Origin: a virus
Length of the DNA: 64,000 nucleotides
Reading direction: 5' to 3' (one strand)
Virus record (IMG/VR): IMGVR_UViG_3300029448_000009
Span: 1 to 64,000 of that record
Under the pieces are notes generated by a model. The model did not search any database, was not told the origin of the DNA, and saw only the letters and a list, made by a program, of their open reading frames with translations. Made by a program: the position numbers and the translations under genes. This document shows positions 1 to 64,000 of the stretch, one piece after another; the stretch's first letter is position 1, and every line of letters starts with the position of its first letter.

Positions 1-182
1 GAATCAGAAGCCATATCTGCCTTCCAACGATCTGTTACATTTTTTTGTAACTCGGCTTCAGAATCTAGTAACATTTTTTTCATAGCATTTTTTAATGCTA
101 TTTTTTCTTCTTTAGTTGTAACCACATCATCAATAATTTGACTAGCGTCACCTACTAAAGATTTTAAAAGTCCTTTAATCAT
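1..182 (-). CDS. 3TM-type phage holin, N-terminal fragment (cut by window edge)
   Basis: This open frame starts with ATG at 182 and runs off the left end, leaving about 60 codons. The visible part begins MIKGLLKSLVGDASQIIDD, continues with a charged stretch (TKEEKIALKNAMKKM) and then LLDSEAELQKNVTDRWKADM. That order, an amphipathic start, a charged middle, then AELELQK followed by W-x-A-D-(M/A), resembles the N-terminal half of the 'holin of 3TMs' family (PF11351 type), whose membrane segments lie further downstream. It directly follows the peptidoglycan enzyme at 185-793 in the same transcript, which fits a lysis cassette. The membrane part lies outside the window, so the call is by pattern only. 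Confidence 0.6.
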   Translation of the reverse strand, partial: MIKGLLKSLVGDASQIIDDVVTTKEEKIALKNAMKKMLLDSEAELQKNVTDRWKADMASD

Positions 183-184
183 AT

Positions 185-793
185 TTATATATTTAGATCT
201 TTACTGTCTAATAAAGTATAAGTAAAGCTATTTCCCCAAGTGTCTCTTGCTATTCTACATATATCCATAAACTCATGCCAATCATCATTAGCAGCTATTA
301 CCTGACATCCTGCACTCCACTTGTCTACCTGCGTAGATTTCTTGCCTCCCCATTTTGTAGCTCTATGTATATTAATACCAAACAATCCTGTTTGTGTATT
401 ATTATCATCTAGATCATACTTATTATCTTTATTAGCGTCTCTATATACAGTTACAGGTTTTGTTTGACCTAATGCTTCGTATCTACCTTGGTGTAATCTA
501 ATTTTATGAGATCCTGGATATTGACCTTCTTTTAAGACAGCCACTCCTTCTTTCCTCATAATATTTTCTACCCAATATCTTCCTGGATCTGTAGTACAAT
601 TATAAACATAGAATTCCCAATCACCACCGCATTTAAATGCTAAGGTAATTTTGTCATCAAATTTATTTGTAACTTCTGTACCTGTATCAGAGTTTCTAAT
701 TCCTACAATGTTAAGGTTGTAGTTTCCTTTTTCAAACCAAGAAAAGTTTTTTGCTTTAACAGCCTTTTCTATAATTTCTCTAGTTAATTTCAT
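185..793 (-). CDS. YkuD-like (L,D-transpeptidase-fold) peptidoglycan enzyme, probable endolysin
   Basis: This 202-aa protein has no signal peptide. Its C-terminal half contains GINIHRA (about residue 140) followed by VDKWSAGCQVI (about 155-165). The spacing His ... S-x-G-C is the catalytic signature of the YkuD/L,D-transpeptidase fold, in which the cysteine is the nucleophile. Phages of marine Bacteroidota often carry this type of protein where an endolysin is expected. A DxNxDxxYDLDD-like acidic stretch (about 118-130) might bind metal. It is followed 3 nt downstream by the holin-like gene, so a role in lysis is the simplest reading. It could instead be a virion-borne wall-modifying enzyme. 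Confidence 0.7.
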   Translation of the reverse strand: MKLTREIIEKAVKAKNFSWFEKGNYNLNIVGIRNSDTGTEVTNKFDDKITLAFKCGGDWEFYVYNCTTDPGRYWVENIMRKEGVAVLKEGQYPGSHKIRLHQGRYEALGQTKPVTVYRDANKDNKYDLDDNNTQTGLFGINIHRATKWGGKKSTQVDKWSAGCQVIAANDDWHEFMDICRIARDTWGNSFTYTLLDSKDLNI

Positions 794-803
794 GCTTTAA
801 TTA

Positions 804-1169
804 TTATCCTTTCTTAAATAAACCATATTGTACTTTTACAGTATCTGTATCAGCTCTTAATTCCATTCCTTCAGATGGTGCTAATGTAAACCACATAAAT
901 TCTCCTGGATGTAATTTTCCAAAAGTTGCTGCTGCTGCATCTTGCACATAAACAAAATTAGTAGCATCTAAATTTTTTAAATACACATAATATGTATTTG
1001 AATCAGACGCTGGTACAAATTCTCCGCCTCCAGCTACTGCTGTAGTAACATTTCTTTTGCCCATTTCTATAGGATCTGTAACTGTTAAAATGTCTGACAA
1101 TGTAATATTTATTGTATCAGATACTGCATCGTTACTAGTAAGTGTTAACTTATTAATTAGTGTTGCCAT
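804..1169 (-). CDS. Small virion protein, paralogue A of a tandem pair
   Basis: This 121-aa protein begins MATLINKLTL and is clearly related to its upstream neighbour at 1199-1567. Both share the start MATL-x-x-KL-x-L, a middle (V/A)YVFLYN/YVYLKN strand, a LxPGEF/LGAGEF turn followed by aromatic residues (MWF/AFF), and a final L-x-AD strand. The predicted content is almost entirely beta, with no signal peptide or membrane segment. Its place among fibre genes suggests a virion surface or decoration component, but no named family is recognised. The start has the recurring AATAATATGGCA context. Confidence 0.6.
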   Translation of the reverse strand: MATLINKLTLTSNDAVSDTINITLSDILTVTDPIEMGKRNVTTAVAGGGEFVPASDSNTYYVYLKNLDATNFVYVQDAAAATFGKLHPGEFMWFTLAPSEGMELRADTDTVKVQYGLFKKG

Positions 1170-1198
1170 ATTATTTTATTATTATTATTATTATTTTA

Positions 1199-1567
1199 TT
1201 AAGCTGCAGCTTGAAATACAATTATTTCTAATACAGGAGTTCCTTCTGCAGCGTCTGCAAATAGATCTACTGTAGATGTCCAAGGAAAGAATGCAAATTC
1301 TCCTGCTCCTAAAAACATATATTCATCACCTGTGTCTGCTTTTTCTATTGTTATAATTTCTGCAGCTGTAGTACTTTTATTGTATAAAAATACATATGCA
1401 GTTGTATAATCTGCTGCTGCTAAAACTGAAGCAGAAGCAGTTGAAGTTGCTACTGTTTTTCTTACTGACTTACCTAGTATAGATAAAGTATCTGCTACAC
1501 TAAAGTTTAATTCGTCAGAAAATAAATCTTTAGTATCTAGGTTAAGTTTTACATTTAATGTTGCCAT
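1199..1567 (-). CDS. Small virion protein, paralogue B of a tandem pair
   Basis: This 122-aa protein is a tandem paralogue of the gene at 804-1169. It opens MATLNVKLNLDTKDLFSDELNF and ends LEIIVFQAAA. The conserved shared elements are the N-terminal strand, the VFLYNKST strand, LGAGEFAFF, and the LFADA strand near the C-terminus. The pair looks like an old duplication of a beta-rich structural protein, because identity is low but the order of elements is kept. The 30-bp spacer between the two genes is an ATT/ATA triplet run. The function is inferred only from position in the fibre module. Confidence 0.6.
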   Translation of the reverse strand: MATLNVKLNLDTKDLFSDELNFSVADTLSILGKSVRKTVATSTASASVLAAADYTTAYVFLYNKSTTAAEIITIEKADTGDEYMFLGAGEFAFFPWTSTVDLFADAAEGTPVLEIIVFQAAA

Positions 1568-1573
1568 ATTATT

Positions 1574-1957
1574 TTAATTAAATTGTTTTAATATTATTTC
1601 GTCCACTTTTGCTTGGACATCCTTTTTATTTGCTTCTAATTGAAACATTATATTTGCTGTAAAAGTTTCTTCTACATTACCATTGTTAAATATGATAATT
1701 GTTGGAACTGCTGTAATTTCAAATTCAGTTTGTAGATCCATATGTTGACCTATGTCAACTCTATATACCTCACACTCTTTTAAATTGTCTAACCATTTAA
1801 CTTCATTTACATTATTCCAACTTGCCCAAAACTCTACAACTATAATACCTCTGCTTGTTTCTTTTTCAAAATCATTTGTACCAAGAAAAGATTGTCCTTG
1901 TGCGTACGAGAAAAAGGTTAGAAATAAAAACGATATAAGTACTTTAAGTTTTTTCAT
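1574..1957 (-). CDS. Secreted thioredoxin-fold protein without redox cysteines
   Basis: This 127-aa protein starts with a signal peptide (MKKLKVLISFLFLTFFSYAQ). The mature part has the thioredoxin order: IIVVEFWASWNNVNEVKWL (about 39-56), a DIGQ strand (about 70), then the cis-proline strand ITAVPTIIIFNNG (about 84-96). In active thioredoxins the WAxW motif continues CGPC. Here it reads WASWNNVN, so both catalytic cysteines are absent, and the only visible cysteine is in KECEV. It therefore cannot be a dithiol oxidoreductase and is more likely a binding or scaffold protein in the host periplasm or envelope. Its start overlaps the stop of the upstream gene by 4 nt, implying translational coupling. 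Confidence 0.75.
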   Translation of the reverse strand: MKKLKVLISFLFLTFFSYAQGQSFLGTNDFEKETSRGIIVVEFWASWNNVNEVKWLDNLKECEVYRVDIGQHMDLQTEFEITAVPTIIIFNNGNVEETFTANIMFQLEANKKDVQAKVDEIILKQFN

Positions 1958-2298
1958 TTTTTAAGGGATTTAAATTCTTCTTTTAATTCATCTAAGTCTT
2001 CTTGAACCCTGTCAATTTTATTACGAGCCATTTGATCTTTCATATTAAACTCCATTCTTGTAGGGGGCCAAGTATTTGTAGCTGCAGGATCTCCCATATC
2101 TATTGTATAGGTTCCTGTTCCTGGTATAGGCTTTTCTAATGCTTCTTGAACTTTAACTTCAAGTTCAACAAATTTAGAGTTAATGCTAGCCATTAAACCA
2201 AAGTATGCAGAGATTACAGTAGCTACACCAACTACAATCCCTATTAAAGTTTTTACACTTATTTGAAATTTACTATCTTCTGATAATTCTTTTGCCAT
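1954..2298 (-). CDS. Small membrane-anchored coiled-coil protein
   Basis: This 114-aa protein has one strong membrane segment at about residues 14-34 (VKTLIGIVVGVATVISAYFGL). It then has a charged heptad-like stretch, a Gly/Pro-rich linker (PIPGTGTYTIDMGDP), and a C-terminal coiled coil (KIDRVQEDLDELKEEFKSLKK). One N-terminal TM followed by a coiled coil is seen in phage spanin- or holin-accessory-like proteins and in some virion proteins. No family is recognised. It is coupled to the thioredoxin-like gene by a 4-nt overlap, which hints that the two act together at the envelope. Confidence 0.55.
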   Translation of the reverse strand: MAKELSEDSKFQISVKTLIGIVVGVATVISAYFGLMASINSKFVELEVKVQEALEKPIPGTGTYTIDMGDPAATNTWPPTRMEFNMKDQMARNKIDRVQEDLDELKEEFKSLKK

Positions 2299-2303
2299 TT
2301 TTT

Positions 2304-2705
2304 TTAATTATTATAATTCATTGTTCCAGTTATCATTCCATTTACATCTGCGGTAAATCCAGCATCTCCTAATTTTATACATAGTTTCATATCCCTATAA
2401 AATTCAACAGGAATACCGTTGTTAAAATCTAAAGTACATTTAACAGGAATTAAAGTGCTGTATAACAAATGTGTTATAACATCTTCACTATCTTTTAAAT
2501 ACAACGTTACAGTTATATCTGTACTATCTGTATTACAAATAAATAATCTTGATAAAGTTAAATACTCTGGACGTTCTAAATCTTTTTTTATATAACTATC
2601 ACTGTAAAGAGCTTCTGACTCTGCTGTAAAACCTAATGGTTCATACAACAATACTTCATCTGTTCCACTTAAACTTTTTATTATATCTTCTTTTATATCA
2701 GGCAT
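2304..2705 (-). CDS. Hypothetical beta-rich virion-module protein
   Basis: This 133-aa protein begins MPDIKEDIIKSLSGTDEVLLYEPLG. The middle reads RLFICNTDSTDITVTLYLKDSE, a pattern seen in small phage structural proteins related to the pair at 804-1567 (a strand carrying 'xVYLxN/CNT', then 'TVTLYL'). The C-terminal half has YRDMKLCIKLGDAGFTADVNGMI. It has no signal peptide or membrane segment. It sits 5 nt upstream of the membrane protein gene and 3 nt downstream of the MAM-like fibre gene. It is probably a capsid or tail accessory protein; the function is unknown. Confidence 0.5.
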   Translation of the reverse strand: MPDIKEDIIKSLSGTDEVLLYEPLGFTAESEALYSDSYIKKDLERPEYLTLSRLFICNTDSTDITVTLYLKDSEDVITHLLYSTLIPVKCTLDFNNGIPVEFYRDMKLCIKLGDAGFTADVNGMITGTMNYNN

Positions 2706-2708
2706 TTT

Positions 2709-4052
2709 TTAACTTTCTATTATTTGTACTGCGTCAACACATAAATCACCTCTAAATCCTGTTGCGTTTTGACTTACAAAATATATGTAATAATCAGTGT
2801 CGTTTCTGTAGCTGTTTAAACTAATTGTGTTTTGTTGCCATACACTACTAGTTGCTGTATATCCACTAAATGTTTCATAAGCTGCTAGTTCAGTAGCGTT
2901 GCTATGATTAGAAGATGTTGCGTCATCTATATAGACGTATAAGTCTCCCATTTGAGATCCATAAGCATGAACCCAAAATTTTAAATCTAAATCATTACCA
3001 GAAGAGTCTAACATGTTTGAGCTATTGAATACAGGCATTCTAGTTACAAAAGCATACACATGTCTACTACTAGTTACCTCGGTATACATATACTTCGTTG
3101 CACTAGCATGCGATCCGTCAGAAACATCAACACCGTTATTAGGCCCAGTATTACCAGATGGCGTTGTTCCCGTATCTAAGTTCCAACCTTTAACTGTTTT
3201 ATTAGATGTCCTACCCCAATATGTTCCATCTGTAGCACTTGATCCATTTACCCAATTATTACTTGGAGACCAATCTCCTGTTGTTGTTTGTGGTGTTTCA
3301 CTTTCAAATTGATAGAACAACTGATACGGTGTTGGCTCTGTTGTATTACCAGGTTGAGCAATATTCGCTAGACTAGCTGTACCTATTCCATTTACTTTTA
3401 ATATATCAGCTGGTGGTTCACCAATTACTTTATCAGGAAATTGTTCTAAATAAGTTACTCTTAAACCTATGCCTCTAACAACAACAGCTACTGGTGTAGC
3501 ACTTATAGCTATAAGTGTAATAGCAAAACCAAAACTTGCTTGATCAGCTGGGTCCCAAGACAAACCTGATAAACTAGTTGAAGAACCTGCCATAACATCA
3601 TCTCCTAATGAATTGTTAACATATCTTTTATTTGCTCCAGTTAAAGTAAGTTCAGTGCTATCCCCATTAAGTGAACCTCCAGATGGAGTTGACAGAAAAG
3701 TTAAAGCACTAGAATATGAAGTTCCATTATATAAATACATTTGGTATGTTGCGCTTTCACTGGCTCCAGTACTACCCGCATTACCAATATTTGAATTACC
3801 ACTACCGTCAGTATCTAATCCAGCAACTAGTTCAATTCCTGTTATAACAGCACCACTAGGTATTTGTGATGAATTAAAACAATTAGTCCATAAAGTACCT
3901 TTATTCGCCGCTGTAGCAACAGCAGCTGAGGATCCTGTTGCGGTACTATGTATACGTTGAGGTTGAGACCAAGCACCATAAGTTATTCCATCTCCTATGC
4001 CTGTTCCTACAGCTGCGTTTGTGTTGGGTGCTAAAATACTAGTCGTTGCCAT
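2709..4052 (-). CDS. Fibre/adhesin-like virion protein with a C-terminal MAM-like domain
   Basis: This 447-aa protein has two parts. Residues 1-200 are a Gly/Ser/Thr-rich beta domain (YGAWSQPQRIHSTATGSSAA). Residues about 250-447 look like a MAM-type jelly roll: GDWSPSNNW...GWNLDTGTTPSGNTGP, YMYTEVTS, DLDLKFWVHAYGSQMGDLYVYID, and the closing FRGDLCVDAVQIIES strand. MAM-like domains in marine Bacteroidota proteins bind partners or glycans. In this fibre-gene run a receptor-recognition or host-surface-binding role is likely. It overlaps the next gene by 14 nt. The assignment to MAM is by pattern and needs a profile search. Confidence 0.6.
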   Translation of the reverse strand: MATTSILAPNTNAAVGTGIGDGITYGAWSQPQRIHSTATGSSAAVATAANKGTLWTNCFNSSQIPSGAVITGIELVAGLDTDGSGNSNIGNAGSTGASESATYQMYLYNGTSYSSALTFLSTPSGGSLNGDSTELTLTGANKRYVNNSLGDDVMAGSSTSLSGLSWDPADQASFGFAITLIAISATPVAVVVRGIGLRVTYLEQFPDKVIGEPPADILKVNGIGTASLANIAQPGNTTEPTPYQLFYQFESETPQTTTGDWSPSNNWVNGSSATDGTYWGRTSNKTVKGWNLDTGTTPSGNTGPNNGVDVSDGSHASATKYMYTEVTSSRHVYAFVTRMPVFNSSNMLDSSGNDLDLKFWVHAYGSQMGDLYVYIDDATSSNHSNATELAAYETFSGYTATSSVWQQNTISLNSYRNDTDYYIYFVSQNATGFRGDLCVDAVQIIES

Positions 4053-4248
4053 TTGAAATGTCTTTTATATATCCAGTAGTATGATCATAATAACCATCTG
4101 GAATAAAGTTGTTGTTATCGTTGTCCCACCAACCTTCAGAGTCTATAACTCCCCAGCCTGAGTGCCAGTATTTACCAAATTCAAAAGTGTTACCATCAAC
4201 AGTAACCGTTTCTGTATTTATATCATATGTAGCTTTAGTAAAATTCAT
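4039..4248 (-). CDS. Short hypothetical fibre-module protein
   Basis: This 69-aa protein is rich in W, G, D and N (FEFGKYWHSGWGVIDSEGWWDNDNNNFIPDGYYD). It overlaps the start of the MAM-like gene by 14 nt and begins 1 nt after the stop of the upstream fibre gene, so it belongs to the same transcript. The DNDNNNFIPDGYYD stretch could be a calcium-binding loop. No family is recognised. It may be a chaperone or tip subunit for a neighbouring fibre. Confidence 0.45.
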   Translation of the reverse strand: MNFTKATYDINTETVTVDGNTFEFGKYWHSGWGVIDSEGWWDNDNNNFIPDGYYDHTTGYIKDISNGND

Positions 4249-4249
4249 A

Positions 4250-5140
4250 TTAAACGTGTTCTACCCAAGTATTATCAGGATTAAACCATATTTTATTTGC
4301 ATCACCTACAGTTACAGCGTAACCAATTACTCTTACTATATCTCCAGTAGCTGTTGGAGCGGCTGTTGTTGCATCTCCAGTAGTTGCTTTATCTAAATAT
4401 ATTATACTACCTAAAGCCTCTGTACCAACTATATTACCAGCTAAATCTATCATGCCTCTAACTAACATGCCATGAACATCAGGATCAGTACCCAGCGCTA
4501 CGGCTAACCAACCAGTAGCAGTACTAGGATCGTCTGAATTAGTTAAACCCCAACTACCGTCAGATTTATAATAATATATTTTACCAATTACAGTACTACC
4601 AGTTCCTATATAAACAATATCTCCATCTGCATTACCAGCGCCGTCGCTAGGTATAGCAAAATGAGTTAAAGCTACAGTTCCACTTGCATCGGGTAACGTT
4701 ATTGTTTGATCACTACAAGATGCTGGACCAACAAAAGATACTTTATTAGTACCATTATCAGTATCTTCATATAATTTTATAAGACCTGCTGAAGCAGTAG
4801 AACCAGGTATCTCTAATTCATTGCTGGTAATTTTTACTGGATTACCATGAAGAGATAATGCCCCGCCAGAAACTACACCCATATCTCCTCCTAAATTATA
4901 AACTCCAACCACGTTTGTAAAAATTCCACTTGCAAGAGCTACAGATTCAACATCTATTTGACTTGCGCCTCCATATGTTAAAACTCCATTAGACGTAGAT
5001 CCACTAAAAGATAATGAGTCTCCTACATCAACAGTATCCCAAACAGGTTTAGATCCATCCCATTTTAAATATTGCCCTGATGAACGAGTGTCAGCAGAAG
5101 CTATATTATACATGCCAATATATCTACCTGGTTTAGTCAT
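4250..5140 (-). CDS. Tail/head fibre protein
   Basis: This 296-aa protein starts MTKPGRYIGMYNIAS and contains the phage-fibre pattern GQYLKWDGSKPVWDTVDVGDSLSF. It then has low-complexity beta repeats, and about residue 140 the string TITLPDASGTVAL, which is common in fibre and repeat proteins of tailed phages. The C-terminal half (GDIVYIGTGSTVIGKIYYY, TGDIVRVIGYAV) resembles the compact beta domain found at the ends of many marine-phage fibres. It lies in a run of fibre genes. It most likely forms a trimeric appendage that contacts the host. Confidence 0.6.
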   Translation of the reverse strand: MTKPGRYIGMYNIASADTRSSGQYLKWDGSKPVWDTVDVGDSLSFSGSTSNGVLTYGGASQIDVESVALASGIFTNVVGVYNLGGDMGVVSGGALSLHGNPVKITSNELEIPGSTASAGLIKLYEDTDNGTNKVSFVGPASCSDQTITLPDASGTVALTHFAIPSDGAGNADGDIVYIGTGSTVIGKIYYYKSDGSWGLTNSDDPSTATGWLAVALGTDPDVHGMLVRGMIDLAGNIVGTEALGSIIYLDKATTGDATTAAPTATGDIVRVIGYAVTVGDANKIWFNPDNTWVEHV

Positions 5141-5141
5141 A

Positions 5142-5354
5142 TTATTTTTTTGCGAATTTTTCTACGCCGCTTATTCCAAAACATCCTAATACAACCCATA
5201 CAAATGAATCGTATACAAATTTATTAATTACAAGATCATAACCTGCCCATCCTGTTATTAGATCAGCCATCATTATAATACACATTATTACAAAAGCAAT
5301 AAAACCTACTATTGCTTTTTCATTCCAATCATTGTTGTCTTTAAATATATTCAT
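5142..5354 (-). CDS. Two-TM small membrane protein, holin-like
   Basis: This 70-aa protein has two hydrophobic segments, about residues 13-33 (AIVGFIAFVIMCIIMMADLIT) and 47-64 (SFVWVVLGCFGISGVEKF), and a short lysine-rich end (KFAKK). The size, topology and charged tail fit a class II holin, and the end ISGVEKF is common in small phage membrane proteins. With the 3TM holin-like gene at the window edge there would be two candidates for the same job; one may be an antiholin. It has a 1-nt spacer to both neighbours. Confidence 0.5.
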   Translation of the reverse strand: MNIFKDNNDWNEKAIVGFIAFVIMCIIMMADLITGWAGYDLVINKFVYDSFVWVVLGCFGISGVEKFAKK

Positions 5355-5355
5355 G

Positions 5356-5700
5356 TTAAAAATTTATTGTTAATGTTATACTACCTTCTAGTTTACTAAA
5401 ATTAAAGTTTGCCATTACACATATTCCTTCTACACAAAATCCCATACTAGGAGGATGGGTACATTTACAGTTTCCAAAGTTTTTTCTATCATCTCCTCCA
5501 TTTACTAAATCTTCTGCTTTACTTAATATTTGAAGCAATTCATTAGCAAGGCACTCATCAGACAATCTACTGTTTTTATGTGTTCTAATAAGAGTGCCTA
5601 ATTTTTTAGACATAGCTGTTAAATTATCTTTTGTAACAGTATATGTATACAATGTTTTAGACTCTAAAGGTCTAGTTGATATAGTAACAGCTCTTGCCAT
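5356..5700 (-). CDS. Hypothetical protein with a C-terminal cysteine cluster
   Basis: This 114-aa protein starts MARAVTISTRPLESKTLYTYTV, followed by a helical segment (LTAMSKKLGTLIRTHKNSRLSDECLANELLQIL). The cysteine-bearing end has NCKCTHPPSMGFCVEGICVM before a final beta strand. Four or five cysteines within 20 residues suggest a zinc site or disulfides. It has no signal peptide. It is packed 1 nt from both neighbours in the virion transcript. The function is unknown. Confidence 0.45.
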   Translation of the reverse strand: MARAVTISTRPLESKTLYTYTVTKDNLTAMSKKLGTLIRTHKNSRLSDECLANELLQILSKAEDLVNGGDDRKNFGNCKCTHPPSMGFCVEGICVMANFNFSKLEGSITLTINF

Positions 5701-5701
5701 A

Positions 5702-5986
5702 TTATAAATCTAAAAAATCTTGATAAGAATACCCTCCATTTGAAGCTCCTCCTTTTCGTTTCTTTTGTGTTTGAGGTTCATATTCTCCATATTTTTTATT
5801 TCTTGCTTTTTTAGCAGCTGCTGCCGTAGCTGCTGCAGCCGCTGCTGCTTTATTACTCGCATTTTTCTTTTTAGCCTTTTTCATAGCATTATAAGTCATT
5901 CCAGGTATTGACATATCAAACATAGTTTTTCCCATGCTTTTTAATTTTTGTCCTAATCCTTTTCTATTTTTGTTTTTATCTGGCAT
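5702..5986 (-). CDS. Lysine/alanine-rich basic protein with shared C-terminal tag (copy 1)
   Basis: This 94-aa, strongly basic protein runs MPDKNKNRKGLGQKLKSMGK at the N-terminus, then KKAKKKNASNK and an alanine-rich helix (A7-T-A4), then KKARNKKYGEYEPQTQKKRKGG. It ends GYSYQDFLDL, the same nine-residue C-terminus (YSYQDFLDL) as the otherwise different basic protein at 6006-6290. The coding 3' ends are also nearly identical in DNA. The composition suggests a DNA- or RNA-binding protein, and the shared acidic-aromatic tail suggests a common docking or packaging partner. I recognise no family. Confidence 0.6.
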   Translation of the reverse strand: MPDKNKNRKGLGQKLKSMGKTMFDMSIPGMTYNAMKKAKKKNASNKAAAAAAATAAAAKKARNKKYGEYEPQTQKKRKGGASNGGYSYQDFLDL

Positions 5987-6005
5987 AATATATATTTTAT
6001 TTTAT

Positions 6006-6290
6006 TTATAAATCTAAAAAATCTTGGTAACTGTAACCACTATTAGCTCCTCCTTCTCTATACTTACTTTGTTTAACCTTTTTATTTTTAGAAGTTGAAC
6101 TAATACTCATATTTACGAACTTTTTCTTTACTGTGCCATCCTTATTATATTTTGTTTTTCCTGTTGTAGAACTTAATTGCTTATCAGCACCTCTTGATAC
6201 TCTTTTTTTGACTGTTCCATCCTTACGATATTTTATTTTTATTTGACTACCATCGCCTCTTGTTCTTTTACTAACATTTTTTCTTTCCAT
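6006..6290 (-). CDS. Basic protein with internal KDGTVKK repeats and shared C-terminal tag (copy 2)
   Basis: This 94-aa, very basic protein carries two copies of a motif, KYRKDGTVKKRV (about 20-31) and KYNKDGTVKKKF (about 47-58), joined by a Ser/Thr-rich linker. It ends GGANSGYSYQDFLDL, matching the C-terminus of the protein at 5702-5986. Equal length (94 aa) and the same tail, with different bodies, suggest diverged paralogues or two cargo proteins addressed to the same place. Likely roles are genome condensation or an ejected internal protein. These are inferences from composition only. Confidence 0.6.
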   Translation of the reverse strand: MERKNVSKRTRGDGSQIKIKYRKDGTVKKRVSRGADKQLSSTTGKTKYNKDGTVKKKFVNMSISSTSKNKKVKQSKYREGGANSGYSYQDFLDL

Positions 6291-6300
6291 GTTTTTAATT

Positions 6301-7011
6301 TTATTTTAATTTATATTTAATTTTACCATCTTCTATATATAAACCTTCACGCTCTTTTATAGCCTGTCCGTTTAAATTATATAGTATATTGTTGGATTTA
6401 GATTTATTTATTAATTCATCTATAGACGAGTTACAAGGTTGCCCTGTATCACAATCTATGTATTCTGTAACATATTCTATAAACTCTACATATTCTATTT
6501 CTACAATTGTATCGTAAACAAATACGTCAACATATTCAATAACATCTACAAAAAGAGTATCTAAGATATCTTCGTAAATAGTTACTGTGTCTGTTATATA
6601 AATGTATTCTGGAACAAACACTTCTACTTCTACAGTGTCTATTACAATGTTGTATATATATTCTGTATTAACTATAGTATCAAATATTGTTTCATATATA
6701 GTTTCATATTCTATTTCATATATTGTATCACACTCTTCTATAATAGGAGGTAAACAATCTAATGGTGATGTTGGCTCTGCATCTGCTTCATCTGACCCAT
6801 CTGCACAATCTTCCCATCCATCATTAAGATAAAATAGATCTGGACCATTAGGTACACATCCATCAGGTGAATATTGTGTCCAGTTAGCTGGATCATCTCC
6901 ACAATAAAATCCATTTTGTTCAGCGCACTGTAAACATAGTTGTTGAAAGTCAAATTGCGAATAAGCAAACGAGCTTATAAATGCAAATAATATAATAAAG
7001 AGTTTTTTCAT
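6301..7011 (-). CDS. Secreted protein: signal peptide, LDLa-like acidic box, Tyr/Thr/acidic repeats, T9SS-like tail
   Basis: This 236-aa protein starts with a clear signal peptide (MKKLFIILFAFISSFAYSQ). Residues about 25-80 have six cysteines and the acidic box DGWEDCADGSDE, the calcium-binding core of LDL-receptor class A modules. Residues about 95-190 are a low-complexity beta-prone run of short Y/T/I/V/E/D units (IYEIEYETIYETIFDTIV type). The end reads ILYNLNGQAIK followed by GLYIEDGKIKYKLK, resembling the last half of a Bacteroidota type IX secretion (type A) sorting domain. Its predicted route is the Sec system, then the host T9SS to the cell surface. The upstream gene encodes an outer-membrane barrel. 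A truncated sorting domain is also possible. Confidence 0.65.
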   Translation of the reverse strand: MKKLFIILFAFISSFAYSQFDFQQLCLQCAEQNGFYCGDDPANWTQYSPDGCVPNGPDLFYLNDGWEDCADGSDEADAEPTSPLDCLPPIIEECDTIYEIEYETIYETIFDTIVNTEYIYNIVIDTVEVEVFVPEYIYITDTVTIYEDILDTLFVDVIEYVDVFVYDTIVEIEYVEFIEYVTEYIDCDTGQPCNSSIDELINKSKSNNILYNLNGQAIKEREGLYIEDGKIKYKLK

Positions 7012-7013
7012 AA

Positions 7014-8066
7014 TTAAAAGAATAAATAGTTAAATCCAAATTTTACTTCATATACTGGTTTTTCCCAGTACTTCATATGTGTCCCCTCTATAAATAATCC
7101 TAAATTTTTTGTTATCCTTTGTCCAAATACTATTCCCGCATCCCATTCTAACCAATCTAGATCTTGTGTACCGTACTCAAAAGAGTAATCATCTAAGCCA
7201 TAATGATACGGTAAACAATTAACCCAAGCATGTAACCAAAACTTAGGTGTATATTTATAATATGCAATTCCTATTACTGCACTTAATTCTTTTTGTATTC
7301 CTAATTTATCTAACTCTCTTTCATTAAAACGTGCAACTGCATCTCCAAAGTAGTGGTTAAAGAACTCATCATTACTTGTTGCTACAAGAGTAGAATCACC
7401 TTCTGATACATCATACCAGTTATTATTAACATAAAATCCTTGAATCCATTGTTCTGGAGCATATCCAAAGTCCTCTGCTAATTGTTGAAAGGATGACTCG
7501 CCAGGTACCCAAAAGTCCCTAATAGGTACAAAGCCATAAGCAGGATGAGCTCTAACCACCGCTCCTACTGTAAAATCCCAGTTTCCTGAGTTTATTCTAT
7601 ATCTTGTATCAAAAGAAGTAAATTGTAAATTTACTCGCTGATTGTTTTTATATTGTGCTTTGGTTACACATTTAGTTCCTAAATATCTAATCCAAAAATT
7701 TTGATCAGTAAATTTTTCACCACGATTCCGTATAAAAGAATAATTAAAAAGATACTCCCAGCCATTAGCATTACCAATAGTAACGTTGTCTGAAACAGCT
7801 CTTTCAGTACCATAGTACCATGTTTTAACTTTATATTCATAATCAAATCTTGCTATTTTACGAATTCCTACGGTTAAATTATAATCATAAGGATTAATAT
7901 CTGTAACATCTTGATAACCTTTATCTATAGCTACATAATCTTCTCTTTCAGTAAAAGAGGTATTCGTGCTCATAGATGTGTAGAATGTAGAGTATTTAAA
8001 AAAATCTTCTATTTGACCGTTACATACACTGCTTATAAAGATAAGCAAAATTATTATATTTTTCAT
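7014..8066 (-). CDS. Phage-encoded outer-membrane beta-barrel protein
   Basis: This 350-aa protein has a signal peptide (MKNIIILLIFISSVCNGQ). It then has alternating amphipathic strands rich in Y, F and W (YNLTVGIRKIARFDYEYKV, WEYLFNYSFI, LGLFIEGTHMKYW) and ends VKFGFNYLFF. A C-terminal phenylalanine after alternating hydrophobics is the classic outer-membrane insertion signal. Its start overlaps the stop of the lectin-like gene by 1 nt. Host expression from a virion-type operon suggests a function in the infected cell, such as receptor masking or superinfection exclusion. No specific family is recognised. Confidence 0.7.
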   Translation of the reverse strand: MKNIIILLIFISSVCNGQIEDFFKYSTFYTSMSTNTSFTEREDYVAIDKGYQDVTDINPYDYNLTVGIRKIARFDYEYKVKTWYYGTERAVSDNVTIGNANGWEYLFNYSFIRNRGEKFTDQNFWIRYLGTKCVTKAQYKNNQRVNLQFTSFDTRYRINSGNWDFTVGAVVRAHPAYGFVPIRDFWVPGESSFQQLAEDFGYAPEQWIQGFYVNNNWYDVSEGDSTLVATSNDEFFNHYFGDAVARFNERELDKLGIQKELSAVIGIAYYKYTPKFWLHAWVNCLPYHYGLDDYSFEYGTQDLDWLEWDAGIVFGQRITKNLGLFIEGTHMKYWEKPVYEVKFGFNYLFF

Positions 8067-8917
8067 TATAAATTATATTTTTGTGTTAATTGTCTTTCTA
8101 CTTCTCTTATTTCTTTTTCAGGTAAAATTGCATTAAAAACTAGTATTTCATATACATGTAATCCATTTGCATGACCTTCAATTTGTATTAAATGATTAGA
8201 ATTAATATCAAAAGCATAAGTATGATCTTTAGATGCCCCATTAGTTATTTTGGGACTACCATTTTTTTTCATAACACTACTTCCACTAGCAGCTAATTTA
8301 ACTGTCCAAAGTTGAAGTACATTATTTGTAGTAGCTGTTCCACTATCTACTATAACAGTTCCACTTTTATCACTTTGATCTCCTATAAACATTTTAACGT
8401 TTTGATCACTATTTATTTGAAATATTAATGGATCTTGCCCAGTAACACCGTCTCCTGTTTTCATAGAAAATATAGCGGCTTGTCCTGAAGAATTTACTAA
8501 GTTAAATACTATAAATAAAGTTAAAGCATCTCCTTCTAATCTACTTTGTGATAATAAATTATTTCCTACATTGCCTACTGTTTCAGTAGCACTTAACTTA
8601 ACATCTGTACTTGCAAAAAGAGCATAAGGTAAATCTCCGCTTAATCTATATATAGGTCTGTTATCTGCAGTAGCTTGTTTTAAAGCTGTACCTAAAGCAG
8701 CGTTATCAGCTTTACCAAATCGTTTATCAAAAGCTTTATTTGAAACTGCATATATACCGTCATTATGATTTGCCTTAGTAGACATATCATCACTATATAC
8801 AGTTCTTTTATCTGTAAAGTCAATCCATAATACAGGTCCATTTTTTATTCTAGACATTTTTTTCTTCCTAAATTTAGGGGCGGTACTACTTGCTTGTTTA
8901 GAGATACTTAATCCCAT
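8066..8917 (-). CDS. Concanavalin A-like/LamG lectin-fold virion protein
   Basis: This 283-aa protein has a short basic start (FRKKKMSRIKNG). It then shows the LamG/ConA-like pattern: GPVLWIDFTDKRTVYSDD (about 28-44), a central AIFSMKTGD...FQINSDQNVKMFIGD sandwich, VLQLWTVKLAASGSSVMKKNG, and the terminal LHVYEILVFNAILPEKEIREVERQLTQKY. The last string (YEILVFN-x-x-L-x-x-x-E) is a common end of phage LamG domains. It probably binds a host glycan as part of a fibre. The next gene in the transcript is the outer-membrane barrel. Confidence 0.7.
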   Translation of the reverse strand: MGLSISKQASSTAPKFRKKKMSRIKNGPVLWIDFTDKRTVYSDDMSTKANHNDGIYAVSNKAFDKRFGKADNAALGTALKQATADNRPIYRLSGDLPYALFASTDVKLSATETVGNVGNNLLSQSRLEGDALTLFIVFNLVNSSGQAAIFSMKTGDGVTGQDPLIFQINSDQNVKMFIGDQSDKSGTVIVDSGTATTNNVLQLWTVKLAASGSSVMKKNGSPKITNGASKDHTYAFDINSNHLIQIEGHANGLHVYEILVFNAILPEKEIREVERQLTQKYNL

Positions 8918-8918
8918 A

Positions 8919-9239
8919 CTACGTTACAGTATTATTAGCAGTTGCAAAATATGCAATACATGCACCACTAGTAAGATCTATTACTGTAAAGTCACCATAT
9001 ATAGTTAAACCTTCAGCAAAAGTTTCACCAGTAATTGTATCACCGCTCCAGTTAGAAGCAGTAATTGCATTAAATACTGTATTCTCCATAAAAGTAATTG
9101 CATTCCATCCTCCAGCTGCAGTATGTGAATCTGTATCTGTAATTAAAAATGCTCCATTCTCTCCATGAGATTTTGCATCTGCAATTTTTATTGAATTAGT
9201 TACTTGTTCAAGTAACTGTTCTAATTCTGTTCTTGCCAT
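8919..9239 (-). CDS. Small hypothetical virion protein
   Basis: This 106-aa protein has an N-terminal helix (MARTELEQLLEQVTNSIKIADAKSHGENG) followed by beta strands (AFLITDTDSH, NTVFNAITASNWSGDTITGETFAEGLTIYGDF). The string GDTITGETFAEGLTIYG-x-F is typical of short phage decoration/fibre-base proteins. It has no cysteine cluster, signal peptide or membrane segment. The start context is AATATAATATGGCA. The function is unassigned; it is a virion protein by position. Confidence 0.5.
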   Translation of the reverse strand: MARTELEQLLEQVTNSIKIADAKSHGENGAFLITDTDSHTAAGGWNAITFMENTVFNAITASNWSGDTITGETFAEGLTIYGDFTVIDLTSGACIAYFATANNTVT

Positions 9240-9240
9240 A

Positions 9241-9654
9241 TTATATTATTATTTTTTGTAAGTTACTAACTTGTCTTGCTGTTACATCATTAGGAAGAGA
9301 ATCTTTTTTTACAATTTCTAAAGTAATAGGATCTGCATCTTTTTTAAGCATATCTTGTACTTTATCAAGTTGATTTTTTCTTTCTGCTATAAGAGTAGCA
9401 TTTGCATTCTCCATTTCTTTTACACTATCAGTATCTTGTGCTTCTTGAGCAGCTCTAATTTCACTTGCAAATTTTACAAATTCTTCAGTAGGTTTCCCTG
9501 CTTCTTCAATATGAGCTAAATGCCCTTGTAATGTAGAAATGTTATTTGATACTGTCAAAGCAAAATCTTTACCTTTAATATCTTGAGAAGAAAATAAACC
9601 ATTCATTAGATCTACTAATTCTCCATTTGTTGTTTTTAATTCTATTGTTGCCAT
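9241..9654 (-). CDS. Hypothetical helical protein of the virion operon
   Basis: This 137-aa, mostly helical protein starts MATIELKTTNGELVDLMNGLFSSQDIKGKDFALTVSNN and continues with charged helices (EEFVKFASEIRAAQEAQDTDSVKEMENANATLIAERKNQLDKV). The layout, a short strand, 'L-x-x-L' helix, 'K-F-A' and a long coiled helix, recalls small phage proteins annotated with DUF1617-like domains, but I cannot confirm this. It sits just upstream of the small virion gene at 8919. The leader contains a tandem TTTAG run (9661-9681 on the plus strand). Confidence 0.45.
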   Translation of the reverse strand: MATIELKTTNGELVDLMNGLFSSQDIKGKDFALTVSNNISTLQGHLAHIEEAGKPTEEFVKFASEIRAAQEAQDTDSVKEMENANATLIAERKNQLDKVQDMLKKDADPITLEIVKKDSLPNDVTARQVSNLQKIII

Positions 9655-9683
9655 ATAAATTTTAGTTTAGTTTAGTTTAATTA

Positions 9684-11282
9684 TTAACTTGTAGCAAATA
9701 CAGATAAGTTTGCAGCAACACCAGTTCCTGATGATGTGCATCTTGCTTCTGCTCGCCATTTTGACCCATTAAATGTAAATATTACATACGTACCAATGCC
9801 TGGGCCTGCATTAGTTAGTCCTATTAAGTTTAAAAAATCATCACCTGTTCCATCTGCAACATCTACTGTTTGTATTAAACCTACAGCTGATCCTGTTGAT
9901 CCGTCCATTCTATAACATGCAGATCCTCCCATTAACATTTCTGTTGATGTTCCATATTTATGTGTCTGCCCATTATTAATTCCAACTTGGTATTCTACAA
10001 TAATAGTATCCCCAACTGCTGAGTTTGCAATTGTAGGTAATGTTAATGTAACAGCATTCCCGTCTGCAGGTGATAAATTATGTGTATTTTTAACAAGTGC
10101 TGTACTAGCTCCATTAGCTATTTGAGATTTAGAAGATATAGTTGAGCCCATAACTCCAGTTGGATTTGCTACACCTGCTGTAAAACTTGCATTTTGATAC
10201 AAATCAATTGACATAGCTTCAGTAGCTGTTCCTCCTGCTGTTTCAGTTTTTAATATAATTTTTCCAGGCGTACCTGATGCTGCATCTCCTGCAGTTAATG
10301 TAATATTTCCTCCATCACCACTTCCAGCTCCTGCCCCTGCTGTTAAATTTATATCACCGCCATCTCCATTAGTATGTCCATTTGCACCTGTTAAAATTGC
10401 ATCCATAGCATTTCCACTAGTTGTTCTATCCATCCATTTTAATCCTCCACCTTTACCGTAAGTACCACTTGTGTTACCAAATTGAATACCATTTGCTAAA
10501 CCTTCAGTTATTATGTTTAGTGCTGCACCTCCTGCAAATACTGTAGGAGTATCATCCCCAATATATACTTTACCGTCTGCATCTACATGCACACCTTCTG
10601 CTGATCCATTTCCACTTAAAAAACTATTTCCTGCAGCATCATCTAAATTAATATGATATGCATTACAATCTAAATGTCCTGTTAAGTTATTTGTTGAAGC
10701 TATTTCTAGATTAATATTACCTGGTGTAGCAGATGAATTTACCGTTATAGATCCACCTGTACTTGTAATTGCTCCTACACTAGGATACCCATTACTACTA
10801 TTACCAACTAATATATTACCATTTGCAGTTAAAGCCGCTTCTGCAATTGCATTTGTATTACTTCCATACAATACAGAGCCTTTTGTAATACCTGCTATAC
10901 CAGTACCTCCTCGTAATGGTGTTAATGTACCTGAAACTGTTCCGTCTAAATCTACAGAAGATAAAAAGCCTGATGTAGTATTATCACAGTTATTTAAATC
11001 TATTCCTGATTCTACTAATGTTAAGACTAAATTATTGCTAGCAGTTGTAACAGTTAATTTTGTAGCGTCAGCAGATTTTAAACCTTTTAAGTTTATTTGA
11101 TTGCTATTTGTAACATTTACGAATAAAGCTTCACTGCTTGTTCCTAAAGTTGTTAACGAAGGAAATAAAGTTTGCGCTTGTAATTTTTTTGCTTTTTTTG
11201 TACTACTGTTAGCTACTAAAACATAGTCTGTAGATACTACACTTGCTTTTGCTAACGTTGTTAATGATGTTATTTCTGCCAT
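9684..11282 (-). CDS. Large fibre protein
   Basis: This 532-aa protein starts MAEITSLTTLAKASVVSTDYVLVANSSTKKAKKLQ, a common N-terminal anchoring pattern of phage fibres. It follows with long Gly/Thr/Asn-rich beta repeats (GTLTPLRGGTGIAGITKGSVLYGS, AALTANGNILVGNSSNGYPSVGAITS) and a central GDGGNITLTAG repeat. The C-terminal part (GDTIIVEYQVGINNGQTHKYG, VIFTFNGSKWRAEAR) is a beta sandwich often found as a fibre tip. The RGGTG motif is frequent in prophage and marine-phage fibres. It is likely a trimeric side or tail fibre. Confidence 0.7.
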   Translation of the reverse strand: MAEITSLTTLAKASVVSTDYVLVANSSTKKAKKLQAQTLFPSLTTLGTSSEALFVNVTNSNQINLKGLKSADATKLTVTTASNNLVLTLVESGIDLNNCDNTTSGFLSSVDLDGTVSGTLTPLRGGTGIAGITKGSVLYGSNTNAIAEAALTANGNILVGNSSNGYPSVGAITSTGGSITVNSSATPGNINLEIASTNNLTGHLDCNAYHINLDDAAGNSFLSGNGSAEGVHVDADGKVYIGDDTPTVFAGGAALNIITEGLANGIQFGNTSGTYGKGGGLKWMDRTTSGNAMDAILTGANGHTNGDGGDINLTAGAGAGSGDGGNITLTAGDAASGTPGKIILKTETAGGTATEAMSIDLYQNASFTAGVANPTGVMGSTISSKSQIANGASTALVKNTHNLSPADGNAVTLTLPTIANSAVGDTIIVEYQVGINNGQTHKYGTSTEMLMGGSACYRMDGSTGSAVGLIQTVDVADGTGDDFLNLIGLTNAGPGIGTYVIFTFNGSKWRAEARCTSSGTGVAANLSVFATS

Positions 11283-11306
11283 ATTGTTTTATTTTATTTT
11301 GTTTGA

Positions 11307-14300
11307 TTAAGGTCCTTCGTCAGTTATTGTTACATCATCACCGTCTACTTCTAAATTAATTCCTCCTACTTGAATGCCATTATCTACTATGTTGTAAGTA
11401 TATGGCTCGGTTGTGTTAACATTACTTCCAATAACACTATTACTATTTCCTACTAAATATGAACAAGGACTACATGATTTACAGTACTCACTTGCAAATT
11501 TATAAAATTTATCTAAATAATTTGTATTTTCTGTTATAATTTTTGGATCTATGCATATATCAAAGTTGCTAAATCCTGTTCCATAAGGATTACCACAATT
11601 TGATCCACAATTATTATTTACCTTATGAATAGTATTAGGAGCTTGATCTCCTAACCAAGGAAACTGTGTTGTCATTTTTATATATGCATTAGTTCCATAA
11701 GATCCATTTCCTTGTCCTGTATTATTAGTTTGTGTCCATTCTATACTACCACCTTCTTTCCAAATGTCTTCACATGTTTTCTTTTCAGGATAATTTGGAG
11801 TTGCTGAATCTGCACAATTGTGTATACAATCTAATCCATTTTTAGATACTAAGTATTTTATAAAAGACATTATCATTATATTTCTATCTTCACAATTATC
11901 TTTAGATCCTCCTAACAATCTTGTATACCAATTACCTACTCCATTATATGTGCAATCGGTTAAATATTTTTCTTTTTGTGTTTTATTTAAAGGTAAACAT
12001 TCAGGTTGATTTGCACTAAATGTACACATACCAAACACTTCAGGTTGATCTAACATAAGTTGATTAACATAAAAATCACCTGCCTGAGCGGGAGTATTAC
12101 TTGTTCCTTGTTGAATAAGATATACTAAATTTATTGATCCTATTCCAGCTCCTGTATAATTAGATGCATATTTATCTACACAACCAATAACGTCATTAGC
12201 TAAATAACTCTCGATTCCATTAACATCATAATATTGTATAGACGGGTCATTACTATTTAGACTGTAACCAAATGAAACAGTCGTAGCTCCTGAATTATCA
12301 TTAATTATTTGCCCTTGTGAATTATAATTATAACAAAATTTTCCATCTCCAGCAGGAATTACCATTTCAATTATATAATATCCATATCCTCCTGTTCCAT
12401 ATTCTAAAGGTTGAACCATATTCCAAGCTATAGAGTTACCACTAGGATTTACACTACCATCTGCATTCCAAGTTCCAAATAAAGGATTATTATAATTTGG
12501 TGAATCTAATCCTGTAACTTTTCCATAGCCGTCAGGTGTTATATCCATTTTTTCTTTTATTGGGAATTGGTAATCATTTATAGAATTTCCATTAATAGTC
12601 CCAGCTCCCATTGGAAGTTTATATATATTTATTTCTACTCCTGGAGGAAGATAATTTACATAACCCCCAATTACTGTAAAAGTACTCCATGTAAAAATTA
12701 AATCTCCAGTTGAATATATATCAAATGTTCCTGCTTGTATTGCAGAAGTTAAATCACTTCCTGATAATGCCCCGTCAAATGTTAAAAGTCCTAAATTAGA
12801 ATATCCGCCACCAGTATCCCCAAATACAGGACAAGTATCACAAGATTCATTATCTGCAATTGTAGCTAGTGGATTGTAGTTTAAAGCTAAAGAATTTGTA
12901 CATCCTAAAATTCCATACACACATTGACCATTGTCTATATTAGCATCAGGATTATAATTTGCTGCTGACATATCTGTACAACCTAAAAGTACAGGTATAC
13001 ATGATCCATTATCCCATTCTGCATCACAATTATAATTAGCAGCTGTTTGATCTGTACATCCACCCATTGCAGCAGTTTCTTGCATTATTAACATTCTAGA
13101 TGTAGCAGAAATATTTCTATTACAGTCTGTTTCTGTTATATGCATTGCTCCTCTTTGTGTACATTTAGTTTGAGTATTTTCTACCATTACTTCTACATAA
13201 TCTCCTTCAGATGCTAAGTGCGGACCAAACCCTTGTTTTCTTTCTCCCCCAATTACCCAATTAATTACATCATAAGAACCTCTACCGATACTTAAGCTTT
13301 TTACACAAGCTTGATTTGTATCATTAGAAATAATATTTACACTATCTTCACTGCAATTATATTTACAAATATTTTGTGTATGATATGTAGCATTAGGATC
13401 ATAATTATTTGCATTACGATCTGTACAACCTCCATATCCTATTTGAAATCTATGAACACTTTTACAATTAGCAACATTAGGAACTTCTTCTACATATGCT
13501 TCGATAGCATACCATCCTGGAGCTAAACCTGCAAAAGTATATTGAAAATTTGCATCTACTGCTACAGTAGAAGTAGCTGTTAAAGCTAAAATTTCTGCCT
13601 TAGTTTTATTATTTGCATTTTCCCCACTTCCTAATGTATGTAACTTTAACTTATAAGCCTCATTAGCATCTGATGCTATATGATCTGCTAAAGGAGGAAA
13701 TAACTCTCCCGAAAATTGTATAGATCCTGATGTACCACCGCTACCTGTAGCATGACTAACTACAGATCCACTGTTAGCTACAAAATCCACACCTACTGCT
13801 CTATCGTGCCCGTTATCATCATCTCCATATGTTAAACCATTGTATGGATTGCCATAAGCATCATTTGTTACACAGAAAAAACAAGTAGCATCTTTATTAA
13901 GAACATAACCAGTATTATCATAATTTGCAGCTGAGTTATCTGTACAAACTCCAGATGTTATCTCTTCTTGATTTATTTTAGTTTGAAGACTTATATGAAC
14001 AGTTTTTACACAACTAGTAGCATCAGTTACTGTAACTAAATACGGTTTAGTATTAGAATCTTGTCTAATTAAACTTGTAAATGAATGTGTAGTACCTGAT
14101 TTAGCTCCAGATGAAACTTCTGTTCCTGCACCTGTGGCTCCAAATTTAGTTAATACATATGTATAATTAGCTGTACCTCCAGTTACTGTTACTAAAATAG
14201 AACCGTTAGTATTTGCAGCATCACGTTGTTCAGGACTTGTATTTTCTACTGTTATAGAAAAATCATCACATCCAGAATTACAACAATGCCCATCTACAAA

Positions 14301-15248
14301 TCTTTTATTTGTATAAGGTGTTCCTATAGTATCACTATCACAATCTTCTCCAGATGTTAGGAAAAAAGAAGGATTACCTGGTTCCATACATACTTGATAT
14401 TCTTGTGCATCATCTGCTATAAAATATAAATTAGATGCGTATGTAAAACCATAAGTAAATGGTGCTGTATTTAAATTATTTAAAACATCTTGATTTGTAC
14501 CTAAATTTGTATTTGTTGTAAGTAGATTTACAAAATGTATTTCTTGTTCATTTCTACCAGAATATAAATGTCCTACACCTCGATTAGATATTCCATTATC
14601 TACATCGTTATTAGTTGAAGTAACACCTTGTTCTACAAAAATCTCATTTAAATAAGATGAGTTTATATAATATGCAAAAGGTAAGTTTAGTTGATATGTT
14701 CCTGTATAATTGTATACATCGTATGGATCTTGTTTTGGATATACTGCTCCTACAATAGAATTAATACTTCGTTTGTCATTAGAAAAATCTAAAGACATCA
14801 TATTTTCATAAGGTGAAGTTGTAAACGATGCAATAGTATTTTCTACATCATCATTTAGTTTAGAAGCCAGTCCTGGTACTTTTAAAACAATTGTTTTTTT
14901 AAACCCAGAAACAAACTGTAACGTTAAAGTTTTACTAGACGCTTGTCTTTTTGTCCAGTTTTTATAAGTAATAAGTATTTTACCATCACTTTCATAATCA
15001 AAATCTATACCAGAAATATAATCATGATCTACTACTGTTGCTACACGATCATACTCATAACGCATATTAGATCTAATATCAATTTTTAAATGATTATTAG
15101 ATTGCAAATACGCAACTCCTTGTACAAATTTAGGAGAAGTATTTGTGTATGCGGTTATAGGAGTTGACCCATTACCAAATACAGACTTGCCATCAAAACT
15201 AGAAAATCTGTCGTCAATAGTTGAAGTATACTTAGTTGTTTTTGCCAT
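11307..15248 (-). CDS. 1313-aa cysteine-rich repeat adhesin/appendage protein
   Basis: This is the largest protein of the virion arm. The N-terminal 300 residues are beta-rich (VGAVYPKQDPYDVYNYTG). Residues about 325-420 look like an Ig/SprB-type repeat (DDFSITVENTSPEQRDAANTNGSILVTVTGG...YTYVLT). From about 430 to 830 there are at least five copies of the GCTD-x-x-A-x-NY-(N/D)-P/x...C unit, two or three of them adjacent at about 725-810, plus degenerate copies around 435 and 1030. Such repeats occur in secreted Bacteroidota proteins beside type IX sorting domains. There is no signal peptide here, so it is probably a virion component assembled in the cytoplasm. It is likely a host-recognition appendage. 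Confidence 0.65.
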   Translation of the reverse strand: MAKTTKYTSTIDDRFSSFDGKSVFGNGSTPITAYTNTSPKFVQGVAYLQSNNHLKIDIRSNMRYEYDRVATVVDHDYISGIDFDYESDGKILITYKNWTKRQASSKTLTLQFVSGFKKTIVLKVPGLASKLNDDVENTIASFTTSPYENMMSLDFSNDKRSINSIVGAVYPKQDPYDVYNYTGTYQLNLPFAYYINSSYLNEIFVEQGVTSTNNDVDNGISNRGVGHLYSGRNEQEIHFVNLLTTNTNLGTNQDVLNNLNTAPFTYGFTYASNLYFIADDAQEYQVCMEPGNPSFFLTSGEDCDSDTIGTPYTNKRFVDGHCCNSGCDDFSITVENTSPEQRDAANTNGSILVTVTGGTANYTYVLTKFGATGAGTEVSSGAKSGTTHSFTSLIRQDSNTKPYLVTVTDATSCVKTVHISLQTKINQEEITSGVCTDNSAANYDNTGYVLNKDATCFFCVTNDAYGNPYNGLTYGDDDNGHDRAVGVDFVANSGSVVSHATGSGGTSGSIQFSGELFPPLADHIASDANEAYKLKLHTLGSGENANNKTKAEILALTATSTVAVDANFQYTFAGLAPGWYAIEAYVEEVPNVANCKSVHRFQIGYGGCTDRNANNYDPNATYHTQNICKYNCSEDSVNIISNDTNQACVKSLSIGRGSYDVINWVIGGERKQGFGPHLASEGDYVEVMVENTQTKCTQRGAMHITETDCNRNISATSRMLIMQETAAMGGCTDQTAANYNCDAEWDNGSCIPVLLGCTDMSAANYNPDANIDNGQCVYGILGCTNSLALNYNPLATIADNESCDTCPVFGDTGGGYSNLGLLTFDGALSGSDLTSAIQAGTFDIYSTGDLIFTWSTFTVIGGYVNYLPPGVEINIYKLPMGAGTINGNSINDYQFPIKEKMDITPDGYGKVTGLDSPNYNNPLFGTWNADGSVNPSGNSIAWNMVQPLEYGTGGYGYYIIEMVIPAGDGKFCYNYNSQGQIINDNSGATTVSFGYSLNSNDPSIQYYDVNGIESYLANDVIGCVDKYASNYTGAGIGSINLVYLIQQGTSNTPAQAGDFYVNQLMLDQPEVFGMCTFSANQPECLPLNKTQKEKYLTDCTYNGVGNWYTRLLGGSKDNCEDRNIMIMSFIKYLVSKNGLDCIHNCADSATPNYPEKKTCEDIWKEGGSIEWTQTNNTGQGNGSYGTNAYIKMTTQFPWLGDQAPNTIHKVNNNCGSNCGNPYGTGFSNFDICIDPKIITENTNYLDKFYKFASEYCKSCSPCSYLVGNSNSVIGSNVNTTEPYTYNIVDNGIQVGGINLEVDGDDVTITDEGP
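12840..13070 (-). repeat. Tandem GCTD/NYNP cysteine repeats in the 1313-aa protein
   Basis: Read on the minus strand, this part of the gene encodes three adjacent units: GCTDQTAANYNCDAEWDNGSC, GCTDMSAANYNPDANIDNGQC and GCTNSLALNYNPLATIADNESC, written here as unit examples of about 21-22 residues separated by short linkers. Each unit has a cysteine at both ends and an acidic loop in the middle. Related, more diverged units occur upstream and downstream in the same protein (for example GCTDRNANNYDPNAT). Confidence 0.75.
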
Positions 15249-15250
15249 AA

Positions 15251-15775
15251 TTAACAGTTACACCCACAAAAAGATGTACATTGGGTTTTGGCTGAATTAT
15301 AAGCATCTACAGCTTTTTGAATAACACCAGATGCTATACTTGCGTCTGATGGTATATTAGCTAAAAGTGTATTAATTGACTGTATTAACAAAAACAATCT
15401 TTGAGCTTCCATTAAAGTTTTATCACATTGAGGTTCTCCACAGTTACACTCTGTTAATTCTAAAGTTTTATCTGCTAAACAACAATCTAAAAAACAAGAA
15501 CTTAATGCTCCTGCATTTACAATTTGTCCTTCAAAATCTGTAATAACTGCTGTTATAACACCTGGATCTTCTCCAATTATTTCTGGAATGCTATACACAA
15601 AATTTTGTGGAATAGGTATTTCTCCGTCTGCAGACAATAGAATACTTATACTATATGTTGCAACTACTGAGCCGTTATTAGAAATAACTAATGTTGCTGG
15701 TCCTGGATTACTACCGCTGTATTGTCCTTGTAAAAATCTACAGTCATCTGTTGTAGACATACTTAAATTCACCAT
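15251..15775 (-). CDS. Cysteine-rich hypothetical virion protein
   Basis: This 174-aa protein has an N-terminal beta part (LVISNNGSVVATYSISILLSADG). The cysteine-rich C-terminal half has SCFLDCCLADKTLELTECNCGEPQCDKTL (about 92-120), then a helical segment (LMEAQRLFLLIQSINTLLANI), and the end CTSFCGCNC. About eleven cysteines in pairs suggest metal binding or virion disulfides. It lies 2 nt upstream of the 1313-aa protein, which is also cysteine-rich, so the two may form one structure. The family is not recognised. Confidence 0.5.
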   Translation of the reverse strand: MVNLSMSTTDDCRFLQGQYSGSNPGPATLVISNNGSVVATYSISILLSADGEIPIPQNFVYSIPEIIGEDPGVITAVITDFEGQIVNAGALSSCFLDCCLADKTLELTECNCGEPQCDKTLMEAQRLFLLIQSINTLLANIPSDASIASGVIQKAVDAYNSAKTQCTSFCGCNC

Positions 15776-15794
15776 ATTATTAAATGTGTGTTAA

Positions 15795-15830
15795 ATAGAT
15801 ATAGGGGACCCGTAGGCCCCCTTAATCTAT
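15795..15830 (-). terminator. Hairpin between two virion genes (possible terminator or processing site)
   Basis: An outer stem ATAGAT/ATCTAT (15795-15800 with 15825-15830) encloses a GC stem GGGG(A)CC/GG(C)CCC (about 15804-15821). It lies in the 70-bp gap directly after the gene at 15846-16349. There is no clear U-run on the minus strand, so it may be a 3'-end stabiliser or RNase site rather than a terminator. Confidence 0.55.
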
Positions 15831-15845
15831 ATTGTTATTAAAAGA

Positions 15846-16349
15846 TTATGCTAAATCTCCAGTTGCAAAATATTTTGCAAAGAAAGTTACTTTACCTGCT
15901 GTCCAAGTGTTACCTGCTAAAGTAAGAACAAGTTCTTCACCTGATGCGTCAGCGTGGTAAGATCCCACACGTCTAAGCACTGCTTCTTCTTCTTTTGTAT
16001 CCGTAGCTGCCTCATTACCTTCTGGTGTAAGTTCAGACATATCTTCTGCCCAATGATGACCAGCTAAACCTACAATTGTCATTGCTCTAGCTTCGTTTAC
16101 ATTATTTACGCCTGAATCACCAGACCATCCTAATAACCATGTACCAGCTGATGAACCACCACCTGTACAAGCTGTGGTTACAAACCACGATACTTCTGTT
16201 ACTATTGCGCCATGAGGTATTTTACATCCTGTGTAAATTACATCATCAGCGGCTCTCGCACCAAGAGTTCCTATATCAACTGTGCCCATAGCACATCTTG
16301 CGTTGGTAAGATCATTTCCTGGTATTTTTGCTGCATATACTGTTGCCAT
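15846..16349 (-). CDS. Probable abundant virion (decoration/auxiliary) protein
   Basis: This 167-aa protein starts MATVYAAKIPGNDLTNARCAMGTVDIGTLGARAADDVIYTGCKIP. The beta-rich middle (PHGAIVTEVSWFVTTACTGGGSS) is followed by a charged patch (ATDTKEEEAVLRRVGSYHADASGEELVLTLAGNTWTAGKV). The GC-richer codons compared with neighbouring fibre genes and the hairpin following it resemble the arrangement after the capsid gene, suggesting high expression. It is located between the connector-like gene block and the fibre genes. A head auxiliary or trimeric decoration protein is plausible, but no family is recognised. Confidence 0.55.
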   Translation of the reverse strand: MATVYAAKIPGNDLTNARCAMGTVDIGTLGARAADDVIYTGCKIPHGAIVTEVSWFVTTACTGGGSSAGTWLLGWSGDSGVNNVNEARAMTIVGLAGHHWAEDMSELTPEGNEAATDTKEEEAVLRRVGSYHADASGEELVLTLAGNTWTAGKVTFFAKYFATGDLA

Positions 16350-16376
16350 TTTATTTTATTTTAAAAAGTTAATATT

Positions 16377-17318
16377 TTATAGATTAATTGCTGAAAAACC
16401 TGCAGAGTTTAAATAAGGATTTATTTTATCCTCAAAATCTGCAACATCTGTAGCATCTGTATTATCCAACGCTATATAAATTTCCATTAAATTATCTACT
16501 CCTTTTATTTGTGGAGAAGTACTCCCATCTTTTGTTGCTACAACTGTGTACATATTGTATGTAGCTGCAACATCTGTTTTATTAGCTGGAGTGTTAGGAA
16601 GTTTAAGTCTGTTGTAGTATCCATAAGTAGATCCCATTAAAGAATCTTCTAATTTCTTTACATCATAACCATCACCTGTTCCTTGTACAGCGTCTATTAC
16701 ATCACTTGCATCTGTATATGTTGAATCTGCAACTGCTGAAGATTCTGTTATGATAACATCAAATACAGCGGATCCTTCATCCCAAATAGCACCACTTTGT
16801 GCAACATCACCATTTTTAGCACCAACAAAAGTTACTGCATTACTAGATACTGTAGCTAAAGGATTTAACCAATCTGGTATGTTTGTTAATGCTTCAAAAG
16901 CATCGTGAATACCAGTTGCTTGATCGTTTTGAGCTTGGCTATTAGGTACAGAATACATAAAAGTAAAAAACTCTTGTGGTTGTCTGTCTTTTCTAATAAA
17001 CTTTATTTCTAACTCACCTGTACTAGCTGAAGTAGTTGTTGCAGTAACAGATCCTGTAGAAGCTACGGGAGCATTATAAGCTTTACCATCCCATACCATT
17101 ACATTTCTTCCTGCAATCCATGGGGATACAATGTTTTCTGCTGCTGTTCCTTGTACAAATCTTATTTCAGCAGCATTAGAGATTAAGTCTCCTGGTACTA
17201 ATGAAGTAATTTCGCCATTACTATCTTTTTTTTGTATGTCTATCGCACCATTTGCAAGTAACCCACTTGAATAGGATACATCTACAGTTGCGTGCGGACT
17301 AACGAATAATTGTCTCAT
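16377..17318 (-). CDS. Structural protein of the capsid/tail block
   Basis: This 313-aa protein starts MRQLFVSPHATVDVSYSSGLLANGAIDIQKKD. It is beta-rich with a 'AAEIRFVQGT' strand, VMVWDGKAYNAP, ELEIKFIRKDRQPQEFFTFMY and a C-terminal EIYIALDNTDATDVADFEDKINPYL. The strand-turn composition resembles tail-tube-like or head-ornament proteins, but no motif decides between them. It is adjacent to the connector-like gene and shares its AT-rich untranslated spacer. The virion role is inferred from position. Confidence 0.5.
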   Translation of the reverse strand: MRQLFVSPHATVDVSYSSGLLANGAIDIQKKDSNGEITSLVPGDLISNAAEIRFVQGTAAENIVSPWIAGRNVMVWDGKAYNAPVASTGSVTATTTSASTGELEIKFIRKDRQPQEFFTFMYSVPNSQAQNDQATGIHDAFEALTNIPDWLNPLATVSSNAVTFVGAKNGDVAQSGAIWDEGSAVFDVIITESSAVADSTYTDASDVIDAVQGTGDGYDVKKLEDSLMGSTYGYYNRLKLPNTPANKTDVAATYNMYTVVATKDGSTSPQIKGVDNLMEIYIALDNTDATDVADFEDKINPYLNSAGFSAINL

Positions 17319-17352
17319 GTCAAATTATTTTAAATTATTACTAAATATTTAT

Positions 17353-18597
17353 TTATTCCATACTTTGCACTTCACCTGCGTGAGTTGCATATCTTGGATC
17401 GGAAATAGCTTCCAAGATACTCGCTACTGCAAGTCTTACAACTTCTTCATGAGTATGATCTGGAAGATCACAACTCAATCCCGTTTGTAAATTAACTACA
17501 GCAGGTTGTCTTATATATGTTAATCTGATTTTATCTGTTATAAATACATCATCAGTGTAAACATCTATGTGGTTTCCTCTCATTACAGTGAGGGGAGAAC
17601 TGTATTTTGTTTTATTAAAAGGATCCCCAATCATTGAATGTATATCATCATGTTGTACCATTCTACAAGAGTATTTCTCTTTTAAATACGATCCCCAAGT
17701 ATTACTTGTTGGGATTCGTTTTTGGTTTAATACATCACCTTTAAATAATAAAGGTGTTTGTACTGTTATAAAATTATCGCTGTTAAATCCAGCTAAATAA
17801 GTTATGTCTCCTAAAGATCCATCAAAATTTAACCATGGATAAGCTTCAATATCTACAACAGCTATAAAACTATTTGGGTAACTTATTTGTGACCCACCTA
17901 TTGGCCAGTTTTCCCAAAATATTTCTCCAAGTTGCCATTCATCTAAAATACACTGTACTAGGCCTGAAGATAAATTTTGATTATCAGGTTGTTCATTAAA
18001 TCCTGTTCCAGTGCTTGGAAAAACAGTTGGTTCATTTTCTGTTGTCCAATCTGATGTGCCCCATTCCCAAGCTGGTTCCATAACACTTGTTGTTGGATCG
18101 GATACATCAGCAAACATTTGTATCTGACTTATCCACTCTGTACTATCATTAAATTGATTTTGTCCTACAAAATCATTTAAACTAAATATAAAATAATATA
18201 CAGGATCTTGATCTGTTATATTATATCCTATTGGTGTACATGTAGGTAATCTTTTAATTTCCGTATTAATATTAATTAAATACATGTAATCACTAGGTAA
18301 AAACACAGTATCTGTAAACAAAGCACCGCCTGGGTGACTTGCTGTTTGTAACTGTTCTTTAAAAGAAGTCTCAAGAATTGTTTCTCTTACTAAAGTTCTT
18401 AGATCATCTCTTCGTTTTTGAGACTCTTCAAATCCTTTAAAATACTTATTACCTTTTTGGAAACGCGTTGTAACAAATTTTTGGATAGCCTTATTAAGCT
18501 CTCTATCTAATTCACTTGTTAAAATTGTGTCAGCAACTTGGGCGTGAATTTTGTCCACGCCCTGCATTACTGATAAGTGCATTTCTTGTATATTCAT
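17353..18597 (-). CDS. Head-tail connector (ring-type) structural protein, crAss-like
   Basis: This 414-aa protein starts MNIQEMHLSVMQGVDKIHAQ, followed by LDRELNKAIQKFVTTRF and GFEESQKRRDDLRTLV (about 28-70). This N-terminal pattern (small helix, '(D/N)-x-A-(I/M)-x-x-F-(V/I)-x-(T/-)RF', 'GFE-x-(S/T)QKR-x-DDLRTL') recurs in the conserved structural gene downstream of the capsid gene of crAss-like phages, where the counterpart forms a ring below the portal. The C-terminal third (IRLTYIRQPAVVNLQTGLSCDLPDHTHEEVVRLAVASILEAI) resembles the end of connector and tail-adaptor proteins. The start abuts the upstream stop. Confidence 0.65.
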   Translation of the reverse strand: MNIQEMHLSVMQGVDKIHAQVADTILTSELDRELNKAIQKFVTTRFQKGNKYFKGFEESQKRRDDLRTLVRETILETSFKEQLQTASHPGGALFTDTVFLPSDYMYLININTEIKRLPTCTPIGYNITDQDPVYYFIFSLNDFVGQNQFNDSTEWISQIQMFADVSDPTTSVMEPAWEWGTSDWTTENEPTVFPSTGTGFNEQPDNQNLSSGLVQCILDEWQLGEIFWENWPIGGSQISYPNSFIAVVDIEAYPWLNFDGSLGDITYLAGFNSDNFITVQTPLLFKGDVLNQKRIPTSNTWGSYLKEKYSCRMVQHDDIHSMIGDPFNKTKYSSPLTVMRGNHIDVYTDDVFITDKIRLTYIRQPAVVNLQTGLSCDLPDHTHEEVVRLAVASILEAISDPRYATHAGEVQSME

Positions 18598-19410
18598 TTA
18601 TGCTACTAATTCTTTAAGTTTTGCTCTTAATATTGTTAATTTACTAGAATTCTTTTTATCTTTTAAATGTAATATAGCATTCTCTAAAGTATCTCCTAAT
18701 ATTTCATCTATAAAGACAATTTGATTTCCAATTTTTCTTAATATTCCAGCTGAAACCATTTCTTCAATCTCTGCTTTCATACTAAGTTGTTTGTCTGTAG
18801 CAATTTTCAAAAATTTCTTTGGTTGTTTTTCTTTAACATCATACAACATATTTTCTATTTGCTCTCTTGACATGGTATCTGGATTAATATCTGATACTAA
18901 TCTTAATACCCATTTCATTGCTTTTGCATCCGAAGATAGTTTTATAAACTCTTTATCTGCATCCTTTTTAAATTGGACTTGGATATTCTTTTTTAAATCG
19001 TCTTTAGATGTGTCTTGAATATAAAATCTTTTTTTGTAATCTTTGTCCATTTCCTCTTTACTTAAAGCGGTGTGTGGATGTCTAAGTGCAAAATTATATT
19101 TTATAAAATCCATTATTTGTATTGGATTTCCTGATTCATCTTTACCAATTTCGAGTTCAACTCCTTCAAATCCAACTGGTATTGTCAAATCTGCCCAAAA
19201 TGTTTTTGCAAACTTTGGCCATTCATGATTAGCTGGATCAACATCTAATATTCCTTTTAGATATTTTTTTTCATCTTCATAATCAAATCCTTTTAAAGGT
19301 TGTCTGTTTACAAAAACACTACTAAGTTTCATTACTGCCTCAGCTCGCAGTTCTTGAGGTAGAAAAGAATCTACATCTTTTCTCCTAAGAAAAATTTTTT
19401 TACTTGCCAT
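18598..19410 (-). CDS. Conserved structural-block protein downstream of the capsid gene
   Basis: This 270-aa charged protein starts MASKKIFLRRKDVDSFLPQELRAEAVMKLSSVFVNRQPLKGFDYEDEKKYL. Its central section (WPKFAKTFWADLTIPVGFEGVELEIG) may be a small beta domain, followed by a long helical, lysine-rich C-terminal half. There is no signal peptide or catalytic motif. The order capsid gene, this gene, connector gene is what one expects in crAss-like genomes for a virion or assembly protein. It is separated from the capsid gene by a cluster of hairpins, so it is probably translated at lower level than capsid. Confidence 0.5.
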   Translation of the reverse strand: MASKKIFLRRKDVDSFLPQELRAEAVMKLSSVFVNRQPLKGFDYEDEKKYLKGILDVDPANHEWPKFAKTFWADLTIPVGFEGVELEIGKDESGNPIQIMDFIKYNFALRHPHTALSKEEMDKDYKKRFYIQDTSKDDLKKNIQVQFKKDADKEFIKLSSDAKAMKWVLRLVSDINPDTMSREQIENMLYDVKEKQPKKFLKIATDKQLSMKAEIEEMVSAGILRKIGNQIVFIDEILGDTLENAILHLKDKKNSSKLTILRAKLKELVA

Positions 19411-19470
19411 AATTTCAGTTCTTTTTTAATTATTATTAATAGAGAGAAAGAATAATCCCTCCATGTGAAA

Positions 19471-19572
19471 GCTTTTAGCGGTTGCAGGGGATTAACCCTA
19501 CAACCTAACTAAAAACCAATTTATATAGACTTCACGATGCAACGTGAATATAACATAAGTATCCTTATGTTA
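19471..19572 (-). promoter_or_regulatory. Four consecutive hairpins after the major capsid gene
   Basis: Starting 3 nt after the capsid stop codon (minus-strand order) are TAACATAAG/CTTATGTTA (19551-19572, 9 bp, 4-nt loop), TTCACG/CGTGAA (19531-19548), GGTTGTAGGG/CCCTGCAACC (19480-19505, 10 pairs with one G-U) and GCT/AGC (19471-19479). A T-rich stretch follows. The layout suits partial termination or mRNA 3'-end protection of the capsid transcript. Confidence 0.7.
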
Positions 19573-19574
19573 CT

Positions 19575-21029
19575 CTAGGACGCTGTACACGTAATATCTA
19601 GAGAAGTATCAAATCTTTTCAAAATGATACCAGCTGTTTTTAACATGTGAACAGAAGCACCATCTACATCAGATGCTCTTGCACTTCCTCCGTCAAAACC
19701 TCTAGGCACTACACTACCAGCAACACACCATCTCATCATTTCTCTTCCTTTTTTAGAAAGCATTTGAAGGTTTGCTTGACCGTCATAATTAGACTGATCA
19801 ACAAATACCATTCTGTATGATTCAAGTGAGTAACCAGTTACAGGGTGTTTACCAGCTGCTTGAGCAACAGGACCATGATCAAATAAAGGTAGTTTAACTA
19901 CATTTACTGAATGTCCGTCTACGTGCTCGTAAGAAGTAAAGTACCCAGAAAGTCCTAATGATCTACCTGAACCAGTGATGAACCTATTCTCTCCACCAAC
20001 TTTCCAAGAGCCTGCAGCTGTTGTAAAGTGATTTTTAAGAGCTTCATCAAATTCACGCATACCACCAGTACCTGTATAAAGCGTTACTTGTTTTTTGTTA
20101 GCATCAGTCATACCATAGAATAAATCACCAATAATGTTTTTGATTTTAGTCTCTGTCATTGTAGAGTAAGAATCTTTATTAACGATTTGTTCAAGTAATC
20201 CTGGACCAACAATTACTGGCTGACCATTTTCATCTTTCATGAAAGTGTGTCCGTCAGAATTATATGTTTTTTGTCCGTACCAGTAGAACATCTCACACTC
20301 TTCTTTAAAGTTAAGCATGTGTTGATATTCTTCATAATCCATCCATAATTTTGTAGTCGCTCCTCCTTTAGTAGGTAATCCAAACTCAACTACATAATCT
20401 CGCGCGTGACCAGACATGTGATAAGATTTTCTTACTGTACCAATTTTGTTACGAACTAAAGCTGGAGTTTCCCAGTTTGAAGCGTTTCCTCTTGAGAAAT
20501 CAACTCCTACTGGTGCATACAATTGAGCCCAAAGATCACCTGCAGTAAATCCTGAAGATAATGTTGCACTTGTAGATGGGTTAACTAATTGTAATGTATA
20601 TTTCCAATTTCCTGTTCCTGCTGCTGCTTCTGGTTCTTTCATAATACGTGCTAATTCTCCTGCGGAGTTTACTAGTACGTAAGGAAATACAAACCATTTG
20701 TCAGGAAATTCTAATGTGAAGGTCCCTCCTGCTTGACCTAAGTTTGCACCACTATTTGTCGTTGCTACTGGTCGTGTCTTTCTCTTGTGAGTAGATACAC
20801 GATATTCATATTCCAATCTATCCATTGACTTAACGTTTCCAACCCCTTCCGTCAAGAATGATAGTGGGAATCTTTTATCGTCTTTACCAGCCAAATGTGT
20901 GATAATCGGAGATAATTCAGTAGGCTTTGACATAAGGGCGTTCGCTAGACTGTTCATATCAGTCATTTGAGAATCATTATAAAACGTTTTTACAACGCTA
21001 ATGTTCTTACCTTGTTGTGACATTGCCAT
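19575..21029 (-). CDS. Major capsid protein (HK97 fold, crAss-like)
   Basis: This 484-aa protein starts MAMSQQGKNISVVKTFYND and continues with ALMSKPTELSPIITHLAGKDDKRFPLSFLTEG, then MDRLEYEYRVSTHKRKTRPVA. Length, absence of a signal peptide, position between a scaffold-like gene and the connector gene, and the N-terminal and central motifs (GTFTLEFPDKWFVFPYVL, EECEMFYWYG) agree with crAss-like major capsid proteins. Codons are GC-richer than those of neighbours, as expected for a highly expressed gene. A cluster of hairpins follows it. Confidence 0.8.
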   Translation of the reverse strand: MAMSQQGKNISVVKTFYNDSQMTDMNSLANALMSKPTELSPIITHLAGKDDKRFPLSFLTEGVGNVKSMDRLEYEYRVSTHKRKTRPVATTNSGANLGQAGGTFTLEFPDKWFVFPYVLVNSAGELARIMKEPEAAAGTGNWKYTLQLVNPSTSATLSSGFTAGDLWAQLYAPVGVDFSRGNASNWETPALVRNKIGTVRKSYHMSGHARDYVVEFGLPTKGGATTKLWMDYEEYQHMLNFKEECEMFYWYGQKTYNSDGHTFMKDENGQPVIVGPGLLEQIVNKDSYSTMTETKIKNIIGDLFYGMTDANKKQVTLYTGTGGMREFDEALKNHFTTAAGSWKVGGENRFITGSGRSLGLSGYFTSYEHVDGHSVNVVKLPLFDHGPVAQAAGKHPVTGYSLESYRMVFVDQSNYDGQANLQMLSKKGREMMRWCVAGSVVPRGFDGGSARASDVDGASVHMLKTAGIILKRFDTSLDITCTAS

Positions 21030-21058
21030 AATTTATTATTTTTTTAAAAGTTAATAGG

Positions 21059-22213
21059 TTAAAACAAATCTAAATTTAAATCATCAATATCTACATCTGA
21101 ATACTTTGGTGTTCTTTTGGCAGATTTACTGCTTTTAACACGTTCCTTGCTACTTACTATTTTATCTTTTAAAGTACGCGTACTTTTTGTTCTAGCTTTT
21201 ATGTCTATCATCTTTTCTAGATTAAAACCCTTAAACATTAAATAGTCAATTGCAAGTTTAGTATCCATATCAGATTCTGTATGGTCTAAATCTCTTTGCG
21301 TGTAACCTTCTTTGGTTACAGGTTTAGAAAGATAATCAAAAAATTTATTTTTTTCTCTTTCTGGGACCGCAAGCCCTTTAAAACTTTGTGATGTATCTAT
21401 GGTTTCATAAACACCATCCCAAAACTTTTTTTGTTCTTCTTTAGCTTTTATCTGCTCTTGCTTTTGTTGTTCAACAGCATTTTTTCGATAAGTAGCTTGA
21501 GAACTAACTAATGCTTTTTGTGCATTAACTGCTTTATTATAAAGTTTACCGTTGTCTTCATAATCTTCTAACAACTCATTAATAAACTCACTATCATGAC
21601 CTTTAGTTTTAAAATATTCTGCTAAAAAATATTTTTGAACTTGTGTGTCATCTTGAGACATCTTAACTCTAGAGTAATCCGATCTAGGATCATGCATACC
21701 CATAAAATCTTGACTTTTACCTCCTGACATTACGTATTCCATGTGATCTTTAACTAATGGAAACTGTTCAAATAATTTATCTAGATTTTCATCTGCCATT
21801 TGAACACCAATGTCTTTTGTTAATTCTACTAAACCTTCAGTAGTATCATCATATTTGTCATCAACGTCATATCCAAGTTTTGCTAAGACTGCTCCTACAA
21901 TTGTATCATCTTCTACTCTTTCTGCCTCAACTTCATCAGTCTCTTTTGAAACTTCTGTCTTTTTTGTCTTTTTAGAAACTGGTTTCTTAACCTCTTCATC
22001 CTCTTCTTCTTGTTCCTCTTCTTCTTGTTTAGAAGCAGCGTCATCATCAAGATTAGCTTCTGCCAAAATTTGATCACTCTTTTCTTCACCTTCTTCTAGT
22101 TTAGGTTCAACTTCTATAGGTTCTGCAGTTTCAACTGCGTCTTCAATACCTTCTCCTAACATATCGTCAAAAGAAATATCATCTATGTTTATTTTTTTAT
22201 CATCTGTACTCAT
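21059..22213 (-). CDS. Acidic scaffold-like protein
   Basis: This 384-aa protein has a very acidic N-terminal third (FDDMLGEGIEDAVETAEPIEVEPKLEEGEE, then an EEEEQEEEDEEV run) followed by a basic hinge (KKPVSKKTKKTEV). The helical C-terminal half is rich in Q, K and E (YRKNAVEQQKQEQIKAKEEQKKFWDGVYETID) and ends with a basic-acidic tail (RTPKYSDVDIDDLNLDLF). This composition and its place just upstream of the capsid gene match capsid scaffold/assembly proteins of tailed phages. No protease motif is visible in the window's head block. It has a candidate promoter -7 box 23 nt upstream. Confidence 0.6.
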   Translation of the reverse strand: MSTDDKKINIDDISFDDMLGEGIEDAVETAEPIEVEPKLEEGEEKSDQILAEANLDDDAASKQEEEEQEEEDEEVKKPVSKKTKKTEVSKETDEVEAERVEDDTIVGAVLAKLGYDVDDKYDDTTEGLVELTKDIGVQMADENLDKLFEQFPLVKDHMEYVMSGGKSQDFMGMHDPRSDYSRVKMSQDDTQVQKYFLAEYFKTKGHDSEFINELLEDYEDNGKLYNKAVNAQKALVSSQATYRKNAVEQQKQEQIKAKEEQKKFWDGVYETIDTSQSFKGLAVPEREKNKFFDYLSKPVTKEGYTQRDLDHTESDMDTKLAIDYLMFKGFNLEKMIDIKARTKSTRTLKDKIVSSKERVKSSKSAKRTPKYSDVDIDDLNLDLF

Positions 22214-22235
22214 TGGTTGTCTGTTTTTAGTATTA

Positions 22236-22243
22236 CAAAAATA
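22236..22243 (-). promoter_or_regulatory. Candidate Bacteroidota -7 box upstream of the scaffold-capsid genes
   Basis: On the minus strand this reads TATTTTTG, matching the Bacteroidota -7 consensus TA-n-n-TTTG, 23 nt before the start codon at 22213. No good TTTG -33 box is seen at 17-23 nt, so it is a partial match only. The same 8-mer occurs upstream of the portal gene. Confidence 0.35.
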
Positions 22244-22306
22244 CTTATTATTAATTGGTTTTTATTATTAAAAATGTATTTAGAGTGCCTCTTTAATATA
22301 TAACAC

Positions 22307-22771
22307 TTATTTTTTATTAAAAGATTTCATCTTTTCTAAATCCCATTTATACCCACCTTCTTTTTTAAGATAGTCTTTAAGATAGTTATCAGCATAGTTA
22401 TTATCTAACTTATACCCACCATCTTTATATTGTCCAGGATTTTCTAATGTTGTTTCTACTCTTTCTCCTGTAGGCATGTTTCCTGCTGTCTCTGATCCAT
22501 AACTTTGTACTAATTGTTGTGACGGAGCAGCATTTTCCTGTTCTATTGTATTTTGATTATTTAACATTGGGGGCATTGCATCTGGCCCCATCTCTACAGC
22601 TGCAGGTGATGATTGTGGTGCATTTTCAGGTTGTATTTCTGGCATGCTTAAATTAGGATCTTGTTCTGGGTTTGGATCATTAGCTATAAATAACTCTGTA
22701 AAAGATCCTTTGTACCCTTCACTGTAAGCTTGTTTCATAAGCTGTATTTTTTCTTTACTAGTTAGAGGCAT
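22307..22771 (-). CDS. Hypothetical portal-block protein
   Basis: This 154-aa protein starts MPLTSKEKIQLMKQAYSEGYKGSFTELFIAND. It has a Pro/Gln/Asn-rich disordered middle (NPEQDPNLSMPEIQPENAPQ) and a C-terminal part with two GGYK-repeat-like segments (YKDGGYKLDNNYADNYL, KKEGGYKWDLEKM). It overlaps the portal stop by 14 nt, so the two are translationally coupled. The disordered, glutamine-rich body and coupling to the portal suggest an assembly factor or internal virion protein. It is not recognised. Confidence 0.5.
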   Translation of the reverse strand: MPLTSKEKIQLMKQAYSEGYKGSFTELFIANDPNPEQDPNLSMPEIQPENAPQSSPAAVEMGPDAMPPMLNNQNTIEQENAAPSQQLVQSYGSETAGNMPTGERVETTLENPGQYKDGGYKLDNNYADNYLKDYLKKEGGYKWDLEKMKSFNKK

Positions 22772-25091
22772 CTTTTTTAGTTTTTTGAGTTAATGCTTTT
22801 TCTTTTAATTTTAAATCTTTATCTTTTCTTTGTCCATCTGCTCTTGCTCCACCCATTTTCATTTCCTGCTCAGATTTAATTAATTGTTCTTTTGCTGTAT
22901 TAGATCTTATTTTTTCTTCGTTAGCTCTTTGTTTAATAGAAAGATCTTTTTCTTTAAAAGATGCGTTTCTCATTTCTTTATCTAAATTAAATTGGTCAGA
23001 CATTAATCTAGATTCAGCTGCAATTTTTGCAACTTGAATTTTAACATTTCTATCTGCTTCTTTATTCATGTTTTCATTTTCTAACTCTTGAGCTTTTAAT
23101 TGTGCATCTTGTTGTGCTTGTTGAGCCTGTGATTCTTGCTGAGCTTGAGCTAATTGTTGTTGAGCTTTTTCTGCATCTCTAATTTTATGTTTTATTTCTG
23201 TAAAGCTATCTGCATCTACCATTTCAGCAATAGTAGAAGCTGGCACCCCGTTTTGTACCATTGATTGTGACAATTGTTTAAGTGTATCTAATTTATCTTG
23301 ATCTTTACCAGAATCAGAAACAAATATTCCATACTCAGCTTCTAAATGATCCATAGCATCTACATCAAAAAATTCTGTAGTACCATCTGACATTACATAC
23401 ATTCCTTTTTTACCTGCAATCCAAGCTTCTTTAGAATAATCTAATAATGCTTGCATATCTCTTTGTTCTAATCTAGCAAATTTTCTAAATAGATCTTCTG
23501 TAATATGTGATGATTGTACAATAGCTTGTTGCGAAGTTGCTTTACCTTCATACGCACCTACCTGTCCTTGCCTTTGTCTATTTACACCAGATACTTTTTC
23601 CCATTCTAACATTATAGATTCTAGTAATTGTATATACTGTGCAATAGTTTTAATAGACATATCAAGCACAGATTGATGTTGTGGAGATAATTGTATTCCT
23701 TCTTTATTGTAATCTACCCACGCAATACCTGTACCTTCTACATAATACATAAACTTATCTAAGTCCCATTTCTTTGGAATCATGTTAATATCAAATTGTG
23801 CAATAATATCTTTTGATTTTGCAATTGATAATTCTAGTCTGTATTTGTAGATGTTATAATTTAATTGATATGGAATACCTAGTGATACTAAAGAAATATT
23901 TTTAGCATTAAGATCAGAATACTTTCTACCATTTATTGGGAGCTTACATTTAGATGGGTTATCCATTGATGTTCTTTGATTTTCTACAGGTTGCATATTT
24001 ACATACAATCTACCATCAATTCTAGTTCCTTCCCAAACTTCATTTACCCATTCATACTCTACTTTAGATCCTGTATCTTTCATTTCTTTAGGCATTCTGT
24101 AAGTTTCATCAACTTGCATTTCTTCTAAAGTCCCAGTTTCTGGATCAATGTAACTTAAAAATCCTATTCTTTTTCTACTCTTCCAATATACAGATACAAC
24201 TTCAATTAATCTTTCTCTGTACATTTCTCTATCATCTGCTCTTGAACTAACTGTTAAGTATGAATCCATACTTGCATTTTCAGGTTCTTCTAAAGATAAT
24301 ATCTCTTCGTCATTTAAATAATCTCTGTAATAATCTATTATTGTAGATGCATGTACATATTTTCTAACTAAAGCCCAATCCCCATCTTCTACAAAATCAA
24401 GATCTGGATCTTTATCATAATCTATATCTAAAGGATTTAATATATCATAAAATGGTTCATTATTACGAACCCCTCTCCAAGTATATACTTCTCCAGATAT
24501 TAAATAATGAAACCAAGCTTTTTGAAACTTATCATAAATTTCTTGGTCTTGCATTATAAAATTTAAAGATTGTTGTCCTTTTAAAGCCCTGTTATCTACA
24601 TATGTTTTATCAAACATAGCTGCAATTTCAGCTGGAGCTTGCACTTCTTCGCTAGGAGATCCTGTTTCAATTCCCTGCTCATTTAATACATTGACAAATT
24701 GTTGTTGTAGATTTTTTACAATTAATTCTTGCTTTGCTTTTTCTTTTTGAGTAACAGCATCAGCATTTTGTACGGTAACGGTGTAATTAAGGGGTCTTTT
24801 AGACTTTTCACCTAAAAGCAGATCGATTATAGGCTTAATAATAGGATAGTTACGCATTTTAGAGGGGAAATTATCCCTAGTTTTACCGTAGGGTTTTAAC
24901 ACGTATCTGTAATCTGCATCATCAATTACACCGTTGTAATAGTCATATAGGCTCTTTAGCCAGTCACGCCTTTCGCTATAACCAGCTGTGGAAAGATCTA
25001 TGTATGCCTCTACGCATGCTTCTCTCCATTTTTTATCTTTCTTTTTTATAGATAATTTTTGTTGTGGAATCTTATTAGAACCTAAATACAT
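22758..25091 (-). CDS. Portal protein, crAss-like
   Basis: This 777-aa protein forms the dodecameric DNA gate at one capsid vertex. The N-terminal third has ERRDWLKSLYDYYNGVIDDADYRYVLKPYG (about 40-70) and IIKPIIDLLLGEKSKRP, followed by a central SGEVYTWRGVRNNEPFYDILNPLDIDYDKDP region typical of phage portals ('wing' with D-P-x-D). The C-terminal part is a long glutamine-rich coiled coil (QQLAQAQQESQAQQAQQDAQLKAQELEN), matching the barrel helices. Length and placement directly downstream of TerL agree with crAss-like portals. No SD is visible; the leader is AT-rich. Confidence 0.8.
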   Translation of the reverse strand: MYLGSNKIPQQKLSIKKKDKKWREACVEAYIDLSTAGYSERRDWLKSLYDYYNGVIDDADYRYVLKPYGKTRDNFPSKMRNYPIIKPIIDLLLGEKSKRPLNYTVTVQNADAVTQKEKAKQELIVKNLQQQFVNVLNEQGIETGSPSEEVQAPAEIAAMFDKTYVDNRALKGQQSLNFIMQDQEIYDKFQKAWFHYLISGEVYTWRGVRNNEPFYDILNPLDIDYDKDPDLDFVEDGDWALVRKYVHASTIIDYYRDYLNDEEILSLEEPENASMDSYLTVSSRADDREMYRERLIEVVSVYWKSRKRIGFLSYIDPETGTLEEMQVDETYRMPKEMKDTGSKVEYEWVNEVWEGTRIDGRLYVNMQPVENQRTSMDNPSKCKLPINGRKYSDLNAKNISLVSLGIPYQLNYNIYKYRLELSIAKSKDIIAQFDINMIPKKWDLDKFMYYVEGTGIAWVDYNKEGIQLSPQHQSVLDMSIKTIAQYIQLLESIMLEWEKVSGVNRQRQGQVGAYEGKATSQQAIVQSSHITEDLFRKFARLEQRDMQALLDYSKEAWIAGKKGMYVMSDGTTEFFDVDAMDHLEAEYGIFVSDSGKDQDKLDTLKQLSQSMVQNGVPASTIAEMVDADSFTEIKHKIRDAEKAQQQLAQAQQESQAQQAQQDAQLKAQELENENMNKEADRNVKIQVAKIAAESRLMSDQFNLDKEMRNASFKEKDLSIKQRANEEKIRSNTAKEQLIKSEQEMKMGGARADGQRKDKDLKLKEKALTQKTKKDASN

Positions 25092-25114
25092 ATACTATAC
25101 TATTAACCTATCCA

Positions 25115-25122
25115 CAAAAATA
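25115..25122 (-). promoter_or_regulatory. Candidate Bacteroidota -7 box upstream of the portal gene
   Basis: The minus strand reads TATTTTTG, identical to the box before the scaffold gene and matching TA-n-n-TTTG. It is in the 93-bp gap between TerL and the portal gene, 24 nt before the portal start. A matching -33 TTTG is not present at the usual spacing, so support is partial. Confidence 0.35.
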
Positions 25123-25184
25123 AGTAAAATTAAACACTTTTTCTATATCTATAAACATTTTTTAGTTTTCTTTATAATATAACA

Positions 25185-27149
25185 CTAATAACGATTGTTA
25201 TCAAACCATTCTGCAGATGCATTGTCTTCTAATATCTCTTTAACCTCAGAATTATACATTTCTCTGGTGTGGTACATCCCAACCATTAACGACATAGCAC
25301 GGTCAAAATTGCCTTTATGATTAAATTTAATTAGCTCTTGTAATAATGCTAAATCATATATTTTATGCATGTTTAATACTTGTGTCCCATCTTCATTTGT
25401 AGATCTAGTGGTATTTAACCAATCTCTTATATATATTTCACCTTGTCTTTTTCTAGCTTCTGTCATATGCATCCCATACTGACGTTTTACTTTTTTAGAT
25501 CTTAAGTCTTTTTTATCTAACATCTCAAACTCTTCTTGTAGTCTATGTAGCTTTCTATGTCTACGTGCATATGCAATTACTTCACCACGATCATTCTCAA
25601 ATCCTATTCTAGCATTATAATAATCTGCTAACATAAATAAATTTTTATTAAACTCGTCTTGTGAATGTGGACGTGCTACATAACTAGCAACTATCATATC
25701 ATCTGGAGATGATATATTATTTACACGCTTTATAACATATGCAGATCCTAAAGATGATGAATCTGCAGATTGAGATTGAGCATAAGGATCATGACAAATA
25801 ATATACATGTTTACAGGAACCTGTTGATCTATTGTTTTGTATGGGGGTTCGTATATAGTTACACATCCCTCTAAATTATCTTCTTTTCTATGTGGAAATC
25901 TAAGTATAGGTCTTGCATCTCCATCTAACTTAAATTTAATTTCCCCATTATAGGCATAATATAAAGATCCATTATTACCCATAGCATGTAGATTATTTAC
26001 TTTAACATTATTGTATTGTTCTTGCAAAGATGCAATATCAAATAAGTTAGATGATATTTGTAAAGTAGCTTCTCGTGGATTTAACGGGTGCTCTGCTATA
26101 TATTGATCATAAGCTTTTGGATCATTTGTACCTTTTTTCTTATTTCTATTTTCTTCTTCAAATTCAACTGCTTCATGCTTTATACTGTTACCATCTTTAT
26201 CAATAAACCCTTCTAAGTTTTCATATATAGGAATAAAGTAACCACATTGTGTACCTCCACCTCCAGCATCCCAAACATTATCAAATGCTAAGCAATCATA
26301 TGATTCTGGGTTATAAAATAACTCCTCCATTCCTGCAAAGTCTGAACCTTCTGTACCACCTGTCCCAAATGCTACCATAGTTCCTAAAGTTTTAGATCCT
26401 TGACGCATAGTTGGCATAGTAACTTCCCAAGCTTTTAATAATCCTGGAAAACTACCTGCCTCTTCAAAGAATATAAGCTCTCCAGCTTTACCCCTCACTT
26501 TATCAGGAGCGTCTTTCAGCGATACGCCCATTATTTGGCTTTTCATTCCTAACTCTACGTCCGCTCCGTTTACATTTTTCTTATATCCAGACACTTTAAT
26601 CATTTCCCTATCTCTTAATCTAGGTTGTGTCCATGCTGTATTGTTATCTACAAAAGATAATATATCCCAAGCTTTTGATAATAATCCATCCCCAATTAAA
26701 TATTCTTTTTGACTGGCGAATACAAAATTTTTACTATTTCTTATATGAAAATAGTTTCTAGCAAGCATAGCAGCAGCTTTGTAAGAATATCCCTTACGTC
26801 TAGCTTTTAAAACAATCATATGTTTGTTTTCTTTTCTTGCTCGATCTATAGAATTAAAATATTTCCAGTCACCATCGTAGAATGCTGGAAATGTTCTTTC
26901 TCTTCTTGCTATAATTGTACCATCTGGGAGTTCCTCATCAACAGATCTGTCAATAGGACAATAATTTAAATAAAAATAATGATTTCCTGTAATAGATAAA
27001 TTACCGTAGCTATAACCATACAAACACCTATGCCTTTCTTCGTCCCAAAACTCATAATAATCTTTAGTGCCAGGAATAGCAAAAGTATAAGTCCCATTTT
27101 TAATAAAACTTAAAGCTGCAGGTCTAAGTTTGTCTGTGTTTTTAAGCAT
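25185..27149 (-). CDS. Terminase large subunit (TerL)
   Basis: This 654-aa protein is the motor that packages phage DNA through the portal. The ATPase part has LKARRKGYSYKAAAMLARNY (Walker A-like, about 115-135), then GELIFFEEAGSFPGLLKAWE (Walker B with catalytic Glu-Glu, about 220-240) and TLGTMVAFGTGG (coupling motif). The nuclease part has YIICHDPYAQS (about 450, first acidic residue of the RNase H-like site) and GFENDRGEVIAYARRH (about 520). The K-G-x-S-(Y/F)-K variant of the P-loop is typical for crAss-like TerL. Its start overlaps the upstream gene by 40 nt. Confidence 0.9.
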   Translation of the reverse strand: MLKNTDKLRPAALSFIKNGTYTFAIPGTKDYYEFWDEERHRCLYGYSYGNLSITGNHYFYLNYCPIDRSVDEELPDGTIIARRERTFPAFYDGDWKYFNSIDRARKENKHMIVLKARRKGYSYKAAAMLARNYFHIRNSKNFVFASQKEYLIGDGLLSKAWDILSFVDNNTAWTQPRLRDREMIKVSGYKKNVNGADVELGMKSQIMGVSLKDAPDKVRGKAGELIFFEEAGSFPGLLKAWEVTMPTMRQGSKTLGTMVAFGTGGTEGSDFAGMEELFYNPESYDCLAFDNVWDAGGGGTQCGYFIPIYENLEGFIDKDGNSIKHEAVEFEEENRNKKKGTNDPKAYDQYIAEHPLNPREATLQISSNLFDIASLQEQYNNVKVNNLHAMGNNGSLYYAYNGEIKFKLDGDARPILRFPHRKEDNLEGCVTIYEPPYKTIDQQVPVNMYIICHDPYAQSQSADSSSLGSAYVIKRVNNISSPDDMIVASYVARPHSQDEFNKNLFMLADYYNARIGFENDRGEVIAYARRHRKLHRLQEEFEMLDKKDLRSKKVKRQYGMHMTEARKRQGEIYIRDWLNTTRSTNEDGTQVLNMHKIYDLALLQELIKFNHKGNFDRAMSLMVGMYHTREMYNSEVKEILEDNASAEWFDNNRY

Positions 27150-27436
27150 TTAGATTTTAGTTTATTTAATTCTGCACATTTTTCGTACTGTTCTAACTCT
27201 TCAAAATGACTAATTAATAATTCTAATGTACCCCCATCCCTACCATCACTGGATATAGGATCAAAAGGTAAAAAGAATTCTGTATAATCATCATTTTCTA
27301 ACTCTAAATAAATATCATCTAATGTTTTTCTTTTTGTAACAATTAAAAAAGCATTGTCCATTGATTTATTGTAATCCTCTAAATCTTCTAGGAACTTCAT
27401 CTGACTATCGTTTTCCTCCATCATACTCCACTGCAT
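27110..27436 (-). CDS. Hypothetical protein coupled to TerL
   Basis: This 108-aa, acidic, mainly helical protein (EENDSQMKFLEDLEDYNKSMDNAFLIVTKRKTLDDIYLELENDD) ends with a cysteine-bearing helix pair (YEKCAELNKLKSKCLKTQ). It overlaps the TerL start by 40 nt and the thermonuclease stop by 32 nt. An AGGAAGG stretch lies just before the ATG at 27436; ATG codons at 27424 and 27421 are alternatives. Position before TerL is where a small terminase partner might lie, but no helix-turn-helix is obvious. Confidence 0.5.
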   Translation of the reverse strand: MQWSMMEENDSQMKFLEDLEDYNKSMDNAFLIVTKRKTLDDIYLELENDDYTEFFLPFDPISSDGRDGGTLELLISHFEELEQYEKCAELNKLKSKCLKTQTNLDLQL

Positions 27437-27776
27437 AGCCTTCCTCTATTAATTGATCATTCACACAAACTTTAGTTATAGTTTCTCTTCCAGAAAGTTT
27501 ACTAATGTGTAATTTTCCTAAAACCCTGCCGTATTTTCCTATGTCTTGAGATTCTAATTCAAATTCATTAGCAGATCCTTCTAACATTTCTTTTAGTCTA
27601 GCTTTAGAAGCTAATCCCATCTTTTTTTCTGCTAAGTTTCTTGTTCTAGATTCTGGTGCATTAATACCAGACAATCTAATTCTTTTTTTGATCTTAATGT
27701 CAAATCCTAAATCTATTTCAGCGTCTATAGTATCACCATCAACTATTTTAACAACTGTTGCGTTATATGTATACAT
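27405..27776 (-). CDS. Thermonuclease-like (SNase) protein
   Basis: This 123-aa protein has the SNase fold order: YNATVVKIVDGDTIDAEIDLGFDIKIKKRIRLSGINAPESR (about 3-43), containing the catalytic/Ca-binding Asp and Arg of D-G-D-T...R-L-x-G-I-(N/D)-(A/T)-P-E, and the second active-site region GKYGRVLGKLH (about 84-94). I use ATG at 27776 because the longer frame begins with an unlikely MNCGNKKKK lead that overlaps the upstream gene. There is no signal peptide, so it would act in the host cytoplasm, perhaps on host DNA or on packaging intermediates. Confidence 0.8.
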   Translation of the reverse strand: MYTYNATVVKIVDGDTIDAEIDLGFDIKIKKRIRLSGINAPESRTRNLAEKKMGLASKARLKEMLEGSANEFELESQDIGKYGRVLGKLHISKLSGRETITKVCVNDQLIEEGYAVEYDGGKR

Positions 27777-27786
27777 TTTTTTCTTT

Positions 27787-27951
27787 TTATTTCCACAATT
27801 CAAACCCGCAATTAAGAATCATAATTCTATGTTCTTTAATATCAAAGTTTAAATAAATTTCTAAGACGGTTAAAAAACCTAACCTTATTGTGAATTCAAA
27901 GATACTACTTTTTTTACGACTTTTCCAAGAGTTTATCCAATCTATTTTCAT
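27787..27951 (-). CDS. Small hypothetical protein (54 aa)
   Basis: The start codon (27949-27951) shares one base with the stop of the upstream gene (TAATG arrangement), and the frame runs 54 codons to TAA at 27787. The product begins MKIDWINSWKSRKKSSIFEFTIRL and ends NCGFELWK. It is basic at the front and hydrophobic in the middle (IRLGFLTVLEIYLNF). It fills the otherwise empty gap between two coupled genes, which supports it being real. No family is recognised. Confidence 0.5.
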   Translation of the reverse strand: MKIDWINSWKSRKKSSIFEFTIRLGFLTVLEIYLNFDIKEHRIMILNCGFELWK

Positions 27952-28454
27952 TACTGACTATATTTATTTGTTATTACGCCTCCTCTATTTTGATTTGCAG
28001 CTTGTTCTTCTTTCTTAACTAATTCTTCTAATTTAGATAAGCCAGACACTACATCACCCATCTTAGATAGGTTAGCAACTAGATCTTTAGCTGTAAAAAT
28101 AGGTTTACCATTATCATCCATTAAAGTTAAATCTATATCTCTAAAATATTGTTCTAATTTAGTTACAGATAATCTTGCAGATTTTAATAGCTTAACAGCA
28201 GAGGTTTCTGCTAATTCTTTATACTTGTCACAAGCAGCATTTATTTTACTGCTTATTTTATGTTCTGTTTTAAAAATACTTTTTATTACTTCTTCCTTTC
28301 TTTTTTCTTCATCATAAACACAAAATGGGGAATTATGATCGCACATAAAATATACATACGATAATTCTAAAATTGACAAACTTTTAAATTCTAAAATTGT
28401 CAATGCATACGCAGAAGGTATTACATTATTATTATCTATCGTTAGTAGATCCAT
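27951..28454 (-). CDS. Hypothetical helical protein between IHF-like gene and TerL
   Basis: This 167-aa protein starts MDLLTIDNNNVIPSAYALTILEFKSLSILELSYVYFMCDHNSPF. It then has long helices (EKRKEEVIKSIFKTEHKISSKINAACDKYKELAETSAVKLLKSARLSVTKLEQYFRDID) and ends in a polar tail (QAANQNRGGVITNKYSQ). A gene of this size and character lies between the IHF-like gene and TerL in crAss-like genomes. A small terminase or packaging accessory role is possible but nothing in the sequence proves it. It overlaps the IHF-like stop by 23 nt. Confidence 0.5.
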   Translation of the reverse strand: MDLLTIDNNNVIPSAYALTILEFKSLSILELSYVYFMCDHNSPFCVYDEEKRKEEVIKSIFKTEHKISSKINAACDKYKELAETSAVKLLKSARLSVTKLEQYFRDIDLTLMDDNGKPIFTAKDLVANLSKMGDVVSGLSKLEELVKKEEQAANQNRGGVITNKYSQ

Positions 28455-28656
28455 TTTTTGTTAAGTATTTTAATCGATTTTTATTTACATGAAATTTACC
28501 AAAGTATGGTAATCTAATAGTTTTAAATTTACCTTCATTTATTATATTAGATACAAATTTAAATTGATGCATTACAATATTTTCTATTGTTTGCAATGGA
28601 AGATTATATTTATTTGCTAGTTTTTGAATTATTATCTTCTGGGTTTTCTGCATCAT
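28432..28656 (-). CDS. IHF/HU-like DNA-bending protein
   Basis: This 74-aa protein shows QKLANKYNLPLQTIENIVMHQFKFVSNIINEG (two helices), then KFKTIRLPYFGKFHVNKNRLKYL. The second half corresponds to the beta saddle of the IHF/HU family, with I-R-L-P-Y-F-G-K-F as the conserved (V/I)-x-(I/L)-x-x-(F/L)-G-x-F element. IHF-like genes beside the terminase are a feature of crAss-like phages. It probably bends phage DNA during replication or packaging. It overlaps the upstream gene by 47 nt, one of the longest overlaps in the window. Confidence 0.75.
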   Translation of the reverse strand: MMQKTQKIIIQKLANKYNLPLQTIENIVMHQFKFVSNIINEGKFKTIRLPYFGKFHVNKNRLKYLTKNGSTNDR

Positions 28657-29113
28657 TTATTTTTTTATATGTTACTTTTAAATTATTAGAAGTTAAATCT
28701 TTTGCTTTTAAATTACCAAAGCCTCTTTTTTCATTAACTAGTTTAGCTGCTTTTATAGCTCTTTTTTTATCTAATATTTCTTGTTTTCTTTTTTCTTTTT
28801 CTTCCTGCTCATCAAAATTCTTTTTTAATTCTAACGCAGCTTTATCCATAAATACAGGTTTCCATCTTTCTGGTTTATCAGGACAAGTTGTTGTTTTCCA
28901 TTTAGCTTTATGTTCTAATAAACAACCACACAACCCACATCTCATACTACTTTTAATTAAATGTGGACATGTATTACAAGTCTCTAATCTTTCTATATAT
29001 ACTTTATTAGAAACATTTGGGGCACCTTCTTTAATATACTTTGTTAGTTCTCCTGCAAATGTTTTTGCCATTTGAAAAATACTAGGCGGCTTTGGTTCTT
29101 CTTTTTTACTCAT
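28610..29113 (-). CDS. Zinc-finger protein with basic C-terminal coiled coil
   Basis: This 167-aa protein has a four-cysteine core in RLETCNTCPHLIKSSMRCGLCGCLLEHKAKWKTTTCPDKPERW (about 42-85), written here as C-x-x-C ... C-x-x-C-x-C ... C. This pattern recurs in small proteins of marine phages and may bind zinc. It is followed by a strongly charged helical tail (KKNFDEQEEKEKRKQEILDKKRAIKAAK) and a disordered end. No enzymatic motif is present. A regulator or nucleic-acid-binding role is plausible. It is preceded by a 95-bp gap, the longest in this stretch. Confidence 0.6.
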   Translation of the reverse strand: MSKKEEPKPPSIFQMAKTFAGELTKYIKEGAPNVSNKVYIERLETCNTCPHLIKSSMRCGLCGCLLEHKAKWKTTTCPDKPERWKPVFMDKAALELKKNFDEQEEKEKRKQEILDKKRAIKAAKLVNEKRGFGNLKAKDLTSNNLKVTYKKINDAENPEDNNSKTSK

Positions 29114-29208
29114 ATTGATCTACTTCTATTTTTAATAACTTACCATGTTTATCCTGCATAATTATAATTACATAAGGATAACATTGATATTCCATTATAA
29201 CATAATTT

Positions 29209-29526
29209 TTATACAATATTGATTTCAATTTTTTTAATTTGAGGATTTAACATTTTATTAACTGCATACGATCCTTTATTAAATGTTAAAGCTCCTTTAT
29301 CTTTTAATTTTTTAATATAATTATTTAAATCATTAGGGTCTTCAAATTGTAGTAATTTAGCTACATCATCTTTATTTTTCTTACTACATAAATTTTTTCT
29401 TTTAGCTGTTATATTTACTTTTATAAAAGCTGATACAACTTCTAACTCTTTATTTGTAAGATCAAATATCCCATTCCATATTTGCAATCTTTTATATATA
29501 CTATTTGCTTTTATCTTTACTTTCAT
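29209..29526 (-). CDS. Winged-helix-like hypothetical protein
   Basis: This 105-aa basic protein has helices LTNKELEVVSAFIKVNITAKRKN and KDDVAKLLQFEDPNDLNNYIKKLKDKGAL, followed by a small beta wing (TFNKGSYAVNKMLNP). The succession helix, helix, recognition-like helix with 'LKDKGAL', then a wing is typical of winged helix-turn-helix regulators or replication factors. It overlaps the upstream gene by 26 nt. The DNA-binding role is inferred. Confidence 0.5.
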   Translation of the reverse strand: MKVKIKANSIYKRLQIWNGIFDLTNKELEVVSAFIKVNITAKRKNLCSKKNKDDVAKLLQFEDPNDLNNYIKKLKDKGALTFNKGSYAVNKMLNPQIKKIEINIV

Positions 29527-29689
29527 CTATTGTTAAATATATTATATATTCATTTTTTCCTATAGAACATTCTAAGTCCCATGTATTAGATATATTCTCA
29601 CTCCCCCATTCATGTAAACTTTCATTAAAATCTCTTAGTGTATACATAAACTCTTCAAAATTAGTTATTCTAAATTCTGTTTTTTTCAT
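29501..29689 (-). CDS. Small hypothetical protein (62 aa)
   Basis: This 62-aa protein (MKKTEFRITNFEEFMYTLRDFNESLHEWGSENISNTW) ends with beta strands (KNEYIIYLTIDESKDKSK). It overlaps the upstream gene by 20 nt and the downstream gene by 26 nt, giving a tightly coupled trio of small genes. No motif is recognised. Confidence 0.45.
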   Translation of the reverse strand: MKKTEFRITNFEEFMYTLRDFNESLHEWGSENISNTWDLECSIGKNEYIIYLTIDESKDKSK

Positions 29690-29921
29690 CCTTCTTTTGA
29701 ATTACCGCTTTCCCATTTTGTATTACAATTTTAGATCTTTTAGATTGTCTATTAAATTCATCAATATGGGTATTTATATCTTTTCTACTACAAATAAAAG
29801 ATAAAAATACTTGTAATTCTTTTATACTATAAGCAGTGTTATCCTTTAATGTATCTAAATTAGTTTTTGATTCTACCAATTTGTGATAATCTTTTAAGCT
29901 AATAGTAACAGTCCCTGTCAT
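29670..29921 (-). CDS. Small hypothetical protein (83 aa)
   Basis: This 83-aa protein (MTGTVTISLKDYHKLVESKTNLDTLKD) has a strand-helix start with S-L-x-D-Y-x-x-L, a pattern seen in small phage regulatory proteins, and a basic C-terminal half (DEFNRQSKRSKIVIQNGKAVIQKKDEKNRI). It lies 1 nt after the GroES-like gene in the same transcript. No function can be assigned. Confidence 0.45.
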   Translation of the reverse strand: MTGTVTISLKDYHKLVESKTNLDTLKDNTAYSIKELQVFLSFICSRKDINTHIDEFNRQSKRSKIVIQNGKAVIQKKDEKNRI

Positions 29922-29922
29922 T

Positions 29923-30198
29923 TTATAGTTTACCTAAAATATTGTATTCTGGGACAATAATAAACTCTCCCTCATCTAAATGTAAGACACGAGCTTCTAC
30001 TGTTGGATCTACCATTACAGTTTCTCCTACCTCACAAAATTTACATTCAGGACCTTTAGCTACTACTTTTAATATATTCGTAGTTATAGCTCCTGCTGTT
30101 TTTGAGTCTAAAATAATTCCTGATTCTGTTACCTTCTTTGCTGGATTTGGGAGTAATAACCACTGACCATAAGGTTGAAATGTTGTTTTCTTTGCCAT
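29923..30198 (-). CDS. GroES-like co-chaperonin
   Basis: This 91-aa protein is close to the usual Cpn10 length (about 95 aa). It reads QPYGQWLLLPNPAKKVTESGIILDSKTAG (start strand and mobile-loop region, with the K-x-T-x-x-G-I-(I/V)-L motif), then KVVAKGPECKFCEVGETVMVDPTVEA and EGEFIIVPEYNILGKL (roof and closing strand). It presumably works with host GroEL to fold a phage protein such as the capsid protein, as T4 gp31 does. It is the first gene of the late minus-strand arm, directly behind the promoter at 30221-30253. A CxxC in the middle (KFCEV region) is unusual but not decisive. Confidence 0.8.
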   Translation of the reverse strand: MAKKTTFQPYGQWLLLPNPAKKVTESGIILDSKTAGAITTNILKVVAKGPECKFCEVGETVMVDPTVEARVLHLDEGEFIIVPEYNILGKL

Positions 30199-30220
30199 TT
30201 TATTATAAATTAGTTCTTTG

Positions 30221-30253
30221 CAAATATATAATAAAAATAATTATAAAAACAAA
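30221..30253 (-). promoter_or_regulatory. Bacteroidota-type promoter for the minus-strand arm
   Basis: On the minus strand the -33 box TTTG (30250-30253) and the -7 box TATATTTG (30221-30228) are separated by 21 nt, matching the Bacteroidota vegetative consensus TTTG-N(19-21)-TA-n-n-TTTG. It lies just upstream of the GroES-like gene, the first gene of the arm, and implies use of host RNA polymerase. Confidence 0.7.
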
Positions 30254-30675
30254 TTATAAATGAAGTTTTTCATTTTTGGATATACCTCTCCCCTTAGAGA
30301 TTAGTTTAATTTTGAATTTCTACTTACCGTTTTTAGCCTTCGTAGGTACATTTCTATCAGCCTATAGTATTACTCCTACCTAAGTTTTATATCAAAACAA
30401 TTTTTGGAATTATCGGGGACAACCGTGACTAATAAATTAGTTCGTAAACCCAACTTCTGACCCTATAACTACTTTCGCCCTCTAGGGTGATCTATGATTC
30501 CAGTACAATATTAAACAATTCCTACAACAAATGCAAGTATTATTATTAATATATATAAATAATTTGAAATATCTATTTTCATAATATTGCAATATACTAA
30601 TCTAATGTTAGATAAATATTAATAGAATGTAAAAAAATTATTAAAAAAATTTTTTTAAAAAAATCTGTGAGAGTG

Positions 30676-30734
30676 TGGGGGTATTAAGAACCGCACCCCA
30701 TCAAGTTGTTGTATTAACAACAGCCCTACGGGCT
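30676..30734 (+). promoter_or_regulatory. Three-hairpin leader of the first early gene
   Basis: Back-to-back inverted repeats precede the start at 30751: TGGGG/CCCCA (30676-30680 with 30696-30700), GTTGTT/AACAAC (30705-30721, 5-nt loop) and AGCCC/GGGCT (30722-30734, 3-nt loop). No U-run follows, so it looks like an mRNA leader rather than a terminator. Confidence 0.6.
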
Positions 30735-30750
30735 CTTAAATTATTTATTT

Positions 30751-31038
30751 ATGTCAAACAAAACTAAATTATATGCTATTAAGTACAACGATGTAAACAA
30801 CGTTGTAACACTATGTGACCAACCACTAGGTGGTGGTACACAAGTAAATGTACTTGGCGACACAGCTAAGCTGTTCGACCAAGATCTCAAACCTACAAGG
30901 TTTGCTTCTTATAAAATCTTAGATAGTGCAAGCACTACCGAAGAGTTAAAGAAGAAGTTTTCTAAACCAATTGAACTCACAGAGCTCAAATGGGGAGAAC
31001 AGAAGGACGGCGTCCTCTACAATGTAGAGAAAGCCTAA
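30751..31038 (+). CDS. First early gene, hypothetical 95-aa protein
   Basis: This protein begins MSNKTKLYAIKYNDVNNVVTLCDQPLGGG and ends KWGEQKDGVLYNVEKA. It is a mix of strands and helices with no recognisable motif. Its codons are GC-richer than those of its neighbours, it has a structured leader and it is followed by its own strong terminator. Together these point to a very highly expressed, separately transcribed early protein. A host-takeover or polymerase-associated function is possible; the sequence gives no proof. The upstream context TTATTTATTTATG lacks an SD. Confidence 0.6.
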   Translation: MSNKTKLYAIKYNDVNNVVTLCDQPLGGGTQVNVLGDTAKLFDQDLKPTRFASYKILDSASTTEELKKKFSKPIELTELKWGEQKDGVLYNVEKA

Positions 31039-31043
31039 CCTTC

Positions 31044-31068
31044 AAGGGGGACTAACGTCCCCTTTTTT
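31044..31068 (+). terminator. Intrinsic terminator after the first early gene
   Basis: Stem GGGGAC/GTCCCC (31047-31052 with 31057-31062), 4-nt loop TAAC, extended by A-T pairs, followed by six T (31063-31068). It lies 6 nt after the stop codon. Confidence 0.9.
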
Positions 31069-31074
31069 ATTTAT

Positions 31075-31159
31075 CGTGTGCGGATCTGATACTATTGGCT
31101 TTTATTGTGTGTGTATGTGCTTGCCAGCCATCACACGCATGATTTCACCGTGTATCATG
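31075..31159 (+). ncRNA. Candidate structured RNA element
   Basis: Nested inverted repeats CGTGTG/CACACG (31075-31080 with 31132-31137) enclose TGGCT/AGCCA (31096-31100 with 31126-31130). A second stem CATGAT/ATCATG (31138-31143 with 31154-31159) follows immediately. No open frame covers it. It begins 7 nt after the terminator, which suggests a separate small RNA or a leader for the following genes. Confidence 0.45.
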
Positions 31160-31213
31160 TCCTTAACTTATTTACTTAATCATATAATATAACACTTATA
31201 ACAATATAGAAAG

Positions 31214-31257
31214 GCTGTACCTGTTTTCACAGATAGTAGTATTTATACTGCAACAGC
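31214..31257 (+). ncRNA. Candidate three-way-junction element
   Basis: A closing stem GCTGT/ACAGC (31214-31218 with 31253-31257) surrounds two hairpins, CTGT/ACAG (31221-31232) and AGTA/TACT (31238-31249). A further CTGTT/AACAG hairpin follows at about 31280-31300. It is part of the 324-bp gap between the first early gene and the membrane protein gene, in which I see no other gene. Confidence 0.4.
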
Positions 31258-31362
31258 GTAATCCTGAACATGATGACAAACTGTTCAAATCTAACAGAGT
31301 AAACTGTATAAATCATTATTATAAACTTAATTAATAGGTCGTGTCTCACCACTAATTAAATT

Positions 31363-31569
31363 ATGAAAACATTAAAAACAATTTTTAATCTTGCAAAATA
31401 CTTTGTAGTCTTTGCACTTATGTTAATCCTTATGTTAGGTGGTGCATATTTCTTTATATGGTCAATAATACTTTCATTTAAGTACATTGCTATATTCTTA
31501 CTTGCATCAGTTGCATTTGGAATGGGAGCGTTTATGCTGAATACAGTAGTAGATTCATTAAACAAATGA
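31363..31569 (+). CDS. Small two-TM membrane protein
   Basis: This 68-aa protein has two hydrophobic segments with little between them: about residues 9-32 (LAKYFVVFALMLILMLGGAYFFIW) and 36-60 (LSFKYIAIFLLASVAFGMGAFML). The N-terminus is basic (MKTLKTIFNLAKY). Early expression and membrane location suggest modification of the host inner membrane, such as superinfection exclusion, but no family is recognised. It overlaps the following micro-gene by 4 nt. Confidence 0.55.
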   Translation: MKTLKTIFNLAKYFVVFALMLILMLGGAYFFIWSIILSFKYIAIFLLASVAFGMGAFMLNTVVDSLNK

Positions 31570-31631
31570 GTCTATTCATAATATCAATATTGTTAGTAAT
31601 TATATATGTAATATTGTATGAAGCATTATAG
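31566..31631 (+). CDS. 21-aa hydrophobic micro-protein
   Basis: ATG at 31566 overlaps the upstream stop (ATGA) and the frame ends at TAG 31629-31631. The product MSLFIISILLVIIYVILYEAL is a single membrane helix. The ATGA coupling to another membrane protein supports translation, and a second case of the same design is found at 32549-32632. Such tiny membrane peptides are usually missed by gene callers. Confidence 0.45.
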   Translation: MSLFIISILLVIIYVILYEAL

Positions 31632-31663
31632 GGGTAGATCTATTGTTAAGGTGATCTACCCTT
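31630..31663 (+). terminator. Hairpin, possible terminator, after the membrane gene pair
   Basis: Perfect 9-bp stem GGGTAGATC/GATCTACCC (31632-31640 with 31653-31661), 12-nt loop, extended by wobble and A-T pairs, then a T/A-rich stretch. It lies directly behind the 21-aa gene and before the start chosen for the next gene. Confidence 0.6.
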
Positions 31664-31695
31664 ATATTTATTTAACTTACTTAAACTTAGAACTT

Positions 31696-31959
31696 ATGAA
31701 CATTGTAAAAATAGAACCGTGTAAAGAGTGTGGCTCAAATCGTGGGCAATTAATGGAACTAAAGACAACAGTAGCTGACTGTATTAAATGTGGTCATCTA
31801 TGTGATGTAGATACTGTTGTGTATGAATATGATGAAGCAGTTAATGATATTATAGAATGTCATGTTGCACATCAAGCAGAACAAAAAGAACTAACAGAAT
31901 GGGAAGAACAACAGCTGTTAGATTATGGATATGTAAAATATAAACCTAAAAATAAATAG
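31696..31959 (+). CDS. Small zinc-ribbon-like protein
   Basis: This 87-aa protein from ATG 31696 reads MNIVKIEPCKECGSNRGQLMEL, then TTVADCIKCGHLCDVDT. Two C-x-x-C knuckles (C9/C12 and about C31/C34, with a further Cys) form a probable zinc ribbon. The acidic C-terminal half (EQKELTEWEEQQLLDYGY) is helical. A longer frame from 31618 exists but would cross the hairpin at 31630-31663 and adds an unlikely N-terminus, so I prefer the shorter start. It probably binds nucleic acid or protein partners. Confidence 0.6.
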   Translation: MNIVKIEPCKECGSNRGQLMELKTTVADCIKCGHLCDVDTVVYEYDEAVNDIIECHVAHQAEQKELTEWEEQQLLDYGYVKYKPKNK

Positions 31960-31961
31960 AT

Positions 31962-32552
31962 ATGGGAATGGATGTATATGGGTTAAACCCAACAATAACA
32001 GGAGACAAACCAGGGTTTCCTGATAATTTTAGAGACTTATCACAAAAAGCACAAGATTATTATTGGGAGTTAGATAAAGAGTGGGATGATAATAATCCTG
32101 GTTATTACTTTAGAGCTAATATATGGTCATGGCGTGTAATACATGCATTGTGTGATGCTGCTATTTCAAAATATGAGCTTGACATGAACACAGAAGGATG
32201 GGGTCATAACTCTGGTCATGGTCTTAAGATTACCTCTGAGTGTTACAAACTTGCAGATGCTCTTGAGGATTTTGTAGAAAGTATGGATGATAATAAGATA
32301 GATAGAATTGGTATTAATATGGGTATGTGGACTGTTAGAGGAGAGAATGGGTATAATTTTAAAGAGTTAGATGAAGCTGATAGAAATACATTAGATATAT
32401 TGTATCCAGGTGTTATAGATAGATTACCTATTGAATTTAAAACTAAGAGTGGTGAAGAAATAGAAGTTTATCCTAGTCATCATACTGATATAGATCATTT
32501 AAAAGAGTTTATAAATTTTTTACGAAATTGTAATGGTTTTGAAATAATATGA
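31962..32552 (+). CDS. Hypothetical early protein starting MGMDVYG
   Basis: This 196-aa protein begins MGMDVYGLNPTITGDKPGF, a start I associate with a widespread marine-phage hypothetical family of the form MGMDVYGxxP. The conserved-looking middle has PGYYFRANIWSWRVIHALCDAAIS (about 45-70) and EGWGHNSGHGLKITSECYKLADALEDF. The pattern N-x-W-x-W-R and the histidines could form a binding site, but no activity is known to me. It is followed by overlapping micro-genes. Confidence 0.6.
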   Translation: MGMDVYGLNPTITGDKPGFPDNFRDLSQKAQDYYWELDKEWDDNNPGYYFRANIWSWRVIHALCDAAISKYELDMNTEGWGHNSGHGLKITSECYKLADALEDFVESMDDNKIDRIGINMGMWTVRGENGYNFKELDEADRNTLDILYPGVIDRLPIEFKTKSGEEIEVYPSHHTDIDHLKEFINFLRNCNGFEII

Positions 32553-32632
32553 TAGAAATAGCAATTTACAGTCTATTAGTAGGGATAGCAATAGGCATGT
32601 ATATAACAACACAAATAGATAAAAAGTTATGA
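32549..32632 (+). CDS. 27-aa membrane micro-protein
   Basis: ATG at 32549 overlaps the upstream stop (ATGA), and the frame ends with TGA at 32630-32632. The product has one hydrophobic helix (IEIAIYSLLVGIAIGMYIT) and a short polar tail (TQIDKKL). Its stop in turn overlaps the start of the next small gene, making a chain of coupled starts that supports real translation. Confidence 0.45.
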   Translation: MIEIAIYSLLVGIAIGMYITTQIDKKL

Positions 32633-32793
32633 TGAATAAATTAAAATACTATATAATAGCGTGGTTGCAAGGGAGAAAAGCAGCCACGACATTTGCTATA
32701 GAAAGGCAAATTGGTGATTTAAAGAAATATGATCGTAGAAAAGAAAGGTCATGGATATATTGGAATAATAAAATAATGACACCATGGAATTAG
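32629..32793 (+). CDS. Small basic protein (54 aa)
   Basis: The frame begins with ATGATG at 32629, overlapping the preceding stop, and ends with TAG at 32791. The product (MMNKLKYYIIAWLQGRKAATTFAIERQI) continues with a basic stretch (LKKYDRRKERSWIYW). The aromatic, basic character suggests a peripheral membrane or nucleic-acid-binding peptide. It overlaps the start of the next gene by 10 nt. No family is recognised. Confidence 0.45.
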   Translation: MMNKLKYYIIAWLQGRKAATTFAIERQIGDLKKYDRRKERSWIYWNNKIMTPWN

Positions 32794-32897
32794 ACGTTAT
32801 TAGTGAGTGCTGTGATGCACCAACAAACTCAGACACACCTATTTGTACAAGTTGTAATGAATGGTGTGACTATTATTACGAAGAAGATTTAGAATAA
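32784..32897 (+). CDS. 37-aa zinc-knuckle micro-protein (CC...CxxC...C)
   Basis: ATG at 32784, TAA at 32895-32897. The product is MELDVISECCDAPTNSDTP, followed by ICTSCNEWCDYYYEEDLE. The pattern S-E-C-C-x-A-P ... I-C-x-x-C-x-E-x-C is a compact metal-binding motif that recurs in very small proteins of marine phages. It probably holds one zinc ion. It overlaps the previous gene by 10 nt, continuing the coupled chain. Confidence 0.6.
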   Translation: MELDVISECCDAPTNSDTPICTSCNEWCDYYYEEDLE

Positions 32898-32924
32898 ATA
32901 CTAACATTTAAAAACCTTAACAAC

Positions 32925-33218
32925 ATGTACAAAGTAAAATTTGAATGTGATTTACTAGGAGATCACACAGCAAATGTCCTAGATTTATGTGAAACAGATA
33001 CAATTCAATTTAATAGTGCATTTGATGCAATTTTATTTATTGAGGATTGTACAAATGCAATAACTACGGTCGGGGAGATCATACCGTGGTTAGCCAAAAA
33101 TGAGATATATTTTGAAGAAATGAGTCAACAAGCAAGACCATTCTCAGAAATGTCTAAAGATGCAGGCAATATACATTTAATAACAAACACAAATGATTTC
33201 AAACAATTAATTAAATAA
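32925..33218 (+). CDS. Hypothetical early protein (97 aa)
   Basis: This 97-aa acidic protein (MYKVKFECDLLGDHTANVLDLCETDTIQFNSAFDAILFIEDC) has alternating strands and helices and a polar C-terminal part (EMSQQARPFSEMSKDAGNIHLI). There is no membrane segment or catalytic motif. It lies between the small zinc protein and the 207-aa early protein. The function is not recognised. Confidence 0.5.
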   Translation: MYKVKFECDLLGDHTANVLDLCETDTIQFNSAFDAILFIEDCTNAITTVGEIIPWLAKNEIYFEEMSQQARPFSEMSKDAGNIHLITNTNDFKQLIK

Positions 33219-33237
33219 CATTAAAAATAAGAATATT

Positions 33238-33861
33238 ATGGAAAATAATCTTAATAGTGGATCAATAGAATCCCTACAACCAGGCCAAACATTATTGATT
33301 GGTGCAAGACAAGTAAACAATGGCAAGATTCAATTAGAATTTGCAGAGAAAATATCTGCAAGTGATAAACCTGCTAATGCTTTATCTTTATTAAATGCTA
33401 GTGATAGCAGATTTAGCAGTGGTGCTAGAAGATCATGGACAACTGCAGAACCAGTTGATGCAACTAAAACATTTGGAGTAGATTTTTCTGAAGGAAACCA
33501 AGATTGGTACAGCAGTGAAAGAGGTATGCAAATGGATCTTAATATCTTAAACCCATTTGTTGCTTTAAATGGAACAGACTACAGATTTAAAATGAGAATT
33601 GTAGAAGTTACATCTAAAGAAGCTAATGAGTGGGAACTAGATAACGTAGAAAAAGCTGCTAAACGTGCAGGTAAAGATGGTGATTATATTACTCATAGTG
33701 GTGATTACATCTTCTCAAGAACAGAAATGGTTCTTGCTAAACCTGAGCAGAAAATAGTTCATACATTATTAGAGTCTGATACACAGACTACACAAACACC
33801 TGTAAATCAGGGGGTTACAGCTGATAAAGTTGTAGAGACAGCCGATGAATTTATAGTATAA
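33238..33861 (+). CDS. Hypothetical, probably abundant early protein (207 aa)
   Basis: This protein starts MENNLNSGSIESLQPGQTLLIGARQV and has a beta-rich first half (KIQLEFAEKI, GARRSWTTAEPVDATKTFGVDF), a middle WYSSERGMQMDLNILNPFVALNGTDYRFKMRIVEV, and a disordered Thr/Gln-rich end. The 3' flank carries three folded elements including a strong terminator, suggesting a defined, stable and abundant transcript. The 'LNILNPF...YRFKMRIVE' part may be an OB-like strand pattern, so a single-strand-binding role is conceivable but unproven. Confidence 0.55.
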   Translation: MENNLNSGSIESLQPGQTLLIGARQVNNGKIQLEFAEKISASDKPANALSLLNASDSRFSSGARRSWTTAEPVDATKTFGVDFSEGNQDWYSSERGMQMDLNILNPFVALNGTDYRFKMRIVEVTSKEANEWELDNVEKAAKRAGKDGDYITHSGDYIFSRTEMVLAKPEQKIVHTLLESDTQTTQTPVNQGVTADKVVETADEFIV

Positions 33862-33869
33862 ATAAATTC

Positions 33870-33893
33870 TTTATAATACTTGTGTATTATAAA
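33870..33893 (+). promoter_or_regulatory. Perfect 10-bp AT hairpin after the 207-aa early gene
   Basis: TTTATAATAC/GTATTATAAA (33870-33879 with 33884-33893) with loop TTGT, 9 nt after the stop codon at 33861. There is no U-run; it is a likely 3'-end structure or operator-like palindrome. Confidence 0.6.
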
Positions 33894-33905
33894 TAAATTG
33901 TTTAT

Positions 33906-33983
33906 ATTTGCTTGTGTGATATTAGAGATAACAGATCTTAAATAATTTGTTGTTAATACAATCTAATTAAAAACCAAGCAAAT
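33906..33983 (+). ncRNA. Candidate 78-nt folded RNA upstream of the polymerase genes
   Basis: A perfect 9-bp closing stem ATTTGCTTG/CAAGCAAAT (33906-33914 with 33975-33983) encloses a perfect 6-bp stem ATTAGA/TCTAAT (33921-33926 with 33962-33967) and small apical repeats (TTGT/ACAA). No open frame lies in it. A strong terminator begins 10 nt later, so it could be a discrete small RNA or the folded 3' end of the upstream mRNA. Confidence 0.55.
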
Positions 33984-33992
33984 GTGTGTAAG

Positions 33993-34025
33993 TAAGGGGG
34001 AACCAAAAGTTTCCCCTTATTTTTT
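33993..34025 (+). terminator. Intrinsic terminator before the DNA polymerase genes
   Basis: An 11-bp stem with one G-U pair (TAAGGGGGAAC with GTTTCCCCTTA, 33993-34003 and 34009-34019), loop CAAAA, followed by six T. It separates the small early genes from the polymerase operon. Confidence 0.9.
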
Positions 34026-34031
34026 CTAGTA

Positions 34032-34232
34032 ATGTTTAAACTCTGCGTAATGGGACATATGAAATCTATTGAGCAAATGGTTCGAGACGGATCATTTGAC
34101 TCTGAGTTTATGCCTTCTTATAAAAAGGCAATTGATAAAGATCAAAACACATTTATATTTGCAGGACAAAGATACAATATAGAATACGGGAGAGCCGTAG
34201 TTAACTTTGTTATAAAACACAAAAACATATGA
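34032..34232 (+). CDS. Small hypothetical protein coupled to DNA polymerase
   Basis: This protein has 66 aa from ATG 34032, or 57 aa from the in-frame ATG 34059 (MKSIEQMVRDGSFDSEFMPSY), which I consider equally likely because 34032 lies only 7 nt after the terminator. The C-terminal half is beta-like (TFIFAGQRYNIEYGRAVVNFVI). The stop overlaps the polymerase start (ATGA). No motif is recognised. Confidence 0.5.
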   Translation: MFKLCVMGHMKSIEQMVRDGSFDSEFMPSYKKAIDKDQNTFIFAGQRYNIEYGRAVVNFVIKHKNI

Positions 34233-36124
34233 TTTATTATATAGGAAATAAAGGTTTATCAGCAGACATTAGTTGTTGTATTAATGCAACTACAGATTTT
34301 GCAGTTAGTTATCTAAAAGATAAAGAGGTATTAGGTGTCGATACAGAAACAGAAGGTATGGACTTTACTTCTAAGAAAATGATAATGTTCCAAATAGGTG
34401 ATAAGACTCATCAATTTATATTTGATACAAGAGTAGCATCTATTGAACCTTTACGAGAAATATTAGAAAGCAAGAAAATCATTAAAATATTACATAATGC
34501 TAAATTTGATTATAAATTCATTAGAAAATGGGCTAATATAGAGCTAGTTAATGTTTATGATACATTTTTAACAGAAAGAGTGCTACACTGTGGTAAAAGA
34601 GGACCAAAATATGGGTTAAAAGACTTAGTTAAAAACTATTTTGATAAAGACTTGGACAAAGACACAAGAAATCAATTTGTTAAATTACAAGGACAACCTT
34701 ATACTGATAAACAAATGCAGTATGGTGCTGAAGACGTAGAATATCTAATTGACATTAGATTAAAACAATTACCACAAATAGCAGATAAAAAATTAGAAGA
34801 GTTAGTTCAGCTTGAAAACATGGCTGTGCTAGCTTTCTCTGATATAGAATACAACGGATTAGATTTAGATCAAGAAGCATGGTTAAAACTTGACAATGAG
34901 AATGAAGGTAAAGCCAAAGAGTATTATCAAGATTTAGACAATGCAGTCTTACAAGATCCAAGATTAGAACCGTTTGTATTAAAATATGTTCAAGGAGATT
35001 TATTCACTGGACATGAAGAGTTGAGAAAAGTTGGTGTGAATTGGGACTCACCTAAACAGGTGTTAAGAGTCTTTAATGCGCTAATCCCTGAGTTAGAAAA
35101 TGTTAATGGTAAAGAACTGTATAAGCATAGAAAATATGGCTTAGTTAGCAAGTACATACGATACAAAGAGTATATGAAGCTCTGTACATCATATGGTAAA
35201 CCATTCTTTAAATACTTTAAGAGTGATGGCAAGATTCACACTAACTTTCATCAAATACTGGATACGGGGCGTGTAAGCTCTAGTGATCCTAATATGCAAC
35301 AAATTCCTGCAAACAATGACTTTAGAAATTGTTTCATAGCTCCTGAAGGCTGGTCGTTTGTAAGCTCTGACTACACTAGTCAAGAGTTAAACGTCATTGC
35401 TTTTGGTTCTAAAGATCCTGTTTGGATACAAGCATTAGAAGATGGACAAGATCTTCACAGTGTATGTGCTGAACTAGTTTATAAGGAAAAGTGGAGTAAG
35501 GCTGCTGAAGACAATTGTGCTTACCTTGGGGGTAAGGTTAAGTGTGAATGTCCTCAGCACCAAACTCTCAGAAATAATGTTAAAGCAATTAACTTTGGTT
35601 TAGCTTATGGTATGGGTCCATTTAAATTAGCAGATACTTTACAAATTAGTAAACAAGCTGCTGTAGATTTAATAGATGAATATTTTAAAGCATTTCCTTC
35701 TATTAAAGGGTTTTTAGAAAAGCTTGGTAACTTTGGTAAACAATATGGTTACATTAAAACTTTTCCCCCATTTAATAGAAAGAGATGGTTTAGTACATGG
35801 TATCCACGAATTTGGAACAATAGATCTTCTATAATGGAGGTTGGTAGTATTGAACGTGCATCTAAAAATACTCCTATTCAAGGTGCAAGTGCAGACATGA
35901 CTAAATTAGCGTTAGTAATTATTCACAAACATATTAAAGAGAATAATCTACCTGTTAAAATGGTAATGACTGTACATGATCAGATAGATACTATTTGTAG
36001 TAACAGCTACACTAAAACATGGAAAAAACAAATGACTCTATTAATGGAACAAGCAGCAAGAACTATAGTAACTAATGGACTATTGAAAGCAGATACACAC
36101 ATATCTAAAACATGGTCAAAATAA
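34229..36124 (+). CDS. Family A DNA polymerase with 3'-5' exonuclease domain
   Basis: This 631-aa protein is the replicative DNA polymerase. The exonuclease part has VDTETEG (D38, ExoI), ILHNAKFDYKF (about 87, ExoII) and MQYGAEDVEYLID (about 170, ExoIII). The polymerase part has motif A SSDYTSQELN (D381), motif B KAINFGLAYG (K452-Y460) and motif C MTVHDQID (H583-D584). It lacks a 5' nuclease domain, which is encoded separately at 47315-48088. All catalytic acids are visible, so it should be active. T7-like compactness and neighbours fit a crAss-like replisome. Confidence 0.95.
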   Translation: MIYYIGNKGLSADISCCINATTDFAVSYLKDKEVLGVDTETEGMDFTSKKMIMFQIGDKTHQFIFDTRVASIEPLREILESKKIIKILHNAKFDYKFIRKWANIELVNVYDTFLTERVLHCGKRGPKYGLKDLVKNYFDKDLDKDTRNQFVKLQGQPYTDKQMQYGAEDVEYLIDIRLKQLPQIADKKLEELVQLENMAVLAFSDIEYNGLDLDQEAWLKLDNENEGKAKEYYQDLDNAVLQDPRLEPFVLKYVQGDLFTGHEELRKVGVNWDSPKQVLRVFNALIPELENVNGKELYKHRKYGLVSKYIRYKEYMKLCTSYGKPFFKYFKSDGKIHTNFHQILDTGRVSSSDPNMQQIPANNDFRNCFIAPEGWSFVSSDYTSQELNVIAFGSKDPVWIQALEDGQDLHSVCAELVYKEKWSKAAEDNCAYLGGKVKCECPQHQTLRNNVKAINFGLAYGMGPFKLADTLQISKQAAVDLIDEYFKAFPSIKGFLEKLGNFGKQYGYIKTFPPFNRKRWFSTWYPRIWNNRSSIMEVGSIERASKNTPIQGASADMTKLALVIIHKHIKENNLPVKMVMTVHDQIDTICSNSYTKTWKKQMTLLMEQAARTIVTNGLLKADTHISKTWSK

Positions 36125-36132
36125 TTTAAATT

Positions 36133-36540
36133 ATGAAATACGAAGTAAGTAAAGGTCATCCTAGATATAAAGAAGCTATGCATATGATTGAAATAATGTG
36201 CAAAGCTTTAGGAACTAAAAAGGGTGAATTAAGAAATGTTACTAGAACTAGAAATCTAGTAGATGCTAGGCGTGTGTGCTATGTATTGTTAGCTGAAAGG
36301 CTACAAATGCCTACATTACATATAGCTGGTTATTTTGATAAAGACCATGCTACAGTTAGACATAGTCTTCTACAACATGATAGTTTTTATCAGTTTGATA
36401 AAGACTATAGAATACAATTTGATTATGTTAAAAGCATAGTAGATAAAAATGAATATGTGGAAGAAGATGTTTATGATGTAATTAATAATTTGTTATTAAG
36501 AGTAGAAATATTAGAAGGTAAATTAAAGAAAGCGTTATGA
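36133..36540 (+). CDS. DnaA domain IV-like DNA-binding protein
   Basis: This 135-aa protein has the signature of the DnaA C-terminal domain at residues about 37-80: RTRNLVDARRVCYVLLAERL, then LHIAGYFDKDHATVRHSL (compare the host DnaA motif with D-H-T-T-V-x-H). The AAA+ and N-terminal domains are missing, so it cannot itself hydrolyse ATP like DnaA. It may recognise a DnaA-box-like site in the phage origin, mimic DnaA, or block host initiation. A helical tail (VEILEGKLKKAL) could dimerise. It is placed directly after the polymerase. Confidence 0.75.
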   Translation: MKYEVSKGHPRYKEAMHMIEIMCKALGTKKGELRNVTRTRNLVDARRVCYVLLAERLQMPTLHIAGYFDKDHATVRHSLLQHDSFYQFDKDYRIQFDYVKSIVDKNEYVEEDVYDVINNLLLRVEILEGKLKKAL

Positions 36541-36764
36541 AATCACATTACACAAAGAAAATAAATGATTGGGAACTAAATATAGAATATAATTATATAC
36601 CAGCTGAAGCTTCTACACAAGACTATCCAGGGGTGGGGAGTAGTGTAGAAGTGGAAGCTGCGTATTTGTTTGAGAAAGATATCTCAGATTTTTTGTATGA
36701 GTTTTGTCCCGATGAAATGTATGAATTAGAAAAAGAAATAACTGAATACCATGAAGATAATTAA
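36537..36764 (+). CDS. Hypothetical acidic protein (75 aa)
   Basis: This small acidic protein (MKSHYTKKINDWELNIEYNYIPAEASTQDYPGVGSSVEVEAAY) ends in a helix (YELEKEITEYHEDN). The first part suggests strands (WELNIEYNYIPA) and the residues PGVGSSVEVE are seen in small replication-module proteins of marine phages. It overlaps its neighbours by 4 nt upstream and 14 nt downstream. No function is recognised. Confidence 0.5.
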   Translation: MKSHYTKKINDWELNIEYNYIPAEASTQDYPGVGSSVEVEAAYLFEKDISDFLYEFCPDEMYELEKEITEYHEDN

Positions 36765-37950
36765 AACAATGAGTAACTGCATAGAAATAAAAGATAGAGA
36801 ACAGAAAAAAGCACTGAATGCATGGGCTAAAGCTGGATTTAAAGGATCTGTAATTGCAGGTACTGGATTTGGTAAGTCCCGTGTAGGCGTGCTAGCTGTA
36901 GGTGAAACCTTAAGAAGGAATCAAGCAGCTAGAGGAATAGTATTAGTCCCAACCATACAATTGCAAGAACAGTTTGAAGATGAATTTAATAAATGGAAAT
37001 ATTCAGATGTGCTAGATCGCGTTGATATTGTTTGTTATCAGTCTGCATATAAACTACAAAATCAATTTTATAATATTGTAGTAGCAGATGAGATACACTT
37101 AGGTTTAAGTACAGAACACATTAAATTTTTTGAAAACAATACATGTGATAGATTATTATGTATGACTGCAACTCAACCTGAAGAATTAGAATACAAAGCA
37201 AAGTTAATGACTCTTGCTCCTGTAGCCTATGAATTAACATTGGATGAGTGTGTAGGGTTAGGATTAGTATCTCCTTATAAAATTTATTGTTTACCTGTTA
37301 CATTGACAGAGGAAGAGGCTAAAGATTATAAAAAAGCAAATAACATGTTTGTTCACTACAAATATAAGTTGGGACAATTTGATGCTTTTAACGAAGCCAA
37401 AAGAATTCTTGCTAGCAGTAATGCTGGTGGTCATGAAAAACAATGGGCTGTATTATTTTATAAAGCTATTAGACAGCGTAAAGCTATAGTAGATTTTGCG
37501 ATTAATAAAATTACTGCAATACAAAAGATAGTATTATCTAACTTAAAGAAAAGAGTATTAACATTTTCAGGTGCTAATGATTTTACAGATCAAATCTGTG
37601 AAGCGTTAGAACCTCTTGCATTAGCATATCATTCTAAAAAGACAAAAAAGCAAAAAGAAAACGCATTAACGTCTTTTAAGGATAAAAAAGTTAATGTATT
37701 GTGTTCAACTAAAGCACTTAATCAAGGTTTTGATGTGCCTGATGCAGACTATGGTATTATATCTGGACTAACAAGTAAATCATTAACTATGATCCAACGT
37801 GTGGGACGATTACTACGTTTTCAAGAAGAAAAAGTAGGTAAAATTGTTGTTCTTTATATAAAAGATACACAAGAAGAAAAGTGGTTAAAATCAGCAGTAA
37901 AAGGTTTAACTAATGTCAATTGGATTGACAAAATAAATGAAATAAATTAG
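36751..37950 (+). CDS. SF2 DNA helicase (UvsW/DEAD-like)
   Basis: This 399-aa helicase has motif I VIAGTGFGKSRVG (about 31-43), Ia IVLVPTIQLQEQF, motif II VVADEIHLG (DEIH, about 110), motif III LLCMTATQPE (about 132), motif V LCSTKALNQGFDVPDAD (about 315) and motif VI TMIQRVGRLLRF (about 345). The glycine-phenylalanine insert in the P-loop (G-T-G-F-G-K-S) is common in phage UvsW-like proteins. It probably remodels replication or recombination intermediates. ATG at 36769 is an alternative start that removes the 14-nt overlap. Confidence 0.9.
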   Translation: MKIIKTMSNCIEIKDREQKKALNAWAKAGFKGSVIAGTGFGKSRVGVLAVGETLRRNQAARGIVLVPTIQLQEQFEDEFNKWKYSDVLDRVDIVCYQSAYKLQNQFYNIVVADEIHLGLSTEHIKFFENNTCDRLLCMTATQPEELEYKAKLMTLAPVAYELTLDECVGLGLVSPYKIYCLPVTLTEEEAKDYKKANNMFVHYKYKLGQFDAFNEAKRILASSNAGGHEKQWAVLFYKAIRQRKAIVDFAINKITAIQKIVLSNLKKRVLTFSGANDFTDQICEALEPLALAYHSKKTKKQKENALTSFKDKKVNVLCSTKALNQGFDVPDADYGIISGLTSKSLTMIQRVGRLLRFQEEKVGKIVVLYIKDTQEEKWLKSAVKGLTNVNWIDKINEIN

Positions 37951-37951
37951 G

Positions 37952-38491
37952 ATGAAAATAGAAATTGACTTATCTTTACTTCAGGATATAGGCTTACGTC
38001 CTGACGATTATATATATCTTTATAGTATTTACAGAAAAGCATATTCGTATGCTGGTAAATTGCGTGTGTCACCCAGATTAGAAACTGATGGGTGGATTGT
38101 TTACGGTGAAGACGTTACTAAACACGTTATACAACAAAAATTTAGAGATCTATTCGTTAGTGATACAGATGCTATGTTTGCAGAATTATGTTCTGCATAC
38201 CCTTTTAAAGTAGAATCCCCTACACGTGGTGTAAGGGTTCTACACGCAAAGGATCCAAAGGCAGCTAGCAATAAAAAAGCTAGAAATAAATATAAAAAGA
38301 TTGTAAGTAATAAACCGCATTTGCATAGTCATGTTATGCATTGCTTAAAGATGCAGCTTTCTCACGAAGGTGACAACTTAGGTTACTTACAAAATTTTGA
38401 AACTTGGATAAATAATCATACGTGGGAAAAGTATGAAGATATGAACATAAAAGACATTAACGATGACAGAAGAATCACAAGACAGCTCTGA
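37952..38491 (+). CDS. Hypothetical replication-module protein (179 aa)
   Basis: This protein starts MKIEIDLSLLQDIGLRPDDYIYLYSIYRKAYSYAGKL. It then has a possible winged-helix (TKHVIQQKFRDLFVSDTDAMFAELCSAYPFKVESPTRGVRVLHA) and a lysine-rich linker (KKARNKYKKI), ending in an acidic helical tail. It sits between the SF2 helicase and the DnaB-like helicase and overlaps the latter by 29 nt. This is the position where a helicase loader or primosome partner would be expected, but no ATPase motif is present. Confidence 0.5.
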   Translation: MKIEIDLSLLQDIGLRPDDYIYLYSIYRKAYSYAGKLRVSPRLETDGWIVYGEDVTKHVIQQKFRDLFVSDTDAMFAELCSAYPFKVESPTRGVRVLHAKDPKAASNKKARNKYKKIVSNKPHLHSHVMHCLKMQLSHEGDNLGYLQNFETWINNHTWEKYEDMNIKDINDDRRITRQL

Positions 38492-39407
38492 ATTATTCAA
38501 AGGCAGAGGTTTTCAAAGAATAGATAAGGCAGTTAATCAATCACTAAGCATTGTAAAAAATGCTATGAATGGTAAGCGTAATGTATATCCTACCAAGTGG
38601 CCAAGACTTAATAAGAATTTATTAGGTGGTTTACAGGGTGGAAAAATGTATGTTATTGCAGGTCGTCCTGGTGTTGGTAAATCTGCATTTAGTAATCAAT
38701 TAGTATTTGATTTATTAGATGCAAATACAAACAAAGATATGGTAGTGTTGTATTGGAGTTTTGAGATGCCAGGTTATCAACAAGTTATGCGTAGTGCGTC
38801 TAAAAGTGTGAACAAGCAATTAGGCGATCTTTTGTCTGTAGAAGCAAGATTAAAAGACGAAGAGTTTAAAGATTATGCTGACTCTGTGCAGAAATTTAAT
38901 AAGTATCCTGTTTTCTTTAATAATATTCCTAGAACTATGGATTTTATTAAAGCAACAAATGAACAGGTGTTTATGAAGTCTCCTAATGCACGAGTAGTTA
39001 ATGTATTTGACCACTCTAGATTAATAAAAGGCCAAAATGAACATTCAGAACTACAAAAACTAAATGAAATATCTAAAGGTTGCATGTGGATGCAGTCTAA
39101 AATGGAGGTTATTAACATATTATTATCACAACTAAACAGAAATATAGAACAAGAGCATAGAGCTAAAAATCAATACCAGCCACTCTTGACAGATCTATTT
39201 GGTGGTGACAGCATTGGTCAAGATGCCCATGTTGTAATGATATTAAATAGGCCATTTGATATTTATGGTATAACAAAAACATACTGTAATGAGGAACCAC
39301 AAGGGTTATTAGCATGTCATATAGAAAAGAACCGTGATGGTTTACTTGGTATGATACCTTATGAAGCAGATATGTCAACATTTACAATTAAAGAACGCAA
39401 AAAATAA
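38463..39407 (+). CDS. Replicative DNA helicase, DnaB/RecA-like core
   Basis: This 314-aa protein has the DnaB C-terminal core only. TKWPRLNKNLLGGLQGGKMYVIAGRPGVGKSAFSNQL (about 42-78) contains the Walker A motif G-R-P-G-V-G-K-S. VVLYWSFEMPG (about 97-107) holds the catalytic Glu-Met, ARVVNVFDHSRLIKG the Walker B strand, and LLSQLNRNIE (about 221) the sensor Gln/Asn-Arg. The C-terminal FGGDSIGQDAHVVMILNRP resembles the arginine-finger region. The N-terminal domain of bacterial DnaB is missing, as in other phage helicases that work with a separate primase. Confidence 0.9.
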   Translation: MTEESQDSSELFKGRGFQRIDKAVNQSLSIVKNAMNGKRNVYPTKWPRLNKNLLGGLQGGKMYVIAGRPGVGKSAFSNQLVFDLLDANTNKDMVVLYWSFEMPGYQQVMRSASKSVNKQLGDLLSVEARLKDEEFKDYADSVQKFNKYPVFFNNIPRTMDFIKATNEQVFMKSPNARVVNVFDHSRLIKGQNEHSELQKLNEISKGCMWMQSKMEVINILLSQLNRNIEQEHRAKNQYQPLLTDLFGGDSIGQDAHVVMILNRPFDIYGITKTYCNEEPQGLLACHIEKNRDGLLGMIPYEADMSTFTIKERKK

Positions 39408-39414
39408 TATATAT

Positions 39415-40113
39415 ATGGAATTACCTAAAAACAAGGTTGGTGCTTTACGTAAGTCACCTAAGAACATGGTCATTTATGGCCCGCCTAAAATAGGCAAAAC
39501 AACTGCATTAAGCAAGTTGGAAGATTGTTTAATTATTGATTTAGAAGAAGGATCAGATATGATAGAAGCTTTAAAATTAAAAGCTAATAATCTAGGAGAT
39601 CTTGCTGAAATTGGTAAGAAAATAATGCAAAACAAAAAACCATACAGGTATGTAGCTATAGATACAGTTACAAAACTTGAGGAATGGTGTGAAATAGAAG
39701 GCAAGAAAATCTATCAACTTACCCCTATGGGTAAAAACTTTGATAAAGATCAGAAAGGCATTTCAGTTTTATCTCTTCCTAATGGTGCTGGCTATCTATA
39801 CTTAAGAATAGCATTCAAAAGATGGATAGAAAGGTTAAACAAATTAGCAGATCACGTGATATTAGTTGGTCATCTCAAAGATAAGATGTTAGATAAGAAA
39901 GGAAAAGAAGTTTCTTCTAAAGATCTTGACTTAACAGGGAAGATTAAACAAATAACATGCGCTAACGCTGATGCTATTGGTTATATTTATAGAGAAGGTG
40001 ATACTACTATGGTATCATTTAATTCTATGGATGATATAACTGCAGGATCGCGGTGTGATCATCTCAAGGGCCAAGAAATGGAACTTGATTGGAGTAAAAT
40101 ATTTATTGATTAA
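39415..40113 (+). CDS. P-loop NTPase, AAA_24/RecA-like
   Basis: This 232-aa protein is taken from ATG 39415; the upstream extension from 39361 lies inside the helicase gene. The P-loop is MVIYGPPKIGKTTALSKLED (about 18-38), the Walker B-like strand YRYVAIDTVTKLEEW (about 78-93). There is a Gly/Asn-rich central loop and an N-terminal patch (ELPKNKVGALRKSPKN). Such NTPases are frequent in phage replication operons and resemble the Sak4-like/AAA_24 recombination ATPases. It likely promotes strand annealing or recombination together with the SSB encoded two genes downstream. Confidence 0.8.
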   Translation: MELPKNKVGALRKSPKNMVIYGPPKIGKTTALSKLEDCLIIDLEEGSDMIEALKLKANNLGDLAEIGKKIMQNKKPYRYVAIDTVTKLEEWCEIEGKKIYQLTPMGKNFDKDQKGISVLSLPNGAGYLYLRIAFKRWIERLNKLADHVILVGHLKDKMLDKKGKEVSSKDLDLTGKIKQITCANADAIGYIYREGDTTMVSFNSMDDITAGSRCDHLKGQEMELDWSKIFID

Positions 40114-40130
40114 TTTAAAACACATTTAAA

Positions 40131-40559
40131 ATGGTAGAAACGAGAATAAACCCAACAACGGGAACTACTGAACAGGTGCAAAGCACAACTCCTGAAGTTA
40201 TTACTACATCAATGATCATAACAGATCTAGAAAATGGTATTGACAGAACAGGTATTAAAGCTAAATACAGTTTAGAAGCATGGGAAGTTAAACAAATGTT
40301 TGATCACCCTGTACTAAAAGGTAAGAAAGCTAAACGAGTTAAAAAATTATCTTTTAGTTTTGTAGACGACACAGTTAATACTGATGTATTACCTGGACAA
40401 ACTAACTTAGTAGATCAAATAGCTGAAGAAGATGCAGAAAATTTAGAAGCTATTAATGATGCTAAAACAGAAGAAGAAGTCTTTTACAAAGAAGAAGATA
40501 AGCACAATGAGACATTAGAATCTCGTGCAGACGATTGGGCTAATGAACACAAATATTAA
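40131..40559 (+). CDS. Hypothetical protein between NTPase and SSB (142 aa)
   Basis: This acidic protein starts MVETRINPTTGTTEQVQSTTPEVITTSMIITDLENGIDRTGIKAKYSLEAWEVKQMFDHPVLKGKKAKRVKKLSF. The middle 'GIDRTGIKAKYSLEAWEVKQMFDHP' looks like a small helix-turn-helix: residues I-K-x-K-Y-x-L-x-x-W-E-V. The C-terminal half is a low-complexity acidic stretch (EEDAENLEAINDAKTEEEVFYKEED). A DNA-binding accessory of the recombination genes is possible. Confidence 0.55.
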   Translation: MVETRINPTTGTTEQVQSTTPEVITTSMIITDLENGIDRTGIKAKYSLEAWEVKQMFDHPVLKGKKAKRVKKLSFSFVDDTVNTDVLPGQTNLVDQIAEEDAENLEAINDAKTEEEVFYKEEDKHNETLESRADDWANEHKY

Positions 40560-40576
40560 TATTAAAAATTTATAAA

Positions 40577-41344
40577 ATGGCTATAACAAGCAACAATTCA
40601 GATCAAGAGGTCATGGGTAGCATTAAAAGTTATTCAGGACTTTCAAATTTTAATGTAGTAGCAGTAAATCCTACAATGCAGGAACTACACGCTATGGACA
40701 TTAAAGTAAAACAAGAACCAAATTATTTCTTAGAACTAAATGGTGAAGACTATTTCAAAGTTGTATTTTGGGTTAAGAACGAAGATCTAACTACTAGAAT
40801 GGAGGTCTTAATGCAAAATAAAACAAGAACTAGTAAAACTGGTAAATTTCAATGGTTAAACTCTGTAGGTCAATCTACATGGTCAGAAGGTAATCCTTCT
40901 TATGACTGGTGGCAAAAACCTGAGACATCAAGAAAAGCTTTTACTGGTGAGGAAACTTTAATTAATTTTGTTAAAGCATGGGCTAATGTAGCACCAGGTG
41001 GAGACGTATACTTTGAAACTATTGATAAAATAGTGCAAGGGAATGTAACAGAGTTAAAAGAACTAGTAAAAATACTAGCAGGAAACCAGGTTCGATTATT
41101 AGTAGGGGTAAAAGATGGTAAATATCAACAAGTTTATACTAAGATATTTGGCAGAATTAAACCACAAAGAGATGATTTATTTGTTAAATCATTAAACGAT
41201 GAGTACGGATCATTTAACGCAGAGTTTGCTACTGACCTTAAATGGGGTGAGTTTAAACCTGAGTTAGCTGTTGTATCTCCTGACCCTAGTGGTGCAGAAG
41301 ATCTTCCATTCTCTTCTGGTGATGAAGACAAAGATTGGGTATAA
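40577..41344 (+). CDS. Single-stranded DNA-binding protein, phage type
   Basis: This 255-aa protein has an OB-fold-like body (PNYFLELNGEDYFKVVFWVKNEDL, then KTGKFQWLNSVGQSTW, then GNQVRLLVGVKDGKYQQVYTKIFG). Its acidic C-terminal tail, DLPFSSGDEDKDWV, ends with an acidic-aromatic residue cluster like other phage and bacterial SSBs, where it recruits replisome partners. It is located between the NTPase and the primase genes. Identity of the family is by architecture and context, since no strict motif defines phage SSBs. Confidence 0.7.
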   Translation: MAITSNNSDQEVMGSIKSYSGLSNFNVVAVNPTMQELHAMDIKVKQEPNYFLELNGEDYFKVVFWVKNEDLTTRMEVLMQNKTRTSKTGKFQWLNSVGQSTWSEGNPSYDWWQKPETSRKAFTGEETLINFVKAWANVAPGGDVYFETIDKIVQGNVTELKELVKILAGNQVRLLVGVKDGKYQQVYTKIFGRIKPQRDDLFVKSLNDEYGSFNAEFATDLKWGEFKPELAVVSPDPSGAEDLPFSSGDEDKDWV

Positions 41345-41353
41345 TCTTTAAAT

Positions 41354-41435
41354 AACTATACAGGTGAGGTTGTAATATTATATTAACTCTCCGGTTATAC
41401 TTTGTGAACTTATTACGTTCCTCACTTGTATAGTT
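41354..41435 (+). ncRNA. Candidate 82-nt folded RNA between SSB and primase genes
   Basis: A 16-bp closing stem with one G-U pair (AACTATACAGGTGAGG at 41354-41369 with CCTCACTTGTATAGTT at 41420-41435) encloses a 6-bp stem GTAATA/TATTAC (41372-41377 with 41411-41416) and an apical TAAC/GTTA hairpin. A T-rich stretch (TTTTATTTTT region) follows. It lies 9 nt after the SSB stop and 21 nt before the primase start, and no frame crosses it. Confidence 0.65.
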
Positions 41436-41456
41436 TTATTTTTAACACACATTGAT

Positions 41457-42422
41457 ATGATAACATCAAGACCAAGTAATGATATATTACACACAGACAC
41501 AATATTAGAAAAAATAACAGAGTTTGACATATTTAAATACTACTGTTCTGTATTTATAGAACTTAATAAGAAATTTTGCAGCGAGTTGAGAGAGGATAGA
41601 AAACCTTCAGCATCTGTAGTTAATTATAACGGTAATCTATTATACAAAGATTTTGGACATCCTGAGCATACATTTAATTGTTTTGGATATGTTCAGTTTA
41701 AATATGGAGTAACATTTACTGAAGCTTTAATTCAAATTAGCAATGATTTTAATTTAAAACTAGTAAGTTCAAATGGAGTAGTGCGGTCCAAGGTTCCTAC
41801 ACTTTATGGTAATCAACATGTTGACAAGAAAGTCACTATTATTAAAATAAAGAGTAGAAATTGGAATTTTTCAGATGCACGATTTTGGAAACCTTTTGGT
41901 ATAAGTAAGAAAATTTTAACTATCTTTGCAGTTAAGCCTATCTCATACTATTGGATAAATGAAAATAGATTCAAAGCTAAAACTCCTACTTATGCTTTTA
42001 GGTTTAACAATAAATTTAAAATTTACGCTCCTTATGAAACAAACAATAAATGGTTTAGTAACACTAATAAAAACATCGTTCAAGGCTATGATCAACTTCC
42101 TGATAAAGGTAATGTCTTATATATTACATCTTCCCTCAAAGATGTTATGTGTTTGCACGCAATGCGATTGCGTGGGATTGCTCTGCAGTCAGAAATGCAA
42201 CTCCCCAGCAAGTTGCAAATGCAATTGCTGCAAGAAAGATTCAAAAAAATAGTTATTTTTTACGACAATGATACTCCTGGACAGTCTATGGCTGCTAAAA
42301 TATGCAGTGAGTATAATTTAGATAATCTTTACATTCCAAATGATTGGGGTGCTAAAGATGTATCTGATGCTGTTGCTTTACACGGGTTTGATAAAGCAAA
42401 ACAATTTATATATGAGATTTAA
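41457..42422 (+). CDS. DnaG-type primase with altered Toprim motif
   Basis: This 321-aa primase has an N-terminal zinc-domain relic: CSELREDRKPSASVVNYNGNLLYKDFGHPEHTFNCFGYV (about 42-80) keeps the E-D-R-x-P-S core and two cysteines. The Toprim part has VLYITSSLKDVMCLHAM (about 220-236), where the usual catalytic E of the E-G-x-x-D motif is replaced by serine, and IVIFYDNDTPGQ (about 268-279), which keeps D-x-D. The same S-for-E change is common in related marine-phage primases. It makes RNA primers for the helicase-polymerase pair. It overlaps the endonuclease start by 11 nt. Confidence 0.85.
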   Translation: MITSRPSNDILHTDTILEKITEFDIFKYYCSVFIELNKKFCSELREDRKPSASVVNYNGNLLYKDFGHPEHTFNCFGYVQFKYGVTFTEALIQISNDFNLKLVSSNGVVRSKVPTLYGNQHVDKKVTIIKIKSRNWNFSDARFWKPFGISKKILTIFAVKPISYYWINENRFKAKTPTYAFRFNNKFKIYAPYETNNKWFSNTNKNIVQGYDQLPDKGNVLYITSSLKDVMCLHAMRLRGIALQSEMQLPSKLQMQLLQERFKKIVIFYDNDTPGQSMAAKICSEYNLDNLYIPNDWGAKDVSDAVALHGFDKAKQFIYEI

Positions 42423-42861
42423 AAGAAGAAAAGGAAAAGCAAAGATAAGATCTAAACCTACTGAAATAGATGGTATAAAATTTAGATCTAAATTAGAAGC
42501 ATTTACTTATAAAAAACTAAAAGAAAACAAAATTAAACACGAATACGAAAGTGAAAAGTTTGTTTTGCATGAGGGTTTTTATTTTACTTCTGATTCTTAT
42601 GAACAATCAACAACAGGTTATAGAAATAGAGGAGCAGAGAAAGTTAGAGCAATTACATATTTGCCAGACTTTTTATCTCCAGCTATTAACCATAAACGCA
42701 AATGGATAATTGAATGCAAAGGTTTTGCTAATGACAGATTCCCTATGAAATGGAAAATGTTTAAAAAATATTTACACGATAACAATCCTAACTGTGTCTT
42801 ATTTGTACCTAAAAATCAAAAACAGGTACTAGAAACAATAGAAATAATTAAAAATTTATGA
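42412..42861 (+). CDS. PD-(D/E)XK endonuclease (Holliday-junction/T7 endonuclease I-like)
   Basis: This 149-aa protein is taken from ATG 42412, since the longer frame lies in the primase gene. The basic start (MRFKRRKGKAKIRSK) precedes GIKFRSKLEAFTYKKLKENKI (about 20-40), AITYLPDFLSP (about 80-90) and KWIIECKGFAN (about 98-108). P-D ... E-C-K is the metal-binding core of the PD-(D/E)XK fold. The size and gene position near the primase and exonuclease suit a branched-DNA resolvase or endonuclease similar to T7 gp3, or a DUF1064-type nuclease. Confidence 0.75.
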   Translation: MRFKRRKGKAKIRSKPTEIDGIKFRSKLEAFTYKKLKENKIKHEYESEKFVLHEGFYFTSDSYEQSTTGYRNRGAEKVRAITYLPDFLSPAINHKRKWIIECKGFANDRFPMKWKMFKKYLHDNNPNCVLFVPKNQKQVLETIEIIKNL

Positions 42862-42862
42862 C

Positions 42863-43210
42863 ATGAATCAAATGGAGAATGTAACTCCAATCCATAAATG
42901 GGTTGATGAGTTACAGCCAGGCGATTTAATTAGAGTGTCTTACGGATCAGGTTCTCATTATACAGGACTGTTTAGAGATCGTAGGTTAAAAACTAATGGG
43001 GCTATATTATATTATTATGATATGCCTGGCCCTATGGTTACAAACTCTGATAAAGATTGCTGGTATCAAAAAAGGCTAGAGGAAAAACTTCCTGCAGTCT
43101 CGTATATCTACGGATATATGTATAAAGATAGGATACATCCTGCACAAGAATGGATGTTAACTAAAATTCAAAAAGAGTATTATAACAAATTAAAAGAATT
43201 TATAAGATGA
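42863..43210 (+). CDS. Hypothetical protein before the rIIA-like gene (115 aa)
   Basis: This protein starts MNQMENVTPIHKWVDELQPGDLIRVSYGSGSHYTGLFRDRRLKTNGAILYYYDMPG. The strand pattern P-G-D-L-I-R-V ... Y-T-G-L-F is that of a small SH3-like or beta-barrel fold. The helical C-terminal half (AQEWMLTKIQKEYYNKLKEF) may bind a partner. It overlaps the next gene by 4 nt. The function is unknown. Confidence 0.5.
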   Translation: MNQMENVTPIHKWVDELQPGDLIRVSYGSGSHYTGLFRDRRLKTNGAILYYYDMPGPMVTNSDKDCWYQKRLEEKLPAVSYIYGYMYKDRIHPAQEWMLTKIQKEYYNKLKEFIR

Positions 43211-46041
43211 GTATTAAAACAATTGATCGAGACATCCAAAGTGGACAAGAGGGTGTCAAGAAGAAAATCAACAAAGGTGCTGAAAAGCTAGTCTTTGACA
43301 TTCTTCAAGCGTCTCAGTACTCCCAGCCAATTCCATCAACAGTTAGAGAGTTAACTACAAATGCATGTGACTCTCAACGTGAGAAGGAAATGGCCATAGA
43401 GATACTAAGAGGTACAAAGAAAGCAGAAGACTACTATATTCAGCGAGAAGGAGAAGCTTACACAGATAGTAACTTTGATCTTTCATATTATAATTTGTCA
43501 CATTTAAATACAGGATCAAAAACAGTTCACCTTAAATACAAAGAAAATGAAGGTACAGGTTTTTGTGATAAGTTTAGTGTTACAGATTTTGGTGTGGGTA
43601 TAGGAGATAGAAGGTTAGAAGGGGTTCTAGAACTAGGTTATTCTACGAAAAGAAATACTAGTGAGAACTTTGGCGCATTTGGTTTGGGTGCAAAAGTCGC
43701 ACTCTCAACAGGCGTTGATTTCTATACTATAGAAACTGCACATAATGGTAAAAGGTTTAAATGTAATTGTTACAATTATAAAACAGATTTTATTATACCT
43801 AAGTTTAATTTAACAACTGGTAAAGAAAATCCATTTGTAACATTTTCAGATGGAACTAAAGTTTATTATGAACCAACGGATAGTGCAAACTTTACTACAA
43901 TAAGTTTTGGTGTAAAAAGACATAATAGATCTAGATTTAGAGATGCTGTAGAAGAACAGTTACTATATATAGACAATGTTGTGTTTGAAATAGAGGACCA
44001 AGAGGGTGATATAGAAAACGTAAATTTTCATGCTGAAGTATTACATAATTCTAAGAATCTTATTATTTCTGATAGTTATGTATTTAGTAGACCGCATATT
44101 ATGATTGTAAAAGATGAAAATGCTTCTACAGGTATTAATTATGGTCATATTAACTTTAGAGAACTAGAAATGGAGGGCCTTTATGGTGCTGTTGCATTTA
44201 AATGTCCTATGAGACAAGTAATGAGAGATCCAGACACTGGTGAAGAAATTGTTCTTCAAGAAGGTGTGGACGTTACTCCGTCTCGTGAGAAAGTTATATG
44301 GAACGAGTCTACTAAAGACTATGTACAAAATTTAATTAAGCAAGCTGCTTTTGAGGCTACTGAATTGGTTCAAGATAAGCTTGATGAAAGTGATTTTGTT
44401 AAATGGATTTACAAATGTAAAAATGTAATGCATCATAGTAAGTTTGATACGGACGACACAAAAGATTTAGTTCTTAGTAAAATGGCTAATATTATTGACA
44501 AAGATATGTTGTCTCCATACTTTCCTGGTAATAAAGATATCAAGTTTGGTACTCTTCAAAAAGTGTTTGGTAAAAAAACCAACATTAAGAAGATTACTAT
44601 AGAAAGAGATTGGAATACCAAGAAAGAAACTGTTAAAAGACAAGATCTTGAGTCTTGGGAACAGTTTGGTTATAACAGTAATAAAATCTATATCAAAGGA
44701 TTAGAAACTCAATTTCATTGGCATGCTGATTCTTATGTACTAAAACAATTGTCAACTGGTGATACTTTGTATGTTGTTACTGAAACAGATGGTACAGATA
44801 CTGAACGTATTGCTGCTATAGGTAACATTGCCGATGACAATGAACGTGCAAGGCAAATGAAGTTTTATCAAAAAGATAAAAAACGTGTTCAAGATGCTAT
44901 GGCGGAACTTAGAAATTCAGAAGCTATTTCATATTATGAAGATATTGAGGTAGACGAAGAGTGGTTGGCTGAATATAAGAAAACAGCTAAGCAAAGAGAA
45001 GAAGTTGCGGCAATGTCTTATATGAGTCCAGAAGAGCGACGTAAGATACAAGAACGTATGGTAGCATATACTTTACGTGAATGTATTAAATACAAAAACT
45101 CTTCTACTGCTAGCCCAACAGGCTATATATGGGATAAGGTAGAGCCTAGAACGTCTGATCTTATGAATACAGAAACTGTTACATATTATGGCACTAAAGA
45201 AGATGAAGATGCTTTAATATTAGCAGCTAATATTCTTAAGCGTCAGAATCCTACGCACAATGAAGTATGGCCAAACAGGCGTAATCAATATGATGAGCAA
45301 GATGGTAGACCTGTTTATTTTTGGGAATATCCTCCTACTAGAAGTTACTCTGGTGATGAGCCTCAAGAAGGCTATTTGGATAAACCAAACTTAGAATGGG
45401 ATAGACCACAGCTTATTAGAGTTAACTCTAAAGTAGCTAAACACATGGCAACTAATCCTAATTGTAGGCATATTGATGAGTTCTTTTACACGGCTACTGA
45501 TACTAATCATTTTAGTGTAGATCCTGCTATTGTTAAATGGTATACAGGTTATTGCATGAGACTTGAAAATGACAAGTTTATGGGTAATATGAAAGCTATT
45601 AACAAAGAGATGTATGAAAACTATGAAGAAATTCAAGAGTATATTTCATCTACAACAGGATTTCACTCAATAAAAAACTACTTGGAGAAACCTCAGATGA
45701 AGATGTTTAAGAAAATGATAGAATTTAATGCATTTCTTGACTCTCTTAATCAAGATGATCCAAATGCTGTTAAAACTAAAGCTAGAGAACTTTTTGTATT
45801 TACAGACGTAACATGTAACAATGTTGTAGACAAAGATGTAATTATAGCTTTTGAGGATTTGCTATTGTATTTAGAACCTATTGCTTTATTTTTAAATTCT
45901 ATTGACGATATACAGAATAAAATAGAAAATAATGATACAGGTAATGAATACTCTAAACAGCTTAACGAGTATCTCAAATTTAAACAAAGATTGGGTTGGA
46001 AACCACCCATCAATTTATTAACTTTAAACAAAAATAATTAA
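43207..46041 (+). CDS. rIIA-like GHKL ATPase
   Basis: This 944-aa protein has a GHKL nucleotide-binding region in the first 170 residues: PSTVRELTTNACDSQ (N box with E and N, about 40-55), KFSVTDFGVGIGDRRL (D-x-G-x-G box, about 122-138) and SENFGAFGLGAKVA (G2 box, about 155-168). The remaining 700 residues are helical and charged. The length, fold and an rIIB-like gene directly downstream match phage rIIA-type proteins, which in T4 prevent host- or prophage-triggered abortive lysis. Its function in this phage is not demonstrated. Confidence 0.75.
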   Translation: MSIKTIDRDIQSGQEGVKKKINKGAEKLVFDILQASQYSQPIPSTVRELTTNACDSQREKEMAIEILRGTKKAEDYYIQREGEAYTDSNFDLSYYNLSHLNTGSKTVHLKYKENEGTGFCDKFSVTDFGVGIGDRRLEGVLELGYSTKRNTSENFGAFGLGAKVALSTGVDFYTIETAHNGKRFKCNCYNYKTDFIIPKFNLTTGKENPFVTFSDGTKVYYEPTDSANFTTISFGVKRHNRSRFRDAVEEQLLYIDNVVFEIEDQEGDIENVNFHAEVLHNSKNLIISDSYVFSRPHIMIVKDENASTGINYGHINFRELEMEGLYGAVAFKCPMRQVMRDPDTGEEIVLQEGVDVTPSREKVIWNESTKDYVQNLIKQAAFEATELVQDKLDESDFVKWIYKCKNVMHHSKFDTDDTKDLVLSKMANIIDKDMLSPYFPGNKDIKFGTLQKVFGKKTNIKKITIERDWNTKKETVKRQDLESWEQFGYNSNKIYIKGLETQFHWHADSYVLKQLSTGDTLYVVTETDGTDTERIAAIGNIADDNERARQMKFYQKDKKRVQDAMAELRNSEAISYYEDIEVDEEWLAEYKKTAKQREEVAAMSYMSPEERRKIQERMVAYTLRECIKYKNSSTASPTGYIWDKVEPRTSDLMNTETVTYYGTKEDEDALILAANILKRQNPTHNEVWPNRRNQYDEQDGRPVYFWEYPPTRSYSGDEPQEGYLDKPNLEWDRPQLIRVNSKVAKHMATNPNCRHIDEFFYTATDTNHFSVDPAIVKWYTGYCMRLENDKFMGNMKAINKEMYENYEEIQEYISSTTGFHSIKNYLEKPQMKMFKKMIEFNAFLDSLNQDDPNAVKTKARELFVFTDVTCNNVVDKDVIIAFEDLLLYLEPIALFLNSIDDIQNKIENNDTGNEYSKQLNEYLKFKQRLGWKPPINLLTLNKNN

Positions 46042-46043
46042 TT

Positions 46044-47222
46044 ATGATTTCAATAAATGTTATCGATGACAAGATCTCAGGATCTTATGGTGACAAGACA
46101 TTTTGTATAGACTTTAACAAAGAAGTCTATACAAAAATGTTGGAATTAGCAGAAAAAGCTAATACCGCAGTCACAATGGAGGACTACAAAGCTGTGTTAA
46201 AGCAGTTTGAACCTCTTACAGTTCAAGATTATACTAAAACTGTTCAAGATAAGTGTGAATTTATTCATGTAAATAAAAGTACAGGTGAATTCTTCTTACA
46301 ACACAACAATGTAGTATCGTCTATACCTATGCCTGAAGCATTGGTAGAAAGAATCTATGAGTCTATGGACAAAGGATTAGATTTTATGCCACTAGTTAAA
46401 ATGTGGACTAGATGGTTAAGAAACCCTGTTCTTCGTACTAAAATGAAGAAAGGATGGGGCAAAGAATTTTGTGAAAGATTCTTTAGTTACATTAATCTTA
46501 AATATGTTCACCCGGTTCTTAAGAAAGAGCTAATGGAAGAGCACGGTTTAAGTGAAGAAGTTGCAGAAAGAAGAGCTACTATGTATCAAATGAAAATAAC
46601 CAAAGAAGGTTTACTAAATGGTTACAAAGTATCTACTGAGATTCTAACTAAATTTAAACAAGATGAAGACGGTGAAGTTCAAGAAGTACCAAGGTACAAA
46701 AGAACATTTAACGTTGACACTGGTGAAATTGAGTCAGAAGGATTACCAGAACATGTAGAAGACAGATTGTTTCAGCCTGCTATTATGGGCTCAAGCGGTG
46801 ATGCTTTTTACTGTGAAGGTAGTAATGGTTATGCTAACCCACAACACTTTATAAAAGTTGGTTGTACTCATAGATTACCTGATTGGAGCTATGTTAACAC
46901 TAATGATCGTATATCATGTGTTAAAGGTCTTCATTTTGGTGGTCTAGAATACATTAACTGTATAGGTGGTGAGATACATAACATTTTTGTAGATCCAATG
47001 CATATTGGTGCAGTACCTGATGACGAAACAGGTGCAGCTAGATGTCTTCAATATTTTGTACACTCTTCTTTAGCAGGTGTAAATGGTTCTATATATCATA
47101 GTTCTACTTATGCAGCTAAAACTGATGAGCAGTGGGCAGAAATGCGCGCTAAGATTGTAGAAGAATACGACGCTTCTACTATAGAGAGTGGTAAAGAGGT
47201 TGGTGAGTTAACTAACCTTTAA
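46044..47222 (+). CDS. rIIB-like protein
   Basis: This 392-aa protein is paired with the rIIA-like gene (2 nt apart). The C-terminal half has CVKGLHFGGLEYINCIGGEIHNIFVDPMHIGAVPDDETGAARCLQYFVH (about 295-345), which resembles the rIIB pattern 'C-x-x-G-L-H ... (V/I)-x-V-x-P ... V-P-x-D ... R-C-x-x-Y'. An N-terminal regulatory-like region (ISGSYGDKTFCIDFNKEVYTKMLELAEKA) and central helices precede it. It probably works with the rIIA-like ATPase. A strong inverted repeat follows the stop. Confidence 0.7.
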   Translation: MISINVIDDKISGSYGDKTFCIDFNKEVYTKMLELAEKANTAVTMEDYKAVLKQFEPLTVQDYTKTVQDKCEFIHVNKSTGEFFLQHNNVVSSIPMPEALVERIYESMDKGLDFMPLVKMWTRWLRNPVLRTKMKKGWGKEFCERFFSYINLKYVHPVLKKELMEEHGLSEEVAERRATMYQMKITKEGLLNGYKVSTEILTKFKQDEDGEVQEVPRYKRTFNVDTGEIESEGLPEHVEDRLFQPAIMGSSGDAFYCEGSNGYANPQHFIKVGCTHRLPDWSYVNTNDRISCVKGLHFGGLEYINCIGGEIHNIFVDPMHIGAVPDDETGAARCLQYFVHSSLAGVNGSIYHSSTYAAKTDEQWAEMRAKIVEEYDASTIESGKEVGELTNL

Positions 47223-47231
47223 ATATTAATA

Positions 47232-47300
47232 TAATAGAGTATATACTTAGACTGTTTAAAAATTAAGGTCTTTTCCGCAGTGTAAGTATATACTTTATTA
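47232..47300 (+). ncRNA. Long inverted repeat between rIIB-like and exonuclease genes
   Basis: The arms TAATAGAGTATATAC... and ...GTATATACTTTATTA pair over 18 bp (47232-47249 with 47283-47300), then after one mismatch over 4 more bp (47251-47254 with 47278-47281). The loop is 23 nt. Each arm contains the palindrome AGTATATACT, so the site could equally be two copies of a dimeric operator. A competing pairing (AGAC/GTCT) exists within the loop. Confidence 0.6.
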
Positions 47301-47314
47301 TTAAATTTAAAGAT

Positions 47315-48088
47315 ATGGAAGAACTAGATATATTGCAAATTCCAGACGATGGTCCAGTTGCACTAATAGATGCAGACAGTTTATTATATTACGAAATGGG
47401 TAAGCCAACACTAGAAGAGGCTATCCAAGGTATAAATAATAGATTGCTTCACATGCTAGCAATGTGCGGGACTAGCAAGTACGCAGGATTTTTAACTTTA
47501 TCAAGATGTTTTAGATATGAAGTTGCAAAAACTAAAGCCTATAAACATAATAGAAAAGGAGGTTCTAAACCTATTATTTTTTATGCTTTACGGGAGTATC
47601 TACAACAGGAGTGGAAAATGGAGGCCGTTAGAGGCTTAGAAGCAGACGATCTTGTTGCAGTGCATGCTAAACCTAGTGGAACCATTGTTTGTAGCCCAGA
47701 TAAGGACGTTCTTTATCAAGTAGCAGGTAAACATTTTAATTTTAGAACTAATGAATTTATAAAGACTTCAAAACTAGAAGCTAATAAATTTCTTTGGAAA
47801 CAAACATTAATGGGTGATGCTACAGACGGGATAGAAGGAATTCCTAAAGTGGGACCTAAAACTGCAGATAATTTATTAAAGAAGGTAACAAAAGGATTTG
47901 AAAAAATAGTAATAGAAAAGTATGTTGAAAAATTTGGATATTACGAAGGAGTTTGTAAGTTTGCTGAGACATTTAAGCTTGTACATATATTAAAAACATA
48001 TGAACAAGTAGAAAATGCAATAGGACTAGACTTATCAGGATCTCTTCAAGTTCATGATATTAAACATTTAAATATTAATTATGGTTAA
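47315..48088 (+). CDS. 5'-3' exonuclease (FEN/T7 gp6-like)
   Basis: This 257-aa protein has the PIN/FEN order of metal-binding acids: VALIDADSLLYY (D at about 17-19), YKHNRKGGSKPI (basic arch region), RGLEADDLVAVHA (E-A-D-D, about 107-114), TIVCSPDKDVLYQ (S-P-D-K-D, about 125-137) and GDATDGIEGIPKVGPKTADNLL (helix-hairpin-helix, about 168-190). It supplies the 5' nuclease function missing from the polymerase gene, for primer removal and end processing. It begins shortly after a strong inverted repeat and overlaps the next gene by 8 nt. Confidence 0.9.
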   Translation: MEELDILQIPDDGPVALIDADSLLYYEMGKPTLEEAIQGINNRLLHMLAMCGTSKYAGFLTLSRCFRYEVAKTKAYKHNRKGGSKPIIFYALREYLQQEWKMEAVRGLEADDLVAVHAKPSGTIVCSPDKDVLYQVAGKHFNFRTNEFIKTSKLEANKFLWKQTLMGDATDGIEGIPKVGPKTADNLLKKVTKGFEKIVIEKYVEKFGYYEGVCKFAETFKLVHILKTYEQVENAIGLDLSGSLQVHDIKHLNINYG

Positions 48089-48818
48089 ATGTGAAACTGT
48101 TTTATTTAATCCTCTTAATGCGAGGACTGTACGACTTACAGGTGGTACAAAAACTATTAACCCTCATGTTTTTGATGCGGAAATAGTCTCTCTAGAAATG
48201 CCTACTGACGTAGTGATTTCCACAGGAAAGACTATTTCTATTAAAAATAGAAAGTATAAAGTTAATTTTATAGATAAACTTTATAAGGGTAATGTTTTGA
48301 TTTATGATTTGCATGTAGCAAAGCCTAACAAATCAAACATATTTATATTACCAATGTTAAGCGGAGAAAGGAATTTGTATTTTTACAATACACACCTGGT
48401 TAACGTTTTTATAGGGACTGTTCAACAAAAAGGATGTATTGCTTTATTGTATAGATGGAGCAAAGATCCTTTATTTTTAAAGTTTGAAGCCGCTGTAAAA
48501 CAATTTAGAAGTTATATAGATATGGAGGACCACGATGAATACGTATTGTATTTATTTGATGTTCCGTCAGGACAAAAACAAAACTACAAGAAATTTATAA
48601 ACGGAAAATACTCAGAGTTAAGCACAAAATATAAAACACAATTACTTAAATTTCATGGAATGAATATAGATAGTCAAATAGGACAAATCTTATTTAAAAG
48701 TGAAAAACGAAAACACAGACTGGAAACTATGTTAGGATGTATACTAAGCGATGAAGCAGAATTGTATAGTATTATAAATCCAAAAAAAGAATTATTTAAT
48801 CCTAAAAACTATTTATAA
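48081..48818 (+). CDS. Hypothetical late-early gene (245 aa)
   Basis: This basic protein starts MVKCETVLFNPLNARTVRLTGGTKTINPHVFDAEIVSLEMP. It has beta-rich N- and central parts (IYDLHVAKPNKSNIFILPMLSGERNLYFYNTHLVNVFIG) and a helical, lysine-rich C-terminal part. The strings ILPMLSG and NTHLVNVFIG recall conserved core strands but match nothing I know. It overlaps the next gene by 1 nt (TAATG). Position near the exonuclease suggests nucleic-acid metabolism. Confidence 0.55.
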   Translation: MVKCETVLFNPLNARTVRLTGGTKTINPHVFDAEIVSLEMPTDVVISTGKTISIKNRKYKVNFIDKLYKGNVLIYDLHVAKPNKSNIFILPMLSGERNLYFYNTHLVNVFIGTVQQKGCIALLYRWSKDPLFLKFEAAVKQFRSYIDMEDHDEYVLYLFDVPSGQKQNYKKFINGKYSELSTKYKTQLLKFHGMNIDSQIGQILFKSEKRKHRLETMLGCILSDEAELYSIINPKKELFNPKNYL

Positions 48819-49135
48819 TGAAATTTGATGATAAACTAGACAAACAAGTAAAAAAAATTACTGACTTACTAAAATTCAAAAACAAGTCATATGGTAACAG
48901 TGCATTAGAACCAGCTAATATCTTTAGCCAAGCTAATGCCATCGACTCTCTATCTGCAAGGATAGATGATAAATTGATGCGCATTAAAAATAAAGGGATT
49001 TACGATGCAACTGAAGATACAGTCAAAGACTTAATAGGTTATTTGCTACTGTTACTTATGGCTATTGAAGAAAGAGAATTAGAAATAAAGAATGAGTCTA
49101 AAACCTCTTTCGCTAATTCCACTCTTCAAGTTTAA
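48818..49135 (+). CDS. DUF1599-like (nucleotide-modification-associated domain 1) protein
   Basis: This 105-aa, all-helical protein has LLKFKNKSYGNSALEPANIFSQ (about 17-38), SARIDDKLMRIKN (about 46-58) and EDTVKDLIGYLLLLLMAIEE (about 66-85). The pattern K-(N/D)-x-(D/S)-Y-G ... R-x-x-D-K-x-x-R-(I/L) ... E-D-(T/S)-x-x-D-L-x-x-Y matches the DUF1599 family, relatives of MazG-type NTP pyrophosphatases that often sit beside base-modification genes. It may control nucleotide pools. It is the last gene of the early arm. Confidence 0.75.
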   Translation: MKFDDKLDKQVKKITDLLKFKNKSYGNSALEPANIFSQANAIDSLSARIDDKLMRIKNKGIYDATEDTVKDLIGYLLLLLMAIEERELEIKNESKTSFANSTLQV

Positions 49136-49138
49136 TTT

Positions 49139-49174
49139 AGGAGGGCCTTTCAATTTCAAGGGAGGCCCTTTTAT
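49139..49174. terminator. Bidirectional terminator between converging arms
   Basis: GGGCCT/AGGCCC (49143-49148 with 49163-49168), extended by A-T and G-T pairs, with an inner CCTT/AAGG stem. It is followed by T-rich sequence on the plus strand. It fills the 35-bp gap between the stop codons of the converging genes. Confidence 0.8.
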
Positions 49175-52100
49175 ATTCTTGTTACGTATGGATTATTCTT
49201 ATCTTGATCGTAAACCTCAAGAACTCTTCTTAATTGCGACCATCCTGGTACAAACTTTAAAGTATGATAAAACATAGGAGTCTTATCTCTTTTGTTTTCT
49301 GGTATTATACTTAACATTTCTAACGACTCTGTCCATCCATTATTTACAACTTTTATACTATCTGTAAACAATCCTGTTAACGGTATAAGGCCTCTAGTAA
49401 ATGTAGCAAACTCTACAGGATTTAATGTAAAACCTAATTCCATTTGAGTTCTTGCTAATAACATGTACATCTTTCTACTTAACCATGTTTTATTTTTAAA
49501 CTTCTCATCATCTGGACCTACTCCCATTCCCATAGCCATCGCTGCTATATACATTCCCAATAACGCTCTTATTTCCGCTAACGTTCTTTTAACAGATCGT
49601 TGCCTCATTCTTAAAAACTCTTTAAATGGTATATTTTGTAACCGTTTATCTGTTTGATTTCTTTTCCACCTTTCAAATTCTGTTTCAGCTGCTTTTGTTC
49701 TACTTTTAAATTTCTTTTCCATAGCAGGTGTCCACTTCCCTTCTTTTTCTAATTTTGCTTTTTCTGCTGGATCCGTAATAAATTTATTTAAAAATGCTAA
49801 TTGAGTTATAGCATCTAATCCTTTTTGTAAAGAGCCCTGTAAAATTGTTTTAAATCCTAATTCTTCTCTTAATAAAGTTTTTCCATGCGATCCTGTTCCT
49901 AATCCTTTTAAGAATCCCCAATATCTACCTTCTTCTAATACTTTTAATACATCATTATATTTTCTATCCCCAAATCTAGACTCAACTACTCCTGGCATCC
50001 AACTTTTAAACTGCATCATTATTTGTCCTGTTAAAGATGTACTAAATGCTGTTATGTTTTCGTCACTCATTTCCCCTTTTATCTTTCTAGCCATTGCTTT
50101 TACCCTTAATCTAAAATCTTCATAAGACGATTGAGTTAATCCTTCAATTATTAAATTACCTTCTTTATGATTTTTTGAAAAACTTTCCCATAACGACTTT
50201 GTTCCTGCAGGAAGATCGACAAGTCTTTGTAAAACACCCTCTTTATCAATACCATGGTTTTGTGCCATAGCTACTGTTATCATACCATCTATATTTTCAT
50301 CTGGATTTCTTAATGGAGCATACCAGTTATTTAAGTCTAACCATTTATTAGAAGCTTTTGCAGACAAATCTCTAGCTTTTTGCCAAGTTAATCCTGATTG
50401 AAAAGGGTCTATATACTGAACTAATGCATGCCACGCTTTATTTTGATCTGTTCCCAGCTGTATAAAAGCTTTTCTTGCTATATTTAATTGTTTATTATTA
50501 TAATGTACACCATCTATACCGTTATAAAAAGCGTTAAAACCCCCTGTAATTCTAGCTGCTATACCTGGAATAACTGCAAATCCTAATACTTTTGCAGAGT
50601 ATATAGATTGTAAAGTTTTAATTGTTTTTATTTTACTTATACCCAACATTGTACTATCTTCATCTTGTATTTTTTGTCCGTACAAATAAAAATTTATAAA
50701 CTTATCATAGGTTGCTAATAATTCTGGAGACGCGTCTTGTTTTCTAATTTCTGATCCTTGATATTGTAATTGTCCTTTTTTAGTTACAGCTTCTCCTCTT
50801 TCTATAACCATCTCTTTTAGCCCCATAACATAAGATTCTATTTCTCCCATGTGTTTATGATTATAAAGACTTGTTGCTAATAAATATAAAGACTTAGATA
50901 GATCTGTGGATTTCATTCCAGCAGCTACCTCTCCATGACTATTTGTTAAATCATTTAAATATGGTAAAGGTATTTGACTTATCATTGAGCCGTCATTGTT
51001 ATAATTAAACACACCCATTGTTTCTGTTTCTTCTTTAATCATAAAACTTCTCGACAGGGCATCAGCCATTTCATTCATTCCTTTAAATCCTAATCCATTA
51101 TTTAATAAAGATTCCATCATGTCGTCTTTTACATTAGCTATAAAGTTTGGTCCTATATTAATATTAGCTTGATTGCTCATATTTTCTATAGTTTCTCTAT
51201 ACTTATTGTAATAATCTAACACAGGTTTATTAGCTGCTATACGTTTAAATTTTTCAGAATAATTGTCTTGAGGATTTTTAGGTTCTAAAAACATTCCCCA
51301 GTATTGATTTAACCAAGCTTTACCATATAAAGGATCAAAAACGTTGTATTTTTCATCCCACCTTTTAATATTTGCTTTTCTTATAGCCATATTTTTAGAA
51401 GGTTTAACAACTAATTTACCTTTGTCGTTGTATTCTCTTAGATCTGGATGTAAAAACTCTTCTCGCGCAATCATATTTTTTCTCATTTGATTGAATTTTT
51501 TTCTAGCGCCTTCTTTAATTTTAAAGTTTTCTTTCATCCAAACTTCATCTCCCTTTTCCTGTTTTGTTTTAATTTGATCTCTAAAATCTTTAGAAAACAT
51601 AGGAACTAAAGTTTTAAAAATAGTTTCATCTTTTTCATTTTTAGTTTCTTCTATTAGTACATCTCTAAAAGCTTCTGTTAAAGTCATCCCATTGTCTTTA
51701 GCCCACTTGTTTAACCCTCCATTTCTTTTACCATTCTTATCTTTAGGTCCAAATGTAATATCTTGTATTTCTTCATATATACCATCTGTAACTGCTTTTG
51801 TTTTATTAAAAGATTGATAGATTTTTTTATATGCAGCTCTAAATGCTGGATGTGGGAATACATCCATAGTTGTAAAATTCTTACTTAACCATCCTGTAGT
51901 TTTAGGAGTTTCTGATAAATCTATATCATCACGTTGTGCTTTTGTAGTAATTTTTTGCATCCATGCATCTCTAACACGTTGTAAATTATTATTTACAATA
52001 GTTGAAGCAGCATTAAAAGCGTCTTGATAATTTCTTGCTTCTTCTTTATTTTTAGAGTTTTTAAGTTTATCATCAAAATACTTTATTGTTTTATCTGTAA

Positions 52101-54231
52101 TACCTTTAAACAATACAAAATCTTCATATATAGACTTTAAGTCATTTTCATCTAGGTAGTCTGGATGATTTACATCTTGTATACCTACACCAGATGTAAC
52201 CAAACTAATTCTTTGTGCAACTTTATCTATTAAACTTTTTATGTCTCCTTTTACAACAAGTTCTTGCATACCATCTTCTAGGATCTCTATACGAGCTTGC
52301 AGCTTAGCAAAGTCTGTTCTTTTAGCTTTTATATTTCTTTGTTGAGTTTTTAATCTTTTAATTTGATTATCTAATTTGTTTACTAGCTCGTCTAGTTCTT
52401 CATAATCTGTTTTTTCTAAAGCTACAGCAATAGATCTTAAGAATTCTGGATTTGTATGCGCCATTTCAAACTTAACAAGGTTATTAGTAAAGTTTTTAGC
52501 AACTGTTTTTGCAAATTCTACATGGATTGGTATGATTCTTGTTCTATTAAACTTTTCAACTTTATGAACCTCTTGTAACATATTCATATAAGTACTAATC
52601 TGTGTGTTATAGCTATCCATTTTTTGTCTAAAAGGATTTTTATCTATTTTTCCTTTATCTGTATAATAACTAGATGGAGATATTGTTTTCCAATCAAGTA
52701 GATCCATACTAGCGTCTGAATATACAACAGCAGCATCTATAGTTCCTGCTACGCCTGTCAGCCCCGCCATTTTACTGTGAGGATTTACAATTCTTAACTC
52801 AGTAAGTAAATTAGCTTTTCCTTCACCAATCTTTTTTTGTTGGATCTCTATTTGTTTAATATGATTTCTTACACCTGTTTTAAATATCTCAAAGTGTCTT
52901 CTAGTCATATTAGCTTCAGCTCGAATTTGTTCTAAAGTTTTTGTTCCTACACCATCTACATCTATAACATCTATTAAATCACTTTTACCTCCATAAAAAT
53001 TCATTAACTGCTGTGCAGCATTATGTATTCTAATACCATTTTTTCTTAAATGTTGACTTCTTTCTAGGTTAGATATTTCTAAAGCTCTTTGTTTACCTTT
53101 TTGTCTAACAAAATCTCTAGTACTTTTATCTGTAACACGATTACTAATAATATATTCTACTCCGTTTTTAGTAAATTTATATCTTTTCAGTTTTTTACCT
53201 TCAGAAAACTCTTCTATAACCTCTAATTGTCTAGGCAGTTTACCATCCTCTTCTTGTATCCATTCTTTTATAACTAAGTTTTTATGATCTTCTTTTAGAC
53301 TGTTAGTTACCTTTTCTTGTGGAGTTTCTGTTTCATTTGTTTCTTCTTGTTGTAACATTTCAACGTCCCCAATCTCTTCCACGGCATCTTTATATGTTGT
53401 TTTACTTTCTAGCAACATATTTTCCGCAGCTGCTAAAAATGGATTATTCTCTCCTCCAAAAAATTTCTTAATTGCATTTAATACTTTTTGAAACCATCTA
53501 CCAAATCTAGATATGTTTGGCTTACTTTCTGCAGAAGAGTGTGTGTTAACAACTTCAGCTGCTATTAGTTTTCCTATTGCTTCGTCTCTTAGTTTAGACT
53601 GATTAGGAGAACCGTCCTCGTTTTGATATAAAGGATTAGAAGAATACTCATTAGTTACTTTCTTTAACATGTCGTACTTATCTATACTTCTTAGCATAGA
53701 TTGGTATAAAGGACTATCTTTAGCCTTTAACAGTTCGACAAATAAATGTGATGCTTCTTCAGGTAATGTAGTTATATCTGCTTTACCTCTTACAACTTGA
53801 ACAGTTTTTAATAACGTATCTAATTTAGCAACTCCTGAAATGTTATTACCTGCACGATCTGTAAGGCTGTCTACAACCTTTGTAGTAAATCCAAATTCGA
53901 GTAAAAAGTCTTTCATTCTTTCATTTAACTCTTTATTTGCATCTTCTATAACGGGATCTGTTTCTTGCTGATTATAAATATTTACTTCAGGTTTAGGTAA
54001 AGTCTCCATAACAGACTCGACACTTTCTATGTACGGTTCCCCATTCTCATCTAAAACATCTTCAAATTTATTTTTAAATGCTTTTGTTTGAGTCTCAAGC
54101 CATACTTTATGCGCTTCTTCTTTGCTGCCCAGTCTAGAAACTAGATCATTAAACAGGTTAGAAGGACTACCATTGTTTGCGTATACTTGTGATACACTCC
54201 CATCTATATTTTTTACTACGTTACATGCCAT
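49171..54231 (-). CDS. Giant 1686-aa virion-cargo-type protein with PD-(D/E)XK nuclease motif
   Basis: This gene lies immediately downstream of the RNA polymerase gene and its start shares a base with that stop codon. Near residue 157 the motif LPEEASHLFVELL resembles the zincin-like element found in phage 'polyvalent' proteins, with E replacing the first His of HExxH. Residues about 495-516 (GTIDAAVVYSDASMDLLDWKT, cited as G-T-I-D ... D-W-K-T) form a PD-(D/E)XK nuclease core. The rest is long charged helices up to about 1100, then a mixed C-terminal part with hydrophobic stretches. Such giant partners are packaged with the crAss-like RNA polymerase and ejected into the host. Confidence 0.7.
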   Translation of the reverse strand: MACNVVKNIDGSVSQVYANNGSPSNLFNDLVSRLGSKEEAHKVWLETQTKAFKNKFEDVLDENGEPYIESVESVMETLPKPEVNIYNQQETDPVIEDANKELNERMKDFLLEFGFTTKVVDSLTDRAGNNISGVAKLDTLLKTVQVVRGKADITTLPEEASHLFVELLKAKDSPLYQSMLRSIDKYDMLKKVTNEYSSNPLYQNEDGSPNQSKLRDEAIGKLIAAEVVNTHSSAESKPNISRFGRWFQKVLNAIKKFFGGENNPFLAAAENMLLESKTTYKDAVEEIGDVEMLQQEETNETETPQEKVTNSLKEDHKNLVIKEWIQEEDGKLPRQLEVIEEFSEGKKLKRYKFTKNGVEYIISNRVTDKSTRDFVRQKGKQRALEISNLERSQHLRKNGIRIHNAAQQLMNFYGGKSDLIDVIDVDGVGTKTLEQIRAEANMTRRHFEIFKTGVRNHIKQIEIQQKKIGEGKANLLTELRIVNPHSKMAGLTGVAGTIDAAVVYSDASMDLLDWKTISPSSYYTDKGKIDKNPFRQKMDSYNTQISTYMNMLQEVHKVEKFNRTRIIPIHVEFAKTVAKNFTNNLVKFEMAHTNPEFLRSIAVALEKTDYEELDELVNKLDNQIKRLKTQQRNIKAKRTDFAKLQARIEILEDGMQELVVKGDIKSLIDKVAQRISLVTSGVGIQDVNHPDYLDENDLKSIYEDFVLFKGITDKTIKYFDDKLKNSKNKEEARNYQDAFNAASTIVNNNLQRVRDAWMQKITTKAQRDDIDLSETPKTTGWLSKNFTTMDVFPHPAFRAAYKKIYQSFNKTKAVTDGIYEEIQDITFGPKDKNGKRNGGLNKWAKDNGMTLTEAFRDVLIEETKNEKDETIFKTLVPMFSKDFRDQIKTKQEKGDEVWMKENFKIKEGARKKFNQMRKNMIAREEFLHPDLREYNDKGKLVVKPSKNMAIRKANIKRWDEKYNVFDPLYGKAWLNQYWGMFLEPKNPQDNYSEKFKRIAANKPVLDYYNKYRETIENMSNQANINIGPNFIANVKDDMMESLLNNGLGFKGMNEMADALSRSFMIKEETETMGVFNYNNDGSMISQIPLPYLNDLTNSHGEVAAGMKSTDLSKSLYLLATSLYNHKHMGEIESYVMGLKEMVIERGEAVTKKGQLQYQGSEIRKQDASPELLATYDKFINFYLYGQKIQDEDSTMLGISKIKTIKTLQSIYSAKVLGFAVIPGIAARITGGFNAFYNGIDGVHYNNKQLNIARKAFIQLGTDQNKAWHALVQYIDPFQSGLTWQKARDLSAKASNKWLDLNNWYAPLRNPDENIDGMITVAMAQNHGIDKEGVLQRLVDLPAGTKSLWESFSKNHKEGNLIIEGLTQSSYEDFRLRVKAMARKIKGEMSDENITAFSTSLTGQIMMQFKSWMPGVVESRFGDRKYNDVLKVLEEGRYWGFLKGLGTGSHGKTLLREELGFKTILQGSLQKGLDAITQLAFLNKFITDPAEKAKLEKEGKWTPAMEKKFKSRTKAAETEFERWKRNQTDKRLQNIPFKEFLRMRQRSVKRTLAEIRALLGMYIAAMAMGMGVGPDDEKFKNKTWLSRKMYMLLARTQMELGFTLNPVEFATFTRGLIPLTGLFTDSIKVVNNGWTESLEMLSIIPENKRDKTPMFYHTLKFVPGWSQLRRVLEVYDQDKNNPYVTRI

Positions 54232-57200
54232 TATTTACAAGTTGTTTTTTTCTCAATTGCTATTCGTTCTGCTATTTCTTTTGGATTTATTTTTAGTGTG
54301 TTTGCTATAGGATTTATAGCAGTAGTTCCTACTATTGTAACATTTCTTCTTTTTCTTAGCTGTCTTCTTAGTATTCCTAACCTCATCTTTTCTTCACTAG
54401 TCAAATCGTTTAAAAGTTTACTACCTGGTACTCCTACTTTAATTGATAAAGATTGATTTATATTATTAAGTCGTGTTTGTTCTTGCATCAATATATTTAC
54501 AGCCATTTCACCTGTACCTGGTAAAAGTTTTGTTTGAAAGCTTCTCTTACCATTTTTAATTTGTTGTTGTATATCTTTTCTTAGTTGTTCTTCTACAATA
54601 GCAGCCCCATCTTCACCTTCATAGATCTCAGGTCTTACATGTTGTATGTTTACAACTTTTTTGTAATCCTCTTCAGCATTAATGTTTTCTTTTGCATCAA
54701 CCCCAACAACTTCATAAACACTTAACTTTTGATTTTTACTGCTGTCTAACCAAGAAGATGGTATTTTATTTTTACCTGATTTTATTTTAGGTAATAATTT
54801 ATCCCAACTGTCATACCCTTCATTCCTTGCAAAGTTATCTAATTCTTCTGCACTATCCAAACCTTTGTATTGTATTTCATCAACCAGTTTTAAATGTATC
54901 TTAGTGTTATCTGGTAACACATACACTTTACCGCTTTTGAAAGATCCTGCAGGAACACTTATATTTTTAACTGCGCCCTTTGCAATTTGAGCTAATTCAA
55001 ATTTAGAAAATGTAGTACCTATAGGAGAAATAATTTGTTTACTAAATACATCTTGTGTTTGAGTATATCGTAAATTGTTTTTATCAAGTATAGATTTTTC
55101 ATTAGGATCTGTAGGGTATTCTTTTAAGTTTAACCCATTTCCTAATTTATCTACTATTTCATATGATGCATAATCACTTTTGCTATTTTGATTTAAAGAC
55201 TTTTTAAATAACAATGTTGTTTTAGGAACTGGTAATCCTTTAGCTTTTAACTCTTCTGCTTCCTGTGTTTCTACAGCATCTGTAATAACAGATACATATG
55301 GGAACCCGCTAGTAGGATCTGCAGATTTTATTTTAGGAAAAATATTTTTTGATTGTATTGTATACTTACTTCGAGGTAATCTTGGAACAATTCTAGAATT
55401 ATGCCAATTGTTTCTAAAGAAATTATCAAAGAAATTAATTACATCTGTGCTACCAGGTTTTAGCTTATTAACTATTTGAACTGCACGTTCTGTAAACTTT
55501 TCTGTAGGTAATAAATGTAAGTAACTCATATTAGTTAAAGACATACCCGATTGTAAGATTGCATGGTCCACTAACATGTTTTGATCTGCTTCTGGTAACT
55601 CTAAGAAAGAATCTCTCATTAAGTTAGCTTCATAGTTATTTAAAACTCTAGTATATACTTTTATATTATCTGTACCTCTTAATGGTCCTGTTCTTACTTT
55701 TTCTATAGACGGTAATAAAGATTGTACAAAACTATTATTTGGGTACTCTTTTTGTAATTGTGCTACTCTTTTTGCAGCCGTGTTTTCCCCTAAAAATAAT
55801 TGTTCTGCTTTGTCTCCTAATTTAACACCATCAAACTTATGTGATAATAAGGCAGCAATAACTAATTCATTTTCTGCTTCATTCATAACAGCTAATCTAT
55901 TAGCATCACTTAATGGTAATTTATTATTAGAAAATATTTCAAAGATAGCATCTAGTTGACCAACAGCTCTAGGCCCCGCACGGTCTGTTAAGAACATAGA
56001 GTTAAACTGTTTTGATGCTGCTTCATGGGTTAAATAGAATTCATTTAAATGTGTTCTTAATATTAAATTATCTATGTTCCCAAATGTATTGTCTGCTTTA
56101 ACTTGATCGTACTGTTCTAGTATTAATCGAGCATGATTTCTACCTTTTGGTTGTTTTGTATCAAAAGAGGTTGCTAAAGTTAAAGCTGTTAACTGTCCCC
56201 CAATTGCATCATACAATACAAAATCTTCTAGTATTTGTTGTTGATCTTGTGCTAGATTTTCTTTTACCAGTTCGGTTTTTGTTTTTTGAGACATTTCTTT
56301 TAACTGCTCTGCATTAAATAGTTTGTCTTGTCTGTTAGTTTGTGGTTTATTAGGACTGTATAAATTTAATACAGCGTTAAGTATAACCTTTTTAGACATT
56401 GGGCTATTTTTAACCATTTGTATTTTACTTTTATTTACATTAAGTGCTTTAATGTAATCTTTTACAATTGGCTGATTAATTAAAAAGACAGCATTTCTTA
56501 CTGGGACTCCTGATCTTAATAAAAACATAAGCGCATTTCCAACTTCAGGAACAAGGTTTAAGTCAGCTACAATAGGGTCTTCTGATGCATCTGCAAAAAC
56601 ATTCAATAATTCAGATGCAATTTCAGTTATTCTGTGCTCTCCATTAACATCGTATATCCTGTCTAATCTAATTGGATTTCCTGTTAGTCCCCCAAAACCT
56701 TCTAAGTTTATACCTAATTTGCTAAACTTTTTTACTCCGTCTATCTCAGTGTTTGGTCTGAGATATAGCCCTGCCTGCTGTGATTTTACTATGTGTGTAG
56801 CATTGGTAGCGGCTATACCCAAACCATTCTTTCCTGATTGGAAATCCTTTGTGATATTAAAGATATGTGGATATGATATTAGATCTGCGTATGTAACGTC
56901 TCTTTCTTTTATTCCTAGCTCATCTCTTATATCTAGTATTACCCTAGTTCCAATAGGATTAAGTAATTGATTATAAGATCTAGAATTAGATAATATTTTT
57001 GTTTTTAAATCAATCATTCTGTTTTGTACAGCTCCGATGTGATTTAACTCTGTAGGATTTTTACCTTTATTTTCTGCAAAAAATTCATCTAATGAAGGTA
57101 TTTTATTTGCTTTCTTTTTTAATTTATTAAACTCTTTTATAACGTCTTCTACACGATCTGCACGATCTTTGTCAGGGTTACTTGCAAGTTTTCTAAATCT

Positions 57201-60200
57201 ACTAAATAATACTTCTATTTCTGCATCTGAATAATCGTATAACTTATCACCTGCTATATTAGGATTCTCTCTAAAAATAGCCATTAACAAATTATTTACA
57301 GCTGCTTCTGTGCTTCCTAATTCTTGTTCCTGTGCAACGATTAAATCTTTATTTAACTTGCTCCAAAAGTTGTTAAATGGACCATACACAGCATTATAGT
57401 ATACTGCCATACCTTCTTTGGTATTTGTATCTGCATTTATAAACTCTCTTTTTGTTATCATTCCATCTTTAACTGTATAAGATGGAAGATATAATGTTAA
57501 TTTATCAATATCAAAATCAGACCCTGCTTTTACAACAAGCTCAGAAGGGACCATAATTTGAGCCCCAGCTTCTGCAGGTAAAAAGCCTTTAATAGTCATA
57601 AAGTCTATAGAGTGCAACCCATCTGTAGGTATACGGAATCCTATTAATTCTAATAAATTAGAGTCTCCTATTTTCTTTCCTCTTTCATTGTATATACCGT
57701 CCTGTCTTATTTCTAAATTTTTACCTAAGAGTTCTTTAAAGTAGTGTGGTAGGTATACCTCCATACCAAGAGTTTCTGAGTCTTTATTTCTACGGTCTTT
57801 TTTACGGTAAAATTTTAAACCTGTTGCTCCTGAAGATTGTAATTTTCCTTCTTTTACAACCCTAACAACTTGTTCTTTTCCAATTGCAGTTTCTGATCCT
57901 AAAGAGGATACCTGTACTGCATTTTCACCTGTTACTTTTTGTGTAATAGTATTATTAGATATTAAAGAAAACAATAAATTTTCAATTCTATTTTTATTTA
58001 CAATTAAATCAAACACCTTTTTGTCCCCGTCAGGCTGATTTAATAAAGACTCAATACCTGCAGCTACATTTTCTGGATAATTTCTTTTAGCTATTTCATC
58101 ACGGATCATATCAGCAAACTTTTGCATGTTACCATCTTTTAGTTTATAGCTTGTTTCCCCGTTCTTAGTAGTTTGTTCTAGATTAAATCTTTTTAATAAA
58201 TTTTCTCTACTTCTTCGTGTTATTTCATTAACTGCATCTAAATAATCTGATGCATTTTTATGTACTTCAGATTTAGATTTCTTTTGTTCTTCAGTTAAAC
58301 CTGCCCAAGTTTTTGTATCTCCTTCATAATCTACTGGCATTCCTCCTTCATACAGATTAGCAAGTATATGTGTTCTAGACTGCGTACCTAAAGTAACTTT
58401 ACCTTTAAACTCTTTGTTAATATCTACTTGTATCCCAAAATAAGATAAATCTATAACTGTGTGTAAATCAGGATCAATTGAGTTTATACCCCCATTTTCA
58501 TTATAAAATGCAGGTGCGTTTCCTGTATCTAAACTTACTCTACTTCCCACTTTTGCTGCTGTAGGATGCATAACCATGTCTGTATTAGTTTCATACATGT
58601 TTTTTAACAGTCCTTTTAATGCAGTATCCTTTCCATTTATTCTAGTCATCTGTGGAAAAATAGGAGTTAAAGATAGTTTTAATCCTACCATTTGTTTTAA
58701 TGGGGATATTGCAGGTCCAAATCCTTGAGGCTTTAGTGTTGGGAATGAGGTAAGTTCTTCTCTTGTAAGTTCCTGTCCTAACATTGCCTTTTTAAATAGA
58801 TTTTCTTGTTTACCTGTCCAATCACCAATTCTCATCATAAGTTCTCTATAGAAATGTATATTAGCAAATGCATTAGCATCTGCCTCTTCTATGTTTCTAT
58901 ATAGATTAGATATGTCCTCCCCTAAATATTCAGCATATTCTCTCCAATACACACTTTCTGATACAGGATCTCCATAAACCATTATATTAGCTTGACCTGT
59001 ATAGTTTTTATTGTGATCTCCGTATTCTTCTTTTATATCTTCACTAGTTTCTACTTCATTACTGTTTAACCAAGAATTCATTAATTCATCAGTTCTAGGG
59101 AATTTTTTTGTACCAGATGCAAGTTTAGTTCTTTTGTATAGATCTTTATACTGCGCTACATCACCAAAGAAAAGTTTTAGTTGTTCTACATTACCTATAA
59201 AAGTTCTTAAGGTAAAAGCATGTGCAATGTCGTTTACTTGTGAATCAGTTAAAGTTGTTTTAGATACATTTTTGCTACCTAAAATTTCAGATATAGTTTG
59301 ATAATCTAAACCATTATTAACAAATGTGTTTCCTTTTCCTTTGCTAATAATTTTATTAGTTAACATCAAAGTTTTATTCTTTTTACTTTGATCATTTAAA
59401 TATTGTATAATAGCTCTAATTAAGGTATTCTCATGTTTTGCTATAAATTGCCCAACTGGTATATTACCTGCTAATGCAGCATCTAAATCTGAAATCTCAG
59501 ATAAGTTTAGTCTAGATCTAACTATATGATTAAACACACGTAGTTCCCCAGCTTTATCTTTATAATCTTTAATATCTTTACCTACACCTTTAGTTCTAAA
59601 TTGTACTGCTGTATTTAATTCGTCTATAAAGTATCCTAACAATTGTCCTTTAGCATCTATTGCATCATTAAACTGCTCAATAGGTAATCTTACACCATAT
59701 TCTGTTTTAGCATCTGCTGTTCTTAATATTGGGATAACACCATTTAAAACAGAGTTTATGTATACTGCAGCTCTATCTTCATATGTTAAATGTGAGGTAT
59801 GTAATCCTTGATCTCCAGCCCTGTCTATTCTTAAGCCTTCAATAACATGCATGTCTATCTTTAAATTAGGGTTTTCAGACAGTGCTCTTAAAACTGCTGA
59901 ATTCGCAACATACGGATTATTTTGAAAGTGCGGTAATAAAGTACCTTTGTTTAGTTTATTAGAAATCATACTCATATAATTATTTAATGTGATTCCATAA
60001 ACAGGTTTACCTTCTGCATTTAAATGTTTTGGTTCAACTATCTTATCGTTAAAAAGCATTTCTACTTTTAATAAATTACCAAGTCTTGTTTGCGCGTCTA
60101 ATGTTTCTTTAGCAAATAGATCTGCACCTAAGTTACCTTTTGGCAACTCTGATAACAACCAGCTTGCTGAGTCCCTCATAATTTCTTTTACAGATTTACC

Positions 60201-63200
60201 ATCTATAGTTTTTGTTGATGTTAGCATAGCGTTTTTATCTGCAAATTCAAAACCAAATTCTTCAAATAATCTTAATACTGTTTCAGGGTTATTTAAAACT
60301 GCAGCTCTTACCGTGGATTTTTTATTTATGTTGCTTAAGCTAACATTTTTTATTACTCCTAAATTTGGCTTATAATCTAAATTAATTTTTAATTGTCCTT
60401 CTTCTATATTTACTAAAAGCCTACCGTCTTTATCTTTTATATTAGAATTTTTTAAATTATTTTTCCAAGGAGTTATAATAATATTCTTTAATTGATTTGC
60501 ATTAGGGTCGACACTATAAAAATTACCATTTGTATCTAATAAGAAAGAGTCAAATGTATTTTTAGTTTTATTCATTTGCTGTGCAAACATGTTACTAAGT
60601 TTCATTTGATCAAATGAACTGTTTTCATCTAAGGAGCCCAATCGTTTAATAAGAGTGTTTAACCAAGGATGTTTAGCAGACAATCTTTTTAGCTCTTCTA
60701 CTTGTTGTGTAGGATTTGATATACCAGCTAGCCTGTCTTGTACAAAGTTCATAGCATAATTTGAATCTACAATTCCTTCTACTCCCGTAACTGTGGTTTT
60801 ACTAAAATTAGGAAGAGTACCTAATAAAAGTTTAATGTATGGATGTGCATTGCCTGCAGCTGAAAACTGCATAGATTCTAATATATTAAATGGATCGCTT
60901 TTCCCATCTTTTAAGTTTTCTTCTTTTTCTACCTTTAATGATGTATCAATTCCTAATGATAATAAAAATTGTCTATGTACTTCTTGGAAAGATTTAATAT
61001 TACCATCTCTTACATTTTTAATTCTACCCCCATTTAAAAACAATCTAGACTTAGCAGCTTGCTGTGCCATTGTTTCGTATGCTTTTACCTTTTTTGGATC
61101 TGTTGTTTTCTTAGCTAGATTTGTAGCAGCAACAATTTTAGCTCCAAGTTCATTATATAAAGTACTAAATGCAGTTTTATATGCTCTAACCAGTCTTTTA
61201 TTGTATTCTTCAGATCTATTTTTATCTGACAACATTTCTAAATCAGACAAGTTTAATCCACGTACAGGGTCATCAAAAAGAACATTACCAAAGTGTCTAC
61301 TAAATGAGCTCATCATATCAGCAGAAAATCTAGAACTTTCTGGACTGTTATTGTTTTTTAAAAGAGCCATATTAATTTCTTGTACTTTCCCAATATTATT
61401 AGGCATAGTAGCATTAGCAAATCCTCCTGCTTTTATTTTATTAAAAATAGTTGCAACAGTTGCCATCTTTGAATCAGGTTGTAGACGAGTGTCTAACCCA
61501 AACATTGCTCTAAAAAAGTTTCTTAGTCGGTCAAATAACCTTGAGAAAAATCCTTTAGGTTGGCTGTATGTGTCTTTTTTGTATGTTCCATCACTTAGTA
61601 CCCATTTTCTAAATTCTTCTGCTAAATACTCTTCTGCTTGCTTATCTGTTGCCTTAGAGAAAGAAACAAGATTACCTTTATAATCTGTAAAAGTTCCTTT
61701 TTTAGCTCGCACTTCATTGTACATTTGATCTCTTGTAGGCTGATTAAGTAAGAAATAAGATACCTGGTGAAACCCTTCGTGATAAGTAGTACCCCCAATA
61801 GCTAGTTCAGATATTACAGTTTTACCAAAACCTTTTACTTGTCCTATAACAAATGGAGTTTTACTTTCTATGTAATCCGATACAAATTCAAATTTATTCC
61901 ACGGTAACATTTTTTTAATTGTATCTAACTCTTCTTTAGTTATACCTTGCGTTTCAGATACTACACTATTAATATTACTGTCATTTTGATTCATTTGGTT
62001 GATGACCATGTTTATCTCTTCATCATCAAACAAATCATCTTGGTTGTCATTTACATTATCTATTTCATTTTGTACATCATCTGACTCTAAAGGTTTAGAT
62101 AACACATCTGAAACTGTTTGATCTGTTTCTGCCTGAGATTCATCTATAACTGGAATGCTTCCTAAATCTTGTACAGGCCCTTCTATAGCGTCTTCTGCCA
62201 TTTGTATAGAATCATCAATTTCTTTTTGTTGTTGATCTATAACGTCTTCTACTTCTTTTTGGTTTTCTTCAACCTGTTGTGGCGTTGTTCCTTCAACTAC
62301 AGCTTCTAAATTCTTTTCATCTCTTTTATTAAACTTATTAAATGCAAAGTCACTAAATCCATTAGCCCTAGAAGTAGTTTTATACTCTTCTAAATATTCC
62401 AGTAGTGTATCTAAATACTCTTGATCTGAAACAGGAGGTGTTTTTCCTTGATATAAATTAAAATCATAATCTAAATTTATAGCATATTTAGAATCTACAG
62501 TTTGACTAAAGCCTTCTACCAGTTCTATTTCTATACCTCTACCTTCTTTAGCGGCATTTAATATTTGTTCATATTTTTGTATTTGATTTTTTTGTAAATC
62601 AGTATAGATTACATTTTCAGGAGCTTGTGGTTCTGCCTGTCCGTTATAAACTCTACCTGCTTTTTTACCTCTTCCAGGCATATCAAATTTTAAATATCTA
62701 AAATTATATTGTGGTGTAACATAACTTAGATTATTCATCAAAGGTAAATTTGTTTGTAAAGGAGGTTCAAATGCAGCATCTTCTCTAGCTTCTAATAAAT
62801 ATTGTTCGTAATTATCCCATTTATACTGCACACTGTCATCTAATTCAAAAGTATTTACTCCAGTTTCTTTATAAAAAGGCATGTAAAAAGGCGTAGTAGA
62901 TGATGCTTTGCCTTTTTTGTTTTTTAAACTGGTCATATTAACATTAATCAGTTTATTTTGTAAAAACTCATTAAACTTAGATGTATTATTATCTAGTATA
63001 TCTTGATAGCTGATAAATTGATCTCCTATTTGGTATCCTTTACCTGTATCATAAAAATCTACCCTGGTTGATTGATCTTCCGCTAGCTGGTTTTCTGTTC
63101 CCGTACCATAGTAAACCATGTCTTTTAACATCTTAAAGACAAATAAATTTTTACCATCTACTTCTAATATAGCTGCTTCTTGTCTTAATTGTTTTTCAGA

Positions 63201-64000
63201 CTTCTTAGCATTTGCAGGGTCTTGTTTAAGAGCTTCATACCTAATTTGTACCATACGTAACAAATTAATAATGTTTTGTGACTCTTTAGCATTTATTTTT
63301 CTATGGTGTAAAGGCGCTAAGTTTCCTGAAGAGGTTACTGTAAAAGCCATACCTGCAAACGGTACTCTATATGTTATCCCATTCATTGTTATCTCAGAGT
63401 ATACTTTATCCCCGTCTTCTAAATTTTTAGTTGTAAGATCTATAACAACATCTTTAGTTCCTTTTTTACCTCTAGACCCTATAACTCTACCTTTAATAGG
63501 AGCTAATCTTTTACTGCCGTCTTCTTTTGTATTTATTACATTAGGAAGACCTGCGCTTAATCCTGTTATACTTAATAGTTTAGGAGTGCTAGAGTTTAAT
63601 ATACTATTTCTATCAGCTTGATATTCATTAACTGCATTTTCTACATTTATTCCTGCCTCATTTGTAAACCTATCTTTACCCTTTCTGTTTTTTAAAGTAG
63701 ATCCCATCATAGATGTGTATACAATATAAGAAGGTTCTCCTTGTTTAGGTTTATTTCCTTTTGCATTTACTCTTATAGGCTTACCTGTTTTATCAGTTAA
63801 AACTAATTTGATGTCTGTTGTATTAGGATCAGTATGACTGCTATCCATATACTTTTTCTGATCGTAATTAAAAAATACTCCTTTTAAGTCATTAGCTAAA
63901 TCTGCAGGTATGTTATTACTATGCACAGCCATTAACTTAGTTTTTGACATAGGAATAAACTTAGACGTAGCTTGGAACCAAATAAGTTGATCTCTAGATG
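54231..64000 (-). CDS. Giant virion RNA polymerase (crAss-like vRNAP), truncated at the window edge
   Basis: This is the largest gene. An ATG lies at 63950 (3239 aa), but the frame stays open through 64000, so the protein starts beyond the window. Counted from that ATG, the HEGFH motif (H724-H728, 61767-61781) is a complete HExxH zincin site. The DFDID motif in KAGSDFDIDKLTLYLPS (D2145-D2149, 57504-57518) is the catalytic metal-binding loop of crAss-like virion RNA polymerases such as phi14:2 gp66, which is related to eukaryotic RNA-dependent polymerases. Acidic, disordered linkers (about 560-690) separate the zincin from the N-terminal part. The enzyme is expected to enter the cell with the DNA and transcribe the early genes. 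Neighbouring domains are unassigned. Confidence 0.85.
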   Translation of the reverse strand, partial: SRDQLIWFQATSKFIPMSKTKLMAVHSNNIPADLANDLKGVFFNYDQKKYMDSSHTDPNTTDIKLVLTDKTGKPIRVNAKGNKPKQGEPSYIVYTSMMGSTLKNRKGKDRFTNEAGINVENAVNEYQADRNSILNSSTPKLLSITGLSAGLPNVINTKEDGSKRLAPIKGRVIGSRGKKGTKDVVIDLTTKNLEDGDKVYSEITMNGITYRVPFAGMAFTVTSSGNLAPLHHRKINAKESQNIINLLRMVQIRYEALKQDPANAKKSEKQLRQEAAILEVDGKNLFVFKMLKDMVYYGTGTENQLAEDQSTRVDFYDTGKGYQIGDQFISYQDILDNNTSKFNEFLQNKLINVNMTSLKNKKGKASSTTPFYMPFYKETGVNTFELDDSVQYKWDNYEQYLLEAREDAAFEPPLQTNLPLMNNLSYVTPQYNFRYLKFDMPGRGKKAGRVYNGQAEPQAPENVIYTDLQKNQIQKYEQILNAAKEGRGIEIELVEGFSQTVDSKYAINLDYDFNLYQGKTPPVSDQEYLDTLLEYLEEYKTTSRANGFSDFAFNKFNKRDEKNLEAVVEGTTPQQVEENQKEVEDVIDQQQKEIDDSIQMAEDAIEGPVQDLGSIPVIDESQAETDQTVSDVLSKPLESDDVQNEIDNVNDNQDDLFDDEEINMVINQMNQNDSNINSVVSETQGITKEELDTIKKMLPWNKFEFVSDYIESKTPFVIGQVKGFGKTVISELAIGGTTYHEGFHQVSYFLLNQPTRDQMYNEVRAKKGTFTDYKGNLVSFSKATDKQAEEYLAEEFRKWVLSDGTYKKDTYSQPKGFFSRLFDRLRNFFRAMFGLDTRLQPDSKMATVATIFNKIKAGGFANATMPNNIGKVQEINMALLKNNNSPESSRFSADMMSSFSRHFGNVLFDDPVRGLNLSDLEMLSDKNRSEEYNKRLVRAYKTAFSTLYNELGAKIVAATNLAKKTTDPKKVKAYETMAQQAAKSRLFLNGGRIKNVRDGNIKSFQEVHRQFLLSLGIDTSLKVEKEENLKDGKSDPFNILESMQFSAAGNAHPYIKLLLGTLPNFSKTTVTGVEGIVDSNYAMNFVQDRLAGISNPTQQVEELKRLSAKHPWLNTLIKRLGSLDENSSFDQMKLSNMFAQQMNKTKNTFDSFLLDTNGNFYSVDPNANQLKNIIITPWKNNLKNSNIKDKDGRLLVNIEEGQLKINLDYKPNLGVIKNVSLSNINKKSTVRAAVLNNPETVLRLFEEFGFEFADKNAMLTSTKTIDGKSVKEIMRDSASWLLSELPKGNLGADLFAKETLDAQTRLGNLLKVEMLFNDKIVEPKHLNAEGKPVYGITLNNYMSMISNKLNKGTLLPHFQNNPYVANSAVLRALSENPNLKIDMHVIEGLRIDRAGDQGLHTSHLTYEDRAAVYINSVLNGVIPILRTADAKTEYGVRLPIEQFNDAIDAKGQLLGYFIDELNTAVQFRTKGVGKDIKDYKDKAGELRVFNHIVRSRLNLSEISDLDAALAGNIPVGQFIAKHENTLIRAIIQYLNDQSKKNKTLMLTNKIISKGKGNTFVNNGLDYQTISEILGSKNVSKTTLTDSQVNDIAHAFTLRTFIGNVEQLKLFFGDVAQYKDLYKRTKLASGTKKFPRTDELMNSWLNSNEVETSEDIKEEYGDHNKNYTGQANIMVYGDPVSESVYWREYAEYLGEDISNLYRNIEEADANAFANIHFYRELMMRIGDWTGKQENLFKKAMLGQELTREELTSFPTLKPQGFGPAISPLKQMVGLKLSLTPIFPQMTRINGKDTALKGLLKNMYETNTDMVMHPTAAKVGSRVSLDTGNAPAFYNENGGINSIDPDLHTVIDLSYFGIQVDINKEFKGKVTLGTQSRTHILANLYEGGMPVDYEGDTKTWAGLTEEQKKSKSEVHKNASDYLDAVNEITRRSRENLLKRFNLEQTTKNGETSYKLKDGNMQKFADMIRDEIAKRNYPENVAAGIESLLNQPDGDKKVFDLIVNKNRIENLLFSLISNNTITQKVTGENAVQVSSLGSETAIGKEQVVRVVKEGKLQSSGATGLKFYRKKDRRNKDSETLGMEVYLPHYFKELLGKNLEIRQDGIYNERGKKIGDSNLLELIGFRIPTDGLHSIDFMTIKGFLPAEAGAQIMVPSELVVKAGSDFDIDKLTLYLPSYTVKDGMITKREFINADTNTKEGMAVYYNAVYGPFNNFWSKLNKDLIVAQEQELGSTEAAVNNLLMAIFRENPNIAGDKLYDYSDAEIEVLFSRFRKLASNPDKDRADRVEDVIKEFNKLKKKANKIPSLDEFFAENKGKNPTELNHIGAVQNRMIDLKTKILSNSRSYNQLLNPIGTRVILDIRDELGIKERDVTYADLISYPHIFNITKDFQSGKNGLGIAATNATHIVKSQQAGLYLRPNTEIDGVKKFSKLGINLEGFGGLTGNPIRLDRIYDVNGEHRITEIASELLNVFADASEDPIVADLNLVPEVGNALMFLLRSGVPVRNAVFLINQPIVKDYIKALNVNKSKIQMVKNSPMSKKVILNAVLNLYSPNKPQTNRQDKLFNAEQLKEMSQKTKTELVKENLAQDQQQILEDFVLYDAIGGQLTALTLATSFDTKQPKGRNHARLILEQYDQVKADNTFGNIDNLILRTHLNEFYLTHEAASKQFNSMFLTDRAGPRAVGQLDAIFEIFSNNKLPLSDANRLAVMNEAENELVIAALLSHKFDGVKLGDKAEQLFLGENTAAKRVAQLQKEYPNNSFVQSLLPSIEKVRTGPLRGTDNIKVYTRVLNNYEANLMRDSFLELPEADQNMLVDHAILQSGMSLTNMSYLHLLPTEKFTERAVQIVNKLKPGSTDVINFFDNFFRNNWHNSRIVPRLPRSKYTIQSKNIFPKIKSADPTSGFPYVSVITDAVETQEAEELKAKGLPVPKTTLLFKKSLNQNSKSDYASYEIVDKLGNGLNLKEYPTDPNEKSILDKNNLRYTQTQDVFSKQIISPIGTTFSKFELAQIAKGAVKNISVPAGSFKSGKVYVLPDNTKIHLKLVDEIQYKGLDSAEELDNFARNEGYDSWDKLLPKIKSGKNKIPSSWLDSSKNQKLSVYEVVGVDAKENINAEEDYKKVVNIQHVRPEIYEGEDGAAIVEEQLRKDIQQQIKNGKRSFQTKLLPGTGEMAVNILMQEQTRLNNINQSLSIKVGVPGSKLLNDLTSEEKMRLGILRRQLRKRRNVTIVGTTAINPIANTLKINPKEIAERIAIEKKTTCK

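Follow-up and report, generated by a model that had tools for sequence, protein, structure and literature searches.

Encapsulin cargos carry short C-terminal cargo-loading peptides, which are shared by unlike cargos and dock inside an HK97-fold shell. Terminal peptides are also shared by the internal proteins of phage T4, of which IPII and IPIII start with MKTYQEFIAEA and IPI starts with MKTFKEFTST (read from NC_000866). Crassviruses, the most abundant viruses of the human gut and common at sea, carry protein as well. In crAss001 virions, the cargo stored in the capsid and the tail amounts to ~5.5 MDa (PMC10172136). We found no loading signal reported in the literature for the known crassvirus cargo proteins. 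For the choice of proteins that enter the crassvirus particle, a constant peptide with swapped bodies offers a testable candidate signal. Here we describe such a peptide.

The DNA analyzed (the window) comprises positions 1 to 64,000 of the 85,154-bp IMG/VR record IMGVR_UViG_3300029448_000009. Judged by its virion genes, the phage is a relative of the Crassvirales: the head, portal, and terminase proteins match crass-type PHROGs (phrog_11589, phrog_6547, and phrog_6681) at E values of ≤1e-84, and the best annotated-phage matches of the head protein are crAss phages (29 to 32% identical). Farther downstream, the record has matches to crAss001 gp43 (E 1e-8), gp47 (E 1e-24), and gp49 (E 1e-8) and weak ones to gp44 and gp45 (E 0.005 to 0.008), with the gene order kept. 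We infer a marine origin for the phage from its IMG/VR relatives. The gp47 homologue is a giant open reading frame (ORF) (54231 to 63950, running past the window to record position 68564; 4,777 aa) with an RNA-polymerase-like DFDID motif. A 1,313-aa protein (11307 to 15248) with an SprB repeat, a repeat of Bacteroidota gliding adhesins, and a 447-aa protein (2709 to 4052) with a MAM domain are likely receptor-binding or adhesin parts.

An earlier note on this DNA had described two adjacent 94-aa ORFs with an identical C terminus, and both are present on the minus strand (Table 1). Gene A encodes a protein of net charge +16 with an Ala/Lys-rich, helical body that ends in ...KKRKGGASNGGYSYQDFLDL; the product of gene B has a net charge of +18, holds two KY.KDGTVKK repeats in its body, and ends in ...SKYREGGANSGYSYQDFLDL. 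The last ten residues, GYSYQDFLDL, and the stop are the same in both, and the part that we refer to as the tag is YSYQDFLDL. The bodies, as the note had also held, are unlike. With the last 16 residues removed, blastp gave no match between A and B at E values of ≤10. A profile-profile comparison, in which each profile was built from the body and its homologue, gave a probability of 96.6% on the tail only and of 0.2% (E 0.31, 9 columns) when the tail columns were removed. Homology of the bodies, which would have counted against the note's reading, was thus looked for and not found. AlphaFold (AF2) models of both proteins are of low confidence overall, except for a three-stranded sheet in body B (residues 6 to 33; pLDDT about 80 to 90). 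The model of A has helices at residues 9 to 26, 30 to 66, and 88 to 92, and in both proteins an unstructured linker is followed by a short helix at the tag (88 to 92 in A and 88 to 93 in B). All Pfam matches of the tagged proteins were below the cutoff, and these and the PHROG matches were rejected as low-complexity noise; searches of annotated phages with either protein gave no match even at E values of ≤10. No third GYSYQDFLDL C terminus was present among the ORFs of the window or, by DNA pattern, elsewhere in the record. The sequence SYQDILD in the giant RNA-polymerase protein (position 63011) was considered as a second tag and rejected, since in the related record L018 it is kept no better than its surroundings.

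Table 1. Positions, in the window, of the tagged genes, their neighbors, and the head-side features discussed in the text.
Feature	Position	Strand	Remarks
Downstream flank gene, 114 aa	5356..5700	(-)	100% identical in L002
Gene A, 94 aa	5702..5986	(-)	ORF; last slot, adjoins 114-aa gene
Tag codons YSYQDFLDL, gene A	5705..5731	(-)	Ser = TCT, last-slot type; GGASNGG in front (5732-5752)
Exchangeable stretch	5742..6297	(-)	Against near-identical L002, no alignment at the identity of the flanks, only two 81-82% patches
Gene B, 94 aa	6006..6290	(-)	ORF; first slot, directly after 236-aa gene
Tag codons YSYQDFLDL, gene B	6009..6035	(-)	Ser = AGT, first-slot type; GGANSG in front (6036-6053)
Upstream flank gene, 236 aa	6301..7011	(-)	Acidic, net charge -39; signal-peptide-like start
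350-aa gene	7014..8066	(-)	Clade found with this query; 108 IMG/VR relatives
Major head protein, Crassvirales type	19575..21029	(-)	phrog_11589, E 4.9e-85
Acidic 384-aa protein before head gene (scaffold position)	21059..22213	(-)	C terminus DDLNLDLF

The order of transcription is 350-aa gene, 236-aa gene, gene B, gene A, 114-aa gene. The 350-aa neighbor has 108 relatives in IMG/VR. The tag occurs in only four records, namely, that of the window, L002 (two tagged genes, of 98 and 72 aa), L017 (one, of 118 aa), and L018 (two, of 98 and 115 aa). All seven tagged proteins end in YSYQDFLDL at the extreme C terminus, preceded by a variable Gly-Gly linker, and by blastp they fall into five body types (A, B/E, C, D, and F). 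The homologue of A in L002 is 67% identical (64% for the bodies, E 1e-14) and sits in the first slot of that phage, and the homologue of B in L018 (E_L018), in the first slot like B itself, is 48% identical (43% for the bodies, E 1e-9); the remaining bodies pair with none (E ≥ 0.1). Among the 1,109 genes compared, which come from 80 related loci, every pair of proteins with like C termini (BLOSUM scores of 53 to 63) and unlike bodies was a pair of YSYQDFLDL tags, and the next-best pair scored 43. A scan of IMG/VR for the tag pattern returned 24 stretches, in which C-terminal placement occurred only in records of the tagged clade; the match in L004 and the other matches were rejected as internal or chance. 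Genomes of 84,980 bacterial and archaeal species yielded five DNA matches to the pattern, none of which ends a recognizable protein (in L121 the upstream frame is interrupted by stops), and thus no host protein that the tag mimics was found. The 114-aa neighbor bears a weak resemblance to longer proteins from L010 to L015, in their C-terminal part (SDECLANE ... HP.C.C); these loci had been found via this gene and were rejected as relatives, being unrelated phages without tags.

Comparison of the four records indicates that the tag keeps to its gene slot while the bodies in front of it are exchanged. L002 is 97.4% identical to the window over 4666 to 5741 and 94.1% identical over 6298 to 8158, and the downstream block stops at 5741, within the codons just ahead of the tag. 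For L017 and L018, the downstream block reaches precisely to the first tag codon (5731), and homology returns at 6293 and 6282, respectively, ahead of the cassette; between the block ends there are only short patches of 58 to 79 bases, chiefly at the other tag. The codons of the tag follow the slot. All four genes of the last slot (A_win, C_L002, D_L017, and F_L018) encode the serine by TCT, and all three of the first slot (B_win, A_L002, and E_L018) encode it by AGT; the single tagged gene of L017 is assigned to the last slot since the 114-aa gene comes directly after it. Tag DNAs differ at 1 to 3 of 27 nt within a slot and at 4 to 8 of 27 nt between slots, and the partition by slot ranks first of the 35 possible. 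Every one of these differences is silent, against an expected silent share of ~16% for single changes. Body A itself is found with a TCT tag in the last slot of the window and with an AGT tag in the first slot of L002. Some bodies, moreover, have untagged partial relatives (C in L017:9421-9696, B/E in L090:2443-2952, and F in L064), and bodies and tag therefore have separate histories.

Taken together, the alignments show, at the level of sequence, that bodies have been exchanged by recombination upstream of retained tags, and the codon pattern indicates selection on the tag peptide. We rejected a recent gene conversion that would have copied one tail onto the other, since tags within one genome differ more than same-slot tags between genomes. 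Could the tail instead be the conserved functional end of a tagged gene that was duplicated in tandem long ago, its disordered bodies having since diverged beyond recognition? The copies are basic and adjacent, are of equal length in the window, and have the [KR]xGG linker in common, and YxPQTQKK stands ahead of the tail in both A and C. We nevertheless regard such a history as unlikely: homology drops sharply at the tag between phages that are otherwise 94 to 97% identical, one body occurs in both slots with each slot's own tag codons, and the untagged partial relatives also speak against it. The slot-bound codons, the silent changes, and the lost body homology argue against both plain duplication and recent gene conversion. 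The recognition peptide proposed in the earlier note is thus well supported, by five body types, seven identical tags, silent-only changes, and a tag that keeps to its slot; the role that the note gave it, capsid loading or binding of a phage enzyme, is plausible.

The constant C terminus, a variable [KR]x-GG linker followed by YSYQDFLDL, suggests an address tag. Our best explanation, which we advance tentatively and at somewhat less than even confidence, is that the tagged genes encode exchangeable small cargo proteins and that the tag loads them into the virion. Late in infection, the amphipathic acidic tag, modeled as a short helix on a flexible tail, would dock on a virion assembly component, candidates for which are the inner face of the head protein, the scaffold, and the portal/cargo complex. 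The basic bodies would then go with the DNA into the cargo zone of head or tail, be ejected into the host, and diversify as injected DNA-binding or antidefense effectors, as in the T4 internal proteins. Capsid loading is favored because of the late virion-gene setting, the cargo-storing virions of crassviruses, and the analogy with the T4 internal proteins. No prohead or maturation protease was recognized among the scanned head-side proteins, many of which have no family, nor was a cleavage motif recognized in the tagged proteins. If this reading is correct, small injected proteins could be listed by tag instead of by homology, and a tag that works on reporters would offer a way to study how proteins are delivered into Bacteroidota.

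The tag might instead dock on an intracellular machine, such as the host beta sliding clamp, the virion RNA polymerase, or another enzyme, and recruit basic DNA-binding bodies to it. Beta-clamp-binding hexapeptides show Q..L.L spacing. QDFLDL has this spacing, with position 2 of the clamp motif unmatched, and only 0.9% of internal 9-mers score as well as the tag against QLDLF; acidic/hydrophobic C-terminal peptides commonly behave in this way, and the bodies are basic. Against the classical motifs QLSLF and QLVLGL, however, the score is unremarkable (equaled by 21% and 41% of 9-mers, respectively), the tagged genes lie on the late structural strand, at a distance from the genes for polymerase A and the DnaB-like protein, and no clamp-like protein was recognized among the replication-side proteins scanned. 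A clamp-motif lookalike also forms the C terminus of the acidic 384-aa protein encoded ahead of the head gene, which argues that the resemblance is cheap. We consider docking on such a machine improbable, about on a par with the old duplication. The tip of the 384-aa protein, [DE]DL[DN]L[DNS][LI]F, is kept in five records and less exactly in two more, and it is an attractive though unproven clue that C-terminal acidic/hydrophobic tips may dock on the head protein. As a candidate target of mimicry by the tag, this C terminus was set aside as no more than a lead: 8% of 9-mers are as similar to the tag as DDLxLxLF is, an unremarkable likeness.

It is very unlikely that the constraint acts on DNA rather than on the peptide, with the 3' end serving as a recombination joint or as a translational-coupling element for the next gene. 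The last-slot tag does end 1 nt before the next start codon, and homology does stop at the tag; however, the silent differences between slots, including the TCT/AGT serine switch, leave the peptide unchanged, as does the 12- to 29-nt spacer that follows the tag in the first slot, and a DNA element would not preserve amino acids. Least probable of all is a tag that governs how a noncargo complex (lysis, or tail or head decoration) is stabilized, cleaved, or assembled: the neighbors include a membrane-like protein of 70 aa, proteins that look tail-associated, and one that is thioredoxin-like, but the tag does not resemble ssrA-type tags, and the bodies are strongly basic, with a turnover like that of injected effectors.

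A second terminal peptide, MAFKMKGF, was found in related loci, where 33 of 1,060 distinct proteins begin with M[AGS][FY]K[ML]; the frequency of this motif inside proteins would predict 0.07 such starts. It directly follows the 236-aa homologue in L021 and the 350-aa gene in L026, L027, L037, L040, L050, and L062; in the loci of the tagged phages it was not found. A scan of the collection for ATG-A-F-K-M-K-G-F returned at least 120 stretches, and among the matches listed, 86 closed ORFs fell into 44 body clusters, some of which may be distantly related, since they were drawn by blastp at an E value of 0.01. Proteins with MAFKMKGF(S/P).F are small, have unlike bodies, and number up to three or four per marine phage (L021:7751-7912; L026:7056; L027:7056; L036:5606 and 8383; L050:7048, 8908, and 11622; L054:8375 and 9857; L062:4681, 7006, and 10308; and L144 to L223). 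Neither YSYQDFLDL nor MAFKMKGF was found in the text of the literature searched. The C-terminal tag and the N-terminal MAFKMKGF bring to at least two the terminal peptides that the clade places on unlike small proteins, and both may serve the same purpose. It is conceivable, though we hold it with distinct reserve, that marine crass-like phages have modular address-tag systems, in which each lineage has its own terminal peptide and effector bodies are swapped behind it by recombination. Such systems would give a sequence handle on injected proteins that are otherwise unrecognizable.

Shorter modules recur as well, and the small proteins of the clade look like mosaics of them. F..AR..GK.TF... 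is found inside unlike small proteins (L018:8103-8450, L048:8441, and L064:1-245). Short basic proteins (record 84667-84858, L054:9857, and L017:9421-9696) share the EF-hand-like FPDL..DGK(I/V)T.AD.L.GRGVI and also GGDKTKAG.YSKKFVP.MKK, which recurs in L002 within the body of tagged protein C. Near the C terminus, DQNEDVPF(A/G)D occurs both in a thermonuclease-like protein and in a 45-aa protein of CDGSH type unrelated to it (L026:7893-8300, L029:7973-8380, L030:7989-8417, L093:7417-7554, and L094:7418-7555); this motif looks like the tail of a single-stranded-DNA-binding protein, and a 255-aa protein of the window (40577 to 41344) has EDLPF near its end.

How does the tag compare with the described systems? 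The T4 proteins IPI, IPII, and IPIII are similar in that they have small variable bodies and a short, near-constant terminal peptide on unlike proteins of one phage. The T4 capsid targeting sequence is N-terminal, however, whereas the tag is C-terminal in all seven proteins, and the T4 proteins, which are packaged and injected and from which a phage prohead protease removes the peptide, belong to an unrelated lineage. The score of the tag against MKTYQEFIAEA (SYQDFL resembling TYQEFI) is reached by none of 723 other C-terminal 9-mers and by 0.08% of internal ones, in a comparison that was post hoc and one of several. Because the likeness was noticed afterwards and the peptides are at opposite ends, we treat it as a lead and not as membership. 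The cargo of PhiCrAss001 (gp45, gp46, and the RNA polymerase proteins) offers a parallel in the same order of viruses, with a related gene block and cargo-carrying virions, but its known cargo proteins are large (60 to 277 kDa) and have no reported terminal address peptide, whereas the tagged proteins are ~10 kDa. The 1,345-aa protein at the gp45 (cargo 1) position (record 70663-74700, L007:6663-10700; minus strand) has 28 [KR]x0-3GG motifs against 7.7 expected (0 of 1,000 shuffles), and GG motifs are also many in crAss001 gp45; since enrichment of the [KR]xxGG linker is weak in A (P = 0.02) and not significant in B (P = 0.24), this likeness is only a lead. Encapsulin cargos differ from the tagged proteins in being loaded into a nanocompartment rather than a virus, and the tag has no sequence likeness to the one encapsulin peptide compared (score unremarkable). 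The MAFKMKGF of other marine relatives is like the tag in being a terminal peptide on unlike small proteins in the same gene neighborhood and unlike it in being N-terminal, unrelated in sequence, and far more widespread.

Follow-up and report, generated by a model that had tools for sequence, protein, structure and literature searches.

The DNA window analysed here is a stretch of 64,000 nucleotides from the IMG/VR virus record IMGVR_UViG_3300029448_000009, which has 85,154 bases in all. On its minus strand, the open reading frame list of the window gives a gene with bounds of exactly 6301..7011, encoding 236 aa plus stop. This cargo gene, also supported by viral relatives and by purifying selection, specifies a signal peptide, an LDLa-like module, a stalk and a sorting-like tail. 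An earlier note had claimed the joint presence in this gene of a signal peptide, an acidic box, a stretch of about 100 acidic and beta-branched residues (here 94-193) and a C-terminus like that of a sorting domain, and all of them were found. It had missed a conserved partner, a putative outer-membrane beta-barrel protein with a signal peptide (7014..8066, minus strand; 350 aa, ending FGFNYLFF), assigned from AF2, Foldseek and locus conservation. In the window, the stop of the barrel gene precedes the cargo ATG by 2 bases, and a relative of the barrel is found directly or shortly upstream of the cargo gene in 81/84 loci.

The phage that carries these genes is crAss-like, since its major capsid protein (19575-21029) matches the Pfam family Crass_capsid (PF23898) at 1.8e-78. 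A recognisable crAss capsid is present in 10 of the 25 cassette-carrier records tested, spread over clearly divergent groups; the carriers without one may be fragments or other phages. The annotated phage records contain no relative of the 236-aa protein or of the barrel, and that collection therefore offers no cultured system. The PADLOC defence models gave no match. Several other genes of this phage, all on the minus strand, deserve mention. With 32.4 bits against a Pfam cut-off of 26.4, a MAM domain is recognised in the 447-aa protein encoded at 2709-4052, which gives this phage a second adhesion domain of animal type. The likely tail protein of 1313 aa encoded at 11307-15248 matches the SprB repeat (PF13573, 5.8e-7), a repeat of the flavobacterial gliding adhesin. 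Two small basic proteins (5702-5986 and 6006-6290), otherwise different, have near-identical ends, GGASNGGYSYQDFLDL and GGANSGYSYQDFLDL, which resemble a docking or packaging tag.

Relatives of the 236-aa protein in viral contigs number 29 with a single-protein query and at least 209 with an alignment query, 80 of these 209 being kept from the latter scan. The order of the parts is identical across all viral relatives. Among 52 diverse members of the family, 37 columns are invariant, including 9 cysteines, and all 85 aligned proteins (85/85) have nine cysteines beyond residue 15. Pooled dN/dS values are 0.29 for the signal peptide, 0.12 for the module, 0.10 for the stalk and 0.21 for the tail. 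The protein is thus under purifying selection in every segment, the tail included, and nothing hints at an arms race. Given the 209 relatives, the nine cysteines and these low values everywhere, its architecture is not due to chance.

The signal peptide covers residues 1-18 (6958..7011, minus strand), with cleavage expected before Gln19 according to the Bacteroidetes Q-rule. A hydrophobic stretch followed by a small residue and Gln was found, by pattern, in 85/85 relatives. The Q-rule is a feature of Bacteroidetes signal peptidase I substrates (PMC5837995), and its occurrence throughout the family argues for a genuine signal peptide and for a Bacteroidota host. No lipobox was seen in the signal peptide. 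The sequence gives good support to the predicted export of the protein into the periplasm. When all 85 kb of the record were scanned by pattern, only three proteins with credible signal peptides emerged, encoded at 6301-7011, 7014-8066 and 1574-1957. These are the three cassette proteins; all of them have Q-rule signal peptides, which occur in no other credible ORF of the record, so that the recognisable phage secretome is the cassette. The third one (1574..1957, minus strand) is a putatively exported protein with a thioredoxin fold (Pfam Thioredoxin, 6e-8) that lacks CxxC (WASWNN). It accompanies the cargo gene in 79/84 loci, CxxC being found in 0/79, and is possibly a redox-dead chaperone or binding protein. 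In some relatives, a further small signal-peptide protein (MKKIFFIALMLTGQLFAQIESGLYYS...) is encoded several kb from the cassette and on the opposite strand (L025 15779-16195 and L069 16075-16509, both minus).

The cysteine-rich LDLa-like module (residues 19-93; 6733..6957, minus strand) was delimited by comparison of the module profile A3 with a PDB set and by Pfam LDLa matches in relatives. It includes a motif resembling a calcium box, DGWEDCADGSDE (residues 64-75; 6787..6822, minus strand). In the 52 diverse relatives, D64, W66, D68, C69, D74 and E75 are invariant and G65 and D71 nearly so; the acidic calcium box D-G-x-x-D-C-x-D-x-S-D-E of LDLa was thus found in this set. The LDLa reading put forward in the earlier note is upheld by matches of profile A3, which includes two bacterial (Crocinitomicaceae) copies, to LDLR, VLDLR (4e-5) and LRP chains (LRP1, 1e-4; megalin, 3e-10 over many repeats). 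The match to the LDLR-family chains spans the second half of the module, calcium box included. The profile check suggested for this reading gave a divided answer: Pfam LDLa matches 39 of the 52 relatives (best 0.0017), and a bacterial relative passes the cut-off, yet the window protein scores 9.6 bits, under the cut-off of 24.1. Besides the box, the module shares its surrounding cysteines with LDL receptor class A (PF00057), whereas Asn replaces canonical cysteine IV (WxC) and an extra CxxC is present at the N-terminus. Six module cysteines are invariant but, with Asn at position IV, they are not the canonical six that pair I-III, II-V, IV-VI in LDLa. The LDLa module is genuine, though incomplete.

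In 84,980 species genomes scanned, a single bacterial relative turned up, in a Crocinitomicaceae MAG. This chromosomal protein of 1138 aa (L031, 9956-13372) has two module copies after a signal peptide, whose identity to the module of the 236-aa protein is 65 and 68%. Its Pfam matches to LDLa (26.7 bits, cut-off 24.1), PKD, Kazal and Por_Secre_tail (36.1, cut-off 27) all exceed their thresholds. Since it passes the last of these thresholds, the module occurs in a genuine T9SS cargo. The module is rare in hosts (1/399 genomes of the order). Its combination of two LDLa-like modules with Kazal-type inhibitor and PKD domains is more familiar from animals.

The stalk (residues 94-193; 6433..6732, minus strand) is rich in D, E, T, I, V and Y and is bracketed by Cys94 and Cys187/Cys193, which are invariant. 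The motif CDTGQPC lies between the acidic stretch and the 43-residue tail. Stalk length among relatives ranges from 48 to 176 aa and is even in 22 of the 26 distinct lengths; the AF2 pLDDT is about 25. A simple alternating amphipathic strand was considered and rejected, since hydrophobicity shows a negative correlation at lag 2 (-0.30) and hydrophobic residues, like polar ones, come in pairs. The nine conserved cysteines of the protein imply that one is unpaired or intermolecular, and disulfide-linked oligomers are possible.

The sorting-like tail (residues 194-236, 43 aa; 6304..6432, minus strand), which ends in GLYIEDGKIKYKLK, was studied with profiles A2/A4, hhalign and AF2. The AF2 model, with a pLDDT of about 71-76 over most of the tail and an overall pTM of 0.29, has one helix and three short strands: helix, strand and a final hairpin (224-227, 230-233). 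This C-terminal beta-hairpin (residues 224-236; 6304..6342, minus strand) occupies a position equivalent to motifs D/E of type A domains. Its K-rich end is found in most, not all, relatives, some of them ending 1-2 residues short or without basic residues (e.g., ...GKIYYNE). The likeness to a type A sorting domain noticed earlier does exist, YxLxGQ and the final hairpin resembling conserved motifs at the C-terminus of a protein with a signal peptide, but the searches intended to verify it failed: TIGR04183, TIGR04131 and PF18962 do not match the window C-terminus even at E=10, and no relative is over the cut-off of TIGR04183 or PF18962. Unlike type A domains, the tail does not begin with YPNP and has no predicted seven-strand Ig-like sandwich, and its 43 aa fall short of their about 67-88. 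Neither TIGR04183 nor PF18962 recognises it and known sorting domains are longer, which rules out a type A label. By the defining features of this family it falls outside, yet it plausibly works like a type A domain. In P. gingivalis HBP35, the last 22 residues, i.e., the final hairpin, suffice for export of GFP (PMC4804311; PMC10202324), whereas the full cleaved P. gingivalis domains measure 67-88 aa and a 2024 study of RgpB considered the Ig fold to be essential (PMC11285876). The phage tail keeps the hairpin region that the published fusions found enough for export.

Comparison of phage tails with Crocinitomicaceae type A domains by hhalign gave a score of 18.6, against 8.2 +/- 1.7 (maximum 12.7) for column-shuffled domains; with column-shuffled tails, 1/200 reaches 18.6. 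The alignment pairs YNLNGQAI of the phage tail with YDxxGRxV of type A. The best host match of the tail profile (7e-6) is a signal-peptide protein ending in MYDLLGRELKEAPFRQLYIQNGKKLFRIE. Eight proteins of one genome of the same class (L177-L184, genome G985; best 2.4e-5) also match the profile. All of them start with signal peptides, reach their C-terminus 3-8 residues past the tail match and mostly end in a GIYIxNGKK-like motif. One gives a sub-cut-off TIGR04183 match (16.5 bits, E=0.006) and so links the two tail types. As only this one of the eight gives even such a match, TIGR04183 misses the GIYIxNGKK type. Many of the remaining matches are ordinary type A domains, matched at their YDLxGR motif, the phage profile thus recovering genuine type A members. 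The best PDB match of the tail (0.0056) is the C-terminus of the secreted endo-arabinanase 4kca, IYDLSGRLVTTPLQKGIYIRNGKK. The secreted Bacteroidota C-termini found with the tail profile follow the pattern YxLxG...GIYIxNGKK.

The E-values of the tail profile are modest. A column-shuffled control profile gave equally many weak matches, with a sorting domain in 1/17 (ORFs of at least 100 aa). Host matches with E between 0.01 and 0.1 were therefore not counted singly, and only their position and kind were compared. SprA being present in 191/198 genomes of the class sampled, co-occurrence of the tail with T9SS genomes is uninformative and was dropped as evidence. Among the best 80 matches, no phage protein has the tail with another N-terminus.

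The use of the host T9SS by this phage, as the earlier note proposed, is plausible: the short tails of secreted proteins, the recovery of type A domains, the Q-rule and the module in a T9SS cargo all speak for it, whereas no curated profile matches and the tail is not long enough for the known Ig-like domain. The whole could be explained by a phage-made, T9SS-dependent surface protein of the infected Bacteroidota host that, with the barrel, would alter the surface of the doomed cell, an account with about an even chance of being right. Signal peptidase I very probably exports the 236-aa protein to the periplasm. The short tail, as a compact type A relative keeping the last hairpin, would be taken across the outer membrane by the host T9SS. 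The LDLa-like tip would then be displayed at the cell exterior on its stalk, probably together with the barrel or close to it, an association suggested by gene order and by analogy with PorP/SprF and their type B cargo. In those pairs (PMC10202324), an outer-membrane barrel gene also adjoins a surface-protein gene, whereas the phage barrel has no PorP/SprF match and the cargo no type B domain (TIGR04131). The barrel was considered as a PorP/SprF protein and this was rejected, no match being found in Pfam/NCBIfam for the window barrel or in Pfam for 42 relatives.

As to the purpose, an endolysin-like gene lies near the cassette in the window (phrog_33083, 3e-16) and an M15 endolysin beside it in L081 and L086, and from these positions expression is probably late. 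Since the cargo gene sits among late structural and lysis genes, a change of the cell surface is the likeliest purpose. One guess is that a receptor would be masked or occupied, so that released progeny and rival phages would not adsorb to the doomed cell or its debris, which is consistent with late expression, a surface location and a binding-type module. Because the gene for this putatively exported LDLa/stalk/tag protein is nearly always beside that of the barrel, a remodelling of the infected cell's surface by the phage is probable.

The strongest alternative, itself unlikely, is that the protein is kept back, in the outer membrane or at the periplasmic side, and participates in late envelope disruption with the barrel, a TM/coil protein and the inactive thioredoxin fold, its tail serving for folding or anchoring rather than for export. 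The endolysin genes just mentioned fit this possibility, as do two conserved neighbours: a small protein with a TM segment and a coiled-coil-like region (1954..2298, minus strand; 73/84 loci), which has no match in Pfam and looks holin- or spanin-like by eye only, and a two-TM small protein. However, the 236-aa protein lacks spanin-like anchors (no lipobox, no C-terminal TM), its tail is like the C-termini of secreted proteins and its LDLa tip has no obvious lytic role.

It is also rather improbable that surface delivery of the protein occurs via the phage's own barrel or together with it, the host T9SS not being needed. The barrel is predicted as such by AF2 (pLDDT 74.5, pTM 0.71), its gene is upstream in nearly all loci, and FapF and autotransporter barrels are among its many Foldseek matches to porins and other outer-membrane barrels. 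These matches are, however, generic (TM about 0.3, about 8% identity), they point neither to a secretion-barrel family nor to PorP/SprF, no family of Pfam or NCBIfam matches the barrel, and the similarity of the tail would be left unexplained. Finally, convergence or chance on a short hairpin, in a soluble periplasmic or outer-membrane-associated factor with another role, would account for the failure of curated profiles and for weak matches as frequent with a shuffled profile, but it is very improbable in view of E-values of 7e-6 to 3e-3 at the extreme C-termini of signal-peptide proteins, of an hhalign score that column-shuffled type A domains never attained and column-shuffled tails attained once in 200, and of purifying selection on the tail.

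The earlier note was wrong in stating that no such phage function had been described. A 2020 paper on Cryophage (PMC7468147) described phage genes whose products have T9SS type A sorting domains, and T9SS sorting signals were noted in 2019 in crAss-like BACON contigs (PMC6949934), so that the principle of phage-encoded T9SS cargo was already known. What those genes encode is variable (enzymes, PA14 or BACON proteins) and carries recognised sorting domains, whereas the LDLa-stalk protein of 6301-7011 is conserved, ends in a short tail of a kind not described before and has a barrel as its partner. What is new is this conserved protein embedded in a cassette, its short tail outside current models and its pairing with an outer-membrane barrel.

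More generally, we tentatively propose, at somewhat less than even confidence, that in uncultured crAss-like and other phages a widespread cassette would rebuild the surface of infected Bacteroidota with a barrel and a T9SS-exported, LDLa-tipped stalk protein, whose tail would belong to a short, so far unmodelled class of sorting signals common to phage and host. By these results an LDLa-type module, best known from animals, also belongs to a phage, as well as to a bacterial protein that has a T9SS sorting domain. If the proposal is true, the tail would point to a class of short sorting signals that current annotation models overlook in phage proteomes as well as in those of hosts. Uncultured phages that infect an ecologically important phylum would redecorate cells via a phylum-specific secretion machine of the host, and would do so with a conserved protein, not an optional enzyme. 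This would provide an account, open to testing, of the way in which these phages control re-adsorption or superinfection.
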